Shown here: piece by piece, positions 1 through 64,000 of the stretch | Layout of the letters: each line of letters begins with the position of its first letter | Numbering within the stretch: the stretch's first letter is position 1 | NCBI GenBank assembly: GCA_025559845.1 | Contig: CP048470.1 | Coordinates: 1,106,001-1,170,000, forward strand | DNA from: Agrobacterium tumefaciens | Lineage (GTDB): Bacteria; Pseudomonadota; Alphaproteobacteria; Rhizobiales; Rhizobiaceae | Reading direction: 5' to 3' | DNA: 64,000 bases | Notes under the pieces: generated by a model | The model's input: only the letters and a program-made list of their open reading frames with translations | Databases searched by the model: none | What the model was told of the DNA's origin: nothing | Translations under genes and position numbers: made by a program

Positions 1-156
1 CACCACTGGTCGCGAAACTTCGAATTCCATTGCCAGCTCATGTTCTGTCGGCAGGCGTTCGTCAGGCTTATAGGCACCGGATTTGATGGCCCTGTGCATG
101 CGCTCGAAAATGATGTCGGGAAGTGCCTTGCGTGCCGTTTCTCGTGTCAGCGCCAT
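1..156 (-). CDS. GntR-family (FadR-like) transcriptional regulator, N-terminal part, cut by window edge
   Basis: The reverse strand encodes 52 residues from an ATG at 156 and then runs off the left edge. The visible part holds the start of a winged-helix GntR domain: the DIIFERMHRAIKSGAYKPDERLPTE pattern is split here as DIIFERMHRAIKSG (residues 14-27) and YKPDERLPTEHELA (29-42), followed by FEVSRPVV, the typical recognition-helix start. The start is chosen because GGAGAG lies 8 bases upstream and the ATG sits 4 bases after the kinase stop, so the two genes are probably translationally coupled. It is likely the local regulator of the DUF1537 kinase operon. The effector domain is outside the window, so FadR versus other GntR subfamilies cannot be settled. 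Confidence 0.8.
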   Translation of the reverse strand, partial: MALTRETARKALPDIIFERMHRAIKSGAYKPDERLPTEHELAMEFEVSRPVV

Positions 157-160
157 CTTG

Positions 161-1201
161 TCAGCTCTCTCCAGCATCATGTCTGCCCAGCATCATCTTC
201 GCAATTTGCGTCAACGTCCCAGCTTGCCCAAAACCACCCGATTTCGCAATTATGCAATGGTCGCCCGAAACGCCGACACCCAGACCCGGCAGGCATTCAC
301 CTGCAAGGCGCAGCCGGGAAATGCCCATGGCACGAAGAACGGCTTCCGCCGTTGCGCCACCGGACAGAAGAAGCGTTCTGGCGCTCGCCGTCAACATCGG
401 CACGACACCTGCTGCAAGGTGATCGGATACATCCTGATGAGAACAGCTTTGCGATCCCTGCGTTGCCTGCACCAGAACAGGCCCGGACGTGTCAGCTTCA
501 TCCTGCGGCACGACGCCGTTCGGAGCGGCCAGCGTTCTTACCAGAGCTGCGGCAACAAGATGATCGATCTGTGAGAGGGTGATCGGGTCGCGTGAACCGA
601 TCACGAAAAGGCCCTTGCCTTCTGGCACCTCCGCAGGTTCGGTCGCTGTGCGGCCAGTCATCTGCTGGGCAAGCGCCTCCGCGAGACCCCGTGCCCCGAT
701 CAGCAGATCGACGCCATTCTCCTGCGCTTTCACAAGCGCAACGCGCAGATCTTCCTGTGAAGCGACATCAGGAACTGTGCTGCGTCCGGCATGTCTCCCT
801 AACGTCGCGCTGATCGATATGGGTTCATCGACACCAAAACCCTGCAGCGACCCATTGGCGACAACCCGGCCAAAATCCGGAATGGCGGGCACAACCAGTG
901 CTCGACCAAAAGAAATCGCGTCCAGTTCAGCCGCAATATGCCCTTTCAAACGGGAATCTATTTTTTTGAACAGCACGACATCGCCAGGCAGCAACGCCAA
1001 CAGCGTTTTTGTTCGGTGCTGCGCTTCCTCGGCTGTCCCATCGCGACAGCCAAGATTGACGCTCAGAACATCCGGAGCTTCCGCAAGAGCAGCTTGAACC
1101 CCGTCGAGATCCATGGCGATCTCCGTCACCAAGCCGCGTCCCGCGAAGGGAGCGGCGGCGTCCAAAGCACCGGTCAGATCATCGGCAAAGATTAACAGCA
1201 C
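161..1201 (-). CDS. DUF1537 four-carbon acid sugar kinase family protein
   Basis: The 346-residue protein starts with GTG. Its N-terminal motif FADDLTGALD (residues 5-14) is the hallmark of the DUF1537/OtnK-DtnK family, ATP-dependent kinases of four-carbon sugar acids such as threonate, erythronate and 2-oxo-tetronate. KKIDSRLKGH, near residue 95, matches the family substrate-domain motif. The C-terminal nucleotide-binding part has LLLSGGATAEAVLRAMG and SGGFGQAGTLTQI. At 346 residues it is shorter than the roughly 410-430 usual for the family, although both domains are recognisable. It is followed 4 bases later by a GntR regulator. The exact substrate cannot be read from sequence. Cytoplasmic. 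Confidence 0.82.
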   Translation of the reverse strand: MLLIFADDLTGALDAAAPFAGRGLVTEIAMDLDGVQAALAEAPDVLSVNLGCRDGTAEEAQHRTKTLLALLPGDVVLFKKIDSRLKGHIAAELDAISFGRALVVPAIPDFGRVVANGSLQGFGVDEPISISATLGRHAGRSTVPDVASQEDLRVALVKAQENGVDLLIGARGLAEALAQQMTGRTATEPAEVPEGKGLFVIGSRDPITLSQIDHLVAAALVRTLAAPNGVVPQDEADTSGPVLVQATQGSQSCSHQDVSDHLAAGVVPMLTASARTLLLSGGATAEAVLRAMGISRLRLAGECLPGLGVGVSGDHCIIAKSGGFGQAGTLTQIAKMMLGRHDAGES

Positions 1202-1221
1202 AGCTTAGATCCCAGAATAAG

Positions 1222-1293
1222 TTGTCATGTTTTTTCACTGTAAATGCGTTTATAATCAAATGAAAGAACGTTGTGAATAACAAACTATGACAA
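1222..1293 (-). promoter_or_regulatory. Candidate promoter and inverted-repeat operator of the kinase/GntR operon
   Basis: On the minus strand TTCACA (1277-1272) and TATAAA (1254-1249) are separated by 17 bases, a fair housekeeping promoter reading toward the kinase. It is bracketed by TTGTCAT at 1222-1228 and its reverse complement ATGACAA at 1287-1293. A pair of inverted heptamers flanking a promoter fits autoregulation by the GntR protein. The operator role is inference. Confidence 0.35.
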
Positions 1294-1413
1294 GTTCATT
1301 CCGGACGTTATGCAGCCCTTGGATGATTTCGTGCTTGAGAGAAGAAAAACGCATCTAGGGAGGCATCGATCCCATCGCTGCCAGACGGATTGCCTGTTCT
1401 GTCTCGGTCCGAC

Positions 1414-1449
1414 TACAAAATAAAAATGGCCGGCAGTTACCTGCCGGCC
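1414..1449 (-). terminator. Rho-independent terminator of the pentitol operon
   Basis: A perfect 9-bp stem, GGCCGGCAG (1428-1436) with CTGCCGGCC (1441-1449), encloses a 4-base loop. On the minus strand it is followed by ATTTTTATTTT (complement of 1417-1427). It lies 85 bases past the stop of the last pentitol gene and so ends that transcription unit. The plus strand lacks a T tract. Confidence 0.88.
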
Positions 1450-1533
1450 AAAAAGCAATCATTCGTCAACCGAGCCTGAGGCTGGCGCGCCTAAAGTGAA
1501 AAGCGCGGCGTTTACCACGCCGCCTTGGAGATC

Positions 1534-2259
1534 TCAGACCGCGAGGAAGCCGCCGTCAACTGGCAGAACGGCGCCCGAAATCATCCGGCTGTCGTCGGAG
1601 AGCAGAAGCGCGATGCTTTGCGCAACTTCTTCCGCCTCAGCGAAGCGGTTGAGCGGGTGGCGCACCATCATCGGATTGCTCTTTACCGGATCGCTCCAGG
1701 CTTCGGCGGCCAGTTCCGTCAAGGTGATCGTCGGGGCAACAGCATTCACGCGGATGCCGTGCGCACCAAGTTCCTTGGCCATCACGCGCGTCGCGCCTTC
1801 AAGGCCTGCCTTGGACGCGGCATAGCACAGATGATCCTGAAAACCACGATGGCCTGCAATCGACGTGATGTTGACAATCGCGCCGCCGCCGCCAGCAGCA
1901 ACACGCGCGCGCGCAAATTCCTGGCAGGTGATGAGTGCTGCGCGCAGATTGATGCCCAACACCGCCTCGTAGCCGGCCTCGGTCACATCAAGTACGCTTT
2001 CCAGCACGTTGATGCCGGCGCTGTTGATCAGAAAGTCGCAGGTACCAGCCTCTGCCATCGCGGCCCGGGTTGCTGCAGCATCGGCAAGATCGACACGGAT
2101 CGAGCGACCACCGATTTCCGCCTTCAGGCTGTCGAGGTCGGACTGTGTGCGGCTGAGCGCGACGACATCGGCTCCGCGTTCGGCCATAAGCCGGGCACAG
2201 GCGCGACCAATACCCTTGCCTGCACCGGTGATGATAACGGATTTACCGGAAAACTGCAT
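1534..2259 (-). CDS. Short-chain dehydrogenase, DCXR/L-xylulose reductase type
   Basis: The 241-residue classical SDR has the nucleotide motif TGAGKGIG (11-18), NSAG (79-82), catalytic Ser133, Tyr146 and Lys150 (YAASK), and a C-terminus LPVDGGF. The run VVALSRTQSDLDSL and the later TELAAEAWSDP and LLSDDSRMISG follow the dicarbonyl/L-xylulose reductase (DCXR) family closely. Such enzymes interconvert pentitols or tetritols and ketoses. Arg37 after the second strand suggests NADP(H) preference. It is the last gene of the operon, after the kinase, and a terminator follows. It probably handles a second polyol (xylitol, arabitol or threitol); which one is not readable. SDR assignment is firm, substrate is inference. 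Confidence 0.8.
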   Translation of the reverse strand: MQFSGKSVIITGAGKGIGRACARLMAERGADVVALSRTQSDLDSLKAEIGGRSIRVDLADAAATRAAMAEAGTCDFLINSAGINVLESVLDVTEAGYEAVLGINLRAALITCQEFARARVAAGGGGAIVNITSIAGHRGFQDHLCYAASKAGLEGATRVMAKELGAHGIRVNAVAPTITLTELAAEAWSDPVKSNPMMVRHPLNRFAEAEEVAQSIALLLSDDSRMISGAVLPVDGGFLAV

Positions 2260-2326
2260 GAAACCCTCGAAATGTTATGGCCCGCAAGCCGAAAGAGACG
2301 TCAAAGAAAAAGCCTGCCGAAACCGG

Positions 2327-3949
2327 TCAGTGCGACAGAAGTGCCGCGTCGTTGTCGCGAATCTGCCGCGCTGTGCGCTGCAACGTCAGGAAGGCGTCAT
2401 AACGAGCATTCTGCACAGCCTGCATCTTCACATCGGGTTCGCACCGCGTGGCAACACGTGACATGGCCGGCATCGCTGCACGCAAGTCAGGGAAAACGCC
2501 AGCCGCAACAGCACCGAGCATCGCAGACCCCAGAAGCACCGGCTCTTCGCACGCCGTAACTTCGATTGGGCAACCGGTGGCGTCGGCCAGAAGCTGGCGT
2601 GTCAGAGGATGTGCGCCAGCACCGCCGCTCACGCTGATCGTTTCAATCGGCGCGCCGTGACGTGCCTGTGTTTCAATGATCTGACGCAAGCCATATCCAA
2701 GACCGCATATGCCAGCCACATAGAGCGCAACCAGCGAGTCTGGTCCGGTTTCCATGCCGTAGCCCATGATGACCGCACGCGCATGCGGATCGGCAAACGG
2801 CGCACGATTGCCGAGAAACTCTGGGACGACATGCATTTCATCGGCCAGACGCACGGCCGCAGAGGCCGATCCGCCGAGTTCCAATGCCCTGTCGGCCAAC
2901 CATTGCGGCAACGACTTGCCCTCGGCTTTGGCCGAAGCTGTGGCTTCTGCAGTCGCGGGATGGAGCTGCACCAACTGGTCGATCGCGGCTCCGGCTGCGG
3001 ATTGTCCGCCTTCGTTCAGCCATGTCCCCGGTACCATCGCAGAGTAATAAGGGCCCCACACACCCGGCACGAAGGCGGGTTCGGCCGTGGTGGTCATGGT
3101 GCAGGACGACGTGCCGAAGACATAACCGAGGCAGCGGAAAGCATCACCGCCTGCTGCGACCGTTCCGATGCCACCGGCATGTGCATCGATAAGCCCGGCG
3201 GCAACCGCAGTACCGGGGCGCAGGCCCATGGCTTTTGCTGCAGCCTCATTCAGACCGCTTCCGAGAGCCGTACCCGGATGGACGACGCTCTGCCCGATAC
3301 GGGCGAAGCCCTGGTCGACAAGATCGCCGAGTCCAATTTGGCGAAAATACCCTGCATCCCAGCGCTCTTCATGCGCCAGATAGGTCCATTTGCAGGTCAC
3401 GGTGCAGGCGGAGCGATCCAGCGCGCCACTGGCTTTCCACGTCAGAAAATCTGTCAGGTCAAAAAAATGTTCGGCGCGAACGTAGGTCTCTGGCCGGTTC
3501 TCGCGCAGCCACACCAGTTTCGGCGTTTCCATTTCCGGGGAAATGCGGCCGCCGACATACTTCAGTACGTCGTGACCTTCGGCATTGATACGCTCCGCCT
3601 GGACGACCGCGCGATGATCCATCCAGACGATGATATCGCGTTCAGGGTGAGCTGGATCGCCAACCGGCAAGGTTTCATTGTTCGGGCCACGCACGACGAG
3701 CGAGCAGGTTGCGTCAAAGCCGATGCCGGCGACCGCAGCCGGGTCAATCCCGGCGCGGGTTACGCTTTCCTGAACGGATTCGCAGACGGCCTGCCAAACC
3801 TGTTCGCTCGATTGTTCCACGATGCCGCCATCCTCGCGGTGCATGGCAAGGGGCCGCCGGGCCGTGGCCAGCAAGCCGCCCGCCGCGTCGAACACACCCG
3901 CTCGCGCTGAGCCTGTTCCGACATCGACACCGATCAGATATTGCGCCAT
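2327..3949 (-). CDS. FGGY-family carbohydrate kinase, D-ribulokinase type
   Basis: The 540-residue protein begins with LIGVDVGTGSARAGVFD (5-21), the phosphate-1 motif of the FGGY ATPase fold. It later has IVWMDHRA, and AAGLIDAHAGG in the second domain, as in the pentulose kinase branch (human FGGY and bacterial ribitol-operon D-ribulokinases). The length fits that branch better than xylulokinases (about 490). It would phosphorylate D-ribulose made by the adjacent ribitol 2-dehydrogenase to D-ribulose 5-phosphate. The gene sits 26 bases after the dehydrogenase, with a GGAGAACTGCG-type ribosome site. D-ribulose is the favoured substrate from context; another ketopentose is possible. Confidence 0.85.
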   Translation of the reverse strand: MAQYLIGVDVGTGSARAGVFDAAGGLLATARRPLAMHREDGGIVEQSSEQVWQAVCESVQESVTRAGIDPAAVAGIGFDATCSLVVRGPNNETLPVGDPAHPERDIIVWMDHRAVVQAERINAEGHDVLKYVGGRISPEMETPKLVWLRENRPETYVRAEHFFDLTDFLTWKASGALDRSACTVTCKWTYLAHEERWDAGYFRQIGLGDLVDQGFARIGQSVVHPGTALGSGLNEAAAKAMGLRPGTAVAAGLIDAHAGGIGTVAAGGDAFRCLGYVFGTSSCTMTTTAEPAFVPGVWGPYYSAMVPGTWLNEGGQSAAGAAIDQLVQLHPATAEATASAKAEGKSLPQWLADRALELGGSASAAVRLADEMHVVPEFLGNRAPFADPHARAVIMGYGMETGPDSLVALYVAGICGLGYGLRQIIETQARHGAPIETISVSGGAGAHPLTRQLLADATGCPIEVTACEEPVLLGSAMLGAVAAGVFPDLRAAMPAMSRVATRCEPDVKMQAVQNARYDAFLTLQRTARQIRDNDAALLSH

Positions 3950-3975
3950 CGCAGTTCTCCTTTTTTACAACCGGC

Positions 3976-4707
3976 TCAGACGCGGTCGAAGTTGGTCGGC
4001 AGGACCAGCATATCGCGGATCGTGACCGTGCGCTTGCGGGTCAGCATGTAGACAACCGCGTCTGCGACTTCGCTGGCATCGATGAGGCTGCCGGATTCCT
4101 TGGCCTTGCGGAGATTTTCTTCCGGCCAGTCAGCCAGCAGCGCCGAAACGACCGGACCAGGCGAAACCTGGGCAACACGCACACCATGCGGGATCATCTG
4201 GCGACGCATGCCCTGAACGAAGCTGGTGATCGCCCACTTCGAACCCGAATAGACCGGCTCCCAATAGGTCGGGAAATGACCGGCGATCGAGCATGTGACA
4301 ACGATGTCGCCAGTCTTGCGCTCGCTCATGTGCGGGACAACGGCCTGAACATTCTTCATCACCGCGTTGACGTTGAGGTTCAACATGCGGTCGATCGCTT
4401 CAGGTGTCGTCTCGGAGAGTTCGCCGCCAATATAGGTGCCAGCGTTGCAGTACAGGATATCGATATGATCGACCTTCTGCAGGATTTCCGGCACCATCGC
4501 GTTGCAGCTATCTGCGTCCAGCAGGTTGGTGACCTGCGGAATAGCCTTCTCGCCCAGCTTGCCGGCAAGTTCTTTCAAGGCAGCTTCATTCCAGTCGACC
4601 ATGACCACAGTCGCACCCTGCGCCAGCAGAGCTTCAGTGGTGGCGAGACCGATCCCCGATGCTGCGCCGGTGATGACGGCGATCTTGCCTTGCAATGATT
4701 CAGACAT
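3976..4707 (-). CDS. rbtD: Ribitol 2-dehydrogenase (SDR family)
   Basis: The 243-residue SDR carries TGAASGIG (13-20), an acidic Asp38 at the end of strand 2 (NAD preference), CNAGTYIGG (87-95), Ser140, Tyr153 and Lys157. The stretches NAGTYIGG, WEPVYSGSK, SPGPVVSALLADWP and TVRDxLVLP-like TVTIRDMLVLP parallel the Klebsiella ribitol dehydrogenase, which I recall well enough to call the family. It oxidises ribitol to D-ribulose in the cytoplasm. It lies between the importer permease and the D-ribulokinase-type kinase, exactly where a ribitol pathway would need it. Start ATG has GGAG upstream. Activity on other pentitols is likely too. Confidence 0.85.
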   Translation of the reverse strand: MSESLQGKIAVITGAASGIGLATTEALLAQGATVVMVDWNEAALKELAGKLGEKAIPQVTNLLDADSCNAMVPEILQKVDHIDILYCNAGTYIGGELSETTPEAIDRMLNLNVNAVMKNVQAVVPHMSERKTGDIVVTCSIAGHFPTYWEPVYSGSKWAITSFVQGMRRQMIPHGVRVAQVSPGPVVSALLADWPEENLRKAKESGSLIDASEVADAVVYMLTRKRTVTIRDMLVLPTNFDRV

Positions 4708-4743
4708 TCCATTCTCCTGTTTTGGAAAGATTCCGGGGCTGGC

Positions 4744-5727
4744 TCAACGCCACTCGCGCCCGATATAGATGGCCAGCAGGATGATGCCGCCCTTGATGAC
4801 GTCCTGCAGGTAGGGGTTGATGCCCATGAGGTTGAGGCCGTTGTTGAGGATGCCAAGCAGCACCGCACCGATCAGCGTGCCCAGGATCAGGCCACGGCCG
4901 CCGGCAATCGCCGTACCGCCAAGCACGACTGCCGCAATGGCATCGAGCTCGAAGCCGACACCGGCATTCGGCTGACCGCTCATCAAACGACCGATCAGGA
5001 TCATTGCGGCAATTGCCGAGGTGAAACCGGAAATACCGTAGACGGCCAGCTTCACACGGCGTGTCTTGACGCCGGAAAGACGCGCGGCATTTTCATTGCC
5101 GCCGAGTGCGTAGACATGCCGGCCGAAAGCGGTGCGCTGCAGAAGCACCCAAGCAAGGGCGTAAACAACGACCATGATAACGACTGGCACCGGGATGACA
5201 CCAATGCGGCCGACGCCAAACCAGGAAATCCAGCTTGGAATGCCACTGACCGGATAACCGCCGGAATAGATGAGGCCGAGACCGCGTGCCATGCCCATGG
5301 TTGCCAGTGTCACGATGATCGCAGGCATCTTGCCCCATGCGACCAGCACACCATTGATCAGACCGATACCCAGGCCGATGAACAGGCCGATCACCAGTGC
5401 CAGTTCAGCAGGCAGGCCCGATTTGACCATCAGACCGGCACTCAAGGTGCCAACCAAAGCCATAACAGCGCCAACAGACAGATCGATACCGCCCGTTAGG
5501 ATTACGAAGGTCATGCCTACGGCGAGGATGCCGACGACCGAGACCTGACGCAGCACGTTCATGATGTTGCCGAGGCTGAAGAAGTTATCGCTTGCAAGCG
5601 ACATCAGCACGGAAACGACGATGAGGCCGATCAGCGGCAGGGCCAGCGGTGATTGCAGCACGCGCAGAATGTTCAGCCCGCCGGACTTACCGGCGGCTTC
5701 GGTGTTTGCATCATACGACATGTTCAA
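4744..5727 (-). CDS. Sugar/polyol ABC transporter permease (RbsC type)
   Basis: The 327-residue inner-membrane protein has about nine to ten hydrophobic segments. Its [15 protein letters not shown] motif (about residues 78-92) and [22 protein letters not shown] near the C-terminus are diagnostic of ribose/xylose-type permeases of the carbohydrate uptake-2 family. Its start overlaps the end of the ATPase gene by 17 bases, so the two are co-translated. With the neighbouring ATPase and binding protein it forms a complete importer, predicted to bring in a pentitol such as ribitol or xylitol. Confidence 0.9.
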
Positions 5728-7213
5728 CTCTCCCCGTCGTTGCGTGGGTCATTATTGTTTCGGAATTGACGTCTTCGCCCTGAACGGTGGCGACGATCCC
5801 GCCGGAGCGGAACACGCAGACACGGTCGGACATGCCGATCACTTCGGGCAGTTCAGACGAAATCATGATGATCGAGTAACCCTTGGCGGTGAACTCGCGC
5901 ATCAGGGCGTAAATCTCGGCCTTGGCGCCAACATCGATGCCGCGCGTCGGCTCGTCGAAAATCAGCACCTGCATGTCATGGTTCAGCCAGCGGGCAATGA
6001 CCACTTTCTGCTGGTTGCCACCGGAAAGCGTGTCGACCCTTGCCAGCGGCCCCTGGGCCTTGACGCGCACCTGGCCCATGGCAGTGCGCGTGCAATCCAT
6101 TTCTTTCTTCAAATCGATGAACCAGTGGTTCTTGCGATATTTGCAATAATTGTTGAGCGAGATGTTCTGCAGGATCGAGAAGCTGGTGATCAGTCCCTCG
6201 TCCTTGCGGCTCTCCGGCAAGAGACCGATGCCATTTTCAAGTCCCTCATCAGGACCGGAAATGCGTTTCTCCACGCCATTCAGACGGATCTTGCAGCGTG
6301 CCGCGGAATAGGCGCCAAGCATGGCGAGGACGGTTTCCGTGCGACCCGAACCGACAAGTCCGGCAAAGCCCAAGATTTCGCCCTTGCGTAGTGCAAACCG
6401 CGAAATCGGCCCGCCTTTCTTGAGCTGGATTTCCTCAGCCTCGATAACAAGCGGCAGGGCCGGATCGAGTGTCGGCTTGGGCGGAAAGCTGTTTTCGATG
6501 CGGCGACCGACCATCATTTCGACCAGCCGGTCGTTATCGACGTCCGATACTGCGCAGGAACCGATGAACTCGCCATCGCGCAATACAGTGATGCGGTCGC
6601 AGATCTCGAAGATTTCTTCCAGATGGTGCGAAATGAAGATGATCGCGACGCCCTGCTTGCGCAGTTCGCGCATGACCTTGAAGAGATGCTCGACTTCCGA
6701 GGGTGTCAGCGTCGCGGTCGGCTCGTCCAGCACGAGGATGCGCGCATCCAGCGACAGAGCCTTGGCGATTTCAACAAACTGCTGTTCGGCGACCGACAGG
6801 CGATGAACCGGCACGTCGAGCGGCACATCGACGGACAGCCTGCCCATGATCTCGGCGGCGCGCTGACGCATGGCCTTGCGATTGAGCAGACCAAAGGCAC
6901 CGCGCATCTCGCGGGCGAGGAACATGTTGTCCACCGCATCCAGATAGGGGATCAGGCTGAATTCCTGAAAGACGATGCCGATACCGGCCGCGATCGCCTC
7001 ATCGTAATTGGCAAACTGATGGGCGACACCTTCGATATGTATCTCGCCTTCAGACGGCTTGATGATGCCGCAGAGAATTTTCATCAAGGTCGACTTGCCA
7101 GCGCCGTTCTCGCCGAGAAGCGCATGAACTTCGCCCGTACGGACGTCGAGATCAACGCCGTGCAGGACCTCGATCTTGCCGAAACTCTTTTTTATTCCGT
7201 TCAGCTTCAGCAT
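5711..7213 (-). CDS. Sugar/polyol ABC transporter ATP-binding protein (RbsA type, duplicated)
   Basis: The 500-residue protein has two ABC domains, typical of RbsA/XylG/AraG. The N-terminal half has Walker [10 protein letters not shown] (34-42), a degenerate signature [15 protein letters not shown] and Walker [13 protein letters not shown]. The C-terminal half has a degenerate Walker [10 protein letters not shown] but an intact signature [15 protein letters not shown] and [12 protein letters not shown]. This asymmetric pattern (one site degenerate in each half) is normal in the family and not a sign of decay. It energises the importer made with the downstream permease and upstream binding protein. 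Confidence 0.92.
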
Positions 7214-7296
7214 TTCGCCCTCCTGAATGGTTCGGACCTAGAGGGCGGTGCGTCCTGATGGACGGTCGCAGGCCGCTCTAACGTATTTTACATCTA

Positions 7297-7340
7297 CGCA
7301 TCGCGCATCATCACGACTGATCGTGTTTCTGCGCGATGCG
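7297..7340 (-). promoter_or_regulatory. Long hairpin between the binding-protein and ATPase genes
   Basis: CGCATCGCGCA (7297-7307) and TGCGCGATGCG (7330-7340) are perfect inverted repeats of 11 bp. Inside them a second stem, CACGA/TCGTG, closes the loop. No T tract follows on the minus strand. Such 3' hairpins after binding-protein genes usually stabilise the upstream mRNA and lower downstream expression, giving excess binding protein. Role inferred, structure seen. Confidence 0.6.
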
Positions 7341-7392
7341 ATAGGGTGCTCCGCCCCCAGTCAAGGACCGAGGACGGAGCTGGGAGGAACTG

Positions 7393-8298
7393 TTACCAGC
7401 TGAAATCAGCGGCGTTTTTGCTGTCCACGACCATAACGTCGATCGGAACTTCCTTCGGCACGACGCGAGCGCCCCACTTCTGGGCAAGCGCCATGGCAAG
7501 GCCGACGCGAACCTGGTCACGCGGGAACTGAGCCGTGGTCTGGATGAAAGGCGTGCCGTCAGCAATGGCCTTGACCGCTTCCGGTGCACCATCAACCGAG
7601 GTCAGCTTGATGTCCTTGCCGGAACCCTGAATAGCGGCCATGGCGCCCATTGCACCACCGTCATTGACCGAGAAGATGCCGGCCAGGTTCGGGTGCGACT
7701 GGATCATGTTTTCCACGACGCCGAGAGCAACCGAGCGGTCCTGACGACCGTTCTGGGTGTCAACGAGTTTGATCTCAGGGAATTCAGCGAGTGCTGCCTT
7801 GCAACCTTCAACACGCTGCAGGATCGGAACAACCGGAATGCCGTCGAGGATCGCAACTTCGCCCTTGCCGCCGAGCGTGTCACCCAGGTACTTGCACGAC
7901 ATGTAACCGGCGTCGCGGTTCTTGGAACCAACGAAGGTATCGACCGGGCCATTGGCGTTTGCGTCAACAGCAACAACGGTTACACCGGCAGCCTTTGCGG
8001 CATGGACGGCGGCTTCGATGCCGGCACTATCGGTCGGGTTGAGAAGCAGAATGTCGATCTTCTGCTGCAGCATGTCTTCAACGTCGGAAATCTGCTTTGC
8101 CACGTCGTGACCGGCGTCGGTTACGACCACATCCGCACCGATGCTGGCGGCAGCTTCTTTCAGCGCTTCCTGCATGGAAACGAAATAGGGGTTGTTCAGC
8201 TCCTGAAAGGTCATGCCGATCTTGAGCTTGTCCTGGGCAACGGCAGGAGCGGCGATCAGCGCCAATGCGACGGAAGCTGTAAGAAGAGACAATTTCAT
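7393..8298 (-). CDS. Sugar/polyol ABC transporter periplasmic binding protein (RbsB type)
   Basis: The 301-residue protein opens with a Sec signal peptide (MKLSLLTASVALALIAAP) with cleavage predicted after AVA at about residue 21. The mature part starts KLKIGMTFQELNNPYFVSM, the classical start of ribose-type binding proteins (Peripla_BP_4). Its DAGHDVAKQISDVEDMLQQKIDILLLNP and SVDGAPEAVKAIADG runs agree. GGGAGG lies 8 bases before the ATG. It is the first importer gene, behind the AraC regulator. The ligand is predicted to be a pentitol from the dehydrogenases in the operon. Confidence 0.92.
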   Translation of the reverse strand: MKLSLLTASVALALIAAPAVAQDKLKIGMTFQELNNPYFVSMQEALKEAAASIGADVVVTDAGHDVAKQISDVEDMLQQKIDILLLNPTDSAGIEAAVHAAKAAGVTVVAVDANANGPVDTFVGSKNRDAGYMSCKYLGDTLGGKGEVAILDGIPVVPILQRVEGCKAALAEFPEIKLVDTQNGRQDRSVALGVVENMIQSHPNLAGIFSVNDGGAMGAMAAIQGSGKDIKLTSVDGAPEAVKAIADGTPFIQTTAQFPRDQVRVGLAMALAQKWGARVVPKEVPIDVMVVDSKNAADFSW

Positions 8299-8396
8299 GT
8301 AATTTCCTCCCTTGGGATAATTGCGGACAGCACATGTCCGTTTCCGGATGGCGCCATGCCGCCCGAATTGGTTGAAATCAGTGGTGTCGTGTCATG

Positions 8397-9281
8397 TTAC
8401 TCCGCCATGACGAACGCCTTTTGGGCCGCGAATGTCGTGCGGAATTGGGATGGAGACATTCCCTTGAACTTCAGGAAATGCCGGTTGAAATTCGAAAGGT
8501 TCGAGAACCCGACATCGTAGCAGATTTCTGCAACCTTGACGTCCTGATCGGTGAGCAGCATCTGGCAGGCGAGATCGATCCGCAGCTGATTGCGATAACG
8601 CACCAGGGTCGTTCCGGTATGGCGCTTGAAGGCGCGGGAAAACGCACTCTGGCTTTGCCCGACCATTTCGGCCAACTCGCCCTCCTCGATCTGCTCGGTC
8701 AGATGTTCACGCAAGTGCGACAAGGCGCGGTTGATGCCGCTATCGCCAATGCCCGTCAGATCAAGCTCGAAGCTAAGGCTCGCCAGAACTTCATAATGCG
8801 GCGCATTGACCAGGAGATCGAGAATTTCCCAGAACAGTGCGAGGCGCGCCATACCCTGCGCCTCCAGCAACCGCTCCATCACCGGGCGCACCTTGGCGCT
8901 GGTTTCCTCATCGAACAGCAGACCCCGGCGGCTACGCTCAAGCAGCGGACGAAGCGCGTCCATTTCCGGCATCGACGAGCAGGCGTCCTCGATGAACGGC
9001 TCGGGAAACTGGATAACCAGAGAGCGGGCTGGCACAACCTCGCCGGGCTCGATCTCGCTGATCCAGTTCTGCGGCAGGTTGGGGCCCGTCATGATGAGCT
9101 GGCCTGGGCCAAAGCTGCCGACGAAGTCGCCGATATAGAACGTGCCCGATGTCGCTACTACGAGGTGGATTTCATATTCGGGGTGGTAATGCCAGCGCAC
9201 CGTGCGGAACGGATAGCCATGCCGCCAGGCAGCGAAGGATTCGCCCTTGCGTATATGGACAAGTTCCAGATCGGGTTGCAT
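8397..9281 (-). CDS. AraC-family transcriptional regulator of the pentitol operon
   Basis: The 294-residue protein has an N-terminal cupin-like sensor (HYHPEYEIHLVVATSGTFYIGD) and a C-terminal double helix-turn-helix (about 195-290) ending VGFSNLSNFNRHFLKFKGMSPSQFR, the AraC consensus. I place the start at the ATG at 9281 rather than the GTG at 9302, because GGGAGAGG lies just before 9281 and would otherwise be coding. It lies directly upstream of, and on the same strand as, the importer genes, so it likely controls this operon in response to the imported polyol or an oxidised product. Confidence 0.85.
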   Translation of the reverse strand: MQPDLELVHIRKGESFAAWRHGYPFRTVRWHYHPEYEIHLVVATSGTFYIGDFVGSFGPGQLIMTGPNLPQNWISEIEPGEVVPARSLVIQFPEPFIEDACSSMPEMDALRPLLERSRRGLLFDEETSAKVRPVMERLLEAQGMARLALFWEILDLLVNAPHYEVLASLSFELDLTGIGDSGINRALSHLREHLTEQIEEGELAEMVGQSQSAFSRAFKRHTGTTLVRYRNQLRIDLACQMLLTDQDVKVAEICYDVGFSNLSNFNRHFLKFKGMSPSQFRTTFAAQKAFVMAE

Positions 9282-9780
9282 TGACGTCCTCTCCCTTTGC
9301 ACGCTGGCCCATCAAAGGGCTGGGCGTCTGGCTCCTCGTTCCAAGCACCGCCCCGGCGTTGGCAGAAACCATAGGGCCGCCGCCGATCCATGATCCACAT
9401 CACCGCGGAATAAATACTGATACTTTTTTGACTCATTCATGCCGGAAATTGAAGAGTGCGCCATTTGCAGCATTTCGGCCAAATGCCGCAAAGCAACCGA
9501 AAATACTGCAATGCAGCAGTATTTCAACGCTGACAAAGCGATTCACAAGCTATTTTAGAGACTTGATAGCTCAGTTTTGCTAATTCTGAATTTTTCGTGA
9601 TGTCGCGAAGCGGGCAGAAAAGACTTGTACTTTTCGCATAATCTCATGCGATTTTCGTATCGGCACACCGTAAAGTAGCGGAAATTGCGCCTGGCATCTC
9701 GATGCGGTTGCGGCGCGGCAACGTTGCGGCCGGATATTGAAGGTGCCGCCGTCTGGAGACCGCGACACCCAATTCTTGTT
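9282..9780. other. Intergenic region upstream of the AraC gene
   Basis: About 500 bases without a supportable gene; it is more AT-rich than its flanks. It holds a 24-base palindrome at 9501-9524 and a GCAACGTTGC palindrome at 9718-9727. It probably contains the promoter of the AraC gene and importer genes. No clear terminator follows the xylitol dehydrogenase stop at 9781. Confidence 0.5.
9501..9524. promoter_or_regulatory. 24-bp palindrome, candidate operator
   Basis: AAATACTGC (9501-9509) and GCAGTATTT (9516-9524) are perfect 9-base inverted repeats around a 6-base spacer, and CTGCA/TGCAG is nested inside. It lies about 220 bases upstream of the AraC-family start. It could be an operator or a transcript hairpin. 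The absence of a flanking T run argues against an ordinary terminator. Confidence 0.45.
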
Positions 9781-10818
9781 TTACTGCGGCATGACGATTT
9801 GCAGTTTGACGTCTGTCTCACGCGCTTCCACAGCGCGGTCGAAACCGGCAATGCTGTCATCAAACGCGATGGTCGCAGAAATCAATGGCTTCAGATCGAC
9901 CTTTCCGGACGCGATAAGCGCAACGGCGCGGTCATAGACGTTGGCGTAACGGAAAACGGTTTCGAGACGCAGTTCCTTTGCCTGCAGGCCGACGATATCG
10001 ACCGGCACCGGATCAACCGGCATACCGACCAGCACGATCGCACCACCCGGACGAGCAAGCTTTGCCATGCCGAGGATTGCAGGGGCCGCACCGGAGCACT
10101 CGAAGACAACATCGCAACCCCAGCCGTCGGTGATTTCGGCCACCGCGTCGGGCAACGAACGCTCGCGAATATTGACGGTCTCAATGCCGTCATATGCGCC
10201 AATGATATCCAGTTTGGGCTGAGCGAGATCGGCAACGATGACCTTGGCGCAACCGCCGGCCAATGCGGCAAGCGCAACCATCATCCCGATCGGGCCGGCA
10301 CCGGTCACCACGGCAACATCACCTGGCTGGATACGGGCACGAAGTGCCGCCTGCATGCCAATCGCAAAAGGCTCGACCATGGCGCCTTCGGCAAACGAAA
10401 CATTGTCCGGCAGCTTGTAGGTAAATGCGGCAGGATGGATAACTTCAGGCGTCAGGCAACCATGCACTGGCGGCGTTGCCCAGAACGTGACGGCCGGGTC
10501 GACATTATAGATGCCGAGCTTTGCAGCACGGGACGTCGGATCCGGAATGCCGGGCTCCATGCACACGCGATCGCCAACCTTGAGGTGCGAAACCTCCGAG
10601 CCGGTCTCGATGATCGTGCCAGACGCCTCGTGGCCCAGCACCATCGGCGCGTTTACGATGAAGTGGCCGATCTTGCCGTGCGTGTAATAATGCACGTCCG
10701 AACCGCAGATTCCGACCGTGTGGGTGCGAATGCGCACATCCTTCGGGCCCAGCGTTGCCGGAATATCGAAATCTCTGAGCGACAGCTTGCCTTTTTCTTC
10801 CAGAACCAGCGCTTTCAT
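9781..10818 (-). CDS. Zinc-dependent alcohol dehydrogenase, xylitol/sorbitol dehydrogenase type
   Basis: The 345-residue medium-chain dehydrogenase has catalytic-zinc ligands Cys38 (GICGSD), His63 and Glu64 (GHE), and Glu149 (VEP), and an NAD motif GAGPIG near residue 170. The xylitol dehydrogenase-like stretch [10 protein letters not shown] is present. The loop that usually holds four structural-zinc cysteines keeps its surrounding sequence ([19 protein letters not shown]) but has none of them, as in several bacterial xylitol dehydrogenases. The start at 10818 follows AAGGAGG by 5 bases. It would oxidise xylitol or a related polyol to a 2-ketose and is the first gene of the operon. Confidence 0.87.
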
Positions 10819-11205
10819 CGCATCCTCCTTCTGTTCCAAAATGCCGATGATGTTTCGGAGAAAGGTGATGAAGGAGAGTGTTGGGCAAAGTAAATAGAAA
10901 TTCACGTCAGCAGTTGCTTTTCTTTGTGCGCAGGAAAAAGCGTATCAGGGAATGAAGCCCTTTCCTTCCAGTCCAGCCGGTTTTGCACATACTCGAGCAA
11001 AAACTGGCATGCACGATTCGATCAATTCAAAGGCAATCAACGCATAGCCGTACCATCGTGACACCCCGGATCGGAGGCGCAAAAGCCGGTATTGTCCCAT
11101 CGTTTTCGTTTATCCCGGCGAACGAAAGTTCGCATCCGTTCGTAGGCCCGGAAACGTCCGCTGACCGGGCGATGACGCCCATCAGCGGCTGCCTATTCTA
11201 GTGAC

Positions 11206-11231
11206 AAAAATTGACCATATGGTCAGTTTTT
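11206..11231. promoter_or_regulatory. RutR-type operator palindrome
   Basis: The core TTGACCATATGGTCAG (11211-11226) matches the published E. coli RutR box TTGACCAnnTGGTCAA at all but the last base. A/T runs extend it to a 26-base near-perfect palindrome. It lies about 70 bases before the sigma-54 promoter of the pyrimidine operon. A RutR-like repressor gene is at 20271. Binding by that protein is inference. Confidence 0.72.
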
Positions 11232-11298
11232 AATCCCGGCAACTCCATGTATCGCATTACAAAATAGCGGAAGCCGTAAAAATGCGCGTATTTTGAAA

Positions 11299-11314
11299 TG
11301 GCACGGATCTTGCT
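11299..11314 (+). promoter_or_regulatory. Sigma-54 (RpoN) -24/-12 promoter
   Basis: TGGCAC (11299-11304), five bases, then TTGCT (11310-11314) fits the RpoN consensus TGGCAC-N5-TTGCW exactly, with the invariant GG and GC ten bases apart. It is 40 bases before the ATG of the binding-protein gene and in the right direction. RpoN control suggests nitrogen-limited expression, fitting pyrimidines as a nitrogen source. I found no clear NtrC site. Confidence 0.75.
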
Positions 11315-11354
11315 GCCTCACTGATGATGCAAACAACGCCATCAGGGGAACGAC

Positions 11355-12533
11355 ATGACAAGCAAGACATCGTTGCAGGACGAAACAGTCCCTTCCACCA
11401 CGGCCGGAATTTCGCGCCGCAAGCTTCTGGGTACGGCTGCTGCCGGCGCGACGGCCGCCGCCTTTGGCAACTTCACCATTTTCTCGCGACAGGCGCAGGC
11501 CGCCGAGCCGCTGCGCGTTCTTTGCTGGCCAGGCTATGAAGAGCGCGACGTCATCGCCGAGTTCGAAGACCTCCACAAGACGAAGGTAGAGTTCAAGATC
11601 TATATCGGCGGCGAGCAGATGCTGCAGTTTTTCGCCCAGACCCCGCCCGGCACTTTCGATGCCATCATTTCCGATGCCGAATATGTCCAGAAGCTGAAAG
11701 CCAACAAGGCGATCGAAGCCTACAAGACCGATAGCTTCAAGGAACTGGCCAACTACCACCCCAAGTTCCGCGACTTCGCGCCAACCAAGGGCGAAACAGA
11801 AGGCACGGTTTACGGTATTCCGACCCGCTTCTCTTTCTATGGCATTTCCTACAACACCGACGAAATGTCGGCCGAGGAAGCCGCAGACTGGAATTCGTTG
11901 CTCAACCCGAAATATGAAGGGAAGATCGGCATGTTCGACTGGTACCTGCCGAACCTCGGCAATGCCAGCCTTGCCGTCAATCCGGCGAACCAGACACCTT
12001 ACGCCATCACTGACGGCCAGCTTGCGCAGGTCAAGGAATTCCTGACCAAGCTGCGGCCGCAAATCGGCATGTTCGGCTCTTCCAACCAGCCGATCGCCCA
12101 GGCCATGCTGGCTGGCGACATCGTGGCTTCGCCAACGGGTGACCTCGACATTGATCTGAAACTCGCCGGTTACGACAATTTCTCTTCGACAATTCCAAAG
12201 CAGGGCGGCATCCGCTGGCAGGAAGTCGCCTGCGTTTGCTCGGCCTCCAAGAACAAGGAACTGGCGATGCAATGGGTCGACTACATGACGTCGCCCAAAG
12301 TCCAGTCCAAGCTCGTCTACACCAAGGCGTTCAAGGCTCGTGGCCCGAACATGAAGATTGTCGATCATTGGGATGAAGACCAGAAGAAGCTGCTCTCTTA
12401 TGTTCCCGACCCGGAAAACCCCGGCAAGATGCTGGTCGAAACGCTGATCGATCGCTCCATGCCGCGTGGGCTGCCGTCCAACCAGCCGGAACAGGCCTGG
12501 ATCGACATCTTCAACGAATTCAAGACGGCCTGA
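11355..12533 (+). CDS. PotD-type ABC transporter binding protein with Tat signal
   Basis: The 392-residue protein has a twin-arginine signal, SRRKLLG at 20-26, with cleavage likely after AQA near residue 49. The mature start LRVLCWPGYEE and later YGIPTRFSFYGISYNTDEM and SFF-like domains place it in the spermidine/putrescine-binding PotD/PotF family (SBP_bac_6/8). In this position, with nucleoside and base enzymes in the same operon and a RutR box upstream, the ligand is more likely a pyrimidine base or nucleoside than a polyamine. That ligand assignment is inference. Confidence 0.85.
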   Translation: MTSKTSLQDETVPSTTAGISRRKLLGTAAAGATAAAFGNFTIFSRQAQAAEPLRVLCWPGYEERDVIAEFEDLHKTKVEFKIYIGGEQMLQFFAQTPPGTFDAIISDAEYVQKLKANKAIEAYKTDSFKELANYHPKFRDFAPTKGETEGTVYGIPTRFSFYGISYNTDEMSAEEAADWNSLLNPKYEGKIGMFDWYLPNLGNASLAVNPANQTPYAITDGQLAQVKEFLTKLRPQIGMFGSSNQPIAQAMLAGDIVASPTGDLDIDLKLAGYDNFSSTIPKQGGIRWQEVACVCSASKNKELAMQWVDYMTSPKVQSKLVYTKAFKARGPNMKIVDHWDEDQKKLLSYVPDPENPGKMLVETLIDRSMPRGLPSNQPEQAWIDIFNEFKTA

Positions 12534-12556
12534 GCCTGCTCACGCTTCGAACACAT

Positions 12557-12581
12557 GCGCTCCCGGCTGTTCCGGGAGTGC
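12557..12581 (+). promoter_or_regulatory. Hairpin after the binding-protein gene
   Basis: GCGCTCCCGG (12557-12566) pairs with CCGGGAGTGC (12572-12581) through one G-U, giving a 10-bp stem with a 5-base loop. It lies 23 bases after the binding-protein stop and before the ATPase gene, and only a short, interrupted T-rich run follows. It probably stabilises the upstream transcript or partially terminates. Confidence 0.55.
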
Positions 12582-12601
12582 CCTTCTTTGCAGGATGAAC
12601 C

Positions 12602-13681
12602 ATGACCGCATCGCCTCCCGACCTGGAACTTCTGTCGATTACCAAGCGCTTCAACGACTTCGTTGCGGTGGATTCCATCAATCTGAGGGTCGGCCGGGGT
12701 GAATTCGTGGCCATCATGGGCCCATCCGGATGCGGAAAAACCACGCTTCTGCGCATCATGGCTGGATTGGAGACATCGTCTTCCGGCCAGCTTCACATCC
12801 GCGGCAAAGATGTCTCGGACGTGCCCGTCAATCTCCGTTCGACCCGTCTCGTCTGGCAGAATTACGCTTTGTTTCCGCATCTCGACGTTGCGGGCAACAT
12901 CGCCTTTGGCCTGACGCTGAAAGCCCATGACAAAGCGATTGTGGCGGGTAAGGTCAAGGCGATGGCGGACCTTGTCGGGCTTTCCGACTTTCTTGGACGT
13001 AAGGTCAGCCAACTTTCCGGTGGGCAGAAACAGCGTGTGGCACTCGCACGCGCGCTTGTGACGGAACCCGAAATCCTGCTTCTCGATGAGCCGCTTTCGG
13101 CACTCGACGCCCATCTGAGAATACGCATGCAGGGCGAGCTGCGTCGTATCCAGCAGCAACTCGGCATGGCATTCATCTACGTGACCCACAATCAGATCGA
13201 AGCCTTCTCCATGGCAGACCGGGTGGTTGTCATGAACAAGGGCAGGATCGAACAGATCGACAAACCCGAGGAGATGTATGCCCGTCCGAAAACCGAATTC
13301 GTTGCCCGCTTTGTGGGCACCAATAACCTCTTTGCCGGTCGTGTGCAGGATGTGTCGTCCCGTCATGTGACTGTTCATTGCGGCCATGGACAGGTCGTGG
13401 TCGCCACAGATGACCCACCACCCGTTGGCGCCTCCGTTTTTGTCGTGGTTCAGGCAGACAAGCTGACCCCCGCACCCACCGGAACACCTGGCGAGAACCG
13501 GCTGGACGCCACCATGCGCGGCCGGGAATATGCCGGGTCTCACAATGTCTATCTGCTCGATCTCGTGGACGGCACGGAAGTGAAAATGACCGTGCAACAT
13601 ATATTGCCCGGTGAAATCAACACGCCGGTAACCGCGTGGTTTGCGCCTGAGAATGCCTCCCTGATCAGAGGTACGGCATGA
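12602..13681 (+). CDS. PotA-type ABC transporter ATP-binding protein
   Basis: The 359-residue ATPase has Walker A GPSGCGKTT (40-48), Q-loop VWQNYALFPHL, signature LSGGQKQRVALARAL, Walker B ILLLDEPLSALD and the H-loop VTHNQIEAFSMADR. The C-terminal hundred residues form the TOBE domain of the PotA/MalK group. AGGATGAACC precedes the ATG. The gene overlaps the first permease by 4 bases (ATGA). It powers the importer with the two permeases and the Tat-exported binding protein. Confidence 0.92.
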   Translation: MTASPPDLELLSITKRFNDFVAVDSINLRVGRGEFVAIMGPSGCGKTTLLRIMAGLETSSSGQLHIRGKDVSDVPVNLRSTRLVWQNYALFPHLDVAGNIAFGLTLKAHDKAIVAGKVKAMADLVGLSDFLGRKVSQLSGGQKQRVALARALVTEPEILLLDEPLSALDAHLRIRMQGELRRIQQQLGMAFIYVTHNQIEAFSMADRVVVMNKGRIEQIDKPEEMYARPKTEFVARFVGTNNLFAGRVQDVSSRHVTVHCGHGQVVVATDDPPPVGASVFVVVQADKLTPAPTGTPGENRLDATMRGREYAGSHNVYLLDLVDGTEVKMTVQHILPGEINTPVTAWFAPENASLIRGTA

Positions 13682-14604
13682 GCCTCACGGACACTCAAAA
13701 CCCGAAGCGGCTGAGGACGCCCAACGACAGCCCCCTCAAAGTCCTGTTTTTGGCACCGCTTGCCATCTGGCTGACACTCCTTTTTCTGCTGCCATTGTTC
13801 TTTCTTTTGTGGATCGGCTTCTGGCGCGTGGAGAATTTCCAGGCCATTCCGGACGTCTCATTCGCCAACTATGCCGAGATTTTTTCGAGCTTCTTTTCGC
13901 GCTCTCGGTACGGACTTGCCCTTGCCCAATCGCTCTGGGTAGCCGTTACCACAGCTTGTTTTGCGGTCATTCTTTCTTATCTCGTGGCGCTTTCAATTGC
14001 CTTTGCCGTGCCGATGCGCTGGCAGAGGCTGGCATTGCTTCTGGCTATCGCGCCTTTCTGGTCGAGCTACGTGCTGCGTCTTTATGCCTGGCAGACCATT
14101 CTATCGCGCAACGGGGTCATCAACTCGGTGCTCAAGCAGGTCGGTCTTTCCGACTACCGGATCGAGATCATCTATACGCAGATTGCCACCCGCATCGGCC
14201 TCATCCACTATCTGGCACCAATCCTGATTGTCATTCTTTATGTCAGTATCCTGGCAATCGACAGGGTGCTGATCGAGGCCGCAAGGGAACTTGGAGCCAC
14301 TCGCTGGCAGGCTTTCACCCGTGTCATTCTCCCGCTTTCGAGATTCGGTCTGATGACGGCGGCAAGTTTTGCGGTGATTGTCGGGCTTGGCGATGCACTC
14401 TCCGGCAACCTGCTCGGCGGGGGGACAGGCGCATCCATCATCGGCAAACTACCGACTTATGCGTCGATGATCATGTCCGACTACTCGAGTTCGACCAATC
14501 TCCCACGAACATCCGCGCTCGCCACCATTCTGATCGCCCTCATGGTGCTGGCGCTTGGCATCGGCTTTTTTATGGCCGAACGCGCCCGCAGGAGGGTTAG
14601 CTGA
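13678..14604 (+). CDS. PotB-type ABC transporter permease
   Basis: The 308-residue protein has six hydrophobic segments and the EAA loop EAARELGATRWQAFTRVILPLS (about 200-220), which contacts the ATPase. It resembles spermidine/putrescine PotB. Start and stop overlap both neighbours (ATGA at 13678 and TGATG at 14602), indicating strict co-translation. Confidence 0.9.
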   Translation: MSLTDTQNPKRLRTPNDSPLKVLFLAPLAIWLTLLFLLPLFFLLWIGFWRVENFQAIPDVSFANYAEIFSSFFSRSRYGLALAQSLWVAVTTACFAVILSYLVALSIAFAVPMRWQRLALLLAIAPFWSSYVLRLYAWQTILSRNGVINSVLKQVGLSDYRIEIIYTQIATRIGLIHYLAPILIVILYVSILAIDRVLIEAARELGATRWQAFTRVILPLSRFGLMTAASFAVIVGLGDALSGNLLGGGTGASIIGKLPTYASMIMSDYSSSTNLPRTSALATILIALMVLALGIGFFMAERARRRVS

Positions 14605-15407
14605 TGCGTGGCAATCCCTGGATTTTCCTTGGCAGAGTGTGGCTTGGTCTTGCCTACGCCTTCATGTTCCTGCCGCTGGTAGTGCTCGTTCTCTTCTCAT
14701 TTCAGAAGAACCGGTTTCCCGGATTTCCGCTGCAGGGCTGGACACTGCAATGGTATGACAAGCTGTTTACCGACGGTACATTGATCAGGGCGCTTGGCAA
14801 CACGCTGATCGTGTCACCCGCCGCCGCGACGGTTGCGACCGCCATCGCCTTCTTTGCGGCTTACGCATTCAACCGCTTCACATTCCGCGGCAAGACAACC
14901 TTTCTGGCACTTGTCACGCTGCCCATCCTCATTCCACCGCTCATTCTTGGCGTTGGTTTCCTCGGGCTTCTGGCACGTTTGCATCTTTCGGGAACGCTGT
15001 TTTCAGTCTTCCTCACCCACGTCGTTCTGATCACCGCACCAGCCCTTGCAATCATCCAGCTTCGGTTGTCGCAGATGCCGCCCTCACTCGAAGAAGCAGC
15101 CTGGGATCTTGGCGCGACCGAATGGCAAGCTGTCACGAAGGTCGTCCTGCCTTTCGCGCTGCCCGGTATTTTCGGCGCCTGGCTCCTTGCGTTCACCTTC
15201 TCCTTTGACGAGTTCATCATCGCCTGGTTCGTCTCGGGCTTTCAGCCGACATTGCCAGTCGCGATCTATTCCGTGCTCGTCGCGGCAATCGATCCGTCAC
15301 TGAATGCCATTGGCACAATCGTCTTTGCCATATCCTGCCTTGTTCTCATCGGCCTCGAACTCGTGCTGTTGCCCCTGCTCGTCGGCCGGTCGGACAATCA
15401 CTCCTGA
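14604..15407 (+). CDS. PotC-type ABC transporter permease
   Basis: The 267-residue second permease has six hydrophobic segments and the EAA loop EEAAWDLGATEWQAVTKVVLP, with GIFGAWLLAFTFSFDEFIIAWF just after it as in PotC. The ribosome site GGAGG is inside the end of the PotB-type gene. The following amidohydrolase starts 11 bases after its stop, so transport and catabolic genes share one transcript. Confidence 0.9.
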   Translation: MRGNPWIFLGRVWLGLAYAFMFLPLVVLVLFSFQKNRFPGFPLQGWTLQWYDKLFTDGTLIRALGNTLIVSPAAATVATAIAFFAAYAFNRFTFRGKTTFLALVTLPILIPPLILGVGFLGLLARLHLSGTLFSVFLTHVVLITAPALAIIQLRLSQMPPSLEEAAWDLGATEWQAVTKVVLPFALPGIFGAWLLAFTFSFDEFIIAWFVSGFQPTLPVAIYSVLVAAIDPSLNAIGTIVFAISCLVLIGLELVLLPLLVGRSDNHS

Positions 15408-15417
15408 AAGACACCGC

Positions 15418-16950
15418 ATGACGCTTCTTTTCAGCAACGCCACCATTCTTGCCATGGACACAGCCAACGGTGTCGCGCCCTTTACCGGCGACCTTCTGGT
15501 CGAGGGTGACAACATCACCGCGATCGGCAAAAACCTGACAGCCCCTGGAGGCGCACGTACCATTGACGCTCGTGGCAAGCTCCTCATGCCCGGACTGGTC
15601 AACGCACATCTGCATTCGTCCGAGACCTTTTTCAAAGGCCGTTACCAGGGCATGCCGCTCGAAGTGTGGATGCTTTATTCCTACCCGATCGTGATGAAGG
15701 GACCAATTTCTGAGCGGCTTCTCTACCTGCGCAGCCTTTTGACGGCGATGGAAAGCCTGAAGGCGGGGGTAACGACACTGGTCGACGACTTTTTTGATCC
15801 ACCCGCCTTCGACATCAACCGGCTAAAGCGCGTATTCGATGCGTATGACGATGCCGGTATCCGCGCCAATGTCTCTCACTGTGTCATCGACAAACATGTC
15901 TTCGACACCATGCCCTATCTCAGAGATCTGATACCGGCGGATTTACAAGGAGAGGTTCAGGGACCTTCGATTAGCGTCGATGACTACATGTCCTATAGTC
16001 GCGAGGTCCTCGCTTCCCAGCACGGTCGAGCCGGCAGGCTCGGTTACATGGTCTCCGCCTCGGCACCCCAGCGCTGCTCGGTGGAGATGATGCAGGCCTG
16101 CGTGTCGCTTGCCCGGGACTATGGGGTCCCATACCACACCCATGTTCTCGAAACGAAAACACAAGCGGTGACCGGACCCGAATTCTACGGCAAGAGCCTG
16201 ATCGGCTACATGGAAGATATCGGCATTCTCACTCCAAACACGACGATTGCCCATTCCATATGGGTCAGCGATGCAGATATGGCGTTGATGGGGGCGGCGG
16301 GCTGCTCGATCGCACACAACGCGATTTCCAACCTCAAGCTCGGGTCAGGCATAGCGCCCATCCGCCGTCTGCTTGATGCGGGCGTTCACGTCGGACTTGG
16401 TACAGACGGACTTTCCAGCAACGACACCGCCCGCATCTTCGAGGTCATGCGTTTTGCGGCTCTGCTGCATGATATCGCGGCACCCGATACCGAACGCTGG
16501 ATAACCGCCGCAGACATATTGCACTCGGCGACCATCACCGGTGCCCGCACCGCAATGCTGGACAAGACAGTCGGCTCCCTGGAAGTCGGCAAGAAGGCCG
16601 ATCTGTTGATGCTCGACATCTCCGGCTACGACTACATGCCCATGAACCGGCTGGATCATCATCTCGTCTATTGCGAAAACGGCTCCAACATCCGGATGGT
16701 CGTCGTCAACGGCGAAGTCGTCGTCGAAGACAACAGATTGCTCACGGTCAACGAGGCCGATGTGTTTGCCGAATTGCAGGAACTTCTGCCCGGCTATCTT
16801 GCTGAACATGCCGAACTGGAGGCGCTGAACGCCCGCTTCGAGCCTTACATGAGAGCCATGTATCGCCGCGCCACGGAGCAGGATATCGGCATGAACCGAT
16901 ACCAGGGCGACATGCCGCTTTGGCCCGATCTCAACAGCCGCGCGGGGTAA
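15418..16950 (+). CDS. Amidohydrolase-superfamily deaminase (TRZ/ATZ, COG0402 type)
   Basis: The 510-residue protein has the metal-binding pattern of mononuclear amidohydrolase deaminases: His64-Leu-His66 (NAHLH), a third histidine in YHTHVLE, TTIAHSIW, and the catalytic Asp in LGTDGLSSND. It ends with the usual composite beta-sandwich segment KKADLLMLD. Members deaminate purine, pyrimidine or triazine rings and nucleosides (guanine, adenosine derivatives, isocytosine). In an operon with thymidine phosphorylase and near cytosine deaminase, a (deoxy)cytidine- or modified-base-deaminating role is plausible but not shown. I start at 15418; an in-frame upstream extension would overlap the permease by about 100 bases and has no family similarity. 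Confidence 0.8.
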   Translation: MTLLFSNATILAMDTANGVAPFTGDLLVEGDNITAIGKNLTAPGGARTIDARGKLLMPGLVNAHLHSSETFFKGRYQGMPLEVWMLYSYPIVMKGPISERLLYLRSLLTAMESLKAGVTTLVDDFFDPPAFDINRLKRVFDAYDDAGIRANVSHCVIDKHVFDTMPYLRDLIPADLQGEVQGPSISVDDYMSYSREVLASQHGRAGRLGYMVSASAPQRCSVEMMQACVSLARDYGVPYHTHVLETKTQAVTGPEFYGKSLIGYMEDIGILTPNTTIAHSIWVSDADMALMGAAGCSIAHNAISNLKLGSGIAPIRRLLDAGVHVGLGTDGLSSNDTARIFEVMRFAALLHDIAAPDTERWITAADILHSATITGARTAMLDKTVGSLEVGKKADLLMLDISGYDYMPMNRLDHHLVYCENGSNIRMVVVNGEVVVEDNRLLTVNEADVFAELQELLPGYLAEHAELEALNARFEPYMRAMYRRATEQDIGMNRYQGDMPLWPDLNSRAG

Positions 16951-16952
16951 TC

Positions 16953-18290
16953 ATGTCGGTATTTCTTCCCGCACAAATCATTCGCACAAAGCGAAACGGC
17001 GGCCAGCTGTTGCCCGCCGAGATCGAGCGTTTTGTCGTCGGCATCGGTAAAGGTGAGGTGTCGGAGGCCCAGATCGGTGCCTTTACCATGGCGGCATTTC
17101 TGAATGGTCTGACGCCTGAAGAAACCGCGGCACTCACGCTTGCGATGCGCGATTCCGGAGAGGTCGTCGATTGGTCGGAAACGGGCATTGCTCCGGAAAA
17201 GATCATCGACAAACATTCAAGCGGTGGAACGGGTGATGAGAAGGTCAGCCTTATCCTCGCGCCGCTGGTGGCCGCCTGCGGCATCCATATGCCAATGATC
17301 TCCGCACGGGGCTTGGGACATACCGGCGGGGAGGTCGATCTGATGGAAGCGATCCCCGGTTGCGACATTGCCCCGCCCACCGGTCTCTTCTGCAAAGCCG
17401 TCGCCAACGCCGGTTCCGCCATCATAGGACCGACGCCAACGCTCGCACCTGCAGATGCCGCGATCTACTATGTTCGGGACGTGACGGCGACGGTGGAATC
17501 TGTGCCGCTCATCACATCGTCGATCCTGTCGAAGAAACTGGCCGCTGGAATTTCGGGCCTCGTAATGAGCGTCAATTACGGGTCCGGCGCATTCATGGAG
17601 ACCGTTGCAGACGCGGAAAGTCTGGCATCCAGCCTGATCGACGTCGCTCGTCTGAGCGGACTTTCGATGGTGACCCTCCTCGTCGACATGGACGAGGTCA
17701 TGGGCGACACTATCGGGAGCCGCCTGCAGATCCGCGAGGCAATCGATTTTCTTTCGGCCATCCGGCAAGAACCGCGCATGCGCGCCTTGGTGATGGAATT
17801 GTCGGCCGAAATCCTCGTCATGGGTGGTATCGCCGCCTCGGATTTCGACGCCCGCCAACTCCTTGAGACAAAACTGGCCGACGGCTCGGCGCTTCTCAGC
17901 TTTTCCAGAATGATCGAAGCACTTGGCGGTCCATCCGACCTTGTTTCCAATCCTGACCGGCACTTCCTGCCGTCCCCGGTCATTGCGTCTGTCAGTGCTG
18001 TTTCGGACGGTTATGTGGAACGGGTTGATGCTTTTGCCGTAGGCCTTGCCATGGTTGGACTTGGCGCAGGCCGTAAAGTGGCCAGCGATGCCCTCGACCA
18101 TGATGTCGGCCTGACTGGCATCGTCCATGTCGGCGATCACGTCACCGCTGGCGCACCGCTTTGTACGCTTCACTGCCGCTCAATGACTGAATTCAACCAG
18201 GCCGCCGACGCCATTCGCGCGGCAATCGGCATCTCGCCCAATCCCCAAAATCGCCGTCCGGTTGTGACCGGCCGCCGTTCGACATCATAA
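16953..18290 (+). CDS. deoA: Thymidine (pyrimidine-nucleoside) phosphorylase
   Basis: The 445-residue protein is collinear with E. coli DeoA. It has the N-terminal helical domain (QIIRTKRNGGQL), the phosphate-binding KHSSGGTGD (DeoA: KHSTGGVGD), the signature MISARGLGHTGGEVD, RDVTATVESVPLITSSILSKKLA and the C-terminal GxGRxxASD-like GAGRKVASD. It splits thymidine or deoxyuridine with phosphate into base and deoxyribose 1-phosphate in the cytoplasm. It begins 2 bases after the amidohydrolase stop. The combination supplies free uracil or thymine, the ligand class of RutR. Confidence 0.92.
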   Translation: MSVFLPAQIIRTKRNGGQLLPAEIERFVVGIGKGEVSEAQIGAFTMAAFLNGLTPEETAALTLAMRDSGEVVDWSETGIAPEKIIDKHSSGGTGDEKVSLILAPLVAACGIHMPMISARGLGHTGGEVDLMEAIPGCDIAPPTGLFCKAVANAGSAIIGPTPTLAPADAAIYYVRDVTATVESVPLITSSILSKKLAAGISGLVMSVNYGSGAFMETVADAESLASSLIDVARLSGLSMVTLLVDMDEVMGDTIGSRLQIREAIDFLSAIRQEPRMRALVMELSAEILVMGGIAASDFDARQLLETKLADGSALLSFSRMIEALGGPSDLVSNPDRHFLPSPVIASVSAVSDGYVERVDAFAVGLAMVGLGAGRKVASDALDHDVGLTGIVHVGDHVTAGAPLCTLHCRSMTEFNQAADAIRAAIGISPNPQNRRPVVTGRRSTS

Positions 18291-18302
18291 GGAATTCCAT
18301 TC

Positions 18303-18725
18303 ATGCCGTTTGCCCAGGATCATGCGATCACCGATGTCTGCGTGCTGGTGAGGGATACACAGCGCTCGATCGACTTTTATGTCGGCAAGCTCGGATTTAC
18401 CCTCAATCGTCGCGCCGATGGCTTTGCCGAGTTCACCGGTGCCGGACTGACGCTGGCATGCTGGGAACTCGATCATCTAAGCGAGCACACCGGCGTTGCA
18501 AATGCCAAGGCGGAAGGCCCGCACAAGGTCTGTATTGCCGTTCGTGTGGCCTCGCCTGCCGCCGTTGATGCGGCTTATCAAGAACTGATGGAAAAGGGTG
18601 TGCCCTTTTACAGCGAGCCAGCCGACTATGTCTGGAATGCGCGCGGCGCCTACTTCATCGGGCCAGATGACGAATTGTGGGAAATCTACGCCTGGAAGGA
18701 TGGCGGCTCAGCAGGAAACTACTGA
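18303..18725 (+). CDS. VOC-superfamily (glyoxalase/dioxygenase fold) protein
   Basis: The 140-residue protein has two beta-alpha-beta-beta-beta modules: ITDVCVLVRDTQRSIDFYVGKLGFTLN (in two parts) and a C-terminal PDDELWEIYAW, whose Glu is the usual metal ligand. Members include lyases, epimerases, dioxygenases and antibiotic-binding proteins. It is the last gene of the operon, 12 bases after deoA. Its role in pyrimidine use is unknown and it could be a lyase or isomerase for a breakdown product. Family firm, function unassigned. Confidence 0.8.
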   Translation: MPFAQDHAITDVCVLVRDTQRSIDFYVGKLGFTLNRRADGFAEFTGAGLTLACWELDHLSEHTGVANAKAEGPHKVCIAVRVASPAAVDAAYQELMEKGVPFYSEPADYVWNARGAYFIGPDDELWEIYAWKDGGSAGNY

Positions 18726-18736
18726 GCCGGCAAATC

Positions 18737-20038
18737 TTACACGGCAGAGGCTTCGACCGGCGCATAACGCCAGGGCTCGACAACGGAAGGACGCCCTTCA
18801 AGTGAGAGGTTTGTCACGCGCGGCGCCGTCTCGGCAATGACCTTGCCGCGACGCACCACAGCCAACCGGTTTGATTTCAGGCGGACCGCCTCGATGGTAT
18901 CACGCGCCTCCAGCAGAACTAGATCGGCGTTGCAGCCGGGAGCAAGACCGTAACCTTCAAGTCCGAACACCTTGGCAGGGTTTTCCGTTATCGCCTGGAA
19001 GCAGGCTTTCACCGCGTCGCGGCTCGTCATGTGTCCGGTATGGACGGCCATGTGGGCGACTTCCAGCATGTCGGCGTTGCCCATGGAGTACCAGGGGTCC
19101 ATCGTTGAATCGAGACCGAAAGCAACGTTGACACCAAGCGCCATGAGTTCCGGCACACGCATCATGCCACGCCGCTTCGGGTAAGTGTCGTGCCGGCCCT
19201 GCAAGACAATGTTCGCAAGCGGATTGGGAATGCAATGAACCTGCGCCTCGGCGATGAGAGGCAGGAGTTTCGAGGCATAATAATTGTCCATCGAATGCAT
19301 CGAGGTCAGATGCGAGCCGGCGACGCGACCCTGTAGACCGAGACGCTGTGTCTCATAGGCAAGCGTTTCGATGTGGCGTGACATCGGATCGTCTGTCTCG
19401 TCACAATGCAGATCGACCATCAAACCACGTTCGGCGGCAATCTCGCAGAGCGCTTTCACCGAAAGCCGACCGTCCTCCATGGTGCGCTCGAAATGCGGGA
19501 TACCGCCGACAACGTCAACGCCCATGTCCAAAGCCCTGGTCAGGTTTTTCGAAGCTGTCGCAGACCGATAAAAGCCATCCTGAGGAAAGGCGACAAGCTG
19601 CAGGTCCAGATAATCCTTCACAAGGTCACGCACCTCGATCAGCGCTTCCACGCCAATCAGCCGGTCATCGCAAACGTCAACATGCGAGCGCACCGCGAGC
19701 AACCCTTGTGATACCGCGAGATCGCAGTAGCGCAATGCCCGCTCAATCACCGCATCCTTTGTCAGCAACGGTTTCAGTTCACCCCAAAGCTGAATGCCTT
19801 CGAGCAGGGTTCCTGACCGGTTCAGCCGGGGCGTGCCAAGCGAAAGCGTGGCATCCATATGGAAGTGAATATCAATAAAAGGCGCCGTGACCAGCCTGCC
19901 GCCCGCATCTATGACGCGGCTGGCTTCGGCTGTGATGCCTCTTTCCACTGCAACGATCTTTCCGCCTGAAACGGCGATATCGACACCAGTGCGATCATCA
20001 GGGAGGTTGGCGTTTTTCACGAGAAGGTCGAAAGTCAT
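18737..20038 (-). CDS. codA: Cytosine deaminase-family amidohydrolase with D-to-S change at the specificity position
   Basis: The 433-residue protein aligns along its length with E. coli CodA. It keeps the metal ligands His58, His60, His211 and Asp310, plus Gln153, Glu214 and His243. CodA-specific runs such as FPQDG, LHCDETDD, LQGRHDTYPKRRG and DPWYSMGNADML are present. At the position of E. coli Asp314 it has Ser311 (FGLDS in place of FGHDD). That residue contacts the ring next to C5 and its replacement is known to broaden activity to 5-substituted cytosines. It may therefore act on 5-methylcytosine or another base. It is convergent with the VOC gene and divergent from the RutR-like gene. 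Confidence 0.82.
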   Translation of the reverse strand: MTFDLLVKNANLPDDRTGVDIAVSGGKIVAVERGITAEASRVIDAGGRLVTAPFIDIHFHMDATLSLGTPRLNRSGTLLEGIQLWGELKPLLTKDAVIERALRYCDLAVSQGLLAVRSHVDVCDDRLIGVEALIEVRDLVKDYLDLQLVAFPQDGFYRSATASKNLTRALDMGVDVVGGIPHFERTMEDGRLSVKALCEIAAERGLMVDLHCDETDDPMSRHIETLAYETQRLGLQGRVAGSHLTSMHSMDNYYASKLLPLIAEAQVHCIPNPLANIVLQGRHDTYPKRRGMMRVPELMALGVNVAFGLDSTMDPWYSMGNADMLEVAHMAVHTGHMTSRDAVKACFQAITENPAKVFGLEGYGLAPGCNADLVLLEARDTIEAVRLKSNRLAVVRRGKVIAETAPRVTNLSLEGRPSVVEPWRYAPVEASAV

Positions 20039-20132
20039 CGTTCGGCTCCGAACATGTTGGTGGTGTCGCTTCCCTGACAGGCCGATTTCTCTCTTGGAGC
20101 GGCCATTCTTTTAAACTCAAACTAGAGCTATT

Positions 20133-20208
20133 CTGACCAAACCGTCAATTTTTAGAACACGATTTTCAAAGGGAAATTCGACCTTTCGCGCCTATCGACC
20201 AAACCGCG
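20133..20208. promoter_or_regulatory. Two RutR-like half-conserved operator sites in the codA/rutR intergenic region
   Basis: CTGACCAAACCGTCAA (20133-20148) matches the RutR box in one half and partly in the other. GACCAAACCG recurs 62 bases on, at 20197-20206. Both lie between the divergent deaminase and TetR-family genes, suggesting joint repression. Weaker than the palindrome at 11206. Confidence 0.5.
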
Positions 20209-20270
20209 CTTGAGCTATATCGAAGCAGAAAGCGAAGACGGGGCGTCTCCGCGCATTTCAGGTGATCCAC

Positions 20271-20915
20271 ATGCCTAGAGCGGCACTCAAGCTTGATGAA
20301 AAAATCCGCGCCCGCAACATCAGGCTCATTCTCGATGTTGCGACGGATGTATTTTCGCGAAAGGGTTTCGAAGGCACGCGAATTGCAGAAATCGCCGAAC
20401 TGGCTGAATTGCCCAAGGCCAATATCTACTACTATTTTTCCTCCAAGGAGGAGATCTATTCGGAGATCATCGCCAGCCTGATCGCCGGCTGGGACGATGC
20501 GTTGGCCAATATTCGCGCAGAGCGCGATCCGGCCGAGGCCCTGCGGGACTATATCATCGCAAAACTCGATTACACGGCAAGACATCCGCGCGAATCCCGC
20601 CTCTTCGCCAGCGAGATCATCCAGGGCGCACGTTTCCTGAGCCGCAAGGATCGCCAACACATGCAAGCTGCGACCGACGAACGGGTTGCCGTCCTTGAGG
20701 AGTGGATAAGCGAAGGACGCATGGCGGCAATCAATCCACGCCATCTGCTCATCATGCTCTGGGCGACAACCCAGTTTTACAGCGATTTTTCGCCGCTTGC
20801 CTGCGATGCGCTTGGACAGAACAAACTCAAACGCAGTGACTTCACGACCGCCGCAGAAACTATCGTCCAGACGGTTCTTGGCGGCGTCATTCCGGCACAC
20901 GGCCCATCTGCCTGA
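20271..20915 (+). CDS. TetR-family repressor, RutR-like
   Basis: The 214-residue protein has a TetR helix-turn-helix (residues 17-63: GFEGTRIAEIAELAELPKAN, then IYYYFSSKEEIY). Its C-terminal domain follows E. coli RutR, with ASRLF-like ESRLFASEII, INPRHLLIMLWATTQFYSDF and a conserved Trp164-x3-Gln168 matching the RutR pair. RutR senses uracil and thymine and represses pyrimidine catabolism. The ATG at 20271 follows AGGTGAT; the GTG at 20262 is part of that ribosome site. Control of both codA and the operon starting at 11355 is suggested by the matching boxes. Confidence 0.82.
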   Translation: MPRAALKLDEKIRARNIRLILDVATDVFSRKGFEGTRIAEIAELAELPKANIYYYFSSKEEIYSEIIASLIAGWDDALANIRAERDPAEALRDYIIAKLDYTARHPRESRLFASEIIQGARFLSRKDRQHMQAATDERVAVLEEWISEGRMAAINPRHLLIMLWATTQFYSDFSPLACDALGQNKLKRSDFTTAAETIVQTVLGGVIPAHGPSA

Positions 20916-20943
20916 CCCTTACTGCCGCCGGTCCCTGTGCCAC

Positions 20944-20980
20944 AAAAACGCCTGCAGGCCGAGGGCTCACAGGCATTTTT
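20944..20980. terminator. Bidirectional intrinsic terminator
   Basis: AAAAACGCCTG (20944-20954) pairs with CAGGCATTTTT (20970-20980) with one mismatch. T runs follow the stem in both directions. It separates the convergent RutR-like and RraA-family genes. Confidence 0.75.
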
Positions 20981-21002
20981 GAGCAAAATGTATCGGCGTC
21001 GA

Positions 21003-21677
21003 TCAGGCGCCGACAACCAGACCCTTTGCCTTCAGCACCGGCTCGAGATTGCTGACCTCGACCACTGTCTTGCCAGCTTTGTAAGCGGCGATGTAACCGG
21101 CTTCGGCATCTTCGCGCGCCTGCGAAAGCTTGGCGACTTCGGCAACTTCATCACGACGAACCACAACCAGACCGTCGGCATCGCCAACGATAACATCGCC
21201 CGGATGAATGATCTCGCCGCCGACGATGATCGTGTCGTTGGTGGTGCCGATCGTTTCCTTGACGGTGCCCTTGATGCAGGTGCTCAGCGAAAACACCGGG
21301 AAACCGAGTTCGCGAAGCTGCAACGTATCGCGCACGCCCGTGTCGGTCACAAGACCGCCGATACCCTTGGCAAGGCAGGCATTGGCCAGAACATCGCCGA
21401 ACGAACCGGCTTCTTCATATTCACCGGCGGATACGACGATGATATCGCCCGGCTTGGCGTAATTGATCGCAAGCTGCAGCATGATGTTGTCGCGCGGCGA
21501 GGACTTCACCGTGAAGGCAGGGCCACAGAGTTTCATGCGGTAGTCGACCGGCTTCAGACGCGACGATAGCGCACCACGACGGCCCTGAGCCTCATGGATC
21601 GTTGCCGGAGAGAACTTCGAGAGAGCCTCGAGATCCTCCTTAGACGGACGTGCGGGAATATCTTTGATGTGAGACAT
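21003..21677 (-). CDS. RraA-family protein (demethylmenaquinone methyltransferase/aldolase fold)
   Basis: The 224-residue protein has the RraA/HMG-CHA aldolase core, with the loop GDVLANACLAKGIGG and the signature VTDTGVRD, whose Arg-Asp pair binds the carboxylate and metal in 4-hydroxy-4-methyl-2-oxoglutarate aldolases. A ribosome site AGGAGG precedes it. It is the last gene after an amino-acid-type importer, so it may cleave or decarboxylate a 2-oxo acid from the imported compound. True RNase E regulators are shorter (about 160 residues). The substrate is unknown. Confidence 0.78.
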   Translation of the reverse strand: MSHIKDIPARPSKEDLEALSKFSPATIHEAQGRRGALSSRLKPVDYRMKLCGPAFTVKSSPRDNIMLQLAINYAKPGDIIVVSAGEYEEAGSFGDVLANACLAKGIGGLVTDTGVRDTLQLRELGFPVFSLSTCIKGTVKETIGTTNDTIIVGGEIIHPGDVIVGDADGLVVVRRDEVAEVAKLSQAREDAEAGYIAAYKAGKTVVEVSNLEPVLKAKGLVVGA

Positions 21678-21694
21678 ATTATCCTCCTGCTATT

Positions 21695-22426
21695 TCAGTG
21701 ATTTTTACGGACGGCGGACAGAAAGTTCCGGACATCCTGATGCGCTTCATCGGAAAAGAACTGCGCCGGTTCGGCATCGAAGGTGAGTGTGCCGTTGCGC
21801 AGGAACCAGATGCGGTCCGCCACTTCACGGGCAAACCCCATTTCGTGAGTGACGCACATCATGGTGATGCCGTCGGCTGAGAGTTCACGCAGCAGCTTCA
21901 GCACCTCACCGACCATTTCCGGGTCGAGCGCGCTTGTCGGCTCGTCGAGAACCAGCACTTCAGGTTTGAGGATCAATGACCGCGCAATAGCGACGCGCTG
22001 CGATTGGCCGCCGGAAATATCGGCCGGCAACGAATTCGCCTTGTCTGCCAGACCGACACGCTCAAGCATCTGCAATGCGGTTGGACGTGCCTGGCTGCGT
22101 GATTGCTTGCGGATGCGCAACAGCGGCAACATGACGTTTTCGACCACCGACAGATGCGGGAACAGATTGAACTGCTGGAAGACGAAACCGATGCCACTGC
22201 GCAGCACGTTAACATCCACATCCTTCGCGTAGATGTCGCGACCGGACAGCGTGATCGTCCCCTTCTGGATCGGCTCCAGCCGGTTGACCGTGCGGATCAG
22301 GGTCGATTTTCCGGAGCCGGACGGACCGCACAGAACGGTCGTCGTTCCCTTGGCAACCGTTGCACTGACATCACGCAGAACCTGGACAGCACCATACCAT
22401 TTCGAAACATTCTGAAACTCGATCAT
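21695..22426 (-). CDS. Polar amino acid ABC transporter ATP-binding protein (GlnQ/HisP type)
   Basis: The 243-residue ATPase has Walker A GPSGSGKST (34-42), Q-loop VFQQFNLFPHL, Walker B VLVLDEPTSALDPE and the H-loop CVTHEMGFAREVADR typical of GlnQ. The signature reads ISGGQSQRVAIARSL, with Ile in place of the usual Leu. It overlaps the upstream permease by 4 bases and precedes the RraA gene by 17. Confidence 0.92.
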   Translation of the reverse strand: MIEFQNVSKWYGAVQVLRDVSATVAKGTTTVLCGPSGSGKSTLIRTVNRLEPIQKGTITLSGRDIYAKDVDVNVLRSGIGFVFQQFNLFPHLSVVENVMLPLLRIRKQSRSQARPTALQMLERVGLADKANSLPADISGGQSQRVAIARSLILKPEVLVLDEPTSALDPEMVGEVLKLLRELSADGITMMCVTHEMGFAREVADRIWFLRNGTLTFDAEPAQFFSDEAHQDVRNFLSAVRKNH

Positions 22427-23136
22427 GCCGCGGCCTCCACAACAACCTGGCCTGTTCTGCGCGAGGAGATCCGGCGCTCGAGCCAGTTGGTGAACTGGCT
22501 AAGGGTGAAGCAAAGGATGAAATAGACCGCGGCAAGGATGCCAAATATCTGCAGCGGCTTGGTTACCTCGTTGGAGTTGACCTGGAGCATTACGTAGGAG
22601 AGTTCGGAGACGGCGATAATCGAGCCCAGCGACGATTCCTTGATGATCGTCGTCAACTGATTGACGATGCCGGGAATGACGTTGAAGATCGCCTGCGGCA
22701 GGATGACCTTGAAGGTCGTTGGGATGTAACCGAGGCCAAGTGCGGCTGCGGCTTCCCGCTGTCCCTTGGGCAAACCCTCGATGCCGGCGGCAATGATCTC
22801 ACCGAGATAGGCTGCCTGATAGATGACGATGGCAACGATCAGCGTGAAGGTGGCGTCGATCGGAAAACCGATGATCATCGGCACGGCAAAATAGGCCCAG
22901 AAAATCAGCATCAGCAGCGGAATGGCGCGTACACTGTGAACGAAGCCGCTCGCAATCGATTTCAGGATGCCCGGCTTTCCCGTTCTGGCAAGCGCAATCA
23001 GTACGCTGCAGGGGAAAGTCACGATGAGGCTGGAAAAGGAGATGATCAACGTCATCGCCAGTCCACCGAGCTTGCCGTGCGGATATTCACCGATGAGCAG
23101 AAGAAGCCAGTATTCTCTAATGATTTCCAGCATCAC
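22423..23136 (-). CDS. Polar amino acid ABC transporter permease (second)
   Basis: The 237-residue inner-membrane protein of the HisM/GlnP family (TIGR01726 type) has about five hydrophobic segments and the ATPase-contact loop GQREAAAALGLGYIPTTFKVILPQA. It overlaps both neighbours by 4 bases. It pairs with the permease at 23133. Confidence 0.9.
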   Translation of the reverse strand: MMLEIIREYWLLLLIGEYPHGKLGGLAMTLIISFSSLIVTFPCSVLIALARTGKPGILKSIASGFVHSVRAIPLLMLIFWAYFAVPMIIGFPIDATFTLIVAIVIYQAAYLGEIIAAGIEGLPKGQREAAAALGLGYIPTTFKVILPQAIFNVIPGIVNQLTTIIKESSLGSIIAVSELSYVMLQVNSNEVTKPLQIFGILAAVYFILCFTLSQFTNWLERRISSRRTGQVVVEAAA

Positions 23137-23831
23137 TTCACCCTCAACTCATAACGCTTGGAGAGGATCGACGAGAGCCACATGATCGCGAATGAGATGA
23201 GCATGTAGATTGCCGTGGCGATGCCGTAAGCTTCGAAGATGCGGAACGATTGCTCCTCAATGTAGCGGGCCTGATAACTGAGTTCGGCAACACCGATGGC
23301 AGCGGCAAGGCTCGTTCCCTTGAAAAGGATCAGGGTCTGGCCGAGCAGGGCCGGCAGGGCCAGTCGCCACGCCTGCGGCAGGATCACCCAGCACATTGCG
23401 CCGAGATAGGTCAGGCCGATCGAGCGGGCAGCCTCCATCTGAGCAGGATGGATCGACCGCAAGCCACTGCGGAAATCCTCGGACATATAGGCTGCCTTGT
23501 TGAGGGCAAGCGCGACGATGGCGTATCCGATCTCCGCACCAATGTCGTTCAGGTAGTCGTTGACCGCGTCCGGCAGGACGACCGCAAATCCGAAGTACCA
23601 GACAAAGAGCTGGATCAGCATCGGCACGTTGCGGTGATATTCAACGAAGGCAGCGACAAGAAACTGTGTCGGTTTGAACTCGATTGCCCTGACAACGGTC
23701 AGAATGACCGCCAAAACCAGACCAATAATCCAGGAGAAAACGAAAACCACCATCGTGGCCTGAAGTCCCTCCAGAATGAGTTGGAGATACTCACCCTGGA
23801 GGACTTTACCAAAGTCGAATTGGTAACCCAT
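23133..23831 (-). CDS. Polar amino acid ABC transporter permease (first)
   Basis: The 232-residue member of the same family has the motif VEYHRNVPMLIQLFVWYFG near residues 63-81 and the contact loop AQMEAARSIGLTYLGAMCWVILPQA. It starts 33 bases after the binding-protein stop. Together with the second permease it forms the heterodimeric channel. Confidence 0.9.
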   Translation of the reverse strand: MGYQFDFGKVLQGEYLQLILEGLQATMVVFVFSWIIGLVLAVILTVVRAIEFKPTQFLVAAFVEYHRNVPMLIQLFVWYFGFAVVLPDAVNDYLNDIGAEIGYAIVALALNKAAYMSEDFRSGLRSIHPAQMEAARSIGLTYLGAMCWVILPQAWRLALPALLGQTLILFKGTSLAAAIGVAELSYQARYIEEQSFRIFEAYGIATAIYMLISFAIMWLSSILSKRYELRVK

Positions 23832-23864
23832 AAAAGTTGACCCGTATGCCGTATGCGATGGAGA

Positions 23865-24701
23865 TCAGTTCGTGAACCAGCTTTCCTGCGGCTTTCCGAA
23901 CTCGAACTTGCGCGTTGCCTTCAGGTCGGAATCCTTGCCCAGCCACTTGTCGAAGAGTTTCTGACCTTCGCCATTGGTTTCCAGTTCAGCCAGGAATGCA
24001 TTTGCCTGCTTGACCAGCTCAGGCGATCCCTTGCGGAAACCGAAGCCGGACGGCATCGACAGGAGCGGTTCGTCAAGGAAGCGCAGCCCCTTGATCTCCG
24101 TACCCGCGTTGCGTTGCACGGCCTTGCCTTCGGAATAGCGGTAAACGGTCGCTTTCACCTTGCCCTGCTGCAGAGCGAGGAACGAGGCGGCGCTCGTTTC
24201 GAACGACAGGATGCGTGCGTCCGGCAGGCGCTTTTCCGTCAGCGGGATCAGCACTGAGCCCTTGACCAGTCCGATGCGCTGACCAGAGAGATCAGCCACC
24301 GCCTTGATGTCCGACTGATCGAGCACCACGAAATTGAAATCTTCAGCGATATAGGCGCCGCTGAAATCCACCTGCTCGGCGCGTTCCTTGCTGTAGCTCA
24401 GGAGGGATGACAGAATGTCGACGCGGCCCTGGGTCAGCTCAGCCATACGCGTCTGCGGCGACACAGCGGTCATCTTGGCGCTGACGCCGAGATATTTCGC
24501 GAACATGCCGCAGATTTCGATTTCATAACCGGCAGGTTCACGGGTCTTTGCGTCCTGGAAGCCAAGTGGTGGCGAATTGGTCAGAACGCCGCAATTCAAA
24601 ACGCCGGCCTTCTTGATATCATCAAGCTGCTCGGCTGCAGCAACGGTCGAGAAAAGCGCCGCGCCAATTGCGGCGAGTGTCATAAGCTTTGCAAATTTCA
24701 T
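23865..24701 (-). CDS. Amino-acid-type ABC transporter binding protein
   Basis: The 278-residue protein has a signal peptide (MKFAKLMTLAAIGAALFSTV, cleavage after AAA at about 23) and the family 3 solute-binding fold: GVLTNSPPLGFQD, YEIEICGMFAKYLGV and LTQGRVDILSSLLSYSKERAEQVDFS. The usual ligand Arg of the TxT-R motif is not obvious (TAVSPQTRMAEL provides Arg). The ligand may be an amino acid or a small oxo or hydroxy acid consistent with the RraA-family gene in the operon. Confidence 0.88.
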   Translation of the reverse strand: MKFAKLMTLAAIGAALFSTVAAAEQLDDIKKAGVLNCGVLTNSPPLGFQDAKTREPAGYEIEICGMFAKYLGVSAKMTAVSPQTRMAELTQGRVDILSSLLSYSKERAEQVDFSGAYIAEDFNFVVLDQSDIKAVADLSGQRIGLVKGSVLIPLTEKRLPDARILSFETSAASFLALQQGKVKATVYRYSEGKAVQRNAGTEIKGLRFLDEPLLSMPSGFGFRKGSPELVKQANAFLAELETNGEGQKLFDKWLGKDSDLKATRKFEFGKPQESWFTN

Positions 24702-24764
24702 CTGTTCCTCCTTGGCAGCGCTTCCTCTCGCTGCATGAGAAACCTAGGCCAAGGCTGCTATTCC

Positions 24765-24791
24765 AACAAATATATATTGCAGATACTTGTT
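24765..24791. promoter_or_regulatory. AT-rich divergent promoter region with an AACAA/TTGTT inverted repeat
   Basis: Between the divergent binding-protein and LysR genes lies AACAA (24765-24769) and TTGTT (24787-24791), 17 bases apart and flanked by ATATATAT. Placement fits a LysR operator, but the repeat is short. Confidence 0.3.
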
Positions 24792-24825
24792 ATAGCTTTA
24801 TGGTATGACCTCATCGGAGGATGAA

Positions 24826-25746
24826 ATGACCCTTGATCTGTTGAAAATGCGCTACTTTGCCAAAATCGCGGAACTCGGATCATTTACGAGGGCATCGCGC
24901 GAATTAGGCGTTGCCCAGCCACCGCTTAGCCTGCACATGCGTTCACTCGAAGAATATCTGGGTGTCCTGCTGCTCAATCGCACCTCGCGCGGCGTTGTTC
25001 TGACCGATGCAGGCCAGACACTGCTGTCTCATACCCAGGCAATCCTGCGTGCGGTCGAACAGGCGGAGGCAGCGACAAGAGAACGGGCCAAAAACCCCAC
25101 AGGCGAGGTATCGCTCGGTATTCTCAGTTCGCTGTCACCTATTCTCTCCGTTCCTGTGTTCGAAGCCTGCGAAAAAATGTTCCCGCAGATCCGCCTGACC
25201 ATCAGCGAAGGCGACAGCCAGACGCTTCGCGCGGCAATCGATACCCGTCTTTACGATCTTGCCGTCAACCTGGTAGACGCCGCCAAGGCAGCCTCAGTTC
25301 CGCTCTTCGACGAGCGGCTTTATGCAGTGGGCCCAGTCGGTGCGTTTGACGGCGGGCAACAGCAGATCGCTGTCGAAAAGGCACTGTCCCTGCCGCTGAT
25401 CATGCCAACCCGACGCCACGGTATCCGCGTCTTGCTGGAGCGACAGGCCTTGATGCTCGGACGTGACCTGAACATCGTTCGTGAAATTGAAGGTCTGGCC
25501 AGCACCAAGGCCGCCATTCGCGCCGGGCTGGGTTTCAGCATCCTGGGCAGAGGCGCTGTTCATGCCGACGTGCAGCAGGACACACTCGCCGCCATACCCG
25601 TTTCAAGCCCCGATCTCTCGCGCCGCCTGATCCTCGACATGCCGGTCGATCACCCACCAACACGCGCGATGATCGAGGTGCGCAATATCCTGATATCGGT
25701 CATAAAGTCGCTGGGCGACCAAGGCCATTGGACATGTCTGCCTTGA
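24826..25746 (+). CDS. LysR-family transcriptional regulator
   Basis: The 306-residue protein has the LysR helix-turn-helix at residues 8-60 (FAKIAELGSFTRASRELGVAQ, cut here to 20, then PPLSLHMRSLEE) and a periplasmic-binding-like effector domain. The ATG at 24826 follows GGAGGATGAA; an ATG 21 bases upstream lacks a ribosome site. It is divergent from the amino-acid-type importer and most likely activates it. Confidence 0.88.
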   Translation: MTLDLLKMRYFAKIAELGSFTRASRELGVAQPPLSLHMRSLEEYLGVLLLNRTSRGVVLTDAGQTLLSHTQAILRAVEQAEAATRERAKNPTGEVSLGILSSLSPILSVPVFEACEKMFPQIRLTISEGDSQTLRAAIDTRLYDLAVNLVDAAKAASVPLFDERLYAVGPVGAFDGGQQQIAVEKALSLPLIMPTRRHGIRVLLERQALMLGRDLNIVREIEGLASTKAAIRAGLGFSILGRGAVHADVQQDTLAAIPVSSPDLSRRLILDMPVDHPPTRAMIEVRNILISVIKSLGDQGHWTCLP

Positions 25747-25811
25747 GTTTATTCGAGGCGCCCATGCCGTAAAACTGATTTAAGCGCCGCTGATGCACAT
25801 ATCCGATGCAG

Positions 25812-27092
25812 TCAAGATTCCTTGGCCGTTTCCACTTCGCCCGCTCGGTCATGATCCAGGACACCCTGGACCATTTCGTCGGTGACGCGGATTTCCGCAC
25901 CTGTCGGCGACATCGCTGTCGCAGGCGCAAAGGGCGCGACCGGCGTGGACTCCGGCCGGGCACCACGACGCCATATGAAGAACAGCATCAGCAGGAGATT
26001 GAGGAGGGCAAGCGACCAGAACAGCCCTGGCGCTCCGAAGCGGCTCATCGCGGCGGAAATTGTGATCGGGCTGATTGCCGAGCCGATCGAATTGACGAGA
26101 AGCATTCCCTGGATCATCGGCACAAGAGAATCCGCCGAAGCACGGTCAGCCGAGAAACTGACGGAAACAGGATAGATCGCAAAGATACCGCCACCCAGCA
26201 GGAAGAGCGTGATCATCAGCGTCGTCGCACTATGGGGAAGCCAGAGAACAGCCGCGCAGAGCGCCAGACACAGCGCCGCGAGAGTGATGAGAACGACTCG
26301 ACGATCCTGCTTGTCGGACCATCGCCCGACTGGATATTGTAACACCATGGCGCCCAGAATGACGTAGGCCATCATCTTTCCGATCTCATCCACCTGCAGG
26401 CCGATGTTCTGCAGATAGAGGGGAAACAGTGTGTAGACGGCTGCGATCGCGATCCCCGACCCAAAACAGCCGACCACGCCGCTCGGCGACATTTGAAATA
26501 GTTGCAAAGGCTTGAGCGCCTCTACCCGCTCCATCGTCGGCATTTCCCGCGGCAGAATAACGATGGGCAGCACTGACAACGCTGCCAGCATGGCAGCAAC
26601 GATGAAAGGGGCTGCGTCTCCGAGACCACCGACCGTGCCGAGAAGCGCCTGACCGAGAGCGCCTGCGCCATAAAACGCGATCATATAGAGGGCCAGAAAC
26701 CGACCGCGAACACTCTGATCCGATGCCAGCAGCAGCCAGCTTTCAATGACCAGAAAGACACCGACGGTGGTCCAGCCGTAGATCAACCTGGCAAATAGCC
26801 AGACCATCCAGTCATTCGACAGAACCTGCATGAGAATGCAGACCACACCAAGCGACGCGAAACTGCCATAGGCGCGAATGTGGCCAATCCGCACAATCAG
26901 GCGGTCATGAAACATTGCGCCGATCGTCAGACCGACGAAATAGGCGGAGGACACGATGCCAATCATCGTCGGCGAGGCGCCGCCGGCGTCAAGACGCAAC
27001 GTGGTGACGGAAGACAGAAAGCTGTTGCCAACGCTGAGGATGAAGAGACCGAGAAGCGGCGCCATCACCGTTGCCAGGATTTGCCTAGACAT
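25812..27092 (-). CDS. Major facilitator superfamily transporter
   Basis: The 426-residue protein has about 12 hydrophobic segments, the loop DRLIVRIGHIRAY after helix 2 and GRWSDKQDRRVVL between helices 8 and 9, both variants of the MFS G-x3-D-R motif. It resembles the YcaD-type sugar/drug MFS group. The C-terminal 50 residues are hydrophilic and cytoplasmic. I use the ATG at 27092, where the hydrophobic first helix begins soon after; an upstream extension of 19 residues looks noncoding. Substrate unknown. Confidence 0.82.
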   Translation of the reverse strand: MSRQILATVMAPLLGLFILSVGNSFLSSVTTLRLDAGGASPTMIGIVSSAYFVGLTIGAMFHDRLIVRIGHIRAYGSFASLGVVCILMQVLSNDWMVWLFARLIYGWTTVGVFLVIESWLLLASDQSVRGRFLALYMIAFYGAGALGQALLGTVGGLGDAAPFIVAAMLAALSVLPIVILPREMPTMERVEALKPLQLFQMSPSGVVGCFGSGIAIAAVYTLFPLYLQNIGLQVDEIGKMMAYVILGAMVLQYPVGRWSDKQDRRVVLITLAALCLALCAAVLWLPHSATTLMITLFLLGGGIFAIYPVSVSFSADRASADSLVPMIQGMLLVNSIGSAISPITISAAMSRFGAPGLFWSLALLNLLLMLFFIWRRGARPESTPVAPFAPATAMSPTGAEIRVTDEMVQGVLDHDRAGEVETAKES

Positions 27093-27477
27093 GGAGTTCT
27101 CAATTTTTTGTTTTTCGAGGATGGCGACGCCGATTTCAGGGCTTGTCACCTTGCCGTAACGACCCGAAAAGCCGCCGGAGACTGTCCCGCGTCATCGACG
27201 CGGTTGTCAGCGCACTGATATCTGGCTTTTTACACAGCAATCAATCCAAGGCTGGTTCCGACAGACCCTCCGCAGGAGGCTGTCTTGAATGTTCAAAATT
27301 CGACGCTTGTTTCGTCTGAATACGACCAGACTTCCTGCCTGAAAGCGACATCATGATGGCCAAATTGCGTCTTTCCGCCATCTCGATCTCAGCTCTCAGC
27401 AACCGTGCAGCATCAAGCTGAAAATCCCGAGGTTCTAAAGCGGGAGTGAACGCAATTCCTGATGCCGAAACTCTGCC
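27093..27477. other. Intergenic region upstream of the MFS gene
   Basis: No gene is supported. A hairpin with GACAG..CCTCC / GGAGG..CTGTC arms spans 27260-27284 and has no T tract. The region presumably holds the MFS promoter. Confidence 0.4.
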
Positions 27478-27813
27478 TCAACGCGCCCAGTCGTAAATCT
27501 TCTGCAGCGTAGCAGAGACCTCTCGTCCCATGTCGGTCAGGGCGTAGGTTGTTCGGCGCGGAAAGGTTGATGCGGACGAGCGCACGATCAACCCTCTTTC
27601 GACAAAGCCCGCAAGACGATCCGTCAACACCTTCGCAGTGATACCGGGCAGAGCGTCCATCAGATCCGAGAAGCCATGGTCCCGACCAGAGAGACGCCAC
27701 AGGATCAACGCGCTCCACTTGTGTCCAAGAAACGTCAGCCAATCCTCGACAGGACATTGGGACGGACTTGTCGGAAACGCCGGTTCTTCCCGTTTGGATA
27801 GTTCAGAGCCCAT
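27478..27813 (-). CDS. HxlR-family helix-turn-helix regulator
   Basis: The 111-residue winged-helix protein has CPVEDWLTFLGHKWSALILW at residues 20-39, the HxlR start with its conserved Cys20, then ITAKVLTDRLAGFVERGLI, TTYALTDMGRE and a C-terminal dimer helix. HxlR proteins respond to reactive electrophiles or ligands. It is divergent, with 79 bases between, from the saccharopine-dehydrogenase-like gene and probably regulates it. Confidence 0.87.
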   Translation of the reverse strand: MGSELSKREEPAFPTSPSQCPVEDWLTFLGHKWSALILWRLSGRDHGFSDLMDALPGITAKVLTDRLAGFVERGLIVRSSASTFPRRTTYALTDMGREVSATLQKIYDWAR

Positions 27814-27892
27814 CTGCTTTGTCTGCCAGGCGGATCAATCGATTCGGCGGAACATAGTGTTTTCGGCGGTGCGCGCAAAGGCAGAAGGTCAG

Positions 27893-28936
27893 ATGGAAAA
27901 TATCAATCAGAATAGGCCGGGCATTCTCGTTGTCGGCGGATACGGTCACGTCGGACATCAGATCGCGCGCCGTCTAACCGACGATAGCCGTTTCGATGTC
28001 CGGATCGCCGGGCGAAACAAAACGAAGGCGAAGTCTGTCGCGGCAACCCTCCGATGTGACGCCGCAAGGATCGATCTGGGGGAGCCCGAAAGCTGGAACG
28101 CAACACTTACGGGCATCACAATCGTCATCATATGCATAGACCAGATAGACACACGTTTCGTCGAATACGTTTTAAATCGTGGCCTTGCCCTTATCGATAT
28201 CACTGCGGACGACATGTTCTTCCAGAAGGTCGAACAGCTCCAATCGACCACGAAGGCGCACGGCGGCAGAGCGCTCCTGTCTGTTGGTCTGGCACCCGGG
28301 CTTACAAATCTCATGGTGAAGGCCTGTACCGAAAAACTGGATTTTGTCTCGCAAGCCCGCATCGGCATTCTTCTGGGCATCGGCGATAGCCATGGGCCCG
28401 CAGCCATTGACTGGACGCTTCGAAACTTCAAATCTGCGCGCGTTGAAAATCTGCCGTTCGATCGCAACGGGCGAAACTATCCGGCAATACCCTTCGATTT
28501 TGCCGACCAGCATGTCCTTCGCCGATCACTTGGTATCGGTGACGTGCGTACGCTCATGACATTCGATAGCCCCGCCATCAGCAGGTTGCTGTTTCGCCTG
28601 CTTCCCTTGCTTGCCAGTCGTCCACGTCTGCGCGATCTGACCAGAAATTGCATGATGCGTTTCCGGCTCGGTTCCGATCGCGCCGCGCTCTATGTAGCCG
28701 TGGAAGGAACACGAAACGGCATAGGGTTTCAGCGGTCGATCCGCCTTGAGGGAAGGCAGGAGGCCGCGATCACGGCATTGATGGCGGCGGAGACGGCGCG
28801 TCTTTTGGTCGATACCTCCATTCCAGCAGGCGTATGGCATATCGATCAGGTCTTTTCTATCGAGCGATATGCCCACCACCTTGCGGCTGACGGCGTTTTC
28901 GTCACCGAGATCGATGAGCAATTGACGGGCCAATAG
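27893..28936 (+). CDS. Saccharopine-dehydrogenase-like NAD(P)-binding protein
   Basis: The 347-residue protein starts with a Rossmann fold, GILVVGGYGHVGHQIARRL (10-28, GGxGxxG), then VRIAGRNKTKAKSVA, which suggests NADP use (Arg after strand 2). The rest resembles the saccharopine dehydrogenase/trans-acting enoyl reductase group, whose members act on varied substrates. ATG at 27893 is preceded by GAAGGTCAG. Function beyond oxidoreductase is unknown. Its divergent HxlR partner suggests inducible expression, perhaps in detoxification. Confidence 0.75.
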   Translation: MENINQNRPGILVVGGYGHVGHQIARRLTDDSRFDVRIAGRNKTKAKSVAATLRCDAARIDLGEPESWNATLTGITIVIICIDQIDTRFVEYVLNRGLALIDITADDMFFQKVEQLQSTTKAHGGRALLSVGLAPGLTNLMVKACTEKLDFVSQARIGILLGIGDSHGPAAIDWTLRNFKSARVENLPFDRNGRNYPAIPFDFADQHVLRRSLGIGDVRTLMTFDSPAISRLLFRLLPLLASRPRLRDLTRNCMMRFRLGSDRAALYVAVEGTRNGIGFQRSIRLEGRQEAAITALMAAETARLLVDTSIPAGVWHIDQVFSIERYAHHLAADGVFVTEIDEQLTGQ

Positions 28937-28951
28937 GCGGCCGATAACAGC

Positions 28952-29662
28952 TTACCGCCCGTTTACTTCCCGCCATTTGGCAAAGAGCGCGAGATTGTTC
29001 TCCTCCGTCGCCGGATAGAGCCCGATGATGGTGTGCCCTTCCTTGACCCTTTCGACGACGAAATCCTCATAGGCTGTCATTTCGACCGCTTCATCGGCAA
29101 TCTCGTCGGCGATTTCCGCCGGAATGACGATCACGCTGTCGTCGTCGCCCACCATGATGTCGCCCGGAAACACCGCAACATCACCGCAGCCGATCGGCAC
29201 ATTGATATCGATCGCTTCGTGCAGCGTCAGATTGGTCGGGCTGGATGGCCGGTGATGATAGGCGGGCATATCCAGTTCGCCGATCGTCATCGCATCACGA
29301 AAACCACCATCGGTGATCACCCCTGCCCCGCCGCGCACCATCAGTCGGGTGATGAGAATATCCCCGGCCGAAGCCGCGCGGGCATCCTTGCGGCTATCCA
29401 TGACCAGCACATGGCCTTCCGGGCAGGTTTCGATCGCATGGCGTTGCGGGTGTTTCGGATCACGGAACACCGTCATCGGATTGCGATCCTCCCGCGCCGG
29501 CATATAGCGCAAGGTGAAGGCGGGGCCGACCATGTTGCGGCCCTTCGGCCGCACCGGCCGAACGTCCTGGATCGTCTGGTTTTTCAGTCCGCGCTTGTAG
29601 AGCGCCGAGCAGAGCGTGGCGACGGATACACCCATCAGCTTGTCACGGGTTTCGGATTTCAT
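28952..29662 (-). CDS. RraA-family protein, second copy, next to the alginate locus
   Basis: The 236-residue protein has the RraA fold with DILITRLMVRGGAGVITDGGFRD split over residues 98-121; GGFRD is the signature variant. It shares little beyond that core with the copy at 21003 and has a longer C-terminal tail. This subgroup often sits in sugar-acid catabolic clusters as a putative 2-oxo-acid aldolase or decarboxylase. It is divergent from the GntR gene with 190 bases between, so it is probably under the same regulator. Whether it acts on an alginate product is inference. Confidence 0.75.
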   Translation of the reverse strand: MKSETRDKLMGVSVATLCSALYKRGLKNQTIQDVRPVRPKGRNMVGPAFTLRYMPAREDRNPMTVFRDPKHPQRHAIETCPEGHVLVMDSRKDARAASAGDILITRLMVRGGAGVITDGGFRDAMTIGELDMPAYHHRPSSPTNLTLHEAIDINVPIGCGDVAVFPGDIMVGDDDSVIVIPAEIADEIADEAVEMTAYEDFVVERVKEGHTIIGLYPATEENNLALFAKWREVNGR

Positions 29663-29809
29663 CGTTCCTCCTTGATGTGTGTTTTACGCACGCAACTTTG
29701 CGGTCTCTGCCCTCCAGGCTGAGGCCTAAATCAGCAGCGGCCAGAAAAATCTTCGATGGCAATCACTCATGCCGCTGCCGTGATGCGCTTGACTCTCAAA
29801 AAAACAACA

Positions 29810-29860
29810 GATATGTCAAGTTCTATTCTGATATCTCAGTTTGGTAATTGATATGTCTAA
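29810..29860 (+). promoter_or_regulatory. Three direct repeats GATAT(G/C)TC at exact 20-bp spacing, candidate GntR operator array
   Basis: GATATGTC begins at 29810, GATATCTC at 29830 and GATATGTC at 29850. The last copy covers the GntR start codon. Spacing of about two helical turns puts all on one face of the DNA. An inverted CTTGAC/GTCAAG pair (29788-29793, 29815-29820) overlaps the first. Placement between divergent genes suggests autoregulation by the GntR protein. Confidence 0.5.
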
Positions 29861-30641
29861 CGCAATCGAATTCCCATCGCTGCCGCTCTCTGATCTCGTG
29901 ACCCCACGCGATTTGCCCGAGGATGGAAACATGACCAGTCGGGTGCATGCGCTCCTTCGCAAACTGATTGTCGAGGTGAAGCTGCTTCCAGGACGAGCGC
30001 TTTCTGAGAAGGAAATCGCGGCGCTCCTGCATGTCAGCAAGACACCGGTGCGCGAAGCGATCATTCGCCTGGCCGAAGAAGGTTTCGTTACCGTCGTGCC
30101 ACAAGGCGGCACCTATATTTCGCCGATCGATGTGCAGCGTTACATGGAAGCCTGCTTCATCCGATTCAAGCTCGAAGAAGGCGCCGTCATCGAGGCAACG
30201 AAGCGGCATTCGCTTGAAGACATTGCCCGGCTGAAAACATGTCTTTCCCAGCAGCGCATCGCAGCCGACGATGAAGAGTTCACCGACTTCTTCCTGCTGG
30301 ATGAAGAGTTTCACCGTACGATCTTTGCCGCAGCCCGGCTGCCCGGCGCCTGGAGCGTCGTCAACCAGGCCAAGGGCGAAATGGACCGTATGCGACACCT
30401 GAAGCGGGTGTTTGCAGTTCGCCGCACCGAGAAGGTGATCGAGGAGCACGAAGCGATCGTAAACGCGATCGAATCCGGCAATGTCGAGGCGGCACACGAA
30501 GCCATTCAGCGTCATCTCGGATCACTAGAATCCAAGATCGCGGAACTCTCCAAGAACCCCAAAATCTGGACCTTCATCGAGCAGGTCAACACACGCGTCA
30601 CGAGGAAGCGTGTGCCACGAGGAGCCAAGGCCCCCGCCTGA
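29853..30641 (+). CDS. GntR-family regulator (FCD domain) of the alginate locus
   Basis: The 262-residue protein has a GntR winged helix (residues 33-90: LLPGRALSEKEIAALLHVSK, then TPVREAIIRLAEEGFV) and an FCD effector domain (about 100-225) with the metal-binding pattern DEEFHRTIF, EEHEAIVNAI and HEAIQRHL histidines. The start at 29853 lies in the third 20-bp repeat. The gene is 34 bases ahead of the importer ATPase and probably in the same transcript. The likely effector is an alginate oligomer or a keto-sugar acid. Confidence 0.88.
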   Translation: MSNAIEFPSLPLSDLVTPRDLPEDGNMTSRVHALLRKLIVEVKLLPGRALSEKEIAALLHVSKTPVREAIIRLAEEGFVTVVPQGGTYISPIDVQRYMEACFIRFKLEEGAVIEATKRHSLEDIARLKTCLSQQRIAADDEEFTDFFLLDEEFHRTIFAAARLPGAWSVVNQAKGEMDRMRHLKRVFAVRRTEKVIEEHEAIVNAIESGNVEAAHEAIQRHLGSLESKIAELSKNPKIWTFIEQVNTRVTRKRVPRGAKAPA

Positions 30642-30675
30642 CGGAACATTCAAGGCTTTTGAGGAGGGGCCTTTC

Positions 30676-31791
30676 ATGTCTGCAGTTCAAATCAACGATG
30701 TCGTCAAGCGTTACGGCGCTCTCGAAGTCGTCCATGGCATCAATCTTTCCATTCAACCGCAGGAATTCGTTGTGCTCGTCGGGCCATCGGGATGCGGAAA
30801 ATCCACCACACTGCGCATGCTTGCCGGGCTGGAAGACATCTCCGACGGCACCGTCTCCATCGACGGTCGGGTCGTCAACAAGATCGCTCCGAAAGACCGC
30901 GATGTCGCCATGGTGTTCCAGAACTATGCGCTCTATCCGCATCTGAACGTCGCCGAAAACATCGCATTCGGCCTGCGTGTCCGGGGTGAAAAAAAGGATG
31001 TGATCGACAAGGCCGTTGCCGAAGCCGCACAGATCCTCAGCCTGACTGAATATCTGGGGCGCAAGCCTGCCGACCTTTCCGGTGGCCAACGCCAACGTGT
31101 TGCCATGGGCAGGGCGATCGTTCGCCGCCCCAAGATTTTCCTCTTCGACGAGCCCCTCTCCAATCTCGATGCCAAATTGCGCACCCACATGCGTGCCGAA
31201 ATCAAGCAACTGCACAAGCGCATGCAGGCGACCAGCGTCTATGTGACACACGATCAGGTCGAAGCGATGACGCTGGCGGACCGCATCGTCATCATGAACC
31301 GCGGCAACATCGAGCAGGTCGGGTCGCCGATGGAAGTCTTTCTTGAGCCGGCTAATACATTCGTGGCGAGCTTCATCGGCTCGCCGCCCATGAACCTTTT
31401 CGACGCGACGATCGACAAGCAGGATGGCCGCGCACAGGCCGTTATCTCGGGTGACGTGGCACAAAGCCTGACAATCCCCGAGGCCTTTGCCCGGAACGCG
31501 ACGCCGGGCCAGTCGGTGAAACTCGGCATCAGACCGGAAATCATGTCCGTGAAAGCTGGCGATGGGCAGGAAGTGCTCAATTGCAGCATCGAGCTCGTTG
31601 AGCCTCTCGGTGCCGAGGCCCTGTTGCACGGCAAGGCCAACGGCCAGTCCTTCATCGCCAAGGCAGAGACGCTTTATGCCGATCACGCCCTCAACGGCAT
31701 TACCCGGCTCGGAATCGATTCGGCACGCATCCATGTCTTCGACGCCACAAGCGGCCGGTCTCTCAAGACCGCCAGCGGGGCAAAGTCATGA
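30676..31791 (+). CDS. algS: Alginate oligosaccharide ABC transporter ATP-binding protein (AlgS/MsmX type)
   Basis: The 371-residue ATPase has Walker A GPSGCGKST, Q-loop VFQNYALYPHLNV, signature LSGGQRQRVAMGRAI, Walker B FLFDEPLSNLDAKL and the H-loop VTHDQVEAMTLADR. A TOBE domain with PEIMSVKAGD-like repeats is C-terminal. This is the MalK/MsmX architecture, and the length matches AlgS of Sphingomonas A1 (363). GAGGAGG precedes the ATG. It overlaps the first permease by 4 bases. Confidence 0.88.
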   Translation: MSAVQINDVVKRYGALEVVHGINLSIQPQEFVVLVGPSGCGKSTTLRMLAGLEDISDGTVSIDGRVVNKIAPKDRDVAMVFQNYALYPHLNVAENIAFGLRVRGEKKDVIDKAVAEAAQILSLTEYLGRKPADLSGGQRQRVAMGRAIVRRPKIFLFDEPLSNLDAKLRTHMRAEIKQLHKRMQATSVYVTHDQVEAMTLADRIVIMNRGNIEQVGSPMEVFLEPANTFVASFIGSPPMNLFDATIDKQDGRAQAVISGDVAQSLTIPEAFARNATPGQSVKLGIRPEIMSVKAGDGQEVLNCSIELVEPLGAEALLHGKANGQSFIAKAETLYADHALNGITRLGIDSARIHVFDATSGRSLKTASGAKS

Positions 31792-32717
31792 AACAGTATC
31801 TTCAGGAGTCGCTCCACGATCTCTGGGAAGATGTGCGCCGCGACTGGCAGCTCTATTTGCTGCTCGCACCCATGGCCATCTGGTTTGCGCTCTTTCTCTA
31901 CAAACCGATGTACGGCCTTATCATCGCCTTTCAGGACTTTTCGATCTTCCGTGGCATCGAGAAAAGTCCCTTCGTCGGCTTTGCCAACTTCATCGAGCTT
32001 TTCCAGAACGACATGTTCGTTCGTGCCTTCTGGAACACCATCACCATCAGTGGCCTCGGTCTGATCTTCGCATTTCCGGTCCCGATCATTCTGGCCCTGA
32101 TGTTCAACGAAGTTCAGAGCGAAATCGGCAAGCGCTGGGCCCAGACGATCGTTTACCTTCCCCACTTCATTTCTGTGGTGATCGTTGCAGGCATCGTCAT
32201 CAACTTCCTCTCGCCCTCCATCGGCATCGTCAATCTTCTGCTGAAGGGCATCGGGCTTGAACCGATATACTTCCTCACTCAACCCGAATGGTTCCGACCC
32301 GTGTTCATCGGCTCGTCGGTCTGGAAAGAATCGGGGTTTGAATCGATCGTCTATCTGGCAGCAATCGCCGGTGTCAGCCCAACCCTCTACGAATCCGCAC
32401 GGGTCGATGGGGCATCACGCTGGCAGATGATGTGGCGGATCACGCTGCCCTGCATTCTGCCCACGATCGTCATCATGCTGATTATCCGAATCGGCAACCT
32501 GGTCGAGGTCGGTTTCGAATACATAATCCTTCTCTATCGCCCTTCCACCTACGAGACGGCAGACGTCGTTTCGACCTTCATCTACCGCACCGGTCTGCAG
32601 GGCACCCAGTACGATCTGGCCACGGCTGCCGGCCTGTTCAATGCGGTGATCGCTTTCGTCCTAGTCTATTCGGCAAACCGCATCAGCCGAAGAGTCTCGT
32701 CGACATCGCTTTGGTGA
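31788..32717 (+). CDS. algM1: Alginate oligosaccharide ABC transporter permease (AlgM1/LplB type)
   Basis: The 309-residue protein has six hydrophobic helices and the contact loop YESARVDGASRWQMMWRITLPCI. The N-terminal YLLLAPMAIWFALFLYKPMYGLIIAFQDFS is the LplB/AlgM1 start (quoted in part: YKPMYGLIIAFQDFS). It forms a heterodimer with the next permease. Operon position and the neighbouring binding protein point to alginate oligosaccharides. Confidence 0.87.
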   Translation: MKQYLQESLHDLWEDVRRDWQLYLLLAPMAIWFALFLYKPMYGLIIAFQDFSIFRGIEKSPFVGFANFIELFQNDMFVRAFWNTITISGLGLIFAFPVPIILALMFNEVQSEIGKRWAQTIVYLPHFISVVIVAGIVINFLSPSIGIVNLLLKGIGLEPIYFLTQPEWFRPVFIGSSVWKESGFESIVYLAAIAGVSPTLYESARVDGASRWQMMWRITLPCILPTIVIMLIIRIGNLVEVGFEYIILLYRPSTYETADVVSTFIYRTGLQGTQYDLATAAGLFNAVIAFVLVYSANRISRRVSSTSLW

Positions 32718-32727
32718 GGAGCTGAAA

Positions 32728-33609
32728 ATGAAAAATTTCAATCTCTATTCGCGCGGCGACAAGATTTTTGGCTGGGCCAACGCCATTCTTCTCGGACTGT
32801 TCGTTCTGTCGACGCTTTATCCCTTCATCTACGTGGCGGCTGTTTCAATCTCGTCCGGCGCTGCCGTAACTGCAGGCCGCGTAACGTTGTGGCCGGTCGA
32901 TGTCACGCTCGCAGCCTATGAGCACGTTCTCTCCGACAGAATGTTCTGGATCGCTTACGGCAACACATTCATCTACACATTCGGCGGCACGTTCATGAGC
33001 CTGCTGATCATGATCCCCGGCGCTTATGCGCTGTCGCGCAAGCGTCTGCGCGGCCGCACCTTCTTCAACATAGCCATTGCCTTCACGCTCTGGTTCCACG
33101 CCGGCATGATCCCGTTCTTCCTGAACATGCGCGATCTTGGCCTGCTTGACAGCCGTTTCGGCATCATCATCGGCTTTGCAGCAAGCGCCTTCAACGTCAT
33201 CCTGCTGCGCAACTTCTTCGAGGCGGTCCCAAAATCCTTCGAGGAAGCCGCCAAAATGGACGGCGCCAGCGAGCTGCAACTGCTCTGGAAGGTGTTCATT
33301 CCGCTTTCCAAGCCGGCCATCGTTACCGTTGCTCTGTTTTGCATCGTGTCGCGCTGGAACGGATATTTTTGGGCCATGGTCCTGCTGCGGGGGGAGGAGA
33401 AGATCCCGCTGCAGGTCTATCTGAAACGCGTCGTCGTCGATCTCAATTCGAACGACGAATTCGCCTCGAGCCTGCTGACCGCCCATTACTCATTCGAGAC
33501 CGTTACATCCGCGATCATGATCGCGTCGATCATCCCCGTCCTCATCATTTACCCCTACGCGCAGAAGTATTTCACCAAAGGAATTCTGCTGGGCGGAGTC
33601 AAAGAGTAG
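32728..33609 (+). CDS. algM2: Alginate oligosaccharide ABC transporter permease (AlgM2/LplC type)
   Basis: The 293-residue protein has exactly the length of Sphingomonas AlgM2. It has six hydrophobic helices, the TLYPFIYVAAVSIS start and the contact loop SFEEAAKMDGASELQLLWKVF, followed by IPLSKPAIVTVALF. It starts 10 bases after algM1. Confidence 0.87.
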   Translation: MKNFNLYSRGDKIFGWANAILLGLFVLSTLYPFIYVAAVSISSGAAVTAGRVTLWPVDVTLAAYEHVLSDRMFWIAYGNTFIYTFGGTFMSLLIMIPGAYALSRKRLRGRTFFNIAIAFTLWFHAGMIPFFLNMRDLGLLDSRFGIIIGFAASAFNVILLRNFFEAVPKSFEEAAKMDGASELQLLWKVFIPLSKPAIVTVALFCIVSRWNGYFWAMVLLRGEEKIPLQVYLKRVVVDLNSNDEFASSLLTAHYSFETVTSAIMIASIIPVLIIYPYAQKYFTKGILLGGVKE

Positions 33610-33630
33610 CAGCACAAGGGAGGAGAACCT

Positions 33631-35199
33631 GTGAGAAAACTACGAAAAGGCGCGCCCCTTCTGGCGTTGATGACAGCAGCGACAATGGCCTTGCCGGCCT
33701 TTGCACAAGATGCCGGCAAGATATCAGAAGATCCGTTGGAGCTGACAATCCATTTCCACTTCCGCGACAAATACGTCTATTCGGAAAAGTGGCCGGTGGA
33801 GCAGAAAGCTGCGGAGATCACCAACATCCACGTCCGCAACGTCGCATCGCTGGCGACGACCAGCAGTCGCGATGCCTTCAACCTGTTGATCGCCTCGGGT
33901 GATCTTCCCGATATCGTCGGCGGCGACGCTTCCGGCGGCCTGAAGGAAGACTTCATCCGCTATGGTCTTGAAGGGGCCTTCATCCCGCTCGACGAGCTGA
34001 TCGAGGAACATGCACCAAACCTGAAAGCCTTTTTCGATAGCCACAAGGACATTCGCAATGCGATTTCCGGACCGGATGGCAAACTCTATTTCATTCCATA
34101 TGTGCCAGACGGGAAATATTCGCGTGGCTGGTTTGTCCGCCAGGACTGGCTCGACAAGCTGGGACTGAAACAGCCCGAAACGCCGGAAGAGGTCTACGAG
34201 GTCCTCAAGGCGTTCAGGGACAAAGACCCGAACGGCAACGGTAAAAAGGATGAAGTTCCGTATTTTGCCCGTGAGGAAATCGATGCGGTCCGTCTCATCA
34301 ATCTCTGGGACGCCCGCGTTTCAGGGTCCGAGCGTTACGGAGACTTTGCTGTCTACGACGGACAGCTCCGCCATCCCTGGGCTGAAGAGAACTACAAGGT
34401 TGGGATTTCAAATGTTGCCAAGTGGTACAAGGAAGGCCTGATCGACAAGGAGATCTTCACCCGCGGCGCCCGTTCGCGTGAATATCTTCTTGGCAACAAT
34501 CTCGGTGGCATGACGCATGACTGGTTCGCCAGTACCTCGACCTATAACGACGCCCTGTCGCCAAAGATCGAAGGTTTCGCGCTGAAGCCCATGCTGCCGC
34601 CCAAGACCGTATCGGGTCAACGCTTCGAGGATGCGCGACGGCTGCGTGTTCAGCCCGTCGGCTGGGCAATTTCGGCCACCAACGAACACCCGGTCGAAAC
34701 GATCAAGTACTTCGATTTCTGGTTCTCGCAGCAAGGCCGCATCCTGTCGAATTTCGGCGTCGAGGGTCAAACCTTCGAAATGGTCGACGGCAAGCCGCAG
34801 TTCAAAAAGGAAGTGCTGGAGAACAAGGACCCGGTGAACGCCCAGCTTTGGGCCGTCGGCGCCCAGGTGCCGCGCGGCTACTGGATGGACTACGAATACG
34901 AGCGCCAGTGGACCAACAAGATCGCGCTGGAAGGCATCGATCTCTACGACAAGTGCAACTGCCTCAAGGACGAGTTCATGGGCGTGTCTTTGAACGCCGA
35001 GGAAAAGGCGACCTTCGACCGTTACTGGCCGAGCCTTCTCACCTACATGACCGAGATGCAGCAGACATGGGTGCTTGGCGCCCAGGACGTCGATACCGGC
35101 TGGGATGCCTACAAAAAAAGGCTGACAGCGCTCGGTTACGACGAGGTCATCAAGATCATGCAATCGGCCTACGACCGTCAGTACAAGGCGGCACAATAA
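33631..35199 (+). CDS. algQ: Alginate oligosaccharide-binding protein (AlgQ family)
   Basis: The 522-residue protein (GTG start, GGGAGGAG before it) has a signal peptide cleaved near residue 25 (AFA-Q). The mature chain follows AlgQ1/AlgQ2 of Sphingomonas A1 closely: TIHFHFRDKYVYSEKWPV, ASGDLPDIVGGD, EGAFIPLDELI and NLGGMTHDWFAST. The calcium-binding loop DPNGNGKKDE (199-208) is conserved. It would capture alginate oligosaccharides in the periplasm for the AlgS-M1-M2 importer. Length is the same class as AlgQ (about 526). Confidence 0.92.
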   Translation: MRKLRKGAPLLALMTAATMALPAFAQDAGKISEDPLELTIHFHFRDKYVYSEKWPVEQKAAEITNIHVRNVASLATTSSRDAFNLLIASGDLPDIVGGDASGGLKEDFIRYGLEGAFIPLDELIEEHAPNLKAFFDSHKDIRNAISGPDGKLYFIPYVPDGKYSRGWFVRQDWLDKLGLKQPETPEEVYEVLKAFRDKDPNGNGKKDEVPYFAREEIDAVRLINLWDARVSGSERYGDFAVYDGQLRHPWAEENYKVGISNVAKWYKEGLIDKEIFTRGARSREYLLGNNLGGMTHDWFASTSTYNDALSPKIEGFALKPMLPPKTVSGQRFEDARRLRVQPVGWAISATNEHPVETIKYFDFWFSQQGRILSNFGVEGQTFEMVDGKPQFKKEVLENKDPVNAQLWAVGAQVPRGYWMDYEYERQWTNKIALEGIDLYDKCNCLKDEFMGVSLNAEEKATFDRYWPSLLTYMTEMQQTWVLGAQDVDTGWDAYKKRLTALGYDEVIKIMQSAYDRQYKAAQ

Positions 35200-35212
35200 C
35201 ACTGTCTATCAT

Positions 35213-35236
35213 GATGGCGGCCCTGTCGCCGCCATC
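35213..35236 (+). promoter_or_regulatory. Hairpin after the algQ gene
   Basis: GATGGCGG (35213-35220) and CCGCCATC (35229-35236) form a perfect 8-bp stem with an 8-base loop. A weak T-rich stretch (TTTCCATTTGCTTTTT) follows. It may be a leaky terminator or stabiliser between the binding protein and the lyase. Confidence 0.6.
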
Positions 35237-35269
35237 CTTTCCATTTGCTTTTTAAGGAGTTAGAGCGCA

Positions 35270-37600
35270 ATGCGTCCCTCTGCCTCGGCGATTGCCAGAC
35301 AAGCTCATCTCGATGAACCGCGCCCCGGTTCCTTGACCATTGGTTACATGCCGAGCGAGCAAACACCGCCCACCGAGAACCCGCCGCGTTTTTCCTGGCT
35401 GCCCGATATCGATGATGGCGCACGCTACGTTCTGCGCATCTCGACCGATCCCGGATTTTCAGACGCGAAGACGCACACCTTCGAAGACCTCGCCTGGAAT
35501 TTCTTCACGCCGGATGAAGCCCTGGCGGAAGGCCACTATCATTGGGCCTATGCCCTTTGGGACCAGAATGCTGCAGCGCCCCTTTCGAACTGGAGCAAAG
35601 TGCGCAGTTTCGAGATCGTCGCGGCACTGCCCAAAACACCAGTACCCAGCAGGGCGGCCCGTCATGAGGCTGCCCACAGATCCCATCCGAGGCTCTGGCT
35701 CAATCCCGATCAGTTGAAAGTCTTCGCCGACGCCGTCGCCAAAGACCCTGACCATTGCGGCTGGACCGACTTTTTCGAAAAGTCGGTAGAACCCTGGATC
35801 GACCGGCCGATCATGCCAGAACCGCAGCCTTACCCGAACAACATCCGCGTCGCGGCGCTGTGGCGCCAGATGTATATCGATTGCCAGGAAGTGATTTACG
35901 CAATCCGCCATCTGGCGATTGCCGGTCGGGTCTTGGGACGGGAAGACCTTCTCGATAAAGCCCGAGACTGGCTGTTATCCGTTGCCGCCTGGGACCCTAA
36001 TGGCGCAACATCGCGCGCCTACAACGACGAGGCAGGGTTCCGCGTCGTTGTCGCCCTCGCCTGGGGTTACGACTGGCTTTACGACCATTTGAGCGCAGAC
36101 GAACGAGAGACCGTCAGAAATGTGCTGCTGCGTCGGACGCGTGAAGTCGCAGACCATGTGACAGCCCATGCGCGCATTCACGTCTTCCCTTATGACAGCC
36201 ACGCCGTTCGTTCGCTGTCTGCCGTCCTCACCCCCGCCTGCATTTCTCTACTCGGGGAAAGCGACGAAGCCGGCGAATGGCTCGACTATACAGTTGAGTT
36301 CCTCGCCACGCTTTATTCGCCATGGGCGGGAACCGATGGCGGCTGGGCCGAAGGGCCACATTACTGGATGACCGGTATGGCCTATCTCATCGAAGCCGCC
36401 AACCTGATCCGCTCCTATATCGGTTACGATCTCTACCAGCGACCGTTCTTCCAGAACACCGGACGGTTCCCGCTTTACACCAAGGCGCCCGGCACCCGCC
36501 GTGCCAATTTCGGTGACGATTCCACCCTGGGCGATCTTCCCGGACTGAAGGTGGGCTACAATGTGCGGCAGTTTGCAGGGGTAACCGGCAACGGTCATTA
36601 TCAATGGTATTTCGATCGCCTCAAAAATGATGCGGCCGGGACGGAAATGGCCTTTTACAATTACGGTTGGTGGGATCTGAATTTTGATGATCTGGTCTAT
36701 CGCCATGATTACCGCCAAGTCGAGCCCGTCTCGCCGGCTGACCTGCCAGCACTTGCCGTGTTTGACGATATCGGCTGGGTGACCATCCAGAAACATATGG
36801 AAGACCCGGACCGGCATCTGCAGTTCGTCTTCAAATCGAGCCCGTATGGATCGCTCAGCCACAGCCATGGCGATCAGAATGCCTTTGCGCTTTATGCCTA
36901 TGGCGAAGACCTTGCGATCCAGTCGGGATATTATGTCGCCTTCAATTCACAGATGCACCTGAACTGGCGCCGGCAGACACGCTCGAAAAATGCGGTGCTG
37001 ATTGGTGGCAAAGGCCAATATGCGGAAAAAGACAAGGCGCTGGCACGGCGGGCCGCGGGTCGTATTGTTTCCGTGGAGGAAAAGCCCGGTCATGTTCGCA
37101 TCCTTGGCGATGCAACGGCCGCCTACCAGGTTGCTAATCCGCTGGTCCGCAAGGCAGAACGCGAAATCCACTTCGTCAACGACAGCTATTTCGTGTTTGT
37201 CGATGAGGTTGAATGCGAAGAACCCCAGGAACTGCAATGGCTCTGCCATACTCTCGGGGCACCGCAGACCGGTCGATCGAGTTTTCGATACACAGGCAAG
37301 AAAGCGGGTTTCTACGGTCAGTTCGTCTTCTCGTCGGCAGGCACACCGCAAATCACAGCCATTGAAGGATTTCCCGAGATCGACCCGAAGGAATTCGAGG
37401 GTCTCGATATCCATCATCACGTCTGCGCGACTGTCCCGGCCTCAACCCGGCATCGCCTGGTCACCCTTCTCGTGCCCTACAGCCTGAACGAACCGAAGCG
37501 GATTTTCAGCTTCATCGACGATCAGGGTTTTTCGACAGACATCTACTTCAGCGATGTCGACGACGAGCGTTTCAAGCTCTCCCTTCCCAAGCAATTCTAG
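35270..37600 (+). CDS. Exolytic alginate lyase, PL15 family (heparinase II/III fold)
   Basis: The 776-residue protein has the same length as Atu3025 of Agrobacterium, the structurally known PL15 exo-alginate lyase. The residues reported there as catalytic or substrate-binding fall at the same numbers: His311 (PYDSHAV), Tyr365 (GPHYW), Trp467 (YGWWD) and His531 (SLSHSHGD). Layout: an N-terminal beta domain (1-130), an alpha/alpha toroid (about 135-480) and C-terminal beta sandwiches with the HSHGDQNAF motif. No signal peptide is visible, so it acts in the cytoplasm on imported oligosaccharides and releases unsaturated monouronate (DEH). AAGGAG precedes the ATG. Confidence 0.95.
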   Translation: MRPSASAIARQAHLDEPRPGSLTIGYMPSEQTPPTENPPRFSWLPDIDDGARYVLRISTDPGFSDAKTHTFEDLAWNFFTPDEALAEGHYHWAYALWDQNAAAPLSNWSKVRSFEIVAALPKTPVPSRAARHEAAHRSHPRLWLNPDQLKVFADAVAKDPDHCGWTDFFEKSVEPWIDRPIMPEPQPYPNNIRVAALWRQMYIDCQEVIYAIRHLAIAGRVLGREDLLDKARDWLLSVAAWDPNGATSRAYNDEAGFRVVVALAWGYDWLYDHLSADERETVRNVLLRRTREVADHVTAHARIHVFPYDSHAVRSLSAVLTPACISLLGESDEAGEWLDYTVEFLATLYSPWAGTDGGWAEGPHYWMTGMAYLIEAANLIRSYIGYDLYQRPFFQNTGRFPLYTKAPGTRRANFGDDSTLGDLPGLKVGYNVRQFAGVTGNGHYQWYFDRLKNDAAGTEMAFYNYGWWDLNFDDLVYRHDYRQVEPVSPADLPALAVFDDIGWVTIQKHMEDPDRHLQFVFKSSPYGSLSHSHGDQNAFALYAYGEDLAIQSGYYVAFNSQMHLNWRRQTRSKNAVLIGGKGQYAEKDKALARRAAGRIVSVEEKPGHVRILGDATAAYQVANPLVRKAEREIHFVNDSYFVFVDEVECEEPQELQWLCHTLGAPQTGRSSFRYTGKKAGFYGQFVFSSAGTPQITAIEGFPEIDPKEFEGLDIHHHVCATVPASTRHRLVTLLVPYSLNEPKRIFSFIDDQGFSTDIYFSDVDDERFKLSLPKQF

Positions 37601-37618
37601 TCAATGCGAGGTTTTCAA

Positions 37619-38368
37619 ATGCAACGTTTCACCAACAAGACTGTTGTCGTCGCCGGTGCAGGCCGGGATATCGGCCGTGCATGCGCCATCCGTTTTGCGC
37701 AGGAAGGTGCCAATGTCGTGCTGACCTATAACGGTGCAGCCGATGGCGCGGCCACAGCCGTTGCCGAAATCGAAAAAATCGGAGGCTCGGCCATCGCGAT
37801 CAGGGCGGATCTTACCAAAGCAAGCGACGTCGAGGCGGCGATTTCGACCGCTGTCGACAAGTTTGGCGAGATTCACGGTCTCGTACATGTCGCTGGTGGC
37901 CTGATTGCCCGCAAGACGATTGCCGAAATGGACGAAGCCTTCTGGCACCAGGTACTCGACGTCAACCTCACCTCGCTCTTCCTCACCGCAAAGGCAGCGT
38001 TGCCGAAGATGGCGAAGGGTGGTGCAATCGTCACCTTCTCATCGCAGGCCGGTCGCGATGGCGGCGGTCCGGGCGCGCTCGCCTATGCGACCTCCAAGGG
38101 CGCCGTCATGACCTTCACCCGCGGCCTCGCCAAGGAAGCCGGCCCAAACATTCGCGTCAACGCCGTCTGCCCCGGGATGATCTCGACAACCTTCCACGAC
38201 ACCTTCACCAAACCCGAGGTGCGCGAACGGGTGGCCGGTGCCACATCGCTGAAGCGTGAAGGGTCGAGCGAGGACGTCGCCGGTCTGGTGGCATTCCTGA
38301 CATCTGATGATGCTGCCTACATCACCGGCGCCTGCTACGACATCAATGGCGGCGTTCTGTTCTCCTGA
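37619..38368 (+). CDS. Short-chain dehydrogenase, probable DEH reductase
   Basis: The 249-residue SDR has [10 protein letters not shown] (nucleotide motif, with Arg-Asp in place of the usual residues), HVAGG for the NAG motif, the catalytic Ser in TFSSQAG, YATSK and the C-terminal DINGG. It directly follows the PL15 lyase. In Agrobacterium the gene after Atu3025 encodes the reductase of 4-deoxy-L-erythro-5-hexoseulose uronate, giving 2-keto-3-deoxygluconate. I choose the ATG at 37619 because GAGG lies 7-8 bases ahead; an ATG at 37604 lacks one. Cofactor choice is not clear. Confidence 0.82.
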
Positions 38369-38383
38369 TATCCTGGTAAAACC

Positions 38384-39553
38384 ATGTCCGTATCGTTACC
38401 AAGGGCGAGCCGAATTGCCGTGCTCGGAACATCGCTCGTCCAGCAGAACCATATCGGCGACGCGGGCTCGCTTGCCACATCGGCACGCGGCTGGATGAGT
38501 TGGGCAGAGGTCCTGTCGCATGGCAGGCTAAGCTGCCCGGTCCATCATGATCCGTCCGTCCCATCCGGCTGGGAGCCCAGCAATCGGCCCGGTGTCAGCC
38601 GCTTCTTTTCCGGCCTCAATTTCGGGGTTTCCGGCCAAAAAGCGGTCGAGATCGAGCGGCGCCTGCCGCGACTGTTGCAATCGGATTTCGATCTGATCCT
38701 GGTCGATGCCGGCACCAACGACATGATGGTGGAGAGCCGTCAGACGATCGCCGATACACGGGCACGGATCGCATCGACCTTGCTCGACGCCGGAAAGACC
38801 GTGATCCTGCTCCCCATACTGGCCCGCAGCATCGGAAAATGGCCGGCTGGCGGTGCCGAACGGGCAAAAGCGCACTGGATCAACCGCCAGAGTATCGAGT
38901 TTGCCGCAAGCCACGCCAATTGCCATGTGTTCGATTGGAACGCGGTCTGGGTCGACCCTGAGAGCGAATTCGGTGAGCCTTATCCGGGCTATTCCGACGA
39001 TGGCACCCATTTTTCGGTGCCGGGTGCCTTCGCCGTCGGAAAGCTGCTGGCAACCTATCTCGAAACGATTGTGCCCCGCGCCGCCGATCGCATTCTGGCA
39101 AGAGACGACCGTTTCGATCCGATCAACAACCCAGCCGGCAATCTGGCGCCGGACGCGTCAGCGCGGGTCGTGAAAGAGATGATTGAAAAGAACCACCGTC
39201 TCGGCGGAGAGCTTGTTCACCCCGGCACGGGCGTCTGGCTGGAAGCGATCTGCGACGTCGACGTACCTGCGCATGAGGGGGTGCTTGGCATATCGCTACG
39301 CCTGAAAGATGTTGCGACGGAAGGACAGGAAGCAACAGCGCTCGCTCCCTTCCGCGACAACGATGGCACAGTTTTTTCTTTCCCCGATATCCGATGGAAA
39401 GGCGCACTGCGTACGCCACCGTTAAAACTCCGGCCGGGTAGCGCGCCGCCCGAACTCTATCTCGATATCCTGTTGCGGCCCGGATCAAACCCAATCGCAA
39501 TCGACGTTTCTCGCATTGATGTCCGGCCCGTTTCCAGCCCGGTGCGCGCATGA
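38384..39553 (+). CDS. SGNH/GDSL-family hydrolase
   Basis: The 389-residue protein has block I GTSL with nucleophile Ser17, block II Gly84, block III GTND (110-113) and block V DGTH (206-209), completing a Ser-Asp-His triad. The C-terminal third (about 250-389) is an extra domain of unknown type. No signal peptide is seen, so it is cytoplasmic. In an alginate operon it may remove O-acetyl groups from imported uronate oligomers. Family firm; deacetylase role is inference. It overlaps the next gene by 4 bases. Confidence 0.8.
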   Translation: MSVSLPRASRIAVLGTSLVQQNHIGDAGSLATSARGWMSWAEVLSHGRLSCPVHHDPSVPSGWEPSNRPGVSRFFSGLNFGVSGQKAVEIERRLPRLLQSDFDLILVDAGTNDMMVESRQTIADTRARIASTLLDAGKTVILLPILARSIGKWPAGGAERAKAHWINRQSIEFAASHANCHVFDWNAVWVDPESEFGEPYPGYSDDGTHFSVPGAFAVGKLLATYLETIVPRAADRILARDDRFDPINNPAGNLAPDASARVVKEMIEKNHRLGGELVHPGTGVWLEAICDVDVPAHEGVLGISLRLKDVATEGQEATALAPFRDNDGTVFSFPDIRWKGALRTPPLKLRPGSAPPELYLDILLRPGSNPIAIDVSRIDVRPVSSPVRA

Positions 39554-40584
39554 AAAAGTCCCCTGACAAACCACGGCTGTTGATCGCCATGCGCGAAGAG
39601 CTTCCCAAAGGGTTCTTCGGATCGCGAGAATGGGCACGGCTGAATGCCGTAACGGACATCATTGCGGGTTTTCCCTGCACGGATTTCGACACGGCAGAAG
39701 GAAGCAAGGCCTTGGCGGAGGCCGATATTCTGCTGGCAGCATGGGGTACGCCATCGCTGACAAGAGAACGCCTTTCCCGGGCACCAAAACTGAAAATGCT
39801 GGCTTATGCCGCTTCATCGGTGCGCAGCGTCGCACCTCCCGAATTTTGGGAAACGTCCAATATTCTGGTGACGACGGCGGCATCCGCCATGGCCGTGCCG
39901 GTGGCCGAGTTCACCTACGCAGCAATCATCATGTGCTGCAAGGATGTGTTTCGCCTGCGCGATGAGCACCGGAAAGAGCGCGGCACCGGCGGCTTTGGCA
40001 GTCGGCGCGGTATGAGCCTGCCATACCTCGGCAACTATGATCGCAGGATCGGCATTGTCGGCGCATCCCGCATCGGGCGACTGGTGATCGAAATGCTTGG
40101 ACGGGGAAATTTCGAGATCGGCGTTTACGACCCCTATCTCTCCGAGGCAGACGCCTCGGCCCTGGGTGCAACGAAAATGGACCTGCATGCGCTTCTCGCC
40201 TGGTCCGACGTGGTTTCGCTGCATGCACCGATCCTGCCGGAAACCCGCCACATGATTGGCGCCCGCGAGCTTGCATTGATGCCCGACCATGCGGTCTTCA
40301 TCAACACTGCGCGCGGCTGGCTCGTCGACCACGATGCATTGCTGTTGGAAGCAAAATCCGGACGGCTGCGCATCCTGATCGACACGCCGGAACCGGAGCC
40401 TCTACCGACCGACAGTCTCTTCTACGATCTGCCCAATGTCGTTCTCACCCCACATATTGCCGGGGCGCTGGGCAATGAATTGCGGGCGCTGTCCGATCTC
40501 GCCATCACGGAAATCGAGCGTTTCATCGCTGGCCTTCCACCTCTGCACCCCGTTTTCAAGCAGGATATGGAGCGCATGGCATGA
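39550..40584 (+). CDS. D-isomer-specific 2-hydroxyacid dehydrogenase
   Basis: The 344-residue protein has the NAD-binding motif GIVGASRIG (168-176; the middle Gly is Ser), then VYDPYL (Asp194, NAD preference). Catalytic Arg255 (NTARGWLVD), Glu282 (DTPEPEP) and His302 (TPHIAG) follow. The family reduces 2-oxo acids to D-2-hydroxy acids or the reverse. It overlaps genes on both sides by 4 bases, so it is tightly coupled to the SGNH hydrolase and the TIM-barrel protein. The substrate is probably a sugar-derived oxo acid. Not part of the classical alginate pathway. Confidence 0.85.
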   Translation: MKKSPDKPRLLIAMREELPKGFFGSREWARLNAVTDIIAGFPCTDFDTAEGSKALAEADILLAAWGTPSLTRERLSRAPKLKMLAYAASSVRSVAPPEFWETSNILVTTAASAMAVPVAEFTYAAIIMCCKDVFRLRDEHRKERGTGGFGSRRGMSLPYLGNYDRRIGIVGASRIGRLVIEMLGRGNFEIGVYDPYLSEADASALGATKMDLHALLAWSDVVSLHAPILPETRHMIGARELALMPDHAVFINTARGWLVDHDALLLEAKSGRLRILIDTPEPEPLPTDSLFYDLPNVVLTPHIAGALGNELRALSDLAITEIERFIAGLPPLHPVFKQDMERMA

Positions 40585-41366
40585 AGACGTTCGACTACAG
40601 CTTTTCGACACTCGGCTGTTCTGAACTCAATCTGCACGAGGTCGCCGACCTCGCCCAACACCATGGCATCGCATGTGTGGAATTGCGGACGCTGGCCGGT
40701 ACGGTCGATCTGATCGCGGCACTGGAGGCTGAATTTGGCAGCCCTGACCGGTTTGCCACTTTCCTGACCGGACGCAATCTCAGGGCGGCTGCACTCAACA
40801 CGTCGGTCCGATTGTTCGAAAGCGAAGACCTCTCCGCCGTTGAACCATTCATCCCCTGGGCCGAAGCGGCGGGGATCGCACATCTTCGTATTTTCGATGG
40901 CGGCGGGCAGTTAAGCGCTGAAGACATGTCGCACGCTGAAAAGCTGCTGAGTGATTGGCAGGCACTGCGACAGTCGCGCCAACTCAGTGTCGATCTGATG
41001 ATCGAGACCCACGATGCACTAGCGGATTCTAGACAGCTCTTCGCTTTTGTCGAGCGCGTGCCGACAGCGCGGATCTTGTGGGATACTCATCATACCTGGG
41101 CCAAGGGCTCCGATCTCGCAACCGTCTGGCAAAACATTGCCAAAAGCGTTGTCCATCTGCACGTCAAGGACAGCAGGCTAGATGATGCAGGACGCCGACG
41201 CTACGTGCTGCCCGGCCACGGCAACTTTCCCATGGCGGACCTGATTTCACTGCTTCGATCGAGTGATCGACAAATACCCCTCAGTCTCGAATGGGAGCGC
41301 CATTGGCATCCCGAACTGCCACCTCTGGACGACGCGCTGACGGCAGCGCGTAGCTGGTGGCGATAG
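40581..41366 (+). CDS. Sugar phosphate isomerase/epimerase-like TIM-barrel protein
   Basis: The 261-residue protein belongs to the xylose-isomerase-like AP endonuclease 2 superfamily: FDYSFSTLGCSELNL at the start, IACVELRTLAG, and metal-ligand segments MIETHDA, ILWDTHHTW, VVHLHVKDSR and LEWERHWHPEL. The four acid/His ligands of the family metal site are all visible. Members isomerise or epimerise sugars and keto-acids. It is coupled by a 4-base overlap to the dehydrogenase and lies 8 bases from the enolase-family gene. Substrate unknown. Confidence 0.82.
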   Translation: MKTFDYSFSTLGCSELNLHEVADLAQHHGIACVELRTLAGTVDLIAALEAEFGSPDRFATFLTGRNLRAAALNTSVRLFESEDLSAVEPFIPWAEAAGIAHLRIFDGGGQLSAEDMSHAEKLLSDWQALRQSRQLSVDLMIETHDALADSRQLFAFVERVPTARILWDTHHTWAKGSDLATVWQNIAKSVVHLHVKDSRLDDAGRRRYVLPGHGNFPMADLISLLRSSDRQIPLSLEWERHWHPELPPLDDALTAARSWWR

Positions 41367-41374
41367 GAGTTTTT

Positions 41375-42622
41375 ATGCGGATCGCTGAAATCCATCTCAC
41401 ACCGGTTGCCATCCCTGACAAGCCTCTGCTGAACTGCAAAGGCGTCCACCAACCTCACGCCCTGAGGACTATTATCGAGGTCGTCTGTGACGATGGCACC
41501 GTGGGTCTTGGGGAGAGCTACGGAAGCATCAAGGCACTGGACGGCCTGCAACGTGCGGCGCCTGCCCTGGTCGGCCTCGACCCGTTTCACCTCCACGAAC
41601 TGAAATCGCGGGTGATTGCCGCTCTGCCCGGAGGCGGTGGCATCAATGCGAAATCGGCCGTGGCCGATCACAAGCTGACAGACGTCGTCGCATCCGCCTT
41701 CGAAGTGCCCTGCCTCGATATTCAGGGCAAGTTGCTCGGGCGGCCTGTCTCCGATCTTTTGGGCGGTATGGTTCGGACAAGCGTTCCCTTCAGCGCCTAC
41801 CTGTTCTTCAAATACGCGGCCCACATCGGCGAAGAACCTGATGAATGGGGAGAGGTCCTGACCCCTGACCAGATGGTCGGTGAAGCGCAGAAGATGGTCG
41901 AAACATACGGCTTCCAATCGCTGAAGCTGAAGGGTGGCGTGCTGCATCCCGATCTCGAAATCGAGACGATGCGGAAATTGCGAAAGGCTTTTCCGGATCA
42001 CCCGTTGCGAATTGACCCAAATGGCGGCTGGACGGTTGAAACCGCCATTCACATCGCCCGCGAACTCGAGAGCGTTCTGGAATACCTTGAAGACCCTGTC
42101 ATCGGCATGGACCAGATGGCAAAGGTGGCGGCGGCCACTTCGCTTCCGCTTGCCACCAACATGATCGTTCTGGAGTTCGATCAGATCGCCGAGGCCTTCC
42201 GCAAAAACGCCGTGCAGATCGTCCTGTCAGATCATCATTACTGGGGTGGATTGCGCGCCTCGACCCATCTCGGCAAGATCTGCGAAACATTGGGGCTCGG
42301 AGTTTCGATGCATTCGAACTCGCATCTCGGTATCACGCTTGCCGCCATGACGCATGTGGCCGCTGCCACACCAAACCTCAGTTATGACTGCGATACACAT
42401 TATCCCTGGACCGGCGTCGACGTGATCGAAGGAACACCATTCACGTTCCGGAAAGGCCGTCTGCAGGTGCCGACCGAGCCTGGTCTTGGTGTCGCCCTCG
42501 ACCGGAGCAAGCTCGCCAAACTCGCCGCTCTGTATGAGCAGACGGCGATGAAAGAGCGTGACGACACGGCCTACATGAAGAAATTTGACCCAACCTACGA
42601 GCGCAAGGTGCCGCGCTGGTGA
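41375..42622 (+). CDS. Enolase-superfamily acid-sugar dehydratase, glucarate-dehydratase-like
   Basis: The 415-residue protein has the glucarate dehydratase layout: Lys184-x-Lys186 (LKLKGG), metal ligands Asp214 (RIDPNGGW), Glu239 (LEDP) and Asn262 (ATNM), and the Asp286-His313 dyad (LSDHHYWGG, SMHSNSHLG). Asn as the third ligand is characteristic of the GlucD subgroup. It would dehydrate an aldarate or aldonate to a 2-keto-3-deoxy acid. AGGAG lies 5 bases before the ATG at 41375, deciding the start over 41357. It is the last gene of the operon. The exact acid sugar is unknown. Confidence 0.87.
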   Translation: MRIAEIHLTPVAIPDKPLLNCKGVHQPHALRTIIEVVCDDGTVGLGESYGSIKALDGLQRAAPALVGLDPFHLHELKSRVIAALPGGGGINAKSAVADHKLTDVVASAFEVPCLDIQGKLLGRPVSDLLGGMVRTSVPFSAYLFFKYAAHIGEEPDEWGEVLTPDQMVGEAQKMVETYGFQSLKLKGGVLHPDLEIETMRKLRKAFPDHPLRIDPNGGWTVETAIHIARELESVLEYLEDPVIGMDQMAKVAAATSLPLATNMIVLEFDQIAEAFRKNAVQIVLSDHHYWGGLRASTHLGKICETLGLGVSMHSNSHLGITLAAMTHVAAATPNLSYDCDTHYPWTGVDVIEGTPFTFRKGRLQVPTEPGLGVALDRSKLAKLAALYEQTAMKERDDTAYMKKFDPTYERKVPRW

Positions 42623-42654
42623 CTGAACGTCAAAGACGCGGGACCTGACCCTTC

Positions 42655-44490
42655 TCAGACCGCCACAAGATGTCCCGGAGACACCTCGCGATAGTCCAGC
42701 GGCTTGACAACATAATCGACGGAGCGAACCGGGCTTTTGATTTCGTCGTTTGCGGCGGACCGCTTTTCGCTCCGACGATCAGGGTCCGGCACCGGAACCG
42801 CAGCCATCAGTTTTTTGGTGTAGGCATGCTGCGGGTTTTCAAACACCGCAGCCCGCGGACCGATCTCGACGATCTCTCCAAGATACATCACGGCAACCCG
42901 GTGACTGACGCGTTCAACGACAGCCATGTCGTGCGAAATGAAGAGGAAGGCAAGGTTCAGGTTCTGCTGCAAATCGAGCATCAGGTTGATGACCTGCGCC
43001 TTGATCGACACGTCGAGCGCCGACACGCTCTCATCCGCAACGATCGCTTTCGGCTCAAGCGCCAAAGCCCGCGCGATGCAGATGCGCTGGCGTTGGCCAC
43101 CGGAAAATTCATGCGGGAAACGCGACGCCATATCAGGCGTAAGACCGACTTTCTCCAGGAGATCCGCAACACGGTCTTTCGCCTGTTTGGCGTTGCCCAT
43201 CTTATGCTCGAGATAGGGCTCGGCAATGGCATCACCAACGCGGATGCGGGGATTGAGGCTGGCGAAGGGGTCCTGAAAAATCATCTGGATCGATTTGCGC
43301 ATTTCGCGCAGACCCGATTTGTCCAGCGCCAGCACATCCTTGCCATCGGCAACGACCGAACCGCTCTGCGCATCGATGAGACGCATGATGGCCCGGCCCG
43401 TCGTTGATTTGCCGCAGCCCGACTCGCCAACCAATGATAGCGTTTCACCAGCATGGAGGTCGAACGAGACATTCTCGACGGCATGGACTCGGCCGGTCAG
43501 CTTGCCGAAAAGACCTGAGTGGATATCGAAACGTTTGGTGAGGTTCTTGACCTCCAGTACCGGGCGCAAGCTGGAGGCGACGGTATCGGCCGTCTCCACC
43601 GGCAGCTTCGATTCACCGGTTGCGGTGTTGACCACTGGAAACCGCAGTGGGCGTTCGTAACCCTTCATCGATCCGAGAACCGGGACAGCAGACAGCAGGG
43701 CACGCGTGTACGGATGCTGCCCACGGTGAAAGATGTCGGCCGTGGCGCGTGTCTCCACCTGTTCGCCGCGATACATGACGACGGTACGATCCGCGATCTC
43801 CGCGACCACACCCATATCATGGGTGATGAACAGCACCGACGTTCCCTCTTCTTCCTGTAACGTCTTGATGAGATCGAGGATCTGACCCTGGATCGTCACA
43901 TCGAGAGCCGTCGTCGGTTCGTCGGCAATCAGCAGCTTCGGACGTGACGCAAGCGCCATTGCGATCATCACACGTTGACGCATGCCGCCGGAGAAGCGGT
44001 GTGGGTATTCGTCAAAACGCGACGCGGCAGAAGGGATGCGCACCTTTTCCAGCAACCGGATGGTTTCGGCCCGCGCCTCGGCCTTCGACATCGGTTTGTG
44101 GCAAAGCAGCGCCTCGGAAATCTGGTCGCCGATCGTGAAGAGCGGATTGAGCGATGTCATCGGCTCCTGAAAAATCATCGCGACATCATTGCCGCGAACG
44201 TTGCGCATCTTCTCCTCGGGAAGAGCAAGCAGATCCCGACCACCGAGCAGGATCTTGCCTTCGATACGGCTCGAATCCGCCTGGAGGAGACGCATGATCG
44301 AGAGAGAGGTCACGCTCTTGCCCGAACCGCTTTCGCCGACAATCGCGACCGTTTCGCCGGGGGCGACATCAAAGGAAACATCACGGACGACAGGCTTCCA
44401 CGCGCCATCCACCAAGAACGAAGTCGTCAGGTTGCGAACGGAAAGAACGGGGTCTGCCGCTGCGCTGGTTTGTGCCTGGATACCTGCCAT
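42655..44490 (-). CDS. Fused dipeptide/opine-type ABC ATPase (DppD-DppF fusion, GsiA-like)
   Basis: The 611-residue protein holds two complete ABC domains. The first has GESGSGKS, FSGGMRQRVMIAMAL and LIADEPTTALDVT. The second has GESGCGKST, FSGGQRQRICIARAL and IVADESVSALDVS (Glu-Ser in place of Glu-Pro). Each is followed by the oligopeptide C-terminal segment (HPYTRALLSAVP and HAYTKKLMAAVP). The ATG at 44490 follows GAGAGGAAG. It supplies the ATPase for the permeases and binding protein at 48419-51833, which lie in a separate transcript beyond the IclR gene. It ends convergently with the alginate operon. Confidence 0.9.
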   Translation of the reverse strand: MAGIQAQTSAAADPVLSVRNLTTSFLVDGAWKPVVRDVSFDVAPGETVAIVGESGSGKSVTSLSIMRLLQADSSRIEGKILLGGRDLLALPEEKMRNVRGNDVAMIFQEPMTSLNPLFTIGDQISEALLCHKPMSKAEARAETIRLLEKVRIPSAASRFDEYPHRFSGGMRQRVMIAMALASRPKLLIADEPTTALDVTIQGQILDLIKTLQEEEGTSVLFITHDMGVVAEIADRTVVMYRGEQVETRATADIFHRGQHPYTRALLSAVPVLGSMKGYERPLRFPVVNTATGESKLPVETADTVASSLRPVLEVKNLTKRFDIHSGLFGKLTGRVHAVENVSFDLHAGETLSLVGESGCGKSTTGRAIMRLIDAQSGSVVADGKDVLALDKSGLREMRKSIQMIFQDPFASLNPRIRVGDAIAEPYLEHKMGNAKQAKDRVADLLEKVGLTPDMASRFPHEFSGGQRQRICIARALALEPKAIVADESVSALDVSIKAQVINLMLDLQQNLNLAFLFISHDMAVVERVSHRVAVMYLGEIVEIGPRAAVFENPQHAYTKKLMAAVPVPDPDRRSEKRSAANDEIKSPVRSVDYVVKPLDYREVSPGHLVAV

Positions 44491-44524
44491 GCTTGCTTCC
44501 TCTCTCTGTGTTTCGCTCTGATGA

Positions 44525-45721
44525 TCAATCCGGCCAGCGAAGCGCGCCGTCGAAGCGGTGCTTGCTGCGGTTTTCGATCGGCGTCGCGATGATTTCGTTC
44601 GAGGCACGCGCCTTTTCGAGTTCTTCCGTCAGACGCCTTGCAACGATCGTTTCCTGACCAGGATGCAGATTGCATGGGTCGAGATAGAAGTAGTGGTGCT
44701 CGACCTCATGGTCGCGAACGATGATCGGCGGGGTGCCACGCGCCAGCGCATCGGAAAGATCCCAGGCGGTGATATGGGCTTCCTCCGCCTTGATGATGAC
44801 GCGCATACGGTCAAGAGGATTGTTGGTGGGATCGGGTTCGATCAGCGCGGTGACACCTGGTCGACCGTCGAGTGTCTGTTTCCACAGGTTGAGGTAACTG
44901 GTTTCCCTTTCGCGAATGCCAGCATGATCCCGCTTTTCCCAGGCCTCCAGTGCCGCCATGACACCAAAGATGCTTTCCTTGCCGACCTTCATGCCGCGGC
45001 CAATGCCCATGTTCTGAAGGAAGGCATGGCGCACCAGCTCCTTGCGTCCGGCAACGATGCCCGACGTCGGGCCGCCCAGAAACTTGTGACCGGAATAAAG
45101 GGCAATATCCGCACCCTGCTCGAGGAATATTTTGAGATCATATTCCGAAGCTGCATCGACGATCACGGGAACACCCTTGGCATGGGCGATTTCCACGAAT
45201 TCCTTGAGGTTCAGCAAACCGTAATCGACAACATGATGCGAAACGACATAAACGGCTGCGGCCGTCTTTTCGGTGATCGCATGCTCCATGTGGAAACGGT
45301 GGGTCGAGGTAGCCTGTCCGACCAGCACCGGTTTGCCGCCGGCAAGGCGGATCGCCTGATCGACTGGCGCACCATAGCTTACGACATGCCCCATCTGCAC
45401 GAGAACTTCGTTTTTCTCGGGAGCGCGATCCGGCAGTTGCTCGATGGCCAGCAGGTTGTTGCCGGTAATGGCGCCCGCAACGGCGAGCGAAATACCCGCA
45501 GAGCAGGAAGCCGTGACAAATCCTGCCTCGCCGCCCGTAAGCAGGGCGATAACGGCGCTCGCCTTGCGCTGCAGATCGTTGATTTCAACGAACTGCGGCA
45601 GGATCGACGACATGGCGGCAATTGCTTCCGGAACCACGATCGACGCGCCGAGGCTTGTCATGGTGCCGGACACATTGATCACCGGGCGAAGTCCAATTGA
45701 GGTGCGGATATCATCAGACAT
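44525..45721 (-). CDS. SelA-like PLP-dependent enzyme (D-glucosaminate-6-phosphate ammonia-lyase/DgaE-YhfS group)
   Basis: The 398-residue fold-type I PLP enzyme has a PLP lysine at 213 ([12 protein letters not shown]), Asp189 (VIVDAAS) for the pyridine nitrogen, and N-terminal [11 protein letters not shown] as in the SelA-like family. It is not true selenocysteine synthase, which is about 460 residues and has a tRNA-binding N-terminal extension. The family includes ammonia lyases and amino-sugar-acid degrading enzymes and is often paired with EF_0837-type amidohydrolases, as here (47210). It would remove an amino group from a 2-amino acid or amino sugar acid. GGAGACC precedes the ATG at 45721. 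Confidence 0.8.
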
Positions 45722-45792
45722 TGTGGTCTCCAATTTCGAATGCCTCAGACCAAGGGGTCTTGTGATTTCCCTCACTGAAGCGTATGCCATAG

Positions 45793-45803
45793 TTATGTAA
45801 TAA
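45793..45803. promoter_or_regulatory. Candidate IclR operator TTAT-GTA-ATAA
   Basis: A short palindrome, TTAT (45793-45796) and ATAA (45800-45803), lies in the 105-base divergent region between the SelA-like and IclR genes. A related sequence, TTATGTTATATAA, occurs before the binding-protein gene at 51864-51876. Shared placement upstream of both halves of the cluster suggests one regulator. Confidence 0.35.
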
Positions 45804-45826
45804 GCTCGCATCTGCATACGAGGAGC

Positions 45827-46669
45827 GTGGAATTGGACGGCAAGACATCATCGACGGTTCACCCCATGACCAGTGCTTCCGGTGACGAGACGGCAGGCGA
45901 ACAGACCGCGCGCCGCTCCCGTGTGAGTGGGATTGATCGTGCTTTGCAGGTCATTGATTACCTTTACGAAACCGGCGCACCGGCTGGCGTTTACGCCATA
46001 GCCAAGGCCGTCAAGGCCCCGCTTTCGACCGTTTATGTGATCGTCGAAGATCTCGTCGAAAAGACGATGCTGTCGCGCAACGCGGATGGCTCCGTGTGGC
46101 TCGGACCAAGGCTTTACCATTACGGTCTTGCTTATGCGCGGTCGCTCGATTTCATGAGTGTTGCCACGCATGAAATGCACGATCTTTGCCGTGAAGCCGA
46201 CGAAACGGTCCAGCTTTGTGGCCGCGACGGCGACTACATGCTGGTGCTGGCGATGGCGGACGGCCCGAGCCATTTTCAGGTCGCATCGCGGGTCGGAACG
46301 CGAGTTCCGCTGAACTGGACTGCTTCCGGCCGCCTGCTGGCCGGACACCTGCCGGAACAGGAGCGCGTCGAGCTGTTCAGGCGCTGCGCCAAGACCTCGC
46401 CGACGGGACGGGCGGAGATGGACCCGGAAGTCCTGTCTCAGTCCGCAGGCGCGGCCTTCCAGTCGCGTCTTTCGATCCAGGCAGGAGAGTCCGACTATGC
46501 CGTTGCATGCATTGCTTCGCCGATCTGTGATCGCGACGGCCAGTGCGTTGCCACCATCTCCATCGTCCTTCCCGAACAGAAGGCCTTTTCGGACGAAAAC
46601 CACTACACGGCGCATGTGCGCGCGTCGGCGGAACGTATCGAAAAGATCATGGGCTGGCGCAACCACTGA
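45827..46669 (+). CDS. IclR-family transcriptional regulator
   Basis: The 280-residue protein has an IclR winged helix (about 33-95: [16 protein letters not shown], then [15 protein letters not shown]) and the effector domain ending [27 protein letters not shown] lies one base before the GTG at 45827 and seven bases before a TTG at 45833, so translation may begin at the TTG. It sits between two minus-strand halves of one transport and catabolic system and probably controls both. Confidence 0.88.
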
Positions 46670-46678
46670 CATTCTCCT

Positions 46679-47188
46679 CTAATCGCGCAGCGCGACGATT
46701 GCTTCGATCTCGACGGTGATATTTCCCGGCAAAGACCCGAAGCCCACAGCCGAGCGGGCATGCTGACCAACCTCTTCACCGAACACGTCGTTGAAGAGAT
46801 CGGAGCAACCATTGATGACGTTGGGATGGTCGAGGAATTCCGGGACGGCATTGACCATGCCGAGCAGTTTGACGACGCGCTTGACGCGGGAGAGATCGCC
46901 CAGCGCGTCATGCATTACCGCAAGCAGGTTGATGCCGGTCAGTCGGGCATGTTTGTAGGCATCCTCGACACCGACTTCGGCGCCAACTTTGCCGACATGC
47001 AGGAAGCCGTCAGTCTCGCGCGGCCCCTGGCCGGAGAGGTAGAGCATGTTGCCTTCAATCACATGCGTGACGAAGTTGGCAATCGGCGGCGGCGGTGGCG
47101 GCAGGGTGATGCCGAGTGCGGCCAAGCGCTCGTAAGGCGAGGCGGCAATTTTGGTTTTTACTGGAGAGGTGCTCACGTAAGCTCCCAT
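46679..47188 (-). CDS. RidA (YjgF/YER057c) family protein
   Basis: The 169-residue protein has the RidA fold with FVTHVIEGNMLYLSGQGP, and the conserved active-site Arg145 in QHARSAVGF, followed by GNITVEIEAIVALRD. It is longer than canonical RidA (about 130), with an N-terminal extension holding six prolines in a row (30-35), a feature of the YjgF-like subgroup found in catabolic clusters. RidA hydrolyses reactive enamine/imine intermediates released by PLP enzymes, which fits the SelA-like enzyme in the same system. Confidence 0.87.
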   Translation of the reverse strand: MGAYVSTSPVKTKIAASPYERLAALGITLPPPPPPIANFVTHVIEGNMLYLSGQGPRETDGFLHVGKVGAEVGVEDAYKHARLTGINLLAVMHDALGDLSRVKRVVKLLGMVNAVPEFLDHPNVINGCSDLFNDVFGEEVGQHARSAVGFGSLPGNITVEIEAIVALRD

Positions 47189-47209
47189 TTGCGATTTTTG
47201 TTTCGCGTA

Positions 47210-48418
47210 TCAACGATAGGAATAACCGTGGCTGTGACGAACCAGCCTGCGGGCACGCGGAATGTAACGGCTGGCCGTGATCGCTTCGCTGCCGATGACC
47301 GAATAACGCGGTTCGAACAGCTTGCTCAGCACGGAGACATCACCGTTGGAATCCGTCGCCTCAATGTCGGAATCGATAAGATCAAAGACCGTGAAATCGG
47401 CCCGCTGACCGACAGCAAGACGATTTTCCATCGAAAGCTTGATCACCGATGCCGGGGCATGGGTGACCGCTTCCACGACCTTGTCGAAGGGCATGCCGAC
47501 GGACAATAGCTTCGACATTGTCGTTGCCAGATCCCAGACCGGAAAGTTCATCGAATGGCCGTGCAGGTCGGTCGAAATCGAGAACGGCAGCAGGCCACGA
47601 TTGATCGCAGCTTCCGCAACCTTGAACGAGAACGATGCGCCGCCGTGACCAATATCGAGGCGAATACCCTCACTGGCGCAGCGTTCGGCCAGATTGAACA
47701 AGTCCTCATCTTCCATGATGCTGGAGCCCGCCTTGCCGTTGAAGCAATGGGTGACGACGTCACCGGGTCCAAGGATTTCGAGCACTTCATCATAGAGTGC
47801 CGGCGGCTCGCCGACATGAACCATCATCGGGATCTTCAGGATCTTGGAGATCTTTTTGCCGAGCTTGACCGGGGTGACACCCCAGGAGCCGGTGATCACA
47901 TGGCTCGCGCGAACCTTCAACCCAACGATATGCTCGCTGTTTTCGGCGTAGCATTCGAGAATTCGATCAAGATCGATATCTCTTATGTCGCGCAGTTCAG
48001 CAACGCGATTGCAGGCCACGAGACCAATCGAACCGAGATTGAGGAACGCCTTGATGCGCTCTCTGGATGGTTCGATGATATACTCACGAAAGCCGTGGAA
48101 ATTCGCTTCTCCCGCCGATCCCGCATCAACCAGCGTGGTCACGCCGCGCTCGGCACCGCATTCTGAGGGACGGATCGAAATATCGGTGCCGCCATGCCAG
48201 ATATGAACGTGCAGATCGACCCAGCCCGGAGAAATCCAGGCGCCCTTGCCGTCAACACGGGTGATGTCGTCGGTCACGGCAAGCTGAGGACCGATCCCGG
48301 CGATCTTGCCTTCACCATCGACGAGGATATCGACGACACCAGAGGGAGTGTCGGCGCCGAAAGCCATCGGCTTCACATTGGTGAGGAGAAGCGGCTTGGC
48401 CGTTTTTTCACCGGTCAT
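47210..48418 (-). CDS. Amidohydrolase/deacetylase (EF_0837/Atu3266 type, binuclear)
   Basis: The 402-residue amidohydrolase has the full binuclear zinc set: His70 and His72 (DLHVH), bridging Lys168 (GLKVRAS), His201 (VHVGE), His224 (THCFNG) and Asp284 (STDLHG). This matches the dihydroorotase-like group of EF_0837 and Atu3266, reported to cleave acetylated alpha-hydroxy acids such as acetyl-(R)-mandelate in vitro, physiological substrate unsettled. It begins immediately after the permease stop (TAAATG). It probably removes an acyl group from the imported compound before the PLP enzyme acts. Confidence 0.83.
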   Translation of the reverse strand: MTGEKTAKPLLLTNVKPMAFGADTPSGVVDILVDGEGKIAGIGPQLAVTDDITRVDGKGAWISPGWVDLHVHIWHGGTDISIRPSECGAERGVTTLVDAGSAGEANFHGFREYIIEPSRERIKAFLNLGSIGLVACNRVAELRDIRDIDLDRILECYAENSEHIVGLKVRASHVITGSWGVTPVKLGKKISKILKIPMMVHVGEPPALYDEVLEILGPGDVVTHCFNGKAGSSIMEDEDLFNLAERCASEGIRLDIGHGGASFSFKVAEAAINRGLLPFSISTDLHGHSMNFPVWDLATTMSKLLSVGMPFDKVVEAVTHAPASVIKLSMENRLAVGQRADFTVFDLIDSDIEATDSNGDVSVLSKLFEPRYSVIGSEAITASRYIPRARRLVRHSHGYSYR

Positions 48419-49288
48419 TTACAGGTCCTTTCGAAGTTTTGGATCGAGCATATCGCGCAGGCCGTCACCGACCATCTGAAGCGAAAGCACGGAGAGAATG
48501 ATGGCGACGCCGGGGAACAGCGTCATCCAGTCTGCCTGGCCGATATATTGGCGGCCTGCGGCAATCATGGTGCCCCAAGTGGGAATTTCGGGGCTTACAC
48601 CGAGCCCAAGGAAGGAGAGCCCGGCTTCTGCCAGCATCGCACTGGCAAAAAGGAAGGTTGCCTGCACCATGATCGGTGACAGCAGATTGCGCAGCACATG
48701 GCGCGTCATGATGTGGAAGGTGGAAATACCCAGAGCCTGTGCTGCTTCGACATAGGGCAGTTCACGAATGACGAGCGTCGAAGCACGGACGATACGGGCA
48801 AGCCGCGGCGCATAGACAATCGAGAGCGCGATGATGACAGTCGTCAATGACGGCCCAAGTGCTGCAACAAGGGCAATCGCCAGAAGAATATCCGGAAACG
48901 CCATCATGGCATCGATGAGACGCGCGATCGGCGTATCGAGCTTCTTGAAGAACCCTGCCAGCAAGCCGAGCGTCACCCCAATGACCGCCGAGAGCGCCAC
49001 GACGGCGGCACCGACCAGGAGCGAGAGCCGGCCGGCAAAGATCGTGCGGGACAGCACATCGCGGCCGAACTCATCCGTACCAAAGAAATAGATTTCACTC
49101 GGCGGCTTCAGCCGGTTCACGATCGAAAGTTTGGACGGGGAATAGGGCGCTATCCATGGCGCGAAAATCGCCAGCAGCACGAAGATCGTCAGAACGACAA
49201 CGCCGAAAGCAACGGTCTTGCGCTTGAGGAAGCGGCGGATGAACTTGCGGCCCTCGCTTTCGGCCGGCTTGATCGCAATATCGCTCAT
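48419..49288 (-). CDS. Dipeptide/opine-type ABC transporter permease (DppC type)
   Basis: The 289-residue protein has a cytoplasmic N-terminus, six hydrophobic helices and the DppC features FGTDEFGRDVLSRTIFAGRLSL, shown here as GTDEFGRDVLSRTIF, and EAAQALGISTFHIMTRHVLRN. It overlaps the DppB-type gene by 4 bases and abuts the amidohydrolase. Confidence 0.92.
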   Translation of the reverse strand: MSDIAIKPAESEGRKFIRRFLKRKTVAFGVVVLTIFVLLAIFAPWIAPYSPSKLSIVNRLKPPSEIYFFGTDEFGRDVLSRTIFAGRLSLLVGAAVVALSAVIGVTLGLLAGFFKKLDTPIARLIDAMMAFPDILLAIALVAALGPSLTTVIIALSIVYAPRLARIVRASTLVIRELPYVEAAQALGISTFHIMTRHVLRNLLSPIMVQATFLFASAMLAEAGLSFLGLGVSPEIPTWGTMIAAGRQYIGQADWMTLFPGVAIILSVLSLQMVGDGLRDMLDPKLRKDL

Positions 49289-50229
49289 CAGTAGCGCACC
49301 CTCGGATCGACCAACAGATAGAGCATGTCGATCGCAAAATTGATCAGGACGTAGAGCGCGGCGATCACCAGCAGCGCGCCCTGGATGACAGGGTAGTCAC
49401 GACGCAGCACCGCCGAGACGACAAGATTGCCGACGCCCGGCAGACCAAACACGGTCTCGGTAACGACAGCGCCAGAGATCAGCACGGCGGCTGTCAGACC
49501 GAGGACCGTCAGGATCGGGATCAAAGCGTTCTTCAGGGCATGTTTGAGGATGACCTTGCGCTCGATCAGACCTTTGGCACGTGCAGTGCGGATGTAATCG
49601 TCACCCAGCACGTCGAGCATCGAGGCGCGCGTAAAGCGCAGGATCAACGCGGAAGAGACGATACCAAGCGCGAAGGCAGGCAAAGTCAGATGATACATGC
49701 GGTCAAGGAAACTGGAGCCCGGACCGCCATAACCCGAGACCGGGAACAGACCGAAACGGACAGCGAAAACCTGCATCAGAATGAGGCCCAGCCAGAAACT
49801 GGGAATGCTGGCTGCCAACATCGCAAGTGTGGTCGCGGCCTGGTCAACAAAAGAGCCGCGACGATAGGCGGCATAAATTCCGATCGGCAGAGCGATCACG
49901 CCGGCGATGACAAGCGAGAACACCGTGAGGAAGAAGGTGGGCTCTGCCCGATCAAGCAGTGCCGATGTAACCGGCATGTTCAGGAAGATCGATTGACCGA
50001 GATCGCCCTTCAACAATTGGCCGATATAATAGAGATATTGAACGCCAAGAGACCTGTCGAGGCCAAGGCTGGCGCGCAGATCGGCAATATCCTGTGACGT
50101 CGCATCGGGTCCGAGCATCACCGCTGCCGGATCACCCGGCGTCACGCGCACGATGACGAAGACGATCGTGACAACAAGGAACATCACGACGATCATGCCA
50201 GCAAGGCGCTGGAGAATGTAGCGTATCAT
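49288..50229 (-). CDS. Dipeptide/opine-type ABC transporter permease (DppB type)
   Basis: The 313-residue protein starts MIRYILQRLAGMIVVMFLV and has TPGDPA, GLDRSLGVQYLYYI and the contact loop RTARAKGLIERKVILKHALKN. The C-terminal part reads GLPGVGNLVVSAVLRRDYPVIQG. The ATG at 50229 opens the canonical DppB N-terminus; longer versions add 38 residues without hydrophobic or family character. Confidence 0.92.
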   Translation of the reverse strand: MIRYILQRLAGMIVVMFLVVTIVFVIVRVTPGDPAAVMLGPDATSQDIADLRASLGLDRSLGVQYLYYIGQLLKGDLGQSIFLNMPVTSALLDRAEPTFFLTVFSLVIAGVIALPIGIYAAYRRGSFVDQAATTLAMLAASIPSFWLGLILMQVFAVRFGLFPVSGYGGPGSSFLDRMYHLTLPAFALGIVSSALILRFTRASMLDVLGDDYIRTARAKGLIERKVILKHALKNALIPILTVLGLTAAVLISGAVVTETVFGLPGVGNLVVSAVLRRDYPVIQGALLVIAALYVLINFAIDMLYLLVDPRVRY

Positions 50230-50267
50230 GGGGTCTGTCCCTATGCCCGGAGGCACAATGCAAGAAG

Positions 50268-50293
50268 GATACCGGCGCCATCGCACCGGTATC
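50268..50293 (-). promoter_or_regulatory. Hairpin after the Dpp-type binding-protein gene
   Basis: GATACCGGCGC (50268-50278) and GCACCGGTATC (50283-50293) form an 11-bp stem with one imperfect pair and a 4-base loop, 14 bases past the binding-protein stop on the minus strand. No T tract follows. Likely a transcript stabiliser. Confidence 0.6.
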
Positions 50294-50306
50294 GCATGGC
50301 GAGGCG

Positions 50307-51833
50307 TTACTTCTTGATGGATGCGTTCCAGAAGTACGGCCATGGAGCCGGATCAACGCCTTCGAGCTTGCCGGATTTTGCGGCCACGGCATTGAAATCG
50401 CCGATCTTCATGTAGGGTAGTTCGTCATACATGGCCTTCTGGACATCGGCCCAGAGCGCAATGCGCTTCTGCGGATCGACTTCCGAGGTGAAGGCATCAA
50501 CCGTCGCCTTGCGGGCCGGGGTATCCCACCAGCCAGGCGAACTCGGCGACAGCGAACCGATCAGTGCTGGCTCAGGCAGGAACGGGCTGTGGGTGATATA
50601 GATGTCCCAAAGCTTGGGATCGGCACGGCGCTGCGTCAGCGTTGCCCAGTCGACAACCTGCAGATCGACGGCAAAGCCCGCGATCTTCAGATATTCGGCC
50701 GCCACCTGTGCCATCTTGTAATGGAACTCATATTGACGGCTTGTCAGGATGCGGATCGGCTCGCCGGCGTAGCCAGCCTTCTTGGCGCTTTCGGCAGCAC
50801 CTTCAGGATCAGCCACATTGTAGTTGCCTTCAACACCGGCATCGGTGTTCCAAGCATAGGGCTTCGGATAGATATCACCGTCCAGCGCGTAGAAATCCGT
50901 GCTGCCGAAGGCAGCAGCCAGCATGTCTTCCATGCTGAGCGACTGGCGGATCGCCTTGCGGATCTCGACATTGTGGGCGACGCCTTCCTTGGTGTTGAAC
51001 ACGAAGACCGGATAACCGAAAGGCTTCAGAATGACCGGCTGCGATGCGCTCGATCCCTTGAGCTTGTCGAAGGATTCAACCGGAATGGAATCGACGTAGT
51101 CGTATTGACCGGAAACGGCAGCTTCAACACGGGTATTGGCATCAGGCACCGGAACGAAACGGATTTCGTCGAGATACTGATGGCGGGCGCCGCCATAACC
51201 GTCACTTTCGCCATCGCGCGGCTTGTAGCCATCGAAGCGCGTTAGCTGGATGTACTGGTCGGCCTTGCGTTCCTTCAGCATGTAAGGACCAGTGCCGATG
51301 AATTCCTTCATCGGCTCATCCTGCTTGTCAGACGGGATGATGATCGCGGCCGAGTTGTTGAAGGCAAAAAGCGACGTCAGCGGTGCGTAAGGTTGTTTCA
51401 GCACGATCTTGACGGTTGCCGGATCGGTGGCCGTGATCGTTTCGATGAAACCGGCCACCTGCTTGCCGCGTGACGCGATCTTTGTCCAACGGGTGAGCGA
51501 GGCAACAACGTCTTCCGAGGTCATGTCGCTGTTGTCGTGGAATTTGATGCCTGTGCGCAGTTTGATCGTATAGGTCTTACCGTCGGCACTCACCTCGGGC
51601 AGGCTTTCCGCCAGAAGCGGCGTGACGTTCCATTTGCCGTCAAACGTATAAAGCGTTTCGAAAATATGCTGGGTAACGATGCCAACCAGATCGGCGGTGG
51701 AAGACATCGGATCGAGGGTCGGAGGTTCGCCGATGGTCGCGACGTTGATCACCCCACCCTTTTCCTGAGCCATCAGTGCGGTCGGCAAGCCAACCAGGGC
51801 AGTACCGACAAGAAGTGCTAAAAGAGTCTTCAT
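50307..51833 (-). CDS. Dipeptide/opine-type ABC transporter binding protein (DppA type)
   Basis: The 508-residue protein has a signal peptide (MKTLLALLVGTALVGLPTAL, cleavage after LMA near 22) and the family 5 solute-binding fold: GGVINVATIGEPPTLDPMSS, LLAESLPEVSADGKTYTIKL and TGPYMLKERKADQYIQLTRF. It is the first gene of the minus-strand half that includes both permeases, the amidohydrolase and RidA. The ligand is likely an N-acylated amino acid or amino sugar acid rather than a simple dipeptide. Confidence 0.9.
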   Translation of the reverse strand: MKTLLALLVGTALVGLPTALMAQEKGGVINVATIGEPPTLDPMSSTADLVGIVTQHIFETLYTFDGKWNVTPLLAESLPEVSADGKTYTIKLRTGIKFHDNSDMTSEDVVASLTRWTKIASRGKQVAGFIETITATDPATVKIVLKQPYAPLTSLFAFNNSAAIIIPSDKQDEPMKEFIGTGPYMLKERKADQYIQLTRFDGYKPRDGESDGYGGARHQYLDEIRFVPVPDANTRVEAAVSGQYDYVDSIPVESFDKLKGSSASQPVILKPFGYPVFVFNTKEGVAHNVEIRKAIRQSLSMEDMLAAAFGSTDFYALDGDIYPKPYAWNTDAGVEGNYNVADPEGAAESAKKAGYAGEPIRILTSRQYEFHYKMAQVAAEYLKIAGFAVDLQVVDWATLTQRRADPKLWDIYITHSPFLPEPALIGSLSPSSPGWWDTPARKATVDAFTSEVDPQKRIALWADVQKAMYDELPYMKIGDFNAVAAKSGKLEGVDPAPWPYFWNASIKK

Positions 51834-51863
51834 CTCATGCTCCCGTTATTTTTTGTTCCATTA

Positions 51864-51876
51864 TTATGTTATATAA
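51864..51876. promoter_or_regulatory. Second candidate IclR site TTATGTTATATAA in the promoter region of the binding-protein gene
   Basis: The AT-rich block 51845-51895, just upstream of the binding-protein gene, carries this sequence, similar to the site at 45793. TATAAT-like hexamers nearby (for example TTATAATAG at 51881) may be promoter elements. The remaining intergenic bases to 52079 show nothing else. Confidence 0.3.
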
Positions 51877-52079
51877 GTCTTTATAATAGAATATCGGACG
51901 AGTTGACGCTGTCAACCTGGAAAGTGAGTTCGTCTGTAGTGGACCGTACGGGCAGCGGAAATCTTGGCTGCGGCCGTGCGAAAACAGCCCGTCTTTTCCA
52001 GAGTAGGTGAGGGATTCAACGAAAACCCGTTGACAGGCGAGACCCGAAAAGCCTGTATTTCAAGGGACTAACGGCCGAA

Positions 52080-52802
52080 CTATTGGCCTCTTGGGCATGG
52101 GCACGTCGCACAGTAATCGAGCGTTTCCAGCAGGTATCGAATGCAGCACACACGCCGCAGGCGTTTCGGCTCACCATTTTTGACGGGATAGACGATCGGC
52201 CGGAAAAGAGGATTGCGGGCCCCATCAGCAAGGGTCGGCAGGTCAAGAAAGTCGAACGCATGCGTCAAGCCAGGTGTCGGCGACGGCAGTTGGGCCTTGC
52301 ACCCACGTACCGTTCCTTCAAACAGGTTGCCCGCATTGCTCCAGAGTACGTTGCGAGACAGGCCAGAAACCTCGACAATCGCCTCAACAACCGGTGCTAG
52401 ATTGTCCCTGACGATAAAATCAAAGCGCTCTTCCGACGAAGTCGCACGATGGAGCCTGCCAAATGACGACAGGCGTAAGCCGATAATGTCACCATTGTCG
52501 GTCACATCGAGACCAACCCTTTCAGGCGCGAGCGACACGCACCAGTCGGCCATGATCGTGGCAGCAATCATTGGCCTGGCAACGAAGAAAAAATACCGCT
52601 TCGACCATTCACCGGCGACAGCGATCCGGGAAGCATTCGTGCCGAAGCGACGACCGTAGTTGGAAAGTATCGCGTCGAGCCGATGCGGTTCCAGACACTC
52701 CCCAAGGGACAGGTCTCCGCGCCGCTTCCGCTGGAAAAACGAGCGAGCGCCGGTTAGTTCAGCTTGCTCGAAGAGAAGGTTTAGAATGTCCGTCCGCCGC
52801 AT
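52080..52802 (-). CDS. fhuF: FhuF-like siderophore-iron reductase
   Basis: The 240-residue protein ends with the FhuF [2Fe-2S] motif: Cys219-Cys220, ten residues, Cys231, two residues, Cys234 (CCIRYLLETLDYCATC). Such proteins reduce ferric hydroxamate siderophores in the cytoplasm to release iron. It begins 16 bases after the stop of the binding-protein gene; the ATG at 52802 gives a natural start and longer versions overlap that gene. Other FhuF sequence features are weak, as usual in this divergent family. Confidence 0.85.
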   Translation of the reverse strand: MRRTDILNLLFEQAELTGARSFFQRKRRGDLSLGECLEPHRLDAILSNYGRRFGTNASRIAVAGEWSKRYFFFVARPMIAATIMADWCVSLAPERVGLDVTDNGDIIGLRLSSFGRLHRATSSEERFDFIVRDNLAPVVEAIVEVSGLSRNVLWSNAGNLFEGTVRGCKAQLPSPTPGLTHAFDFLDLPTLADGARNPLFRPIVYPVKNGEPKRLRRVCCIRYLLETLDYCATCPCPRGQ

Positions 52803-52818
52803 GGGCTTTCTAGTACCT

Positions 52819-53694
52819 TCAGCCGAGCTGGCTGGCAATCTCACCGACCAGCCTCTGCAAGGAAGCGGTCGAACCGAACGGCCAGACCTGCCTGCCAGTG
52901 ACCCGGACATTGTCTTGCACGACAATGGGGAGGACCGGCCACAATGGGGCTGAACGCAGATCCTCCGGTATCGCCTCAGCGAGAACGACCAGCGTAGTCT
53001 GCCCGTCGAGTGATGCTAATCCCTCAAGATCGATTGTGGTAAAGCCGAAAGGCTGAGGGACGATATCAAAACCGGGAACAAATCCGATCCTCTGCATCAA
53101 CATGACGGCGGCGGAATTTGGCGCAAAGATGCGCAAACGGGGAACGCCGGGAAGCGGTTGAGCCAAGATCAGTGTTTGTCCCGCAATCTTGGCAGCGTAG
53201 CGGTTTCTCAGGCCGTCAATGTTCTCATCAAACCGTGCCAGCAAGGCAGCGGCTTCCTCCGCCCTGCCCAATGCCGCACCCGCCTGAGTGACGCTGCGGT
53301 AGACGGCCGCGAGCATATCTCCATCATCCTGATCGTCGAGGAGATGTGTCGGCGCGATATCACCAAGCGCCGATGCCAGCGATGCGTGGCGAAAACGGGA
53401 AGACAGGATAAGGTCGGGCTGCAGCGTGCGAATGGCCTCAAGGCTTGGCTGCTGCCGGCGTCCGAGATCGGCAACGGCGCCGAGCTTGTCAGTATCGACA
53501 TTCACCCAGGTTCGGTAACCGGACGGCTCTGCGCAGCCGACCGGTGAAATACCAAGCGAAAGTGCAATTTCTGTCGACGTCCATTCCAGCGTAACGACGC
53601 GCGGCGGTGCGGCTGCCGAAGCCAATCGCGGCATGGCGGCCAGAGCCGCCAAGCCTGTCAGTAACGATCTTCTCCCGATCGTGGCTGCTACCAT
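52819..53694 (-). CDS. fhuD: Iron-siderophore ABC transporter binding protein (FhuD type)
   Basis: The 291-residue protein has a Tat-like signal, GRRSLLTGLAALAAMPRLAS, with cleavage after SA near 27. The mature chain RVVTLEWTSTEIALSLGISPVG and PSLEAIRTLQPDLIL are typical of periplasmic-binding family 2 proteins for ferric siderophores. Its ATG overlaps the receptor stop (ATGGTAG). It hands the siderophore to the FhuB-type permease at 57736. Confidence 0.88.
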   Translation of the reverse strand: MVAATIGRRSLLTGLAALAAMPRLASAAAPPRVVTLEWTSTEIALSLGISPVGCAEPSGYRTWVNVDTDKLGAVADLGRRQQPSLEAIRTLQPDLILSSRFRHASLASALGDIAPTHLLDDQDDGDMLAAVYRSVTQAGAALGRAEEAAALLARFDENIDGLRNRYAAKIAGQTLILAQPLPGVPRLRIFAPNSAAVMLMQRIGFVPGFDIVPQPFGFTTIDLEGLASLDGQTTLVVLAEAIPEDLRSAPLWPVLPIVVQDNVRVTGRQVWPFGSTASLQRLVGEIASQLG

Positions 53695-55877
53695 TTCACA
53701 CTCACCGTGCCGACCACAGTCAATCCCTGACCGTAGTAGCACTGCGTGGTGGTGTTGCAACCGGCAACATAGTTCTTGTCGCCAAGGTTATAGCCGTTGA
53801 GCTGGAACGCGTAACGATCGTGTTCATAACGGGCGAAGGCATCCACCAGTGTATAACCCGGAACGAAGAACGAGTTTGCCGTATCGCCAGCAGTCTTGCC
53901 GACATGGCGTGCACCGACACCGAGTGTCAGCTTTCCATCCCATGCATCCGGCATCGGTACGTCATAGCTGACAAACAGCGACTGCTGCTGCTTTGGAACC
54001 GTGTACGGCATTTTGCCGACCTGTGATGCGGTTTCGCTTCGTGTGACCTCTGGGTCCTGCCAGCTTGCGGCAGCGGTCAGATTGACACGATCCCAAAGCG
54101 TGGCGTTGGCTTCGACTTCGATGCCGCGCACCCGCACTTCATCGGTCTGGTAGTAGATGCCGGCAACGCGGTTCACGACGTTTTGCTGTGTCGCTTCAAA
54201 CCCGGACAGCGTCAGGCTGAAGTCTTCACTGGGCGGCGCATATTTGACGCCAACTTCCTTCAACTCGCCGGTCGTTGGTTTCAGTGGCGTCGCAGCCAGA
54301 GTGAGGACCGGAGCAAAAGAGGTCGAATAAAGCGCATAAGGCGTGATGCCATTGTCAAACACGTAAGCAGCACCAACCCTGCCGGTGAAGGAACTGTTGT
54401 TGCGCCTATACTGCGTGGTCGCTCCGCTGGCGATGACCGTGCTGTCGGAATCCGTATCGACGAAATCCTGACGCCCACCGGCAGTCAGACGGAAACCACC
54501 GATCTCGATCTGGTCCTGGAGATAGATGCCCGCCTGCCGCTGCGTCTGATCAAGATGCGTCGTCAACGTCGCCGGGATCACACCGATGTTGTAAACCGGA
54601 TTGAAGAGGTCGAGCGTCGGGCCGGTCCGCGAGCCCGTGTCGTTGACAAGGTTCTGCCACTGCAGATCAACACCGCCAAGTAACGTATGGCTGACAGGTC
54701 CCGTATCAAACTTGTATTCGAGATTGGTATCGAGTGCTGCAGCGTTCAGCGTCGGCTGGGCATTATAGACCAGACGGGAAAGCGTGCGCTGGTTGGCAGA
54801 CAGTCCATTTCCGAACAGGTTCTGGTAGTTCACGTCGAGATACGAGTACCGGAAGTTCTGTCTAAGAACCAGATCGTCGCTGAACGCGTGCTCGAGACGA
54901 TATCCGACATAGGCCGTTTCCTTGTTGTAGATCGCAAGTGACGGATCGCCATCAGAGAAACTGCGTGGGATGGTCAAACCCAGACTGTTCGAATAGACGC
55001 TTCCGGCGGCCGGAATGAGCGACGGCACCTGGCCTGCATCATCCTTCATGTAGGCGCCGTAGACCGTCAGGCTGGTATCCTCGTCCGGCGACCACTTGAT
55101 CGTGGGGCTGATGGCGACACGATCATTCTTGCCGAAGTCGTTCATGGCATCGCTGTCACGCAGCACACCTTGCAGACGGTAGCTCAGACCGGATTCGGAC
55201 CCGATCGGGCCGGTCGCATCGAAACCGATCTCTTTCTGATTGAAGCTGCCGAAGCGTGTGTAGAGCTCTCCACCCGACGTATCCTGCGGGTCTTTGCTGA
55301 TCATGTTGACAACGCCGCCAACGTTCGCCTGCCCGAACAGCGCCGAACTCGGACCACGTAGAACCTCGACGCGGTTCAGGAAATAAGGCTCGACACGAAA
55401 GCCCGCGTAACCGCCCGTCTGGTTGGCAATCTGCGGAACCCTCAACCCATCGAGATAGAGATCTGCAGCAAATCCGCGAACCGTAAAATAATCGGAGCGC
55501 GGGTCGTTGCCATACCGTTGGCCATTGACGTTCGAGCTATAGAGCAGGCTGTCAGCCACGGTCTGCACGGCGCGATCGGTCATGGCGCCGCGCGTGATGA
55601 CGGAGATGGATTGTGGTGTTTCCGCGACCGGCGTCGATGTCTTTGTTGCCGAGGCAGAGTCCTTTGCCACGTAACCACGTTGTTCAATGCGGGCACCCTT
55701 GGTCGTGGCTTTTCCCTGCACGACGATAGGATCAAGCTGCGTGGAACCGTTAGCATCCTGCGCAAAAGCTGTACCCGCCTGAACGGACATCACGCCCAGT
55801 GCAACACCCGAGGACAGAAGCAGAAGCCGAGCGAGACGAGCAGATGGCTTACGAGTTGCAAGGCCGGTGTGTTGCAT
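53688..55877 (-). CDS. TonB-dependent ferric siderophore receptor (hydroxamate type)
   Basis: The protein of about 729 residues has a signal peptide ending AQAGTAFAQ-D-type (TAFAQ), a TonB-box-like DPIVVQG, the plug domain (ETPQSISVITRGAM, DYFTVRGF, RVEVLRGPSSALFGQ, GGVVNMISK) and a 22-strand barrel ending in VSVKW, with aromatic final residue. It belongs to the FhuA/FhuE/FoxA siderophore group. I start at 55877 so that the signal peptide stands near the N-terminus; ATGs at 55922 and 55991 are possible. Confidence 0.87.
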   Translation of the reverse strand: MQHTGLATRKPSARLARLLLLSSGVALGVMSVQAGTAFAQDANGSTQLDPIVVQGKATTKGARIEQRGYVAKDSASATKTSTPVAETPQSISVITRGAMTDRAVQTVADSLLYSSNVNGQRYGNDPRSDYFTVRGFAADLYLDGLRVPQIANQTGGYAGFRVEPYFLNRVEVLRGPSSALFGQANVGGVVNMISKDPQDTSGGELYTRFGSFNQKEIGFDATGPIGSESGLSYRLQGVLRDSDAMNDFGKNDRVAISPTIKWSPDEDTSLTVYGAYMKDDAGQVPSLIPAAGSVYSNSLGLTIPRSFSDGDPSLAIYNKETAYVGYRLEHAFSDDLVLRQNFRYSYLDVNYQNLFGNGLSANQRTLSRLVYNAQPTLNAAALDTNLEYKFDTGPVSHTLLGGVDLQWQNLVNDTGSRTGPTLDLFNPVYNIGVIPATLTTHLDQTQRQAGIYLQDQIEIGGFRLTAGGRQDFVDTDSDSTVIASGATTQYRRNNSSFTGRVGAAYVFDNGITPYALYSTSFAPVLTLAATPLKPTTGELKEVGVKYAPPSEDFSLTLSGFEATQQNVVNRVAGIYYQTDEVRVRGIEVEANATLWDRVNLTAAASWQDPEVTRSETASQVGKMPYTVPKQQQSLFVSYDVPMPDAWDGKLTLGVGARHVGKTAGDTANSFFVPGYTLVDAFARYEHDRYAFQLNGYNLGDKNYVAGCNTTTQCYYGQGLTVVGTVSVKW

Positions 55878-56165
55878 TGTACGAACCTGTGATGTGAGTG
55901 CTGCCGAGACGGGCAAAGACATCGGCGTTACCCGCCGCCTCACTTGATCCCGCCGCTTTCGGCCGCTTAAGTAGACTTTTTTTATCACCATTGTCAGGTC
56001 AAAATGTATCGCAATCGGGCCACAAATTGACCCATTTGATCCCTATCGCTTATTCCGCGCCAATCAGGCCATCTTTTCCTTTTGAAAAATTCAAAGCCTG
56101 CGTCTATTGCTCGCGCGCAGTGCCGAACGTTGTCGTCATGGTATCCCGTCGCACTTGGAGACGAA
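55878..56165. other. Divergent intergenic region of the siderophore locus
   Basis: It separates the receptor and AraC genes and must hold both promoters. TTTGAA-AAA-TTCAAA (56081-56095) is a perfect 6-bp inverted repeat that loosely recalls rhizobial Irr-type boxes. I could not identify a convincing RirA or Fur site. Confidence 0.4.
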
Positions 56166-56912
56166 ATGAAACAGCCGCAAAAGGCCGTCGACCTTCAAAA
56201 CGTGCCGCGCCCCGTGGCTGCCATGGCGCGTGTTTACGAAAAGAGCGTCGATTTCGGCTGGCACAGTCATCGCCGGGGCCAATTGCTGCAAATTGTCGAC
56301 GGCTTCATGACCGCCCGTACGCCCGACACTTCGTTCATCATCCCGAGCGGCTATGGCCTGCTCATCACGCCGGATATTCCTCATGCGGTGCGATCGCATG
56401 GACGTGTCTCCATGCAGTCCCTTTACATCGAACCGGAGCCCGGCCTGACTTTGCGCTGGGAACCGACGCGCGTCATCTCCACATCCGTTCTTCTGTCTGC
56501 AACGGTCGGCGCGTTTCTCGAACAACCAACGCTTTACGATGAAAATGGTCGCGGCGGACATCTGGCCGCTCTGATCCTCGAAGAGATTGCCAACGCGCAG
56601 GAGGGCCCTTTTGCGCTGCCAATGCCAAGCGACAAGCGGCTGCAGCGACTGTGCCGTGACCTCTCGGAAACACCGGCAATCGACCTCGACATCGACCATT
56701 GGGCCGACAATCTGGGCATGAGCCGCCGAACCATGACCAGAAAATTTCGTGTTGAAACCGGCATGAGTTTTGCAGAATGGCGACGCCGATTGCGCATGGC
56801 CCATGTCATGCGCAAGCAGGCCGAGGGTGTACGCCTTGATGAAGCAGCGGCTGATGTCGGTTATCGCAGCCTGTCTTCGCTGCGAAAAGCCATGCGCGAG
56901 GTTGCCGTTTGA
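56166..56912 (+). CDS. AraC-family regulator of the siderophore locus, short C-terminus
   Basis: The 248-residue protein has an N-terminal cupin (FGWHSHRRGQLLQIVDGFMT) and a C-terminal AraC domain with MSRRTMTRKFRVETGMSFAEWRRR. The second helix-turn-helix reaches VGYRSLSSLRKAMREVAV and stops, lacking the usual final G-x-S-P-x-x-Y/F helix, about 15 residues short. Its end overlaps the ATPase start. GGAGACGAA precedes the ATG. It is placed like siderophore-sensing AraC activators (PchR, AlcR, RhrA) and probably activates this locus. Confidence 0.83.
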   Translation: MKQPQKAVDLQNVPRPVAAMARVYEKSVDFGWHSHRRGQLLQIVDGFMTARTPDTSFIIPSGYGLLITPDIPHAVRSHGRVSMQSLYIEPEPGLTLRWEPTRVISTSVLLSATVGAFLEQPTLYDENGRGGHLAALILEEIANAQEGPFALPMPSDKRLQRLCRDLSETPAIDLDIDHWADNLGMSRRTMTRKFRVETGMSFAEWRRRLRMAHVMRKQAEGVRLDEAAADVGYRSLSSLRKAMREVAV

Positions 56913-57739
56913 CGACCTCCGCTGTTCCCGCCCTGGAGGCACATGGCTTGAGTGTCGCGTATGATCGGGCCTATGCCGTGCGCGATGTCGACATGCTGGC
57001 GCAACCCGGCCGCGTTACCGTCATTTGCGGTGCGAACGGGTCGGGAAAAAGCACGCTCCTCAAATGTCTCGCCGGACTGGAAGAACCGACGGCCGGCAGG
57101 ATCACCCTCCTCGGCCGCCCGCTTTCGGAACTGAGACGCCGCGATGTCGCCCGGCAAGTGGCCGTGATGGGACAGGCCCCAGAAATCCCGGTTGGCCTGA
57201 CCGTCGAGGAACTCGTCGAGCAGGGCCGTTACCCCCACCGCCCGTGGCTAGGCCGGCTCTCGGCGGATGACCGCGACATCATCGATAGTGCCATCAAGCG
57301 TGTCGACTTGCAGCAATTGCGCAAACGCCAGCTTGCGACCCTGTCTGGCGGCGAACGCCAACGTGCCTGGGTGGCTATGGCCCTGGCGCAGCAACCACGC
57401 GTGCTTTTCCTCGATGAACCGACCAGCTTCCTCGATATTCGCCATCAGGCTGAACTGCTGACATTGCTGCGCGAACTCAATCATACGGAAGGCCTGACGA
57501 TCATCGCCGTGCTCCATGATCTCAATCAGGTCATGGACATTGCTGATGACGTGGTGCTGATGAAAAAGGGAGAGGTTCTGGCGATAGGGCCTGTCTCGCA
57601 GGTATTGCAGACCGATCTCCTGGAGCAGGCCTTCGGCTGCAAGGTCAATCTTGTCCCGCATCCCAAAGACGCAGAACGCACCTACTGCCTGATCGACTGG
57701 ATCGATGCAGCCGGTGCGTCATACAGGCCGGCCGAATGA
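56909..57739 (+). CDS. fhuC: Iron-siderophore ABC transporter ATP-binding protein (FhuC/FecE type)
   Basis: The 276-residue ATPase has Walker A GANGSGKST, the FecE-type segment LSELRRRDVARQVAVMGQ, signature LSGGERQRAWVAMALAQ and Walker B VLFLDEPTSFLDI. The start is a TTG overlapping the AraC stop (TTGA), with GAGG 7 bases ahead. No ATG lies before the first conserved segment. Confidence 0.9.
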   Translation: MTTSAVPALEAHGLSVAYDRAYAVRDVDMLAQPGRVTVICGANGSGKSTLLKCLAGLEEPTAGRITLLGRPLSELRRRDVARQVAVMGQAPEIPVGLTVEELVEQGRYPHRPWLGRLSADDRDIIDSAIKRVDLQQLRKRQLATLSGGERQRAWVAMALAQQPRVLFLDEPTSFLDIRHQAELLTLLRELNHTEGLTIIAVLHDLNQVMDIADDVVLMKKGEVLAIGPVSQVLQTDLLEQAFGCKVNLVPHPKDAERTYCLIDWIDAAGASYRPAE

Positions 57740-59724
57740 CAAAGCCGCGGGCGCCACGCGGCTCTTCCTCTCTCGCATTGCCACTCCTCTGGCTGGCGAG
57801 CGTCGTGCTGTTGTTGCTTCTGGCGGCACTCGACATGCGTCTCGGAAGCAGGCTGATCGGCTGGAATGACATCATCGCCTTTCCAACACGCCCCGACACG
57901 CTGGTCCAGGCCATTCTGGAAACCAGCCGTGCTCCGAGAGTGGTCGCAGCGATCCTGACCGGTGCCGCGTTGGCGGCAGCGGGCTCTGTTCTGCAAAGCG
58001 TGCTTCGAAATCCCCTTGCCGCGCCGGACATTCTTTCCGTCACCAGTGGCGCCCAGTTGATGCTGGTCATATCGACACTGCTGCTGCCAGTCGCCGTGCC
58101 GTCGATCATCGCAACGACTGGCGGCGGCCTGACAGGTGCGCTGGCCTGTATCGCGCTCGCCGGTGGTTTTCGTGCCCCACCCGGCCGGCTCGCCCTCGCA
58201 GGCGTTGCCATTTCTCTCTGCTTTGCCGCACTGTCTTCCGCCATCGTGCTTCTGGCCGATGACCGGGCGTCCGGTCTCATCCTCTGGTCATCAGGCATTC
58301 TCGACCAGACGGGGTGGTCAAAGATTGTGGTCGCAGCTCCAGTGATCCTCCTGTCCTGCCTGGTATTAATGACCATCGCCCGGCCGCTTGATCTGCTTGG
58401 ATTGGGCGATCAGGTTTCCGCGAGCCTTGGTCTGACGCGAGCGCTGACACTGTCCGGCATCTTCGCCGGCGTGCTGTTGTCTGGTGCAGCCGTGACCCTT
58501 GCCGGCCCGATTGGCTTTATCGGCCTTGCTATCCCCAACATCCTTCGTGCACTCGGCATCACCCGCCATCGCCATCATCTGCCGCTTGCCTTGATCTTGG
58601 GCGCAAACACCCTGCTGTTCGCCGACGTCGTCGTGCAGTTTTTTGCCGGTAACGGCTCCATCATTCCGACCGGTGTCGTTGTTGCCTGCTTTGGCGCACC
58701 CGTCATGCTCTTCCTCTTGCGGACCACAAGGATTGGTTCGGAGCGTCGCATCGGAACACCATCGGCATTGCATCGTCCTTCCCTGCCACTGTTGATCGGT
58801 CTTCTGGCGGCGATCGCATTGATTGGCTCGGGCGGTGCGCTGATGATCGGCGACAGCGTGTCCCTGTCGATCGCGGATATCGCCGCAAATCTCGATATTC
58901 GGGCTCCGCGCCTGCTGGTCGCCTTAGCCTGCGGCGCGTTGCTGGCGACAGCAGGCACAGTTTTACAGGCAGTGACCCGCAATCCGCTTTGCGGCCCCGA
59001 AACGCTTGGCCTCGCACAGGCAGCGGCCTTGTTCAGCCTTGTCGGGCTTCTTTCCGGCTTTGTACCCGGCACGTTTCTGTTTCAGTGCGTCACACTTGGC
59101 GGTGCCTTTGCGGCCATCTTTCTTCTGCGATTGTTCGGGCCAAAGAATTCACCCGACCGGCTGATCCTGGCCGGGGTTGCCATAGCAGCAAGTTGCGGCG
59201 CGGCAGGAACCATCATCGTTGTCGAAGCGCGGCTGCAAACCGCAGAAGCCTTGTCGTGGCTGGCGGGTTCCACCCACGGTCGCGGCTACGCCGATGCGCT
59301 CTCACTTATGCCATGGCTCGCTTTTTTGATCACCGTGGGCATCGTCTGCAGCCGTCATCTGGACACGCTGGCGCTCGGCGATGACACGGCACGATCACTG
59401 GGCCTGCCAACGGATAAAGCGAGACGCTGGGCGATCTTTTATGCGGCTTGCGCGGTTGGTGTTGCCGTCTCCTCCATCGGTGCGGTCAGCTTTGTCGGCC
59501 TGCTCTCTCCGCACGCCGCACGCCTTCTTGCCGGGCCACGCCATGCCCGTTGCCTGCCCGTTGCCATGGTGGTCGGTGGCGTGTTGATGGTGTTTGCCGA
59601 CCTGATAGGACGCAGCATCATCGCCCCCCTAGAACTCCCCGCAGGCATCGTCACAGCAGTAATCGGTGCACCGATTTTCCTGATCCTGCTGCGCCCGAGA
59701 GCGCTGAGAGCTGTTTCGACCTGA
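57736..59724 (+). CDS. fhuB: Fused iron-siderophore ABC transporter permease (FhuB type)
   Basis: The 662-residue protein is a head-to-tail duplication of the FecCD permease, each half with about ten helices, as in E. coli FhuB (660). Each half contains its own RNPL(A/C) motif (LRNPLAAPDIL and TRNPLCGPETLG) and GPIGFIGLAIPN or GAVSFVGLLSPH loop. It overlaps the ATPase by 4 bases. FhuB-type fusion, with FhuF, indicates hydroxamate siderophores. Confidence 0.92.
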   Translation: MTKPRAPRGSSSLALPLLWLASVVLLLLLAALDMRLGSRLIGWNDIIAFPTRPDTLVQAILETSRAPRVVAAILTGAALAAAGSVLQSVLRNPLAAPDILSVTSGAQLMLVISTLLLPVAVPSIIATTGGGLTGALACIALAGGFRAPPGRLALAGVAISLCFAALSSAIVLLADDRASGLILWSSGILDQTGWSKIVVAAPVILLSCLVLMTIARPLDLLGLGDQVSASLGLTRALTLSGIFAGVLLSGAAVTLAGPIGFIGLAIPNILRALGITRHRHHLPLALILGANTLLFADVVVQFFAGNGSIIPTGVVVACFGAPVMLFLLRTTRIGSERRIGTPSALHRPSLPLLIGLLAAIALIGSGGALMIGDSVSLSIADIAANLDIRAPRLLVALACGALLATAGTVLQAVTRNPLCGPETLGLAQAAALFSLVGLLSGFVPGTFLFQCVTLGGAFAAIFLLRLFGPKNSPDRLILAGVAIAASCGAAGTIIVVEARLQTAEALSWLAGSTHGRGYADALSLMPWLAFLITVGIVCSRHLDTLALGDDTARSLGLPTDKARRWAIFYAACAVGVAVSSIGAVSFVGLLSPHAARLLAGPRHARCLPVAMVVGGVLMVFADLIGRSIIAPLELPAGIVTAVIGAPIFLILLRPRALRAVST

Positions 59725-59760
59725 CCCCTGTTGCCAGGCTCACGGCCATACATCGATATC

Positions 59761-60252
59761 TCAACGACAGATCCCATCAGGCAGACTGGTCTTGGCTGAA
59801 TACGTCTTGTGGTCGCTTCCCTTTTTGCGGCGGTCCTGATGGAGAGGGCCGGGGCGGTTTTTATTGGCGAGGTCGGCGATCGAGAAGCGGTCGAGATAGG
59901 CGCGGATGACATCGTCGGCGCCCATCACGATTTTGCAGAGTTCAGCCGTCGGATCGCGACCAGTGAGATTTTCTTCTGTCCGTGCCGAAGCGATCAGTTC
60001 GGGCTGCATTCTGGCGATGACATCGCCGAGCAGGATATCGCCGGCCGGTTGGGTGAGGGCGAGACCGCCGCGTCGCCCCCGCCGGGCTTCAATGAGCCCG
60101 GCCTGAACCAGAGATGGCACGACCTGTGCAGCAAAGCTTGCTGTCGTGCCGGCTGCACGCGCCGCCTCTACCGTGCGGATCTGCCCGCCTTTGGCATTGG
60201 CGCAGGCCGCCAGAATGGCAATCGCCACTTCGGATTCGCGTTTCAGTCGCAT
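59761..60252 (-). CDS. Rrf2-family regulator without the Fe-S cysteines
   Basis: The 163-residue protein has the Rrf2 winged helix (MRLKRESEVAIAILAACANA, TTASFAAQVVPSLVQAGLIE, RGRRGGLALTQPA). The region that carries three cluster cysteines in IscR/RirA/NsrR has only one (ELCKIV), and the C-terminal 30 residues are polar and unlike the family. It therefore probably does not bind a cluster in the usual way. It is convergent with fhuB and precedes no gene on its strand in the window, so its target is unknown. Confidence 0.78.
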   Translation of the reverse strand: MRLKRESEVAIAILAACANAKGGQIRTVEAARAAGTTASFAAQVVPSLVQAGLIEARRGRRGGLALTQPAGDILLGDVIARMQPELIASARTEENLTGRDPTAELCKIVMGADDVIRAYLDRFSIADLANKNRPGPLHQDRRKKGSDHKTYSAKTSLPDGICR

Positions 60253-60326
60253 CTTTCTTCCTCCCTTATGCGTTCGCCGCCATCACCCCCGCCTCGACGT
60301 GCCACCGCCGAATTCGGCCTGCACGA

Positions 60327-61637
60327 TCACTCTTCCCGGAAAGCACGGTTGATCTGATCGGACAGCGGTTTGACCAGATAGGACAATGCGGTTCTCTCGC
60401 CCGTCGCGATAAAGGCTTCGGCGGGCATACCCGGCACCAGACTCAGATCCTGCAATTTTGTGAGTTCAGATGCCGGCACCGATAGCCGCACGAGGTAATA
60501 GGACATACCTGTGCGCTGATCCTGCGTCAGATCGGCGCCCACCCGGCTCACCTCCCCGGTCAACTCCGGCGTGGTGCGCAGATTGAAGGCGGACAAGCGC
60601 AGCATGGCTTTCTGGCCGACGACAATCTGGTCGATGTCCTGCGGCGAAATCTGTGCCTCAAGTGCCAGCTTGTCGGCATCTGGCACGATGGACATGACAA
60701 CATCGGCAGGAGAAATGACGCCACCCACGGTATGGGTGCTGAGTTGATGGATCATGCCGGCCTGCGGCGCGACGATGTTGATGCGTTTCAGTTGGTCCTC
60801 GGCCGCGACCTTGCGCTCGACATATTCGCCAAGCTGCCCCTGTATCTCCCGCAGCTCGCGACCGACTTCCGTTTTCAGATCCTGATCGATCGAAATGATC
60901 TGCAGTCTGGTTTCGGAAATGCGCCCGGCGACCTGCGCCTGATAGGCGATCTTTTCACCGCGCTCGCCGCCAAAGGTGGCAGCCTGGGTTTCAAGCCCGT
61001 TAAGGCGCTGAACGGAGACGGCACCCTGCTCCCGTAGTGATCTGAGGGAGACGATTTCCTGTTCCAGAACCTCAAGACCGCGCTCATAGGCGATCTGTTG
61101 TGCCTTCAGTCCTTCGCCTTCGTGCTCATATTGCGAAATACGCTCGAGAAGCTGCGCCTTCTTGCCTTCTCTGGCATCACGGCGCGCTTCAAACAGGCGT
61201 TTTTCGCTGCGAACGGCCGCTTGCGCGTCGAGATCGTTGCCAGCGCTCAGCAGGTCCTCGGGAAAGACGATGGCGGCGAGATCATCCCGCTCTGCTTCAA
61301 GCCTGGCCATACGGGCCGACAGTTCGTTCAGGCGTTTGGTGACAATGGCAAGATTGGCCTTGGTCTGCGTTTCATCGAGACGCAGAAGGACCTGTCCCGC
61401 TTCGACCTTCTCTCCTTCGCGCACCAAGATTTCACCGACAACGCCGCCTGTCGGATGCTGGATCTTCTTGACGTAGCTATCGACGACGAAATGCCCGCTG
61501 GCGACAACCGCCCCAGCAAGATCGGTTGCCGCCGCCCAGCCGCCTGCGCCGGCAACCAGCGCAACGCTGACAATGACACCGGCCATCAGATGGCGCCGGA
61601 TCGAACGATGGGTGGTGAGTGCTTCAGCGTTCGGCAT
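60327..61637 (-). CDS. Type I secretion membrane fusion protein (HlyD/PrtE family)
   Basis: The 436-residue protein has a short cytoplasmic N-terminus, one transmembrane helix (about 17-38), a lipoyl half-motif (GGVVGEILVREGEKVEAGQVLLRLDE in two parts), long coiled-coil helices (about 95-280) and a second lipoyl and beta-barrel domain with the RND-like C-terminus VPGMPAEAFIATGERTALSYL. It bridges the ABC exporter and an outer-membrane TolC-type channel, which is not in the window. It overlaps the exporter gene by 14 bases. Confidence 0.92.
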   Translation of the reverse strand: MPNAEALTTHRSIRRHLMAGVIVSVALVAGAGGWAAATDLAGAVVASGHFVVDSYVKKIQHPTGGVVGEILVREGEKVEAGQVLLRLDETQTKANLAIVTKRLNELSARMARLEAERDDLAAIVFPEDLLSAGNDLDAQAAVRSEKRLFEARRDAREGKKAQLLERISQYEHEGEGLKAQQIAYERGLEVLEQEIVSLRSLREQGAVSVQRLNGLETQAATFGGERGEKIAYQAQVAGRISETRLQIISIDQDLKTEVGRELREIQGQLGEYVERKVAAEDQLKRINIVAPQAGMIHQLSTHTVGGVISPADVVMSIVPDADKLALEAQISPQDIDQIVVGQKAMLRLSAFNLRTTPELTGEVSRVGADLTQDQRTGMSYYLVRLSVPASELTKLQDLSLVPGMPAEAFIATGERTALSYLVKPLSDQINRAFREE

Positions 61638-63456
61638 CTGCGACGTCCTCTTGCAGCTGGTTTGCCGGCACCGGGTTTGCCACGACGCGGAGCGGATTGA
61701 CGGAACGGGACGTGACAGGCGCCATCGTTGCCGTGACAGGCACCGGCACGGCCGGCTGCGGATTGCGAAGTACCTTTGACAGGATTTCGTCTCGCGGACC
61801 GAAGGCCTTCATCCGCCCGCCTTCCATCACGCCCACGAGATCGACGACACCGATGGCGCTTGGACGGTGTGCGATAACGATGGCAATGCCGTTTCTCGCC
61901 TTTACCGATTCGATGGCGCGCACAACGGCCATTTCGCCCTCGGCGTCGAGATTGGCGTTCGGCTCGTCCATCACGACAATAAAGGGGTCGTCATAGAGTG
62001 CGCGGGCAAGGCCGATCCGCTGCCTCTGGCCAGCCGAAAGCGCAGAGCCACCCTCGCCGATGCGCGTTTCATAGCCGTTTTCAAAGCGCAGGATCAGTTC
62101 GTGCGCACCAGCCATTTTCGCTGCGGCAACGATTTTTTCGGCATCGAGGTTCTCTTCGAAGCGGGCGACGTTTTCGGAAATCGTGCCATCGAAAAGTTCC
62201 ACACCTTGGGAAAGATACCCGATATGACGGCCGAGTTCTTCCACGTCCCATTGTTGCAGGCTGGCGCCATCAAAGCGGATCTTGCCCTGCGCCGGTGTCC
62301 ATGCCCCGACAAGCGCACGTGCCAGCGTCGATTTGCCCGATCCGGATGCGCCGATAATGCCGACAGCATTGCCCGCCGCCACCGTGAAGCCGACACCTGC
62401 GACGGTCGCCTGCTTTTCACCCGGTGGCACAATGGCAACGTTTTCGACCCGCAACTCCTTTTCGGGCTTCGGCAGCGGCAATACATCGGCTTTTTCCGGA
62501 ACCCTGACCAGAAGCTCCTGAAGCCGTGTCCAGCTCTGCCGCGCCATGATGAGCGGTTTCCAGCTTGCAATGGCGAGATCGACAGGCGCAAGGGCGCGTC
62601 CCATCATGATCGAACTGGCGATCATGACGCCACCGGATGCCTCCTGCTCGATCACGAGCCAGGCGCCGACGCCCAGAATGGCGGATTGCAACACGATGCG
62701 CAGGGCCTTCGCCACGCCGCCAAGGTTACCGGCGACATCGCCACTGATGCGATTGGCGTTGAGGTAATCGGCATTGGCGCGCTGCCAGCGGGCGGAAAGA
62801 CGCTTCGACAGGCCCATGGCTTGAACAACCTCGGCATTGCGACGGCTAGCTTCCATCAGCGCATTGCGGTTCATGCCGTGGCGTATGGCGTCCTGCGCGG
62901 GCTTGCGGGACAGCGAATTTGTGATGATCGTCAACGAGACCAGAATGATTGCGCCCACCAGGGCAGTCATGCCGATCCAGAAATGGAAAAGGAAGCAGAT
63001 GCCGAGATAGAGGGGCATCCAGGGCAGATCGAAAAGTGCAGTTGGCCCGGGACTTGAGAGAAACCCACGGACATTGTCGAGATCGCGAAGCGGCTGCAAA
63101 CCGTCGCCCTGCATCCGCGACAAGAGGGGAAGGCGTATGATGGCGTCGTGCACGCGGGCAGAAAGCGCGTGGTCGACACTGTCGCCGATCCGCAGCAGAA
63201 TTCGCGCGCGAATGATGTCAAGCAGGGCCTGAAATGCATAAAGGCCCGCCGCGAGAACGGCGAGACCGACAAGCGTCGAAACGCTTCGGCTGGACAGGAC
63301 GCGATCGTAGACCTGAAGCATGAAGAGAGGAGAGGTCAGGGCCAGAATGTTGACCACACCACTCATCAGGGCTATGCAAACGACCGCTGGTCTAAGGGTG
63401 GAGACCACCGCCGCAGCCATAGGCTGCGACGGAGTCTGCTGTGAGGTTCGAAACAC
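61624..63456 (-). CDS. Type I secretion ABC transporter/ATPase (PrtD/RaxB-like)
   Basis: The 610-residue protein has a six-helix ABC export domain followed by an ATPase with Walker A GASGSGKST, signature LSAGQRQRIGLARAL (Ala replaces the first Gly) and Walker B FIVVMDEPNANLD. No N-terminal C39 peptidase domain is present, in line with C-terminally signalled RTX substrates. It secretes the adjacent RTX protein in one step through both membranes. The gene begins 12 bases after the stop of that protein. Confidence 0.92.
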   Translation of the reverse strand: MFRTSQQTPSQPMAAAVVSTLRPAVVCIALMSGVVNILALTSPLFMLQVYDRVLSSRSVSTLVGLAVLAAGLYAFQALLDIIRARILLRIGDSVDHALSARVHDAIIRLPLLSRMQGDGLQPLRDLDNVRGFLSSPGPTALFDLPWMPLYLGICFLFHFWIGMTALVGAIILVSLTIITNSLSRKPAQDAIRHGMNRNALMEASRRNAEVVQAMGLSKRLSARWQRANADYLNANRISGDVAGNLGGVAKALRIVLQSAILGVGAWLVIEQEASGGVMIASSIMMGRALAPVDLAIASWKPLIMARQSWTRLQELLVRVPEKADVLPLPKPEKELRVENVAIVPPGEKQATVAGVGFTVAAGNAVGIIGASGSGKSTLARALVGAWTPAQGKIRFDGASLQQWDVEELGRHIGYLSQGVELFDGTISENVARFEENLDAEKIVAAAKMAGAHELILRFENGYETRIGEGGSALSAGQRQRIGLARALYDDPFIVVMDEPNANLDAEGEMAVVRAIESVKARNGIAIVIAHRPSAIGVVDLVGVMEGGRMKAFGPRDEILSKVLRNPQPAVPVPVTATMAPVTSRSVNPLRVVANPVPANQLQEDVADAER

Positions 63457-63468
63457 GACAGCTATTTC

Positions 63469-64000
63469 TTAGACCAGTATGCTGCCGTTACCGACCAGTG
63501 TAGCGATATCCGTTCCAACATAACCGTTGACCTGGATGGTGTTCGCACCGTCGAAGATCGTCAGAACGCCCGTGCTGTCGGTGTAGTTGCTGTGGTTGAG
63601 AAGGAGATCGGTTAAGCTGGTAATACCCGTGTTTGCCGTAAGGTCGATGATATCATTGTTGCCAGTGACATCGCCGAAATCGGTGATGATATCGCTACCC
63701 CAATTGTCGCCGAAGACAAAGGTGTCGTTGCCTGCGCCACCGGTGAAGGTGTCGTTACCGGCAAAGCTGTACTGCTTGTCATTGCCGGAGGTGCCGATCT
63801 GGTTGGTGCCCTGCTCGGCAAAATATGCCTTGAAGCCGCCAAGAGAGCGAGTGCCGACCGTCTGGGAATCGGTCGTACCATAGTTCGAAGCCACATAGAT
63901 TGCGGTTGCGAACGTAGTGTTGGATACGATGCCGGTCACGGTCAGTTCAGCGTTGCCAAGCGACCAATTGGAAGCTGCATCGCCCGAAAGGTTGTCACCG
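63469..64000 (-). CDS. RTX-type calcium-binding secreted protein, C-terminal part, cut by window edge
   Basis: The reverse strand is open from the right edge (reading GDNLSGDAASNWSLGN) to a stop at 63469, giving the last 177 residues. It contains RTX-like repeats GTSGNDKQYSFAGNDTFTGG (20 residues) and then AGNDTFVFGDNWGSDIITDFGD, the terminal RTX/peptidase M10-type module that carries the uncleaved C-terminal secretion signal (ending ATLVGNGSILV). The adjacent type I secretion genes are its natural exporter. The N-terminal functional part lies outside, so it may be a protease, lyase, glycanase or adhesin. Confidence 0.85.
   Translation of the reverse strand, partial: GDNLSGDAASNWSLGNAELTVTGIVSNTTFATAIYVASNYGTTDSQTVGTRSLGGFKAYFAEQGTNQIGTSGNDKQYSFAGNDTFTGGAGNDTFVFGDNWGSDIITDFGDVTGNNDIIDLTANTGITSLTDLLLNHSNYTDSTGVLTIFDGANTIQVNGYVGTDIATLVGNGSILV

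Follow-up and report, generated by a model that had tools for sequence, protein, structure and literature searches.

Background

The alginate route described in Agrobacterium ends at lyase, reductase, kinase and aldolase and, as we know it, has no role for the four genes that close the operon analysed here, encoding an SGNH hydrolase (SGNH), a D-2-hydroxyacid dehydrogenase (D2HDH), an AP_endonuc_2/xylose-isomerase-like TIM barrel (TIM) and a GlucD-like enolase-superfamily dehydratase (ENO), hereafter the tail. The alginate biosystem of Agrobacterium tumefaciens with the PL15 enzyme Atu3025 has the same PL15, ABC importer, SDR and GntR order as our locus. Our literature search found no paper assigning the tail genes, an absence from print that holds for that search.

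The Udh-Gci-KdgD route, as given in excerpts of PMC6353982, leads from hexuronate to hexarate, keto-deoxy-hexarate and alpha-ketoglutarate semialdehyde. The branch proposed below for ENO would follow the same logic, differing in its mannuronate/guluronate stereochemistry, its erythro product and the replacement of KdgD by RraA; pathway section 9 of that review, as excerpted, gives no route for mannuronate and guluronate in free form. Flavobacterium sp. UMI-01 has an oxidative DEHU pathway (FlRed, FlDet, FlDeg; PMC8563752) that combines, like our locus, an SDR with an RraA-family gene, and the RraA family includes FlDet, the KDGR dehydratase/decarboxylase of oxidative alginate catabolism; the excerpts of that paper, however, mention no GlucD-like protein, D2HDH, TIM or SGNH, whereas our locus has all four. 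PsmE of Pseudomonas syringae carries an SGNH-type alginate deacetylase as its N-module, which strips acetyl groups and so makes acetylated alginate accessible to other enzymes (PMC4444821, in excerpt). The tail SGNH belongs to the same superfamily, the level at which we liken the two rather than by sequence alignment; PsmE is a modular epimerase, while the tail protein is stand-alone and leaderless, with a C-terminal beta domain.

Results

The window (64,000 nucleotides of A. tumefaciens contig CP048470.1) contains the operon and a divergent gene (Table 1). Its PL15 is a full-length member of the family, matching PDB 3a0o, 'oligo alginate lyase', over 776/776 residues (1660 bits), with PDB 3afl, which is Atu3025 according to the excerpted PMC11921355, ranking second. 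The SDR, by its position after PL15, would be the DEH reductase. Read directly in the window, the tail junctions are ATGA overlaps at 39550 and 40581, and the ATG of ENO (41375, AGGAG upstream) lies 8 bases after the TIM stop ending at 41366. The first-pass annotation had described these four families trailing PL15-SDR with 4-base overlaps and an 8-base gap, and both families and junctions were confirmed. The tail and the lyase operon probably form one translational unit; a promoter and terminator scan of the window gave counts close to those of shuffles and no sign of separate or joint tail transcription.

Table 1. Coordinates of the alginate operon and its divergent neighbour in the window
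Feature	Position	Strand	Basis and remarks
RraA-family protein, PRK08245 subfamily	28952..29662	-	divergent from operon; candidate KDGR dehydratase/decarboxylase, FlDet-like
GntR/FCD regulator	29841..30641	+	operon gene 1; Pfam GntR + FCD
ABC ATPase	30610..31791	+	Pfam ABC_tran, OB_MalK; real start probably internal to ORF
ABC permease 1	31788..32717	+	sugar ABC permease models, sub-cut-off; order conserved
ABC permease 2	32728..33609	+	ORF + conserved order
Solute-binding protein (SBP)	33631..35199	+	Pfam SBP_bac_1
Conserved hairpin, SBP-PL15 gap	35213..35236	+	
PL15 exo-alginate lyase	35270..37600	+	similarity to PDB 3a0o
SDR, ATG possibly 37619	37604..38368	+	Pfam SDR; directly 3' of PL15 in relatives too
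SGNH hydrolase + C-terminal beta domain	38384..39553	+	Pfam Lipase_GDSL_2
D2HDH	39550..40584	+	Pfam 2-Hacid_dh_C, 152 bits
TIM	40581..41366	+	Pfam AP_endonuc_2
ENO	41375..42622	+	Pfam MR_MLE; ORF list start = GTG 41357

The divergent RraA gene, overlooked by the first-pass annotation, points to an oxidative DEH route. Its product exceeded the RraA-like and PRK08245 cut-offs and scored 351 bits against NF006093 (cut-off 208); its likeness to FlDet is one of family rather than of sequence comparison. RraA was found at the same position in 4/18 fetched full-tail relatives, in which about 0.7–2.3 kb of upstream DNA was covered, and hence in 5/19 with the window included, a scarcity that speaks against the explanation we favour. 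The RraA-GntR interval, similar in loci L035, L036 and L052, yielded one weak repeat in a palindrome search.

PL15 was present in 16/39 genomes of the genus, and all 16 carry SGNH, D2HDH, TIM and ENO in window order (contigs titled A. tumefaciens, L060 and L067, have the tail). What had been taken for an unusual tail is therefore the rule among PL15 loci of the genus, neither a local nor a species oddity, with an order beyond chance. A GntR/FCD regulator opens the operon in 18/18 fetched full-tail loci, the fetched stretches being unequal in length. Across 21 Hyphomicrobiales ENO-PL15 loci SGNH was missing in three and D2HDH-TIM in one, and D2HDH and TIM were co-present or co-absent throughout. 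Among 20 plasmid records with PL15, ENO lay nearby in six; in Neorhizobium galegae HAMBI 540 the two are ~930 kb apart, and the remaining 13 showed no ENO of at least 57% identity among the matches listed. We conclude that the tail is modular rather than one four-gene branch as first supposed: SGNH, D2HDH-TIM and ENO are gained and lost separately, with ENO the deepest partner of PL15.

SGNH has the block residues Ser, Gly, Asn and Asp-x-x-His and the fold of an SGNH hydrolase; S17, N112, D206 and H209 are invariant in the alignment, and no leader precedes the first strand (residue 11). Acetylesterases figure among its tied fold matches, and its likeliest role would be that of a cytoplasmic alginate-oligomer acetylesterase or deacetylase, in line with the acetylated substrate suggested by the first-pass annotation. 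D2HDH is a 2-Hacid_dh_C protein in whose translation TARG, EPEP and PHIAG were spotted by eye only, presumably the Arg-Glu-His catalytic set; glyoxylate/hydroxypyruvate reductase models match it far under cut-off. TIM keeps E142, D168 and E237 invariant and H194 at ≥90% conservation in 43 sequences, and matched no NCBIfam family at 1e-3; numerous AP_endonuc_2 proteins have the same fold. A named isomerase label (Hyi, KguE or epimerase) was rejected, given the missing family match and the diversity of fold neighbours. The D2HDH-TIM pair is not alginate-specific, as it recurs in Sinorhizobium and Chelatococcus, together with DUF2264 and LacI, and in Rhizobium Kim5, together with IolB/KduI and GH39.

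The best NCBIfam model for ENO was glucarate dehydratase, at 255.7 bits against a cut-off of 828.7, and a canonical GlucD (TIGR03247 equivalog) was rejected on this score, as was a ManD identity (46.8 bits, cut-off 550). Falling so far under the cut-off, this MR_MLE protein is correctly called 'GlucD-like', the label it had been given at the outset. K184, K186, D214, E239, N262, D286 and H313 align with PDB 3mzn, placing ENO among the GlucD-like dehydratases: the catalytic KxK, the metal ligands D-E-N and the D-H pair, whose GlucD-type roles we assume, are shared with GlucD and the GlucD-like group (PDB 3vdg, 3va8, 3vc5, 4it1). Besides its sub-cut-off score, ENO differs from GlucD in the clade-specific cap residues K22, N91, H99 and D103; it retains R395 and H25, whose GlucD counterparts we take to bind the distal carboxylate.

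ENO belongs to a clade of 46 tree rows (SH-aLRT 100). PL15 adjoins it in 40/46 fetched in-clade loci (L057–L102, with PL15 counted as seen in L078 and not seen in L102) vs 0/34 loci outside the clade; the tree omits the frame-broken L078 and scores L102 as PL15-linked though its contig ends at the SBP, giving 41 labels (39 loci, the window and L102). The linkage extends to other orders and to Granulosicoccus/Granulosicoccaceae contigs, presumably another class, and together with the genus-wide conservation it upholds the earlier assignment of the four genes to the alginate system; the Granulosicoccaceae contigs come from metagenome bins, and L091 groups with Rhodobacterales rows and may be misbinned. 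RraA lies immediately 3' of ENO in L073–L076, L078 and L140, of which L075 (ENO-RraA-SDR) comes from a genome without PL15 but with two other heparinase-C proteins. In two actinobacterial loci an ENO relative, a KdgD-type gene and D2HDH occur together with a PL7 alginate lyase. The KdgD-type gene adjoins ENO in L105, with relatives in L103, L104 and L106 and PL7 in L105 and L106; Kribbella-group ENO stands beside the KdgD-type gene, and Opitutia ENOs beside a 35% relative of it. ENO accompanies alginate-degrading enzymes across several bacterial groups; sugar acids left over by the textbook pathway may accordingly be used in a way not yet described.

Among 295 Rhodobacterales-family genomes (two separate searches taken as one set, one scoring at most six first-pass candidates per genome), PL15 was found in 31, including L219 (contig end, one stop) and the degraded L220, and a close ENO (57–61%) in 10, all within those 31 (Fisher 3.8e-11) and all adjoining PL15. 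In these 10 genomes ENO diverges from the alginate ABC operon across a gap of 97–181 bp, and 10/10 intervals contain a GTATACTAGT-like site, a putative operator common to ENO and importer; no such site was seen by eye in the window RraA-GntR interval. ENO is absent in the other 21 loci, and SGNH, D2HDH and TIM beside PL15 in 31/31, which indicates that no tail gene is needed for alginate use generally. By the comparison of PL15 neighbourhoods proposed in the first-pass annotation, its idea escapes refutation within the genus, whereas in Rhodobacterales ENO adjoins PL15 in a minority of loci and the other three genes in none. ManD (≥80%) lies near PL15 in 6/21 loci without ENO vs 1/10 with it; mutual exclusion was set aside as not significant (Fisher p 0.38). 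The plasmid PL15 loci of Limimaricola, Falsirhodobacter and Tropicibacter carry Gfo/Idh/MocA and ManD.

Discussion

We tentatively favour, at a little short of an even chance, a reading that joins a deacetylating SGNH, salvage of saturated ends by ENO and RraA, and an accessory D2HDH-TIM pair; it would make the tail an accessory alginate module conserved in the Agrobacterium lineage. Imported (bacterial) alginate oligomers would first lose their O-acetyl groups to SGNH, clearing the way for PL15 to convert all residues to DEH except the saturated original non-reducing end, which would be released as D-mannuronate or L-guluronate. Oxidation at C1 by SDR or D2HDH would yield a hexarate (D-mannarate or L-gularate), and ENO would dehydrate the saturated acid, most likely this hexarate, across C4-C5 to erythro 2-keto-3-deoxy-hexarate (KDGR). 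This would be the same KDGR as from oxidised DEH, forming a common keto-deoxy pool from which RraA would produce alpha-ketoglutarate semialdehyde, with D2HDH-TIM as a putative accessory redox/isomerase pair. The proposal builds on observed gene content, linkage and conserved catalytic residues, and on the operator-like site shared with the Rhodobacterales importer; the substrates and reactions of the tail enzymes are our suggestion. The neighbouring genes fit a side branch, already put forward in the first-pass annotation, in which an enolase-family enzyme dehydrates a hexuronate-derived acid; D2HDH may then, as also suggested there, reduce the product. Given the bacterium's own PL7 and two PL5-family matches, oligomers may be unsaturated on arrival, making saturated ends rare, which tells against salvage.

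It is possible, if rather doubtful, that ENO acts directly on free open-chain D-mannuronate and L-guluronate, which are C5 epimers, removing C5-H and C4-OH to give DEH in one step, with SDR and RraA then working as on lyase-made DEH. No additional dehydrogenase would be required, GlucD accepts both C5 epimers, and L075 would hold a complete path from hexuronate; ENO loci such as L192 and L212 contain no further dehydratase or uronate enzyme among the queried families beyond ABC, PL15, SDR, cupin or GntR. The ManD counts, with the plasmid Gfo/Idh/MocA and ManD genes, are readable as mannuronate reduction followed by mannonate dehydration, although the exclusivity of ENO and ManD is not significant. 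To our knowledge the enolase superfamily includes no hexuronate dehydratase, the retained R395 and H25 favour a diacid over free hexuronate, and the KdgD-type neighbour in the Kribbella group and its relative in Opitutia favour a hexarate product. As PMC8563752, in excerpt, leaves open KdgD action on erythro KDGR, these neighbours may mean another stereoisomer.

The recurrence of D2HDH-TIM in non-alginate contexts would also suit a tail serving another or mixed uronan (e.g. glucuronan or a decorated oligosaccharide) through the same transporter, alginate being one substrate among several, the first option raised by the first-pass annotation; ENO and SGNH track PL15, as in the 10/10 close-ENO Rhodobacterales genomes, and we hold this unlikely. 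The joint presence and absence of D2HDH and TIM, the sub-cut-off reductase matches of D2HDH and the fact that hydroxypyruvate isomerases are AP_endonuc_2 proteins like TIM would agree with processing of a C3 fragment, in which an aldolase cuts KDGR to pyruvate and tartronate semialdehyde, TIM forms hydroxypyruvate and D2HDH D-glycerate, though we give this scheme little credence. The separate losses of SGNH and D2HDH-TIM in Hyphomicrobiales could mark passengers held by operon inertia with no alginate role; an order kept in all PL15 loci of the genus, intact catalytic residues and the different, divergent Rhodobacterales arrangement with its shared operator-like site make this very improbable.

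Conclusions

On the salvage reading, several alginate-user lineages may carry an undescribed enolase-superfamily specificity, for D-mannarate/L-gularate or D-mannuronate/L-guluronate, that brings the saturated residues left by the exolyase into the DEH/KDGR pool; we advance this as a tentative proposal. If it holds, bacterial alginate catabolism would gain a branch that it has lacked, an orphan clade of GlucD-like enzymes would acquire a class of substrates, terrestrial alginate users would be able to deacetylate bacterial (acetylated) alginate in the cytoplasm, and ENO could serve to mark the genomes of alginate users among Rhodobacterales and Hyphomicrobiales.

Gene content and spread of the operon tail

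The four genes behind the alginate lyase were taken in the first-pass annotation to form one translational unit, and the layout behind that proposal is present in the sequence of the window (G000:C2:1106001-1170000): an SGNH hydrolase, a D-2-hydroxyacid dehydrogenase (D2HDH), a TIM-barrel protein (TIM) and a GlucD-like enolase-superfamily protein (ENO) are joined by serial ATGA overlaps at 39550 and 40581, with the last gene starting at ATG 41375 after an 8-base gap. The exo-alginate lyase PL15 scored 1660 bits against the solved oligo-alginate lyase 3a0o (776/776 residues aligned), and the product of a divergent RraA-family gene, which the first-pass annotation leaves unmentioned, scored above the PRK08245 subfamily cut-off.

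Features of the window around the alginate operon
Feature	Position	Strand or orientation	Remark
GntR, ABC ATPase, two permeases, solute-binding protein (SBP), PL15, SDR, SGNH, D2HDH, TIM, ENO (in order)	29841-42622	+
RraA-family gene	28952-29662	divergent from operon	178 bases from GntR ORF
GC-rich hairpin	35213-35236		between SBP and PL15
TIM	40581-41366
OppD-OppF fusion and DgaE/SelA-like PLP enzyme, then IclR gene	42655-46669	- (fusion and PLP enzyme)

Within the genus, the four genes accompanied PL15 wherever it was found: PL15 was present in 16/39 genomes, and all 16 loci (15 fetched plus that of the window) carried the tail in the same order after the SDR, taken as the reductase of the lyase product DEH. 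In the wider family, SGNH was found in 8 of 394 sampled genomes (E up to 1e-20), with a full tail in the window genome, G399, G361, G619 and G717, PL15-SDR-SGNH only in G726 and G788, and no PL15 found within the fetched 19.5 kb of G385. Three of 397 sampled genomes of the order carried PL15 (the window genome, G361 and G134), the last with PL15-SDR and no tail found on its 12-kb contig. Among the best 80 of 101 loci kept from a contig scan with the ENO query, all four tail genes were present in 17/21 Hyphomicrobiales loci with ENO and PL15 (including the frame-broken L078 and L082, with a partial SGNH), SGNH was absent from three (L070, L071, L074) and D2HDH-TIM from one (L072). The tail is modular: Ensifer canadensis has PL15-SDR-SGNH without the remaining genes, and Devosia neptuniae has the complete tail followed by RraA.

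TIM diverges faster than the neighbouring genes in 14 genus relatives (identity 68-76% vs 84-91% for ENO, same-species locus excluded). The hairpin recurred at the SBP/PL15 junction in 9/9 folded relatives, its stems differing yet still pairing in L053, L054 and L140; it may determine how much lyase is made relative to SBP. The OppD-OppF/PLP enzyme/IclR trio followed the tail only in the same-species L035 among the 15 fetched genus loci.

Association of ENO with PL15

A quick tree of 80 ENO rows placed 46 of them (45 loci and the window; L078 outside the tree) in a single clade with an SH-aLRT of 100. Counting L078, PL15 adjoined ENO in 40/46 fetched loci (L057-L102) and was seen in 0/34 loci outside the clade, both within the fetched stretches of the best 80 of 101. 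No PL15 was seen on the contigs of L083, L087 and L093 (<6 kb), the first two of which carry an alginate-type ABC ATPase, on that of L102, which ends at SBP, or beside ENO in the fetched stretch of L076, in whose genome PL15 and TIM are neighbours and a fragment of ENO lies there at the edge of a contig. The telling exception is L075, in which GntR and an importer of the Opp type are oriented divergently to ENO-RraA-SDR and PL15 was not found anywhere in the genome; a lyase source is possible there because the genome encodes two other heparinase-C proteins.

As the first scan had started from ENO, the search was repeated from the PL15 side in 295 genomes from the family to which G1089 belongs (Maliponia locus L096; Rhodobacterales). 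PL15 was present in 31, and clade ENO adjoined it in 10 of these 31 loci. The ENO query matched 16/295 genomes: the 10 with 57-61% identity were exactly those with ENO beside PL15, and the other six (51-54%) were of other kinds, two of them in PL15 genomes on a different contig. Close ENO and PL15 were associated at a Fisher p of 3.8e-11 across the 295 genomes, a value that is optimistic because of the shared descent of the genomes.

ENO was divergent from the ABC ATPase in 10/10 of these loci, with 97-181 bp between matches, and each interval held a GTATACTAGT-like site (<=1 mismatch). In total, such a site lay upstream of the ABC ATPase in 26/31 Rhodobacterales PL15 loci (L192-L222), and several loci also had one close to ENO or to GntR, TRAP or cupin genes; it is likely an alginate regulon operator. 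In these Rhodobacterales, ENO is therefore a real, though optional, partner of the alginate importer and is probably co-regulated with it.

Seven Rhodobacterales PL15 loci with no adjoining ENO (L138, L141, L154, L205, L207, L213, L214) carry Gfo/Idh/MocA and ManD genes, several with TRAP genes, and might use saturated mannuronate by way of its reduction; ENO and ManD occur together in L221.

Candidate substrates and proposed role of ENO

FlRed oxidises DEH to 2-keto-3-deoxy-hexarate (KDGR), in this case the erythro hexarate, which FlDet of the RraA family converts to alpha-ketoglutarate semialdehyde; KdgD is known on the threo hexarate, and that work leaves its acceptance of the erythro form undecided (PMC8563752). 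D-mannuronate and L-guluronate are described as C5 epimers (PMC4444821). ENO retains K184, K186, D214, E239, N262, D286 and H313. When C5-H and C4-OH are eliminated, either uronate yields DEH and both corresponding hexarates yield erythro-KDGR, while the equivalent step on the aldonates mannonate and gluconate yields KDG; GlucD performs this elimination and accepts its substrate as either C5 epimer. Clade-distinguishing residues include K22, N91, A92, H99 and D103. They lie towards the N-terminus, in the cap that recognises the distal end of the substrate, and changes there would be expected if ENO reads another C2 configuration. Since R395 and H25 are also kept, whose GlucD counterparts hold the far carboxylate, we would put a hexarate first as candidate substrate and a free hexuronate second.

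We favour a role in which ENO would dehydrate saturated mannuronate- or guluronate-derived acids, salvaging the saturated ends left by the exolyase. The plasmid results count against it, as does the undecided action of KdgD on the erythro hexarate, since KdgD-type neighbours of ENO may point to another stereoisomer. ENO was near PL15 in 6/20 PL15-bearing plasmid records; in Neorhizobium galegae HAMBI 540 the two lie ~930 kb apart, and the remaining 13 had no ENO of >=57% among the matches listed.

A second arrangement, DHDPS-ENO-unknown-D2HDH-D2HDH-PL7, with ENO at 52% identity, occurs in two loci, L105, from a contig titled Streptomyces, and L106, from Kribbella. In L105 the DHDPS protein exceeded the cut-off of PRK03620 (5-dehydro-4-deoxyglucarate dehydratase subfamily) and did not exceed that of the KdgD equivalog, and the last gene of this locus scored 126 bits against Alginate_lyase2. 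L103 has DHDPS-ENO-D2HDH and L104 DHDPS-ENO only, so that across L103-L106 PL7 is seen in 2/4 and D2HDH in 3/4. In L130 and L134 (Opitutae/Opitutia), ENO occurs with relatives of aldehyde dehydrogenase and, at 35%, of DHDPS. Thus, ENO relatives recurrently adjoin a gene whose product forms, or could form, alpha-ketoglutarate semialdehyde out of a keto-deoxy-hexarate: of KdgD type in this second arrangement, and RraA in the window, Devosia, L075 and several of the Rhodobacterales loci.

The main weakness of salvage by ENO is the frequency of saturated ends: the window genome has one PL7-family match above cut-off, on another contig, and two PL5-family matches. Oligomers may therefore be unsaturated before they are imported, which limits how frequently such ends form.

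The first-pass annotation had further proposed breakdown of acetylated or mixed uronans, or a second branch with dehydration by ENO; the content and layout of the tail are confirmed, and the interpretation as a whole is supported partly. Of most interest is ENO, whose GlucD-like clade is an orphan one with a tie to alginate loci; the locus itself represents a new form of a familiar type of catabolic locus.
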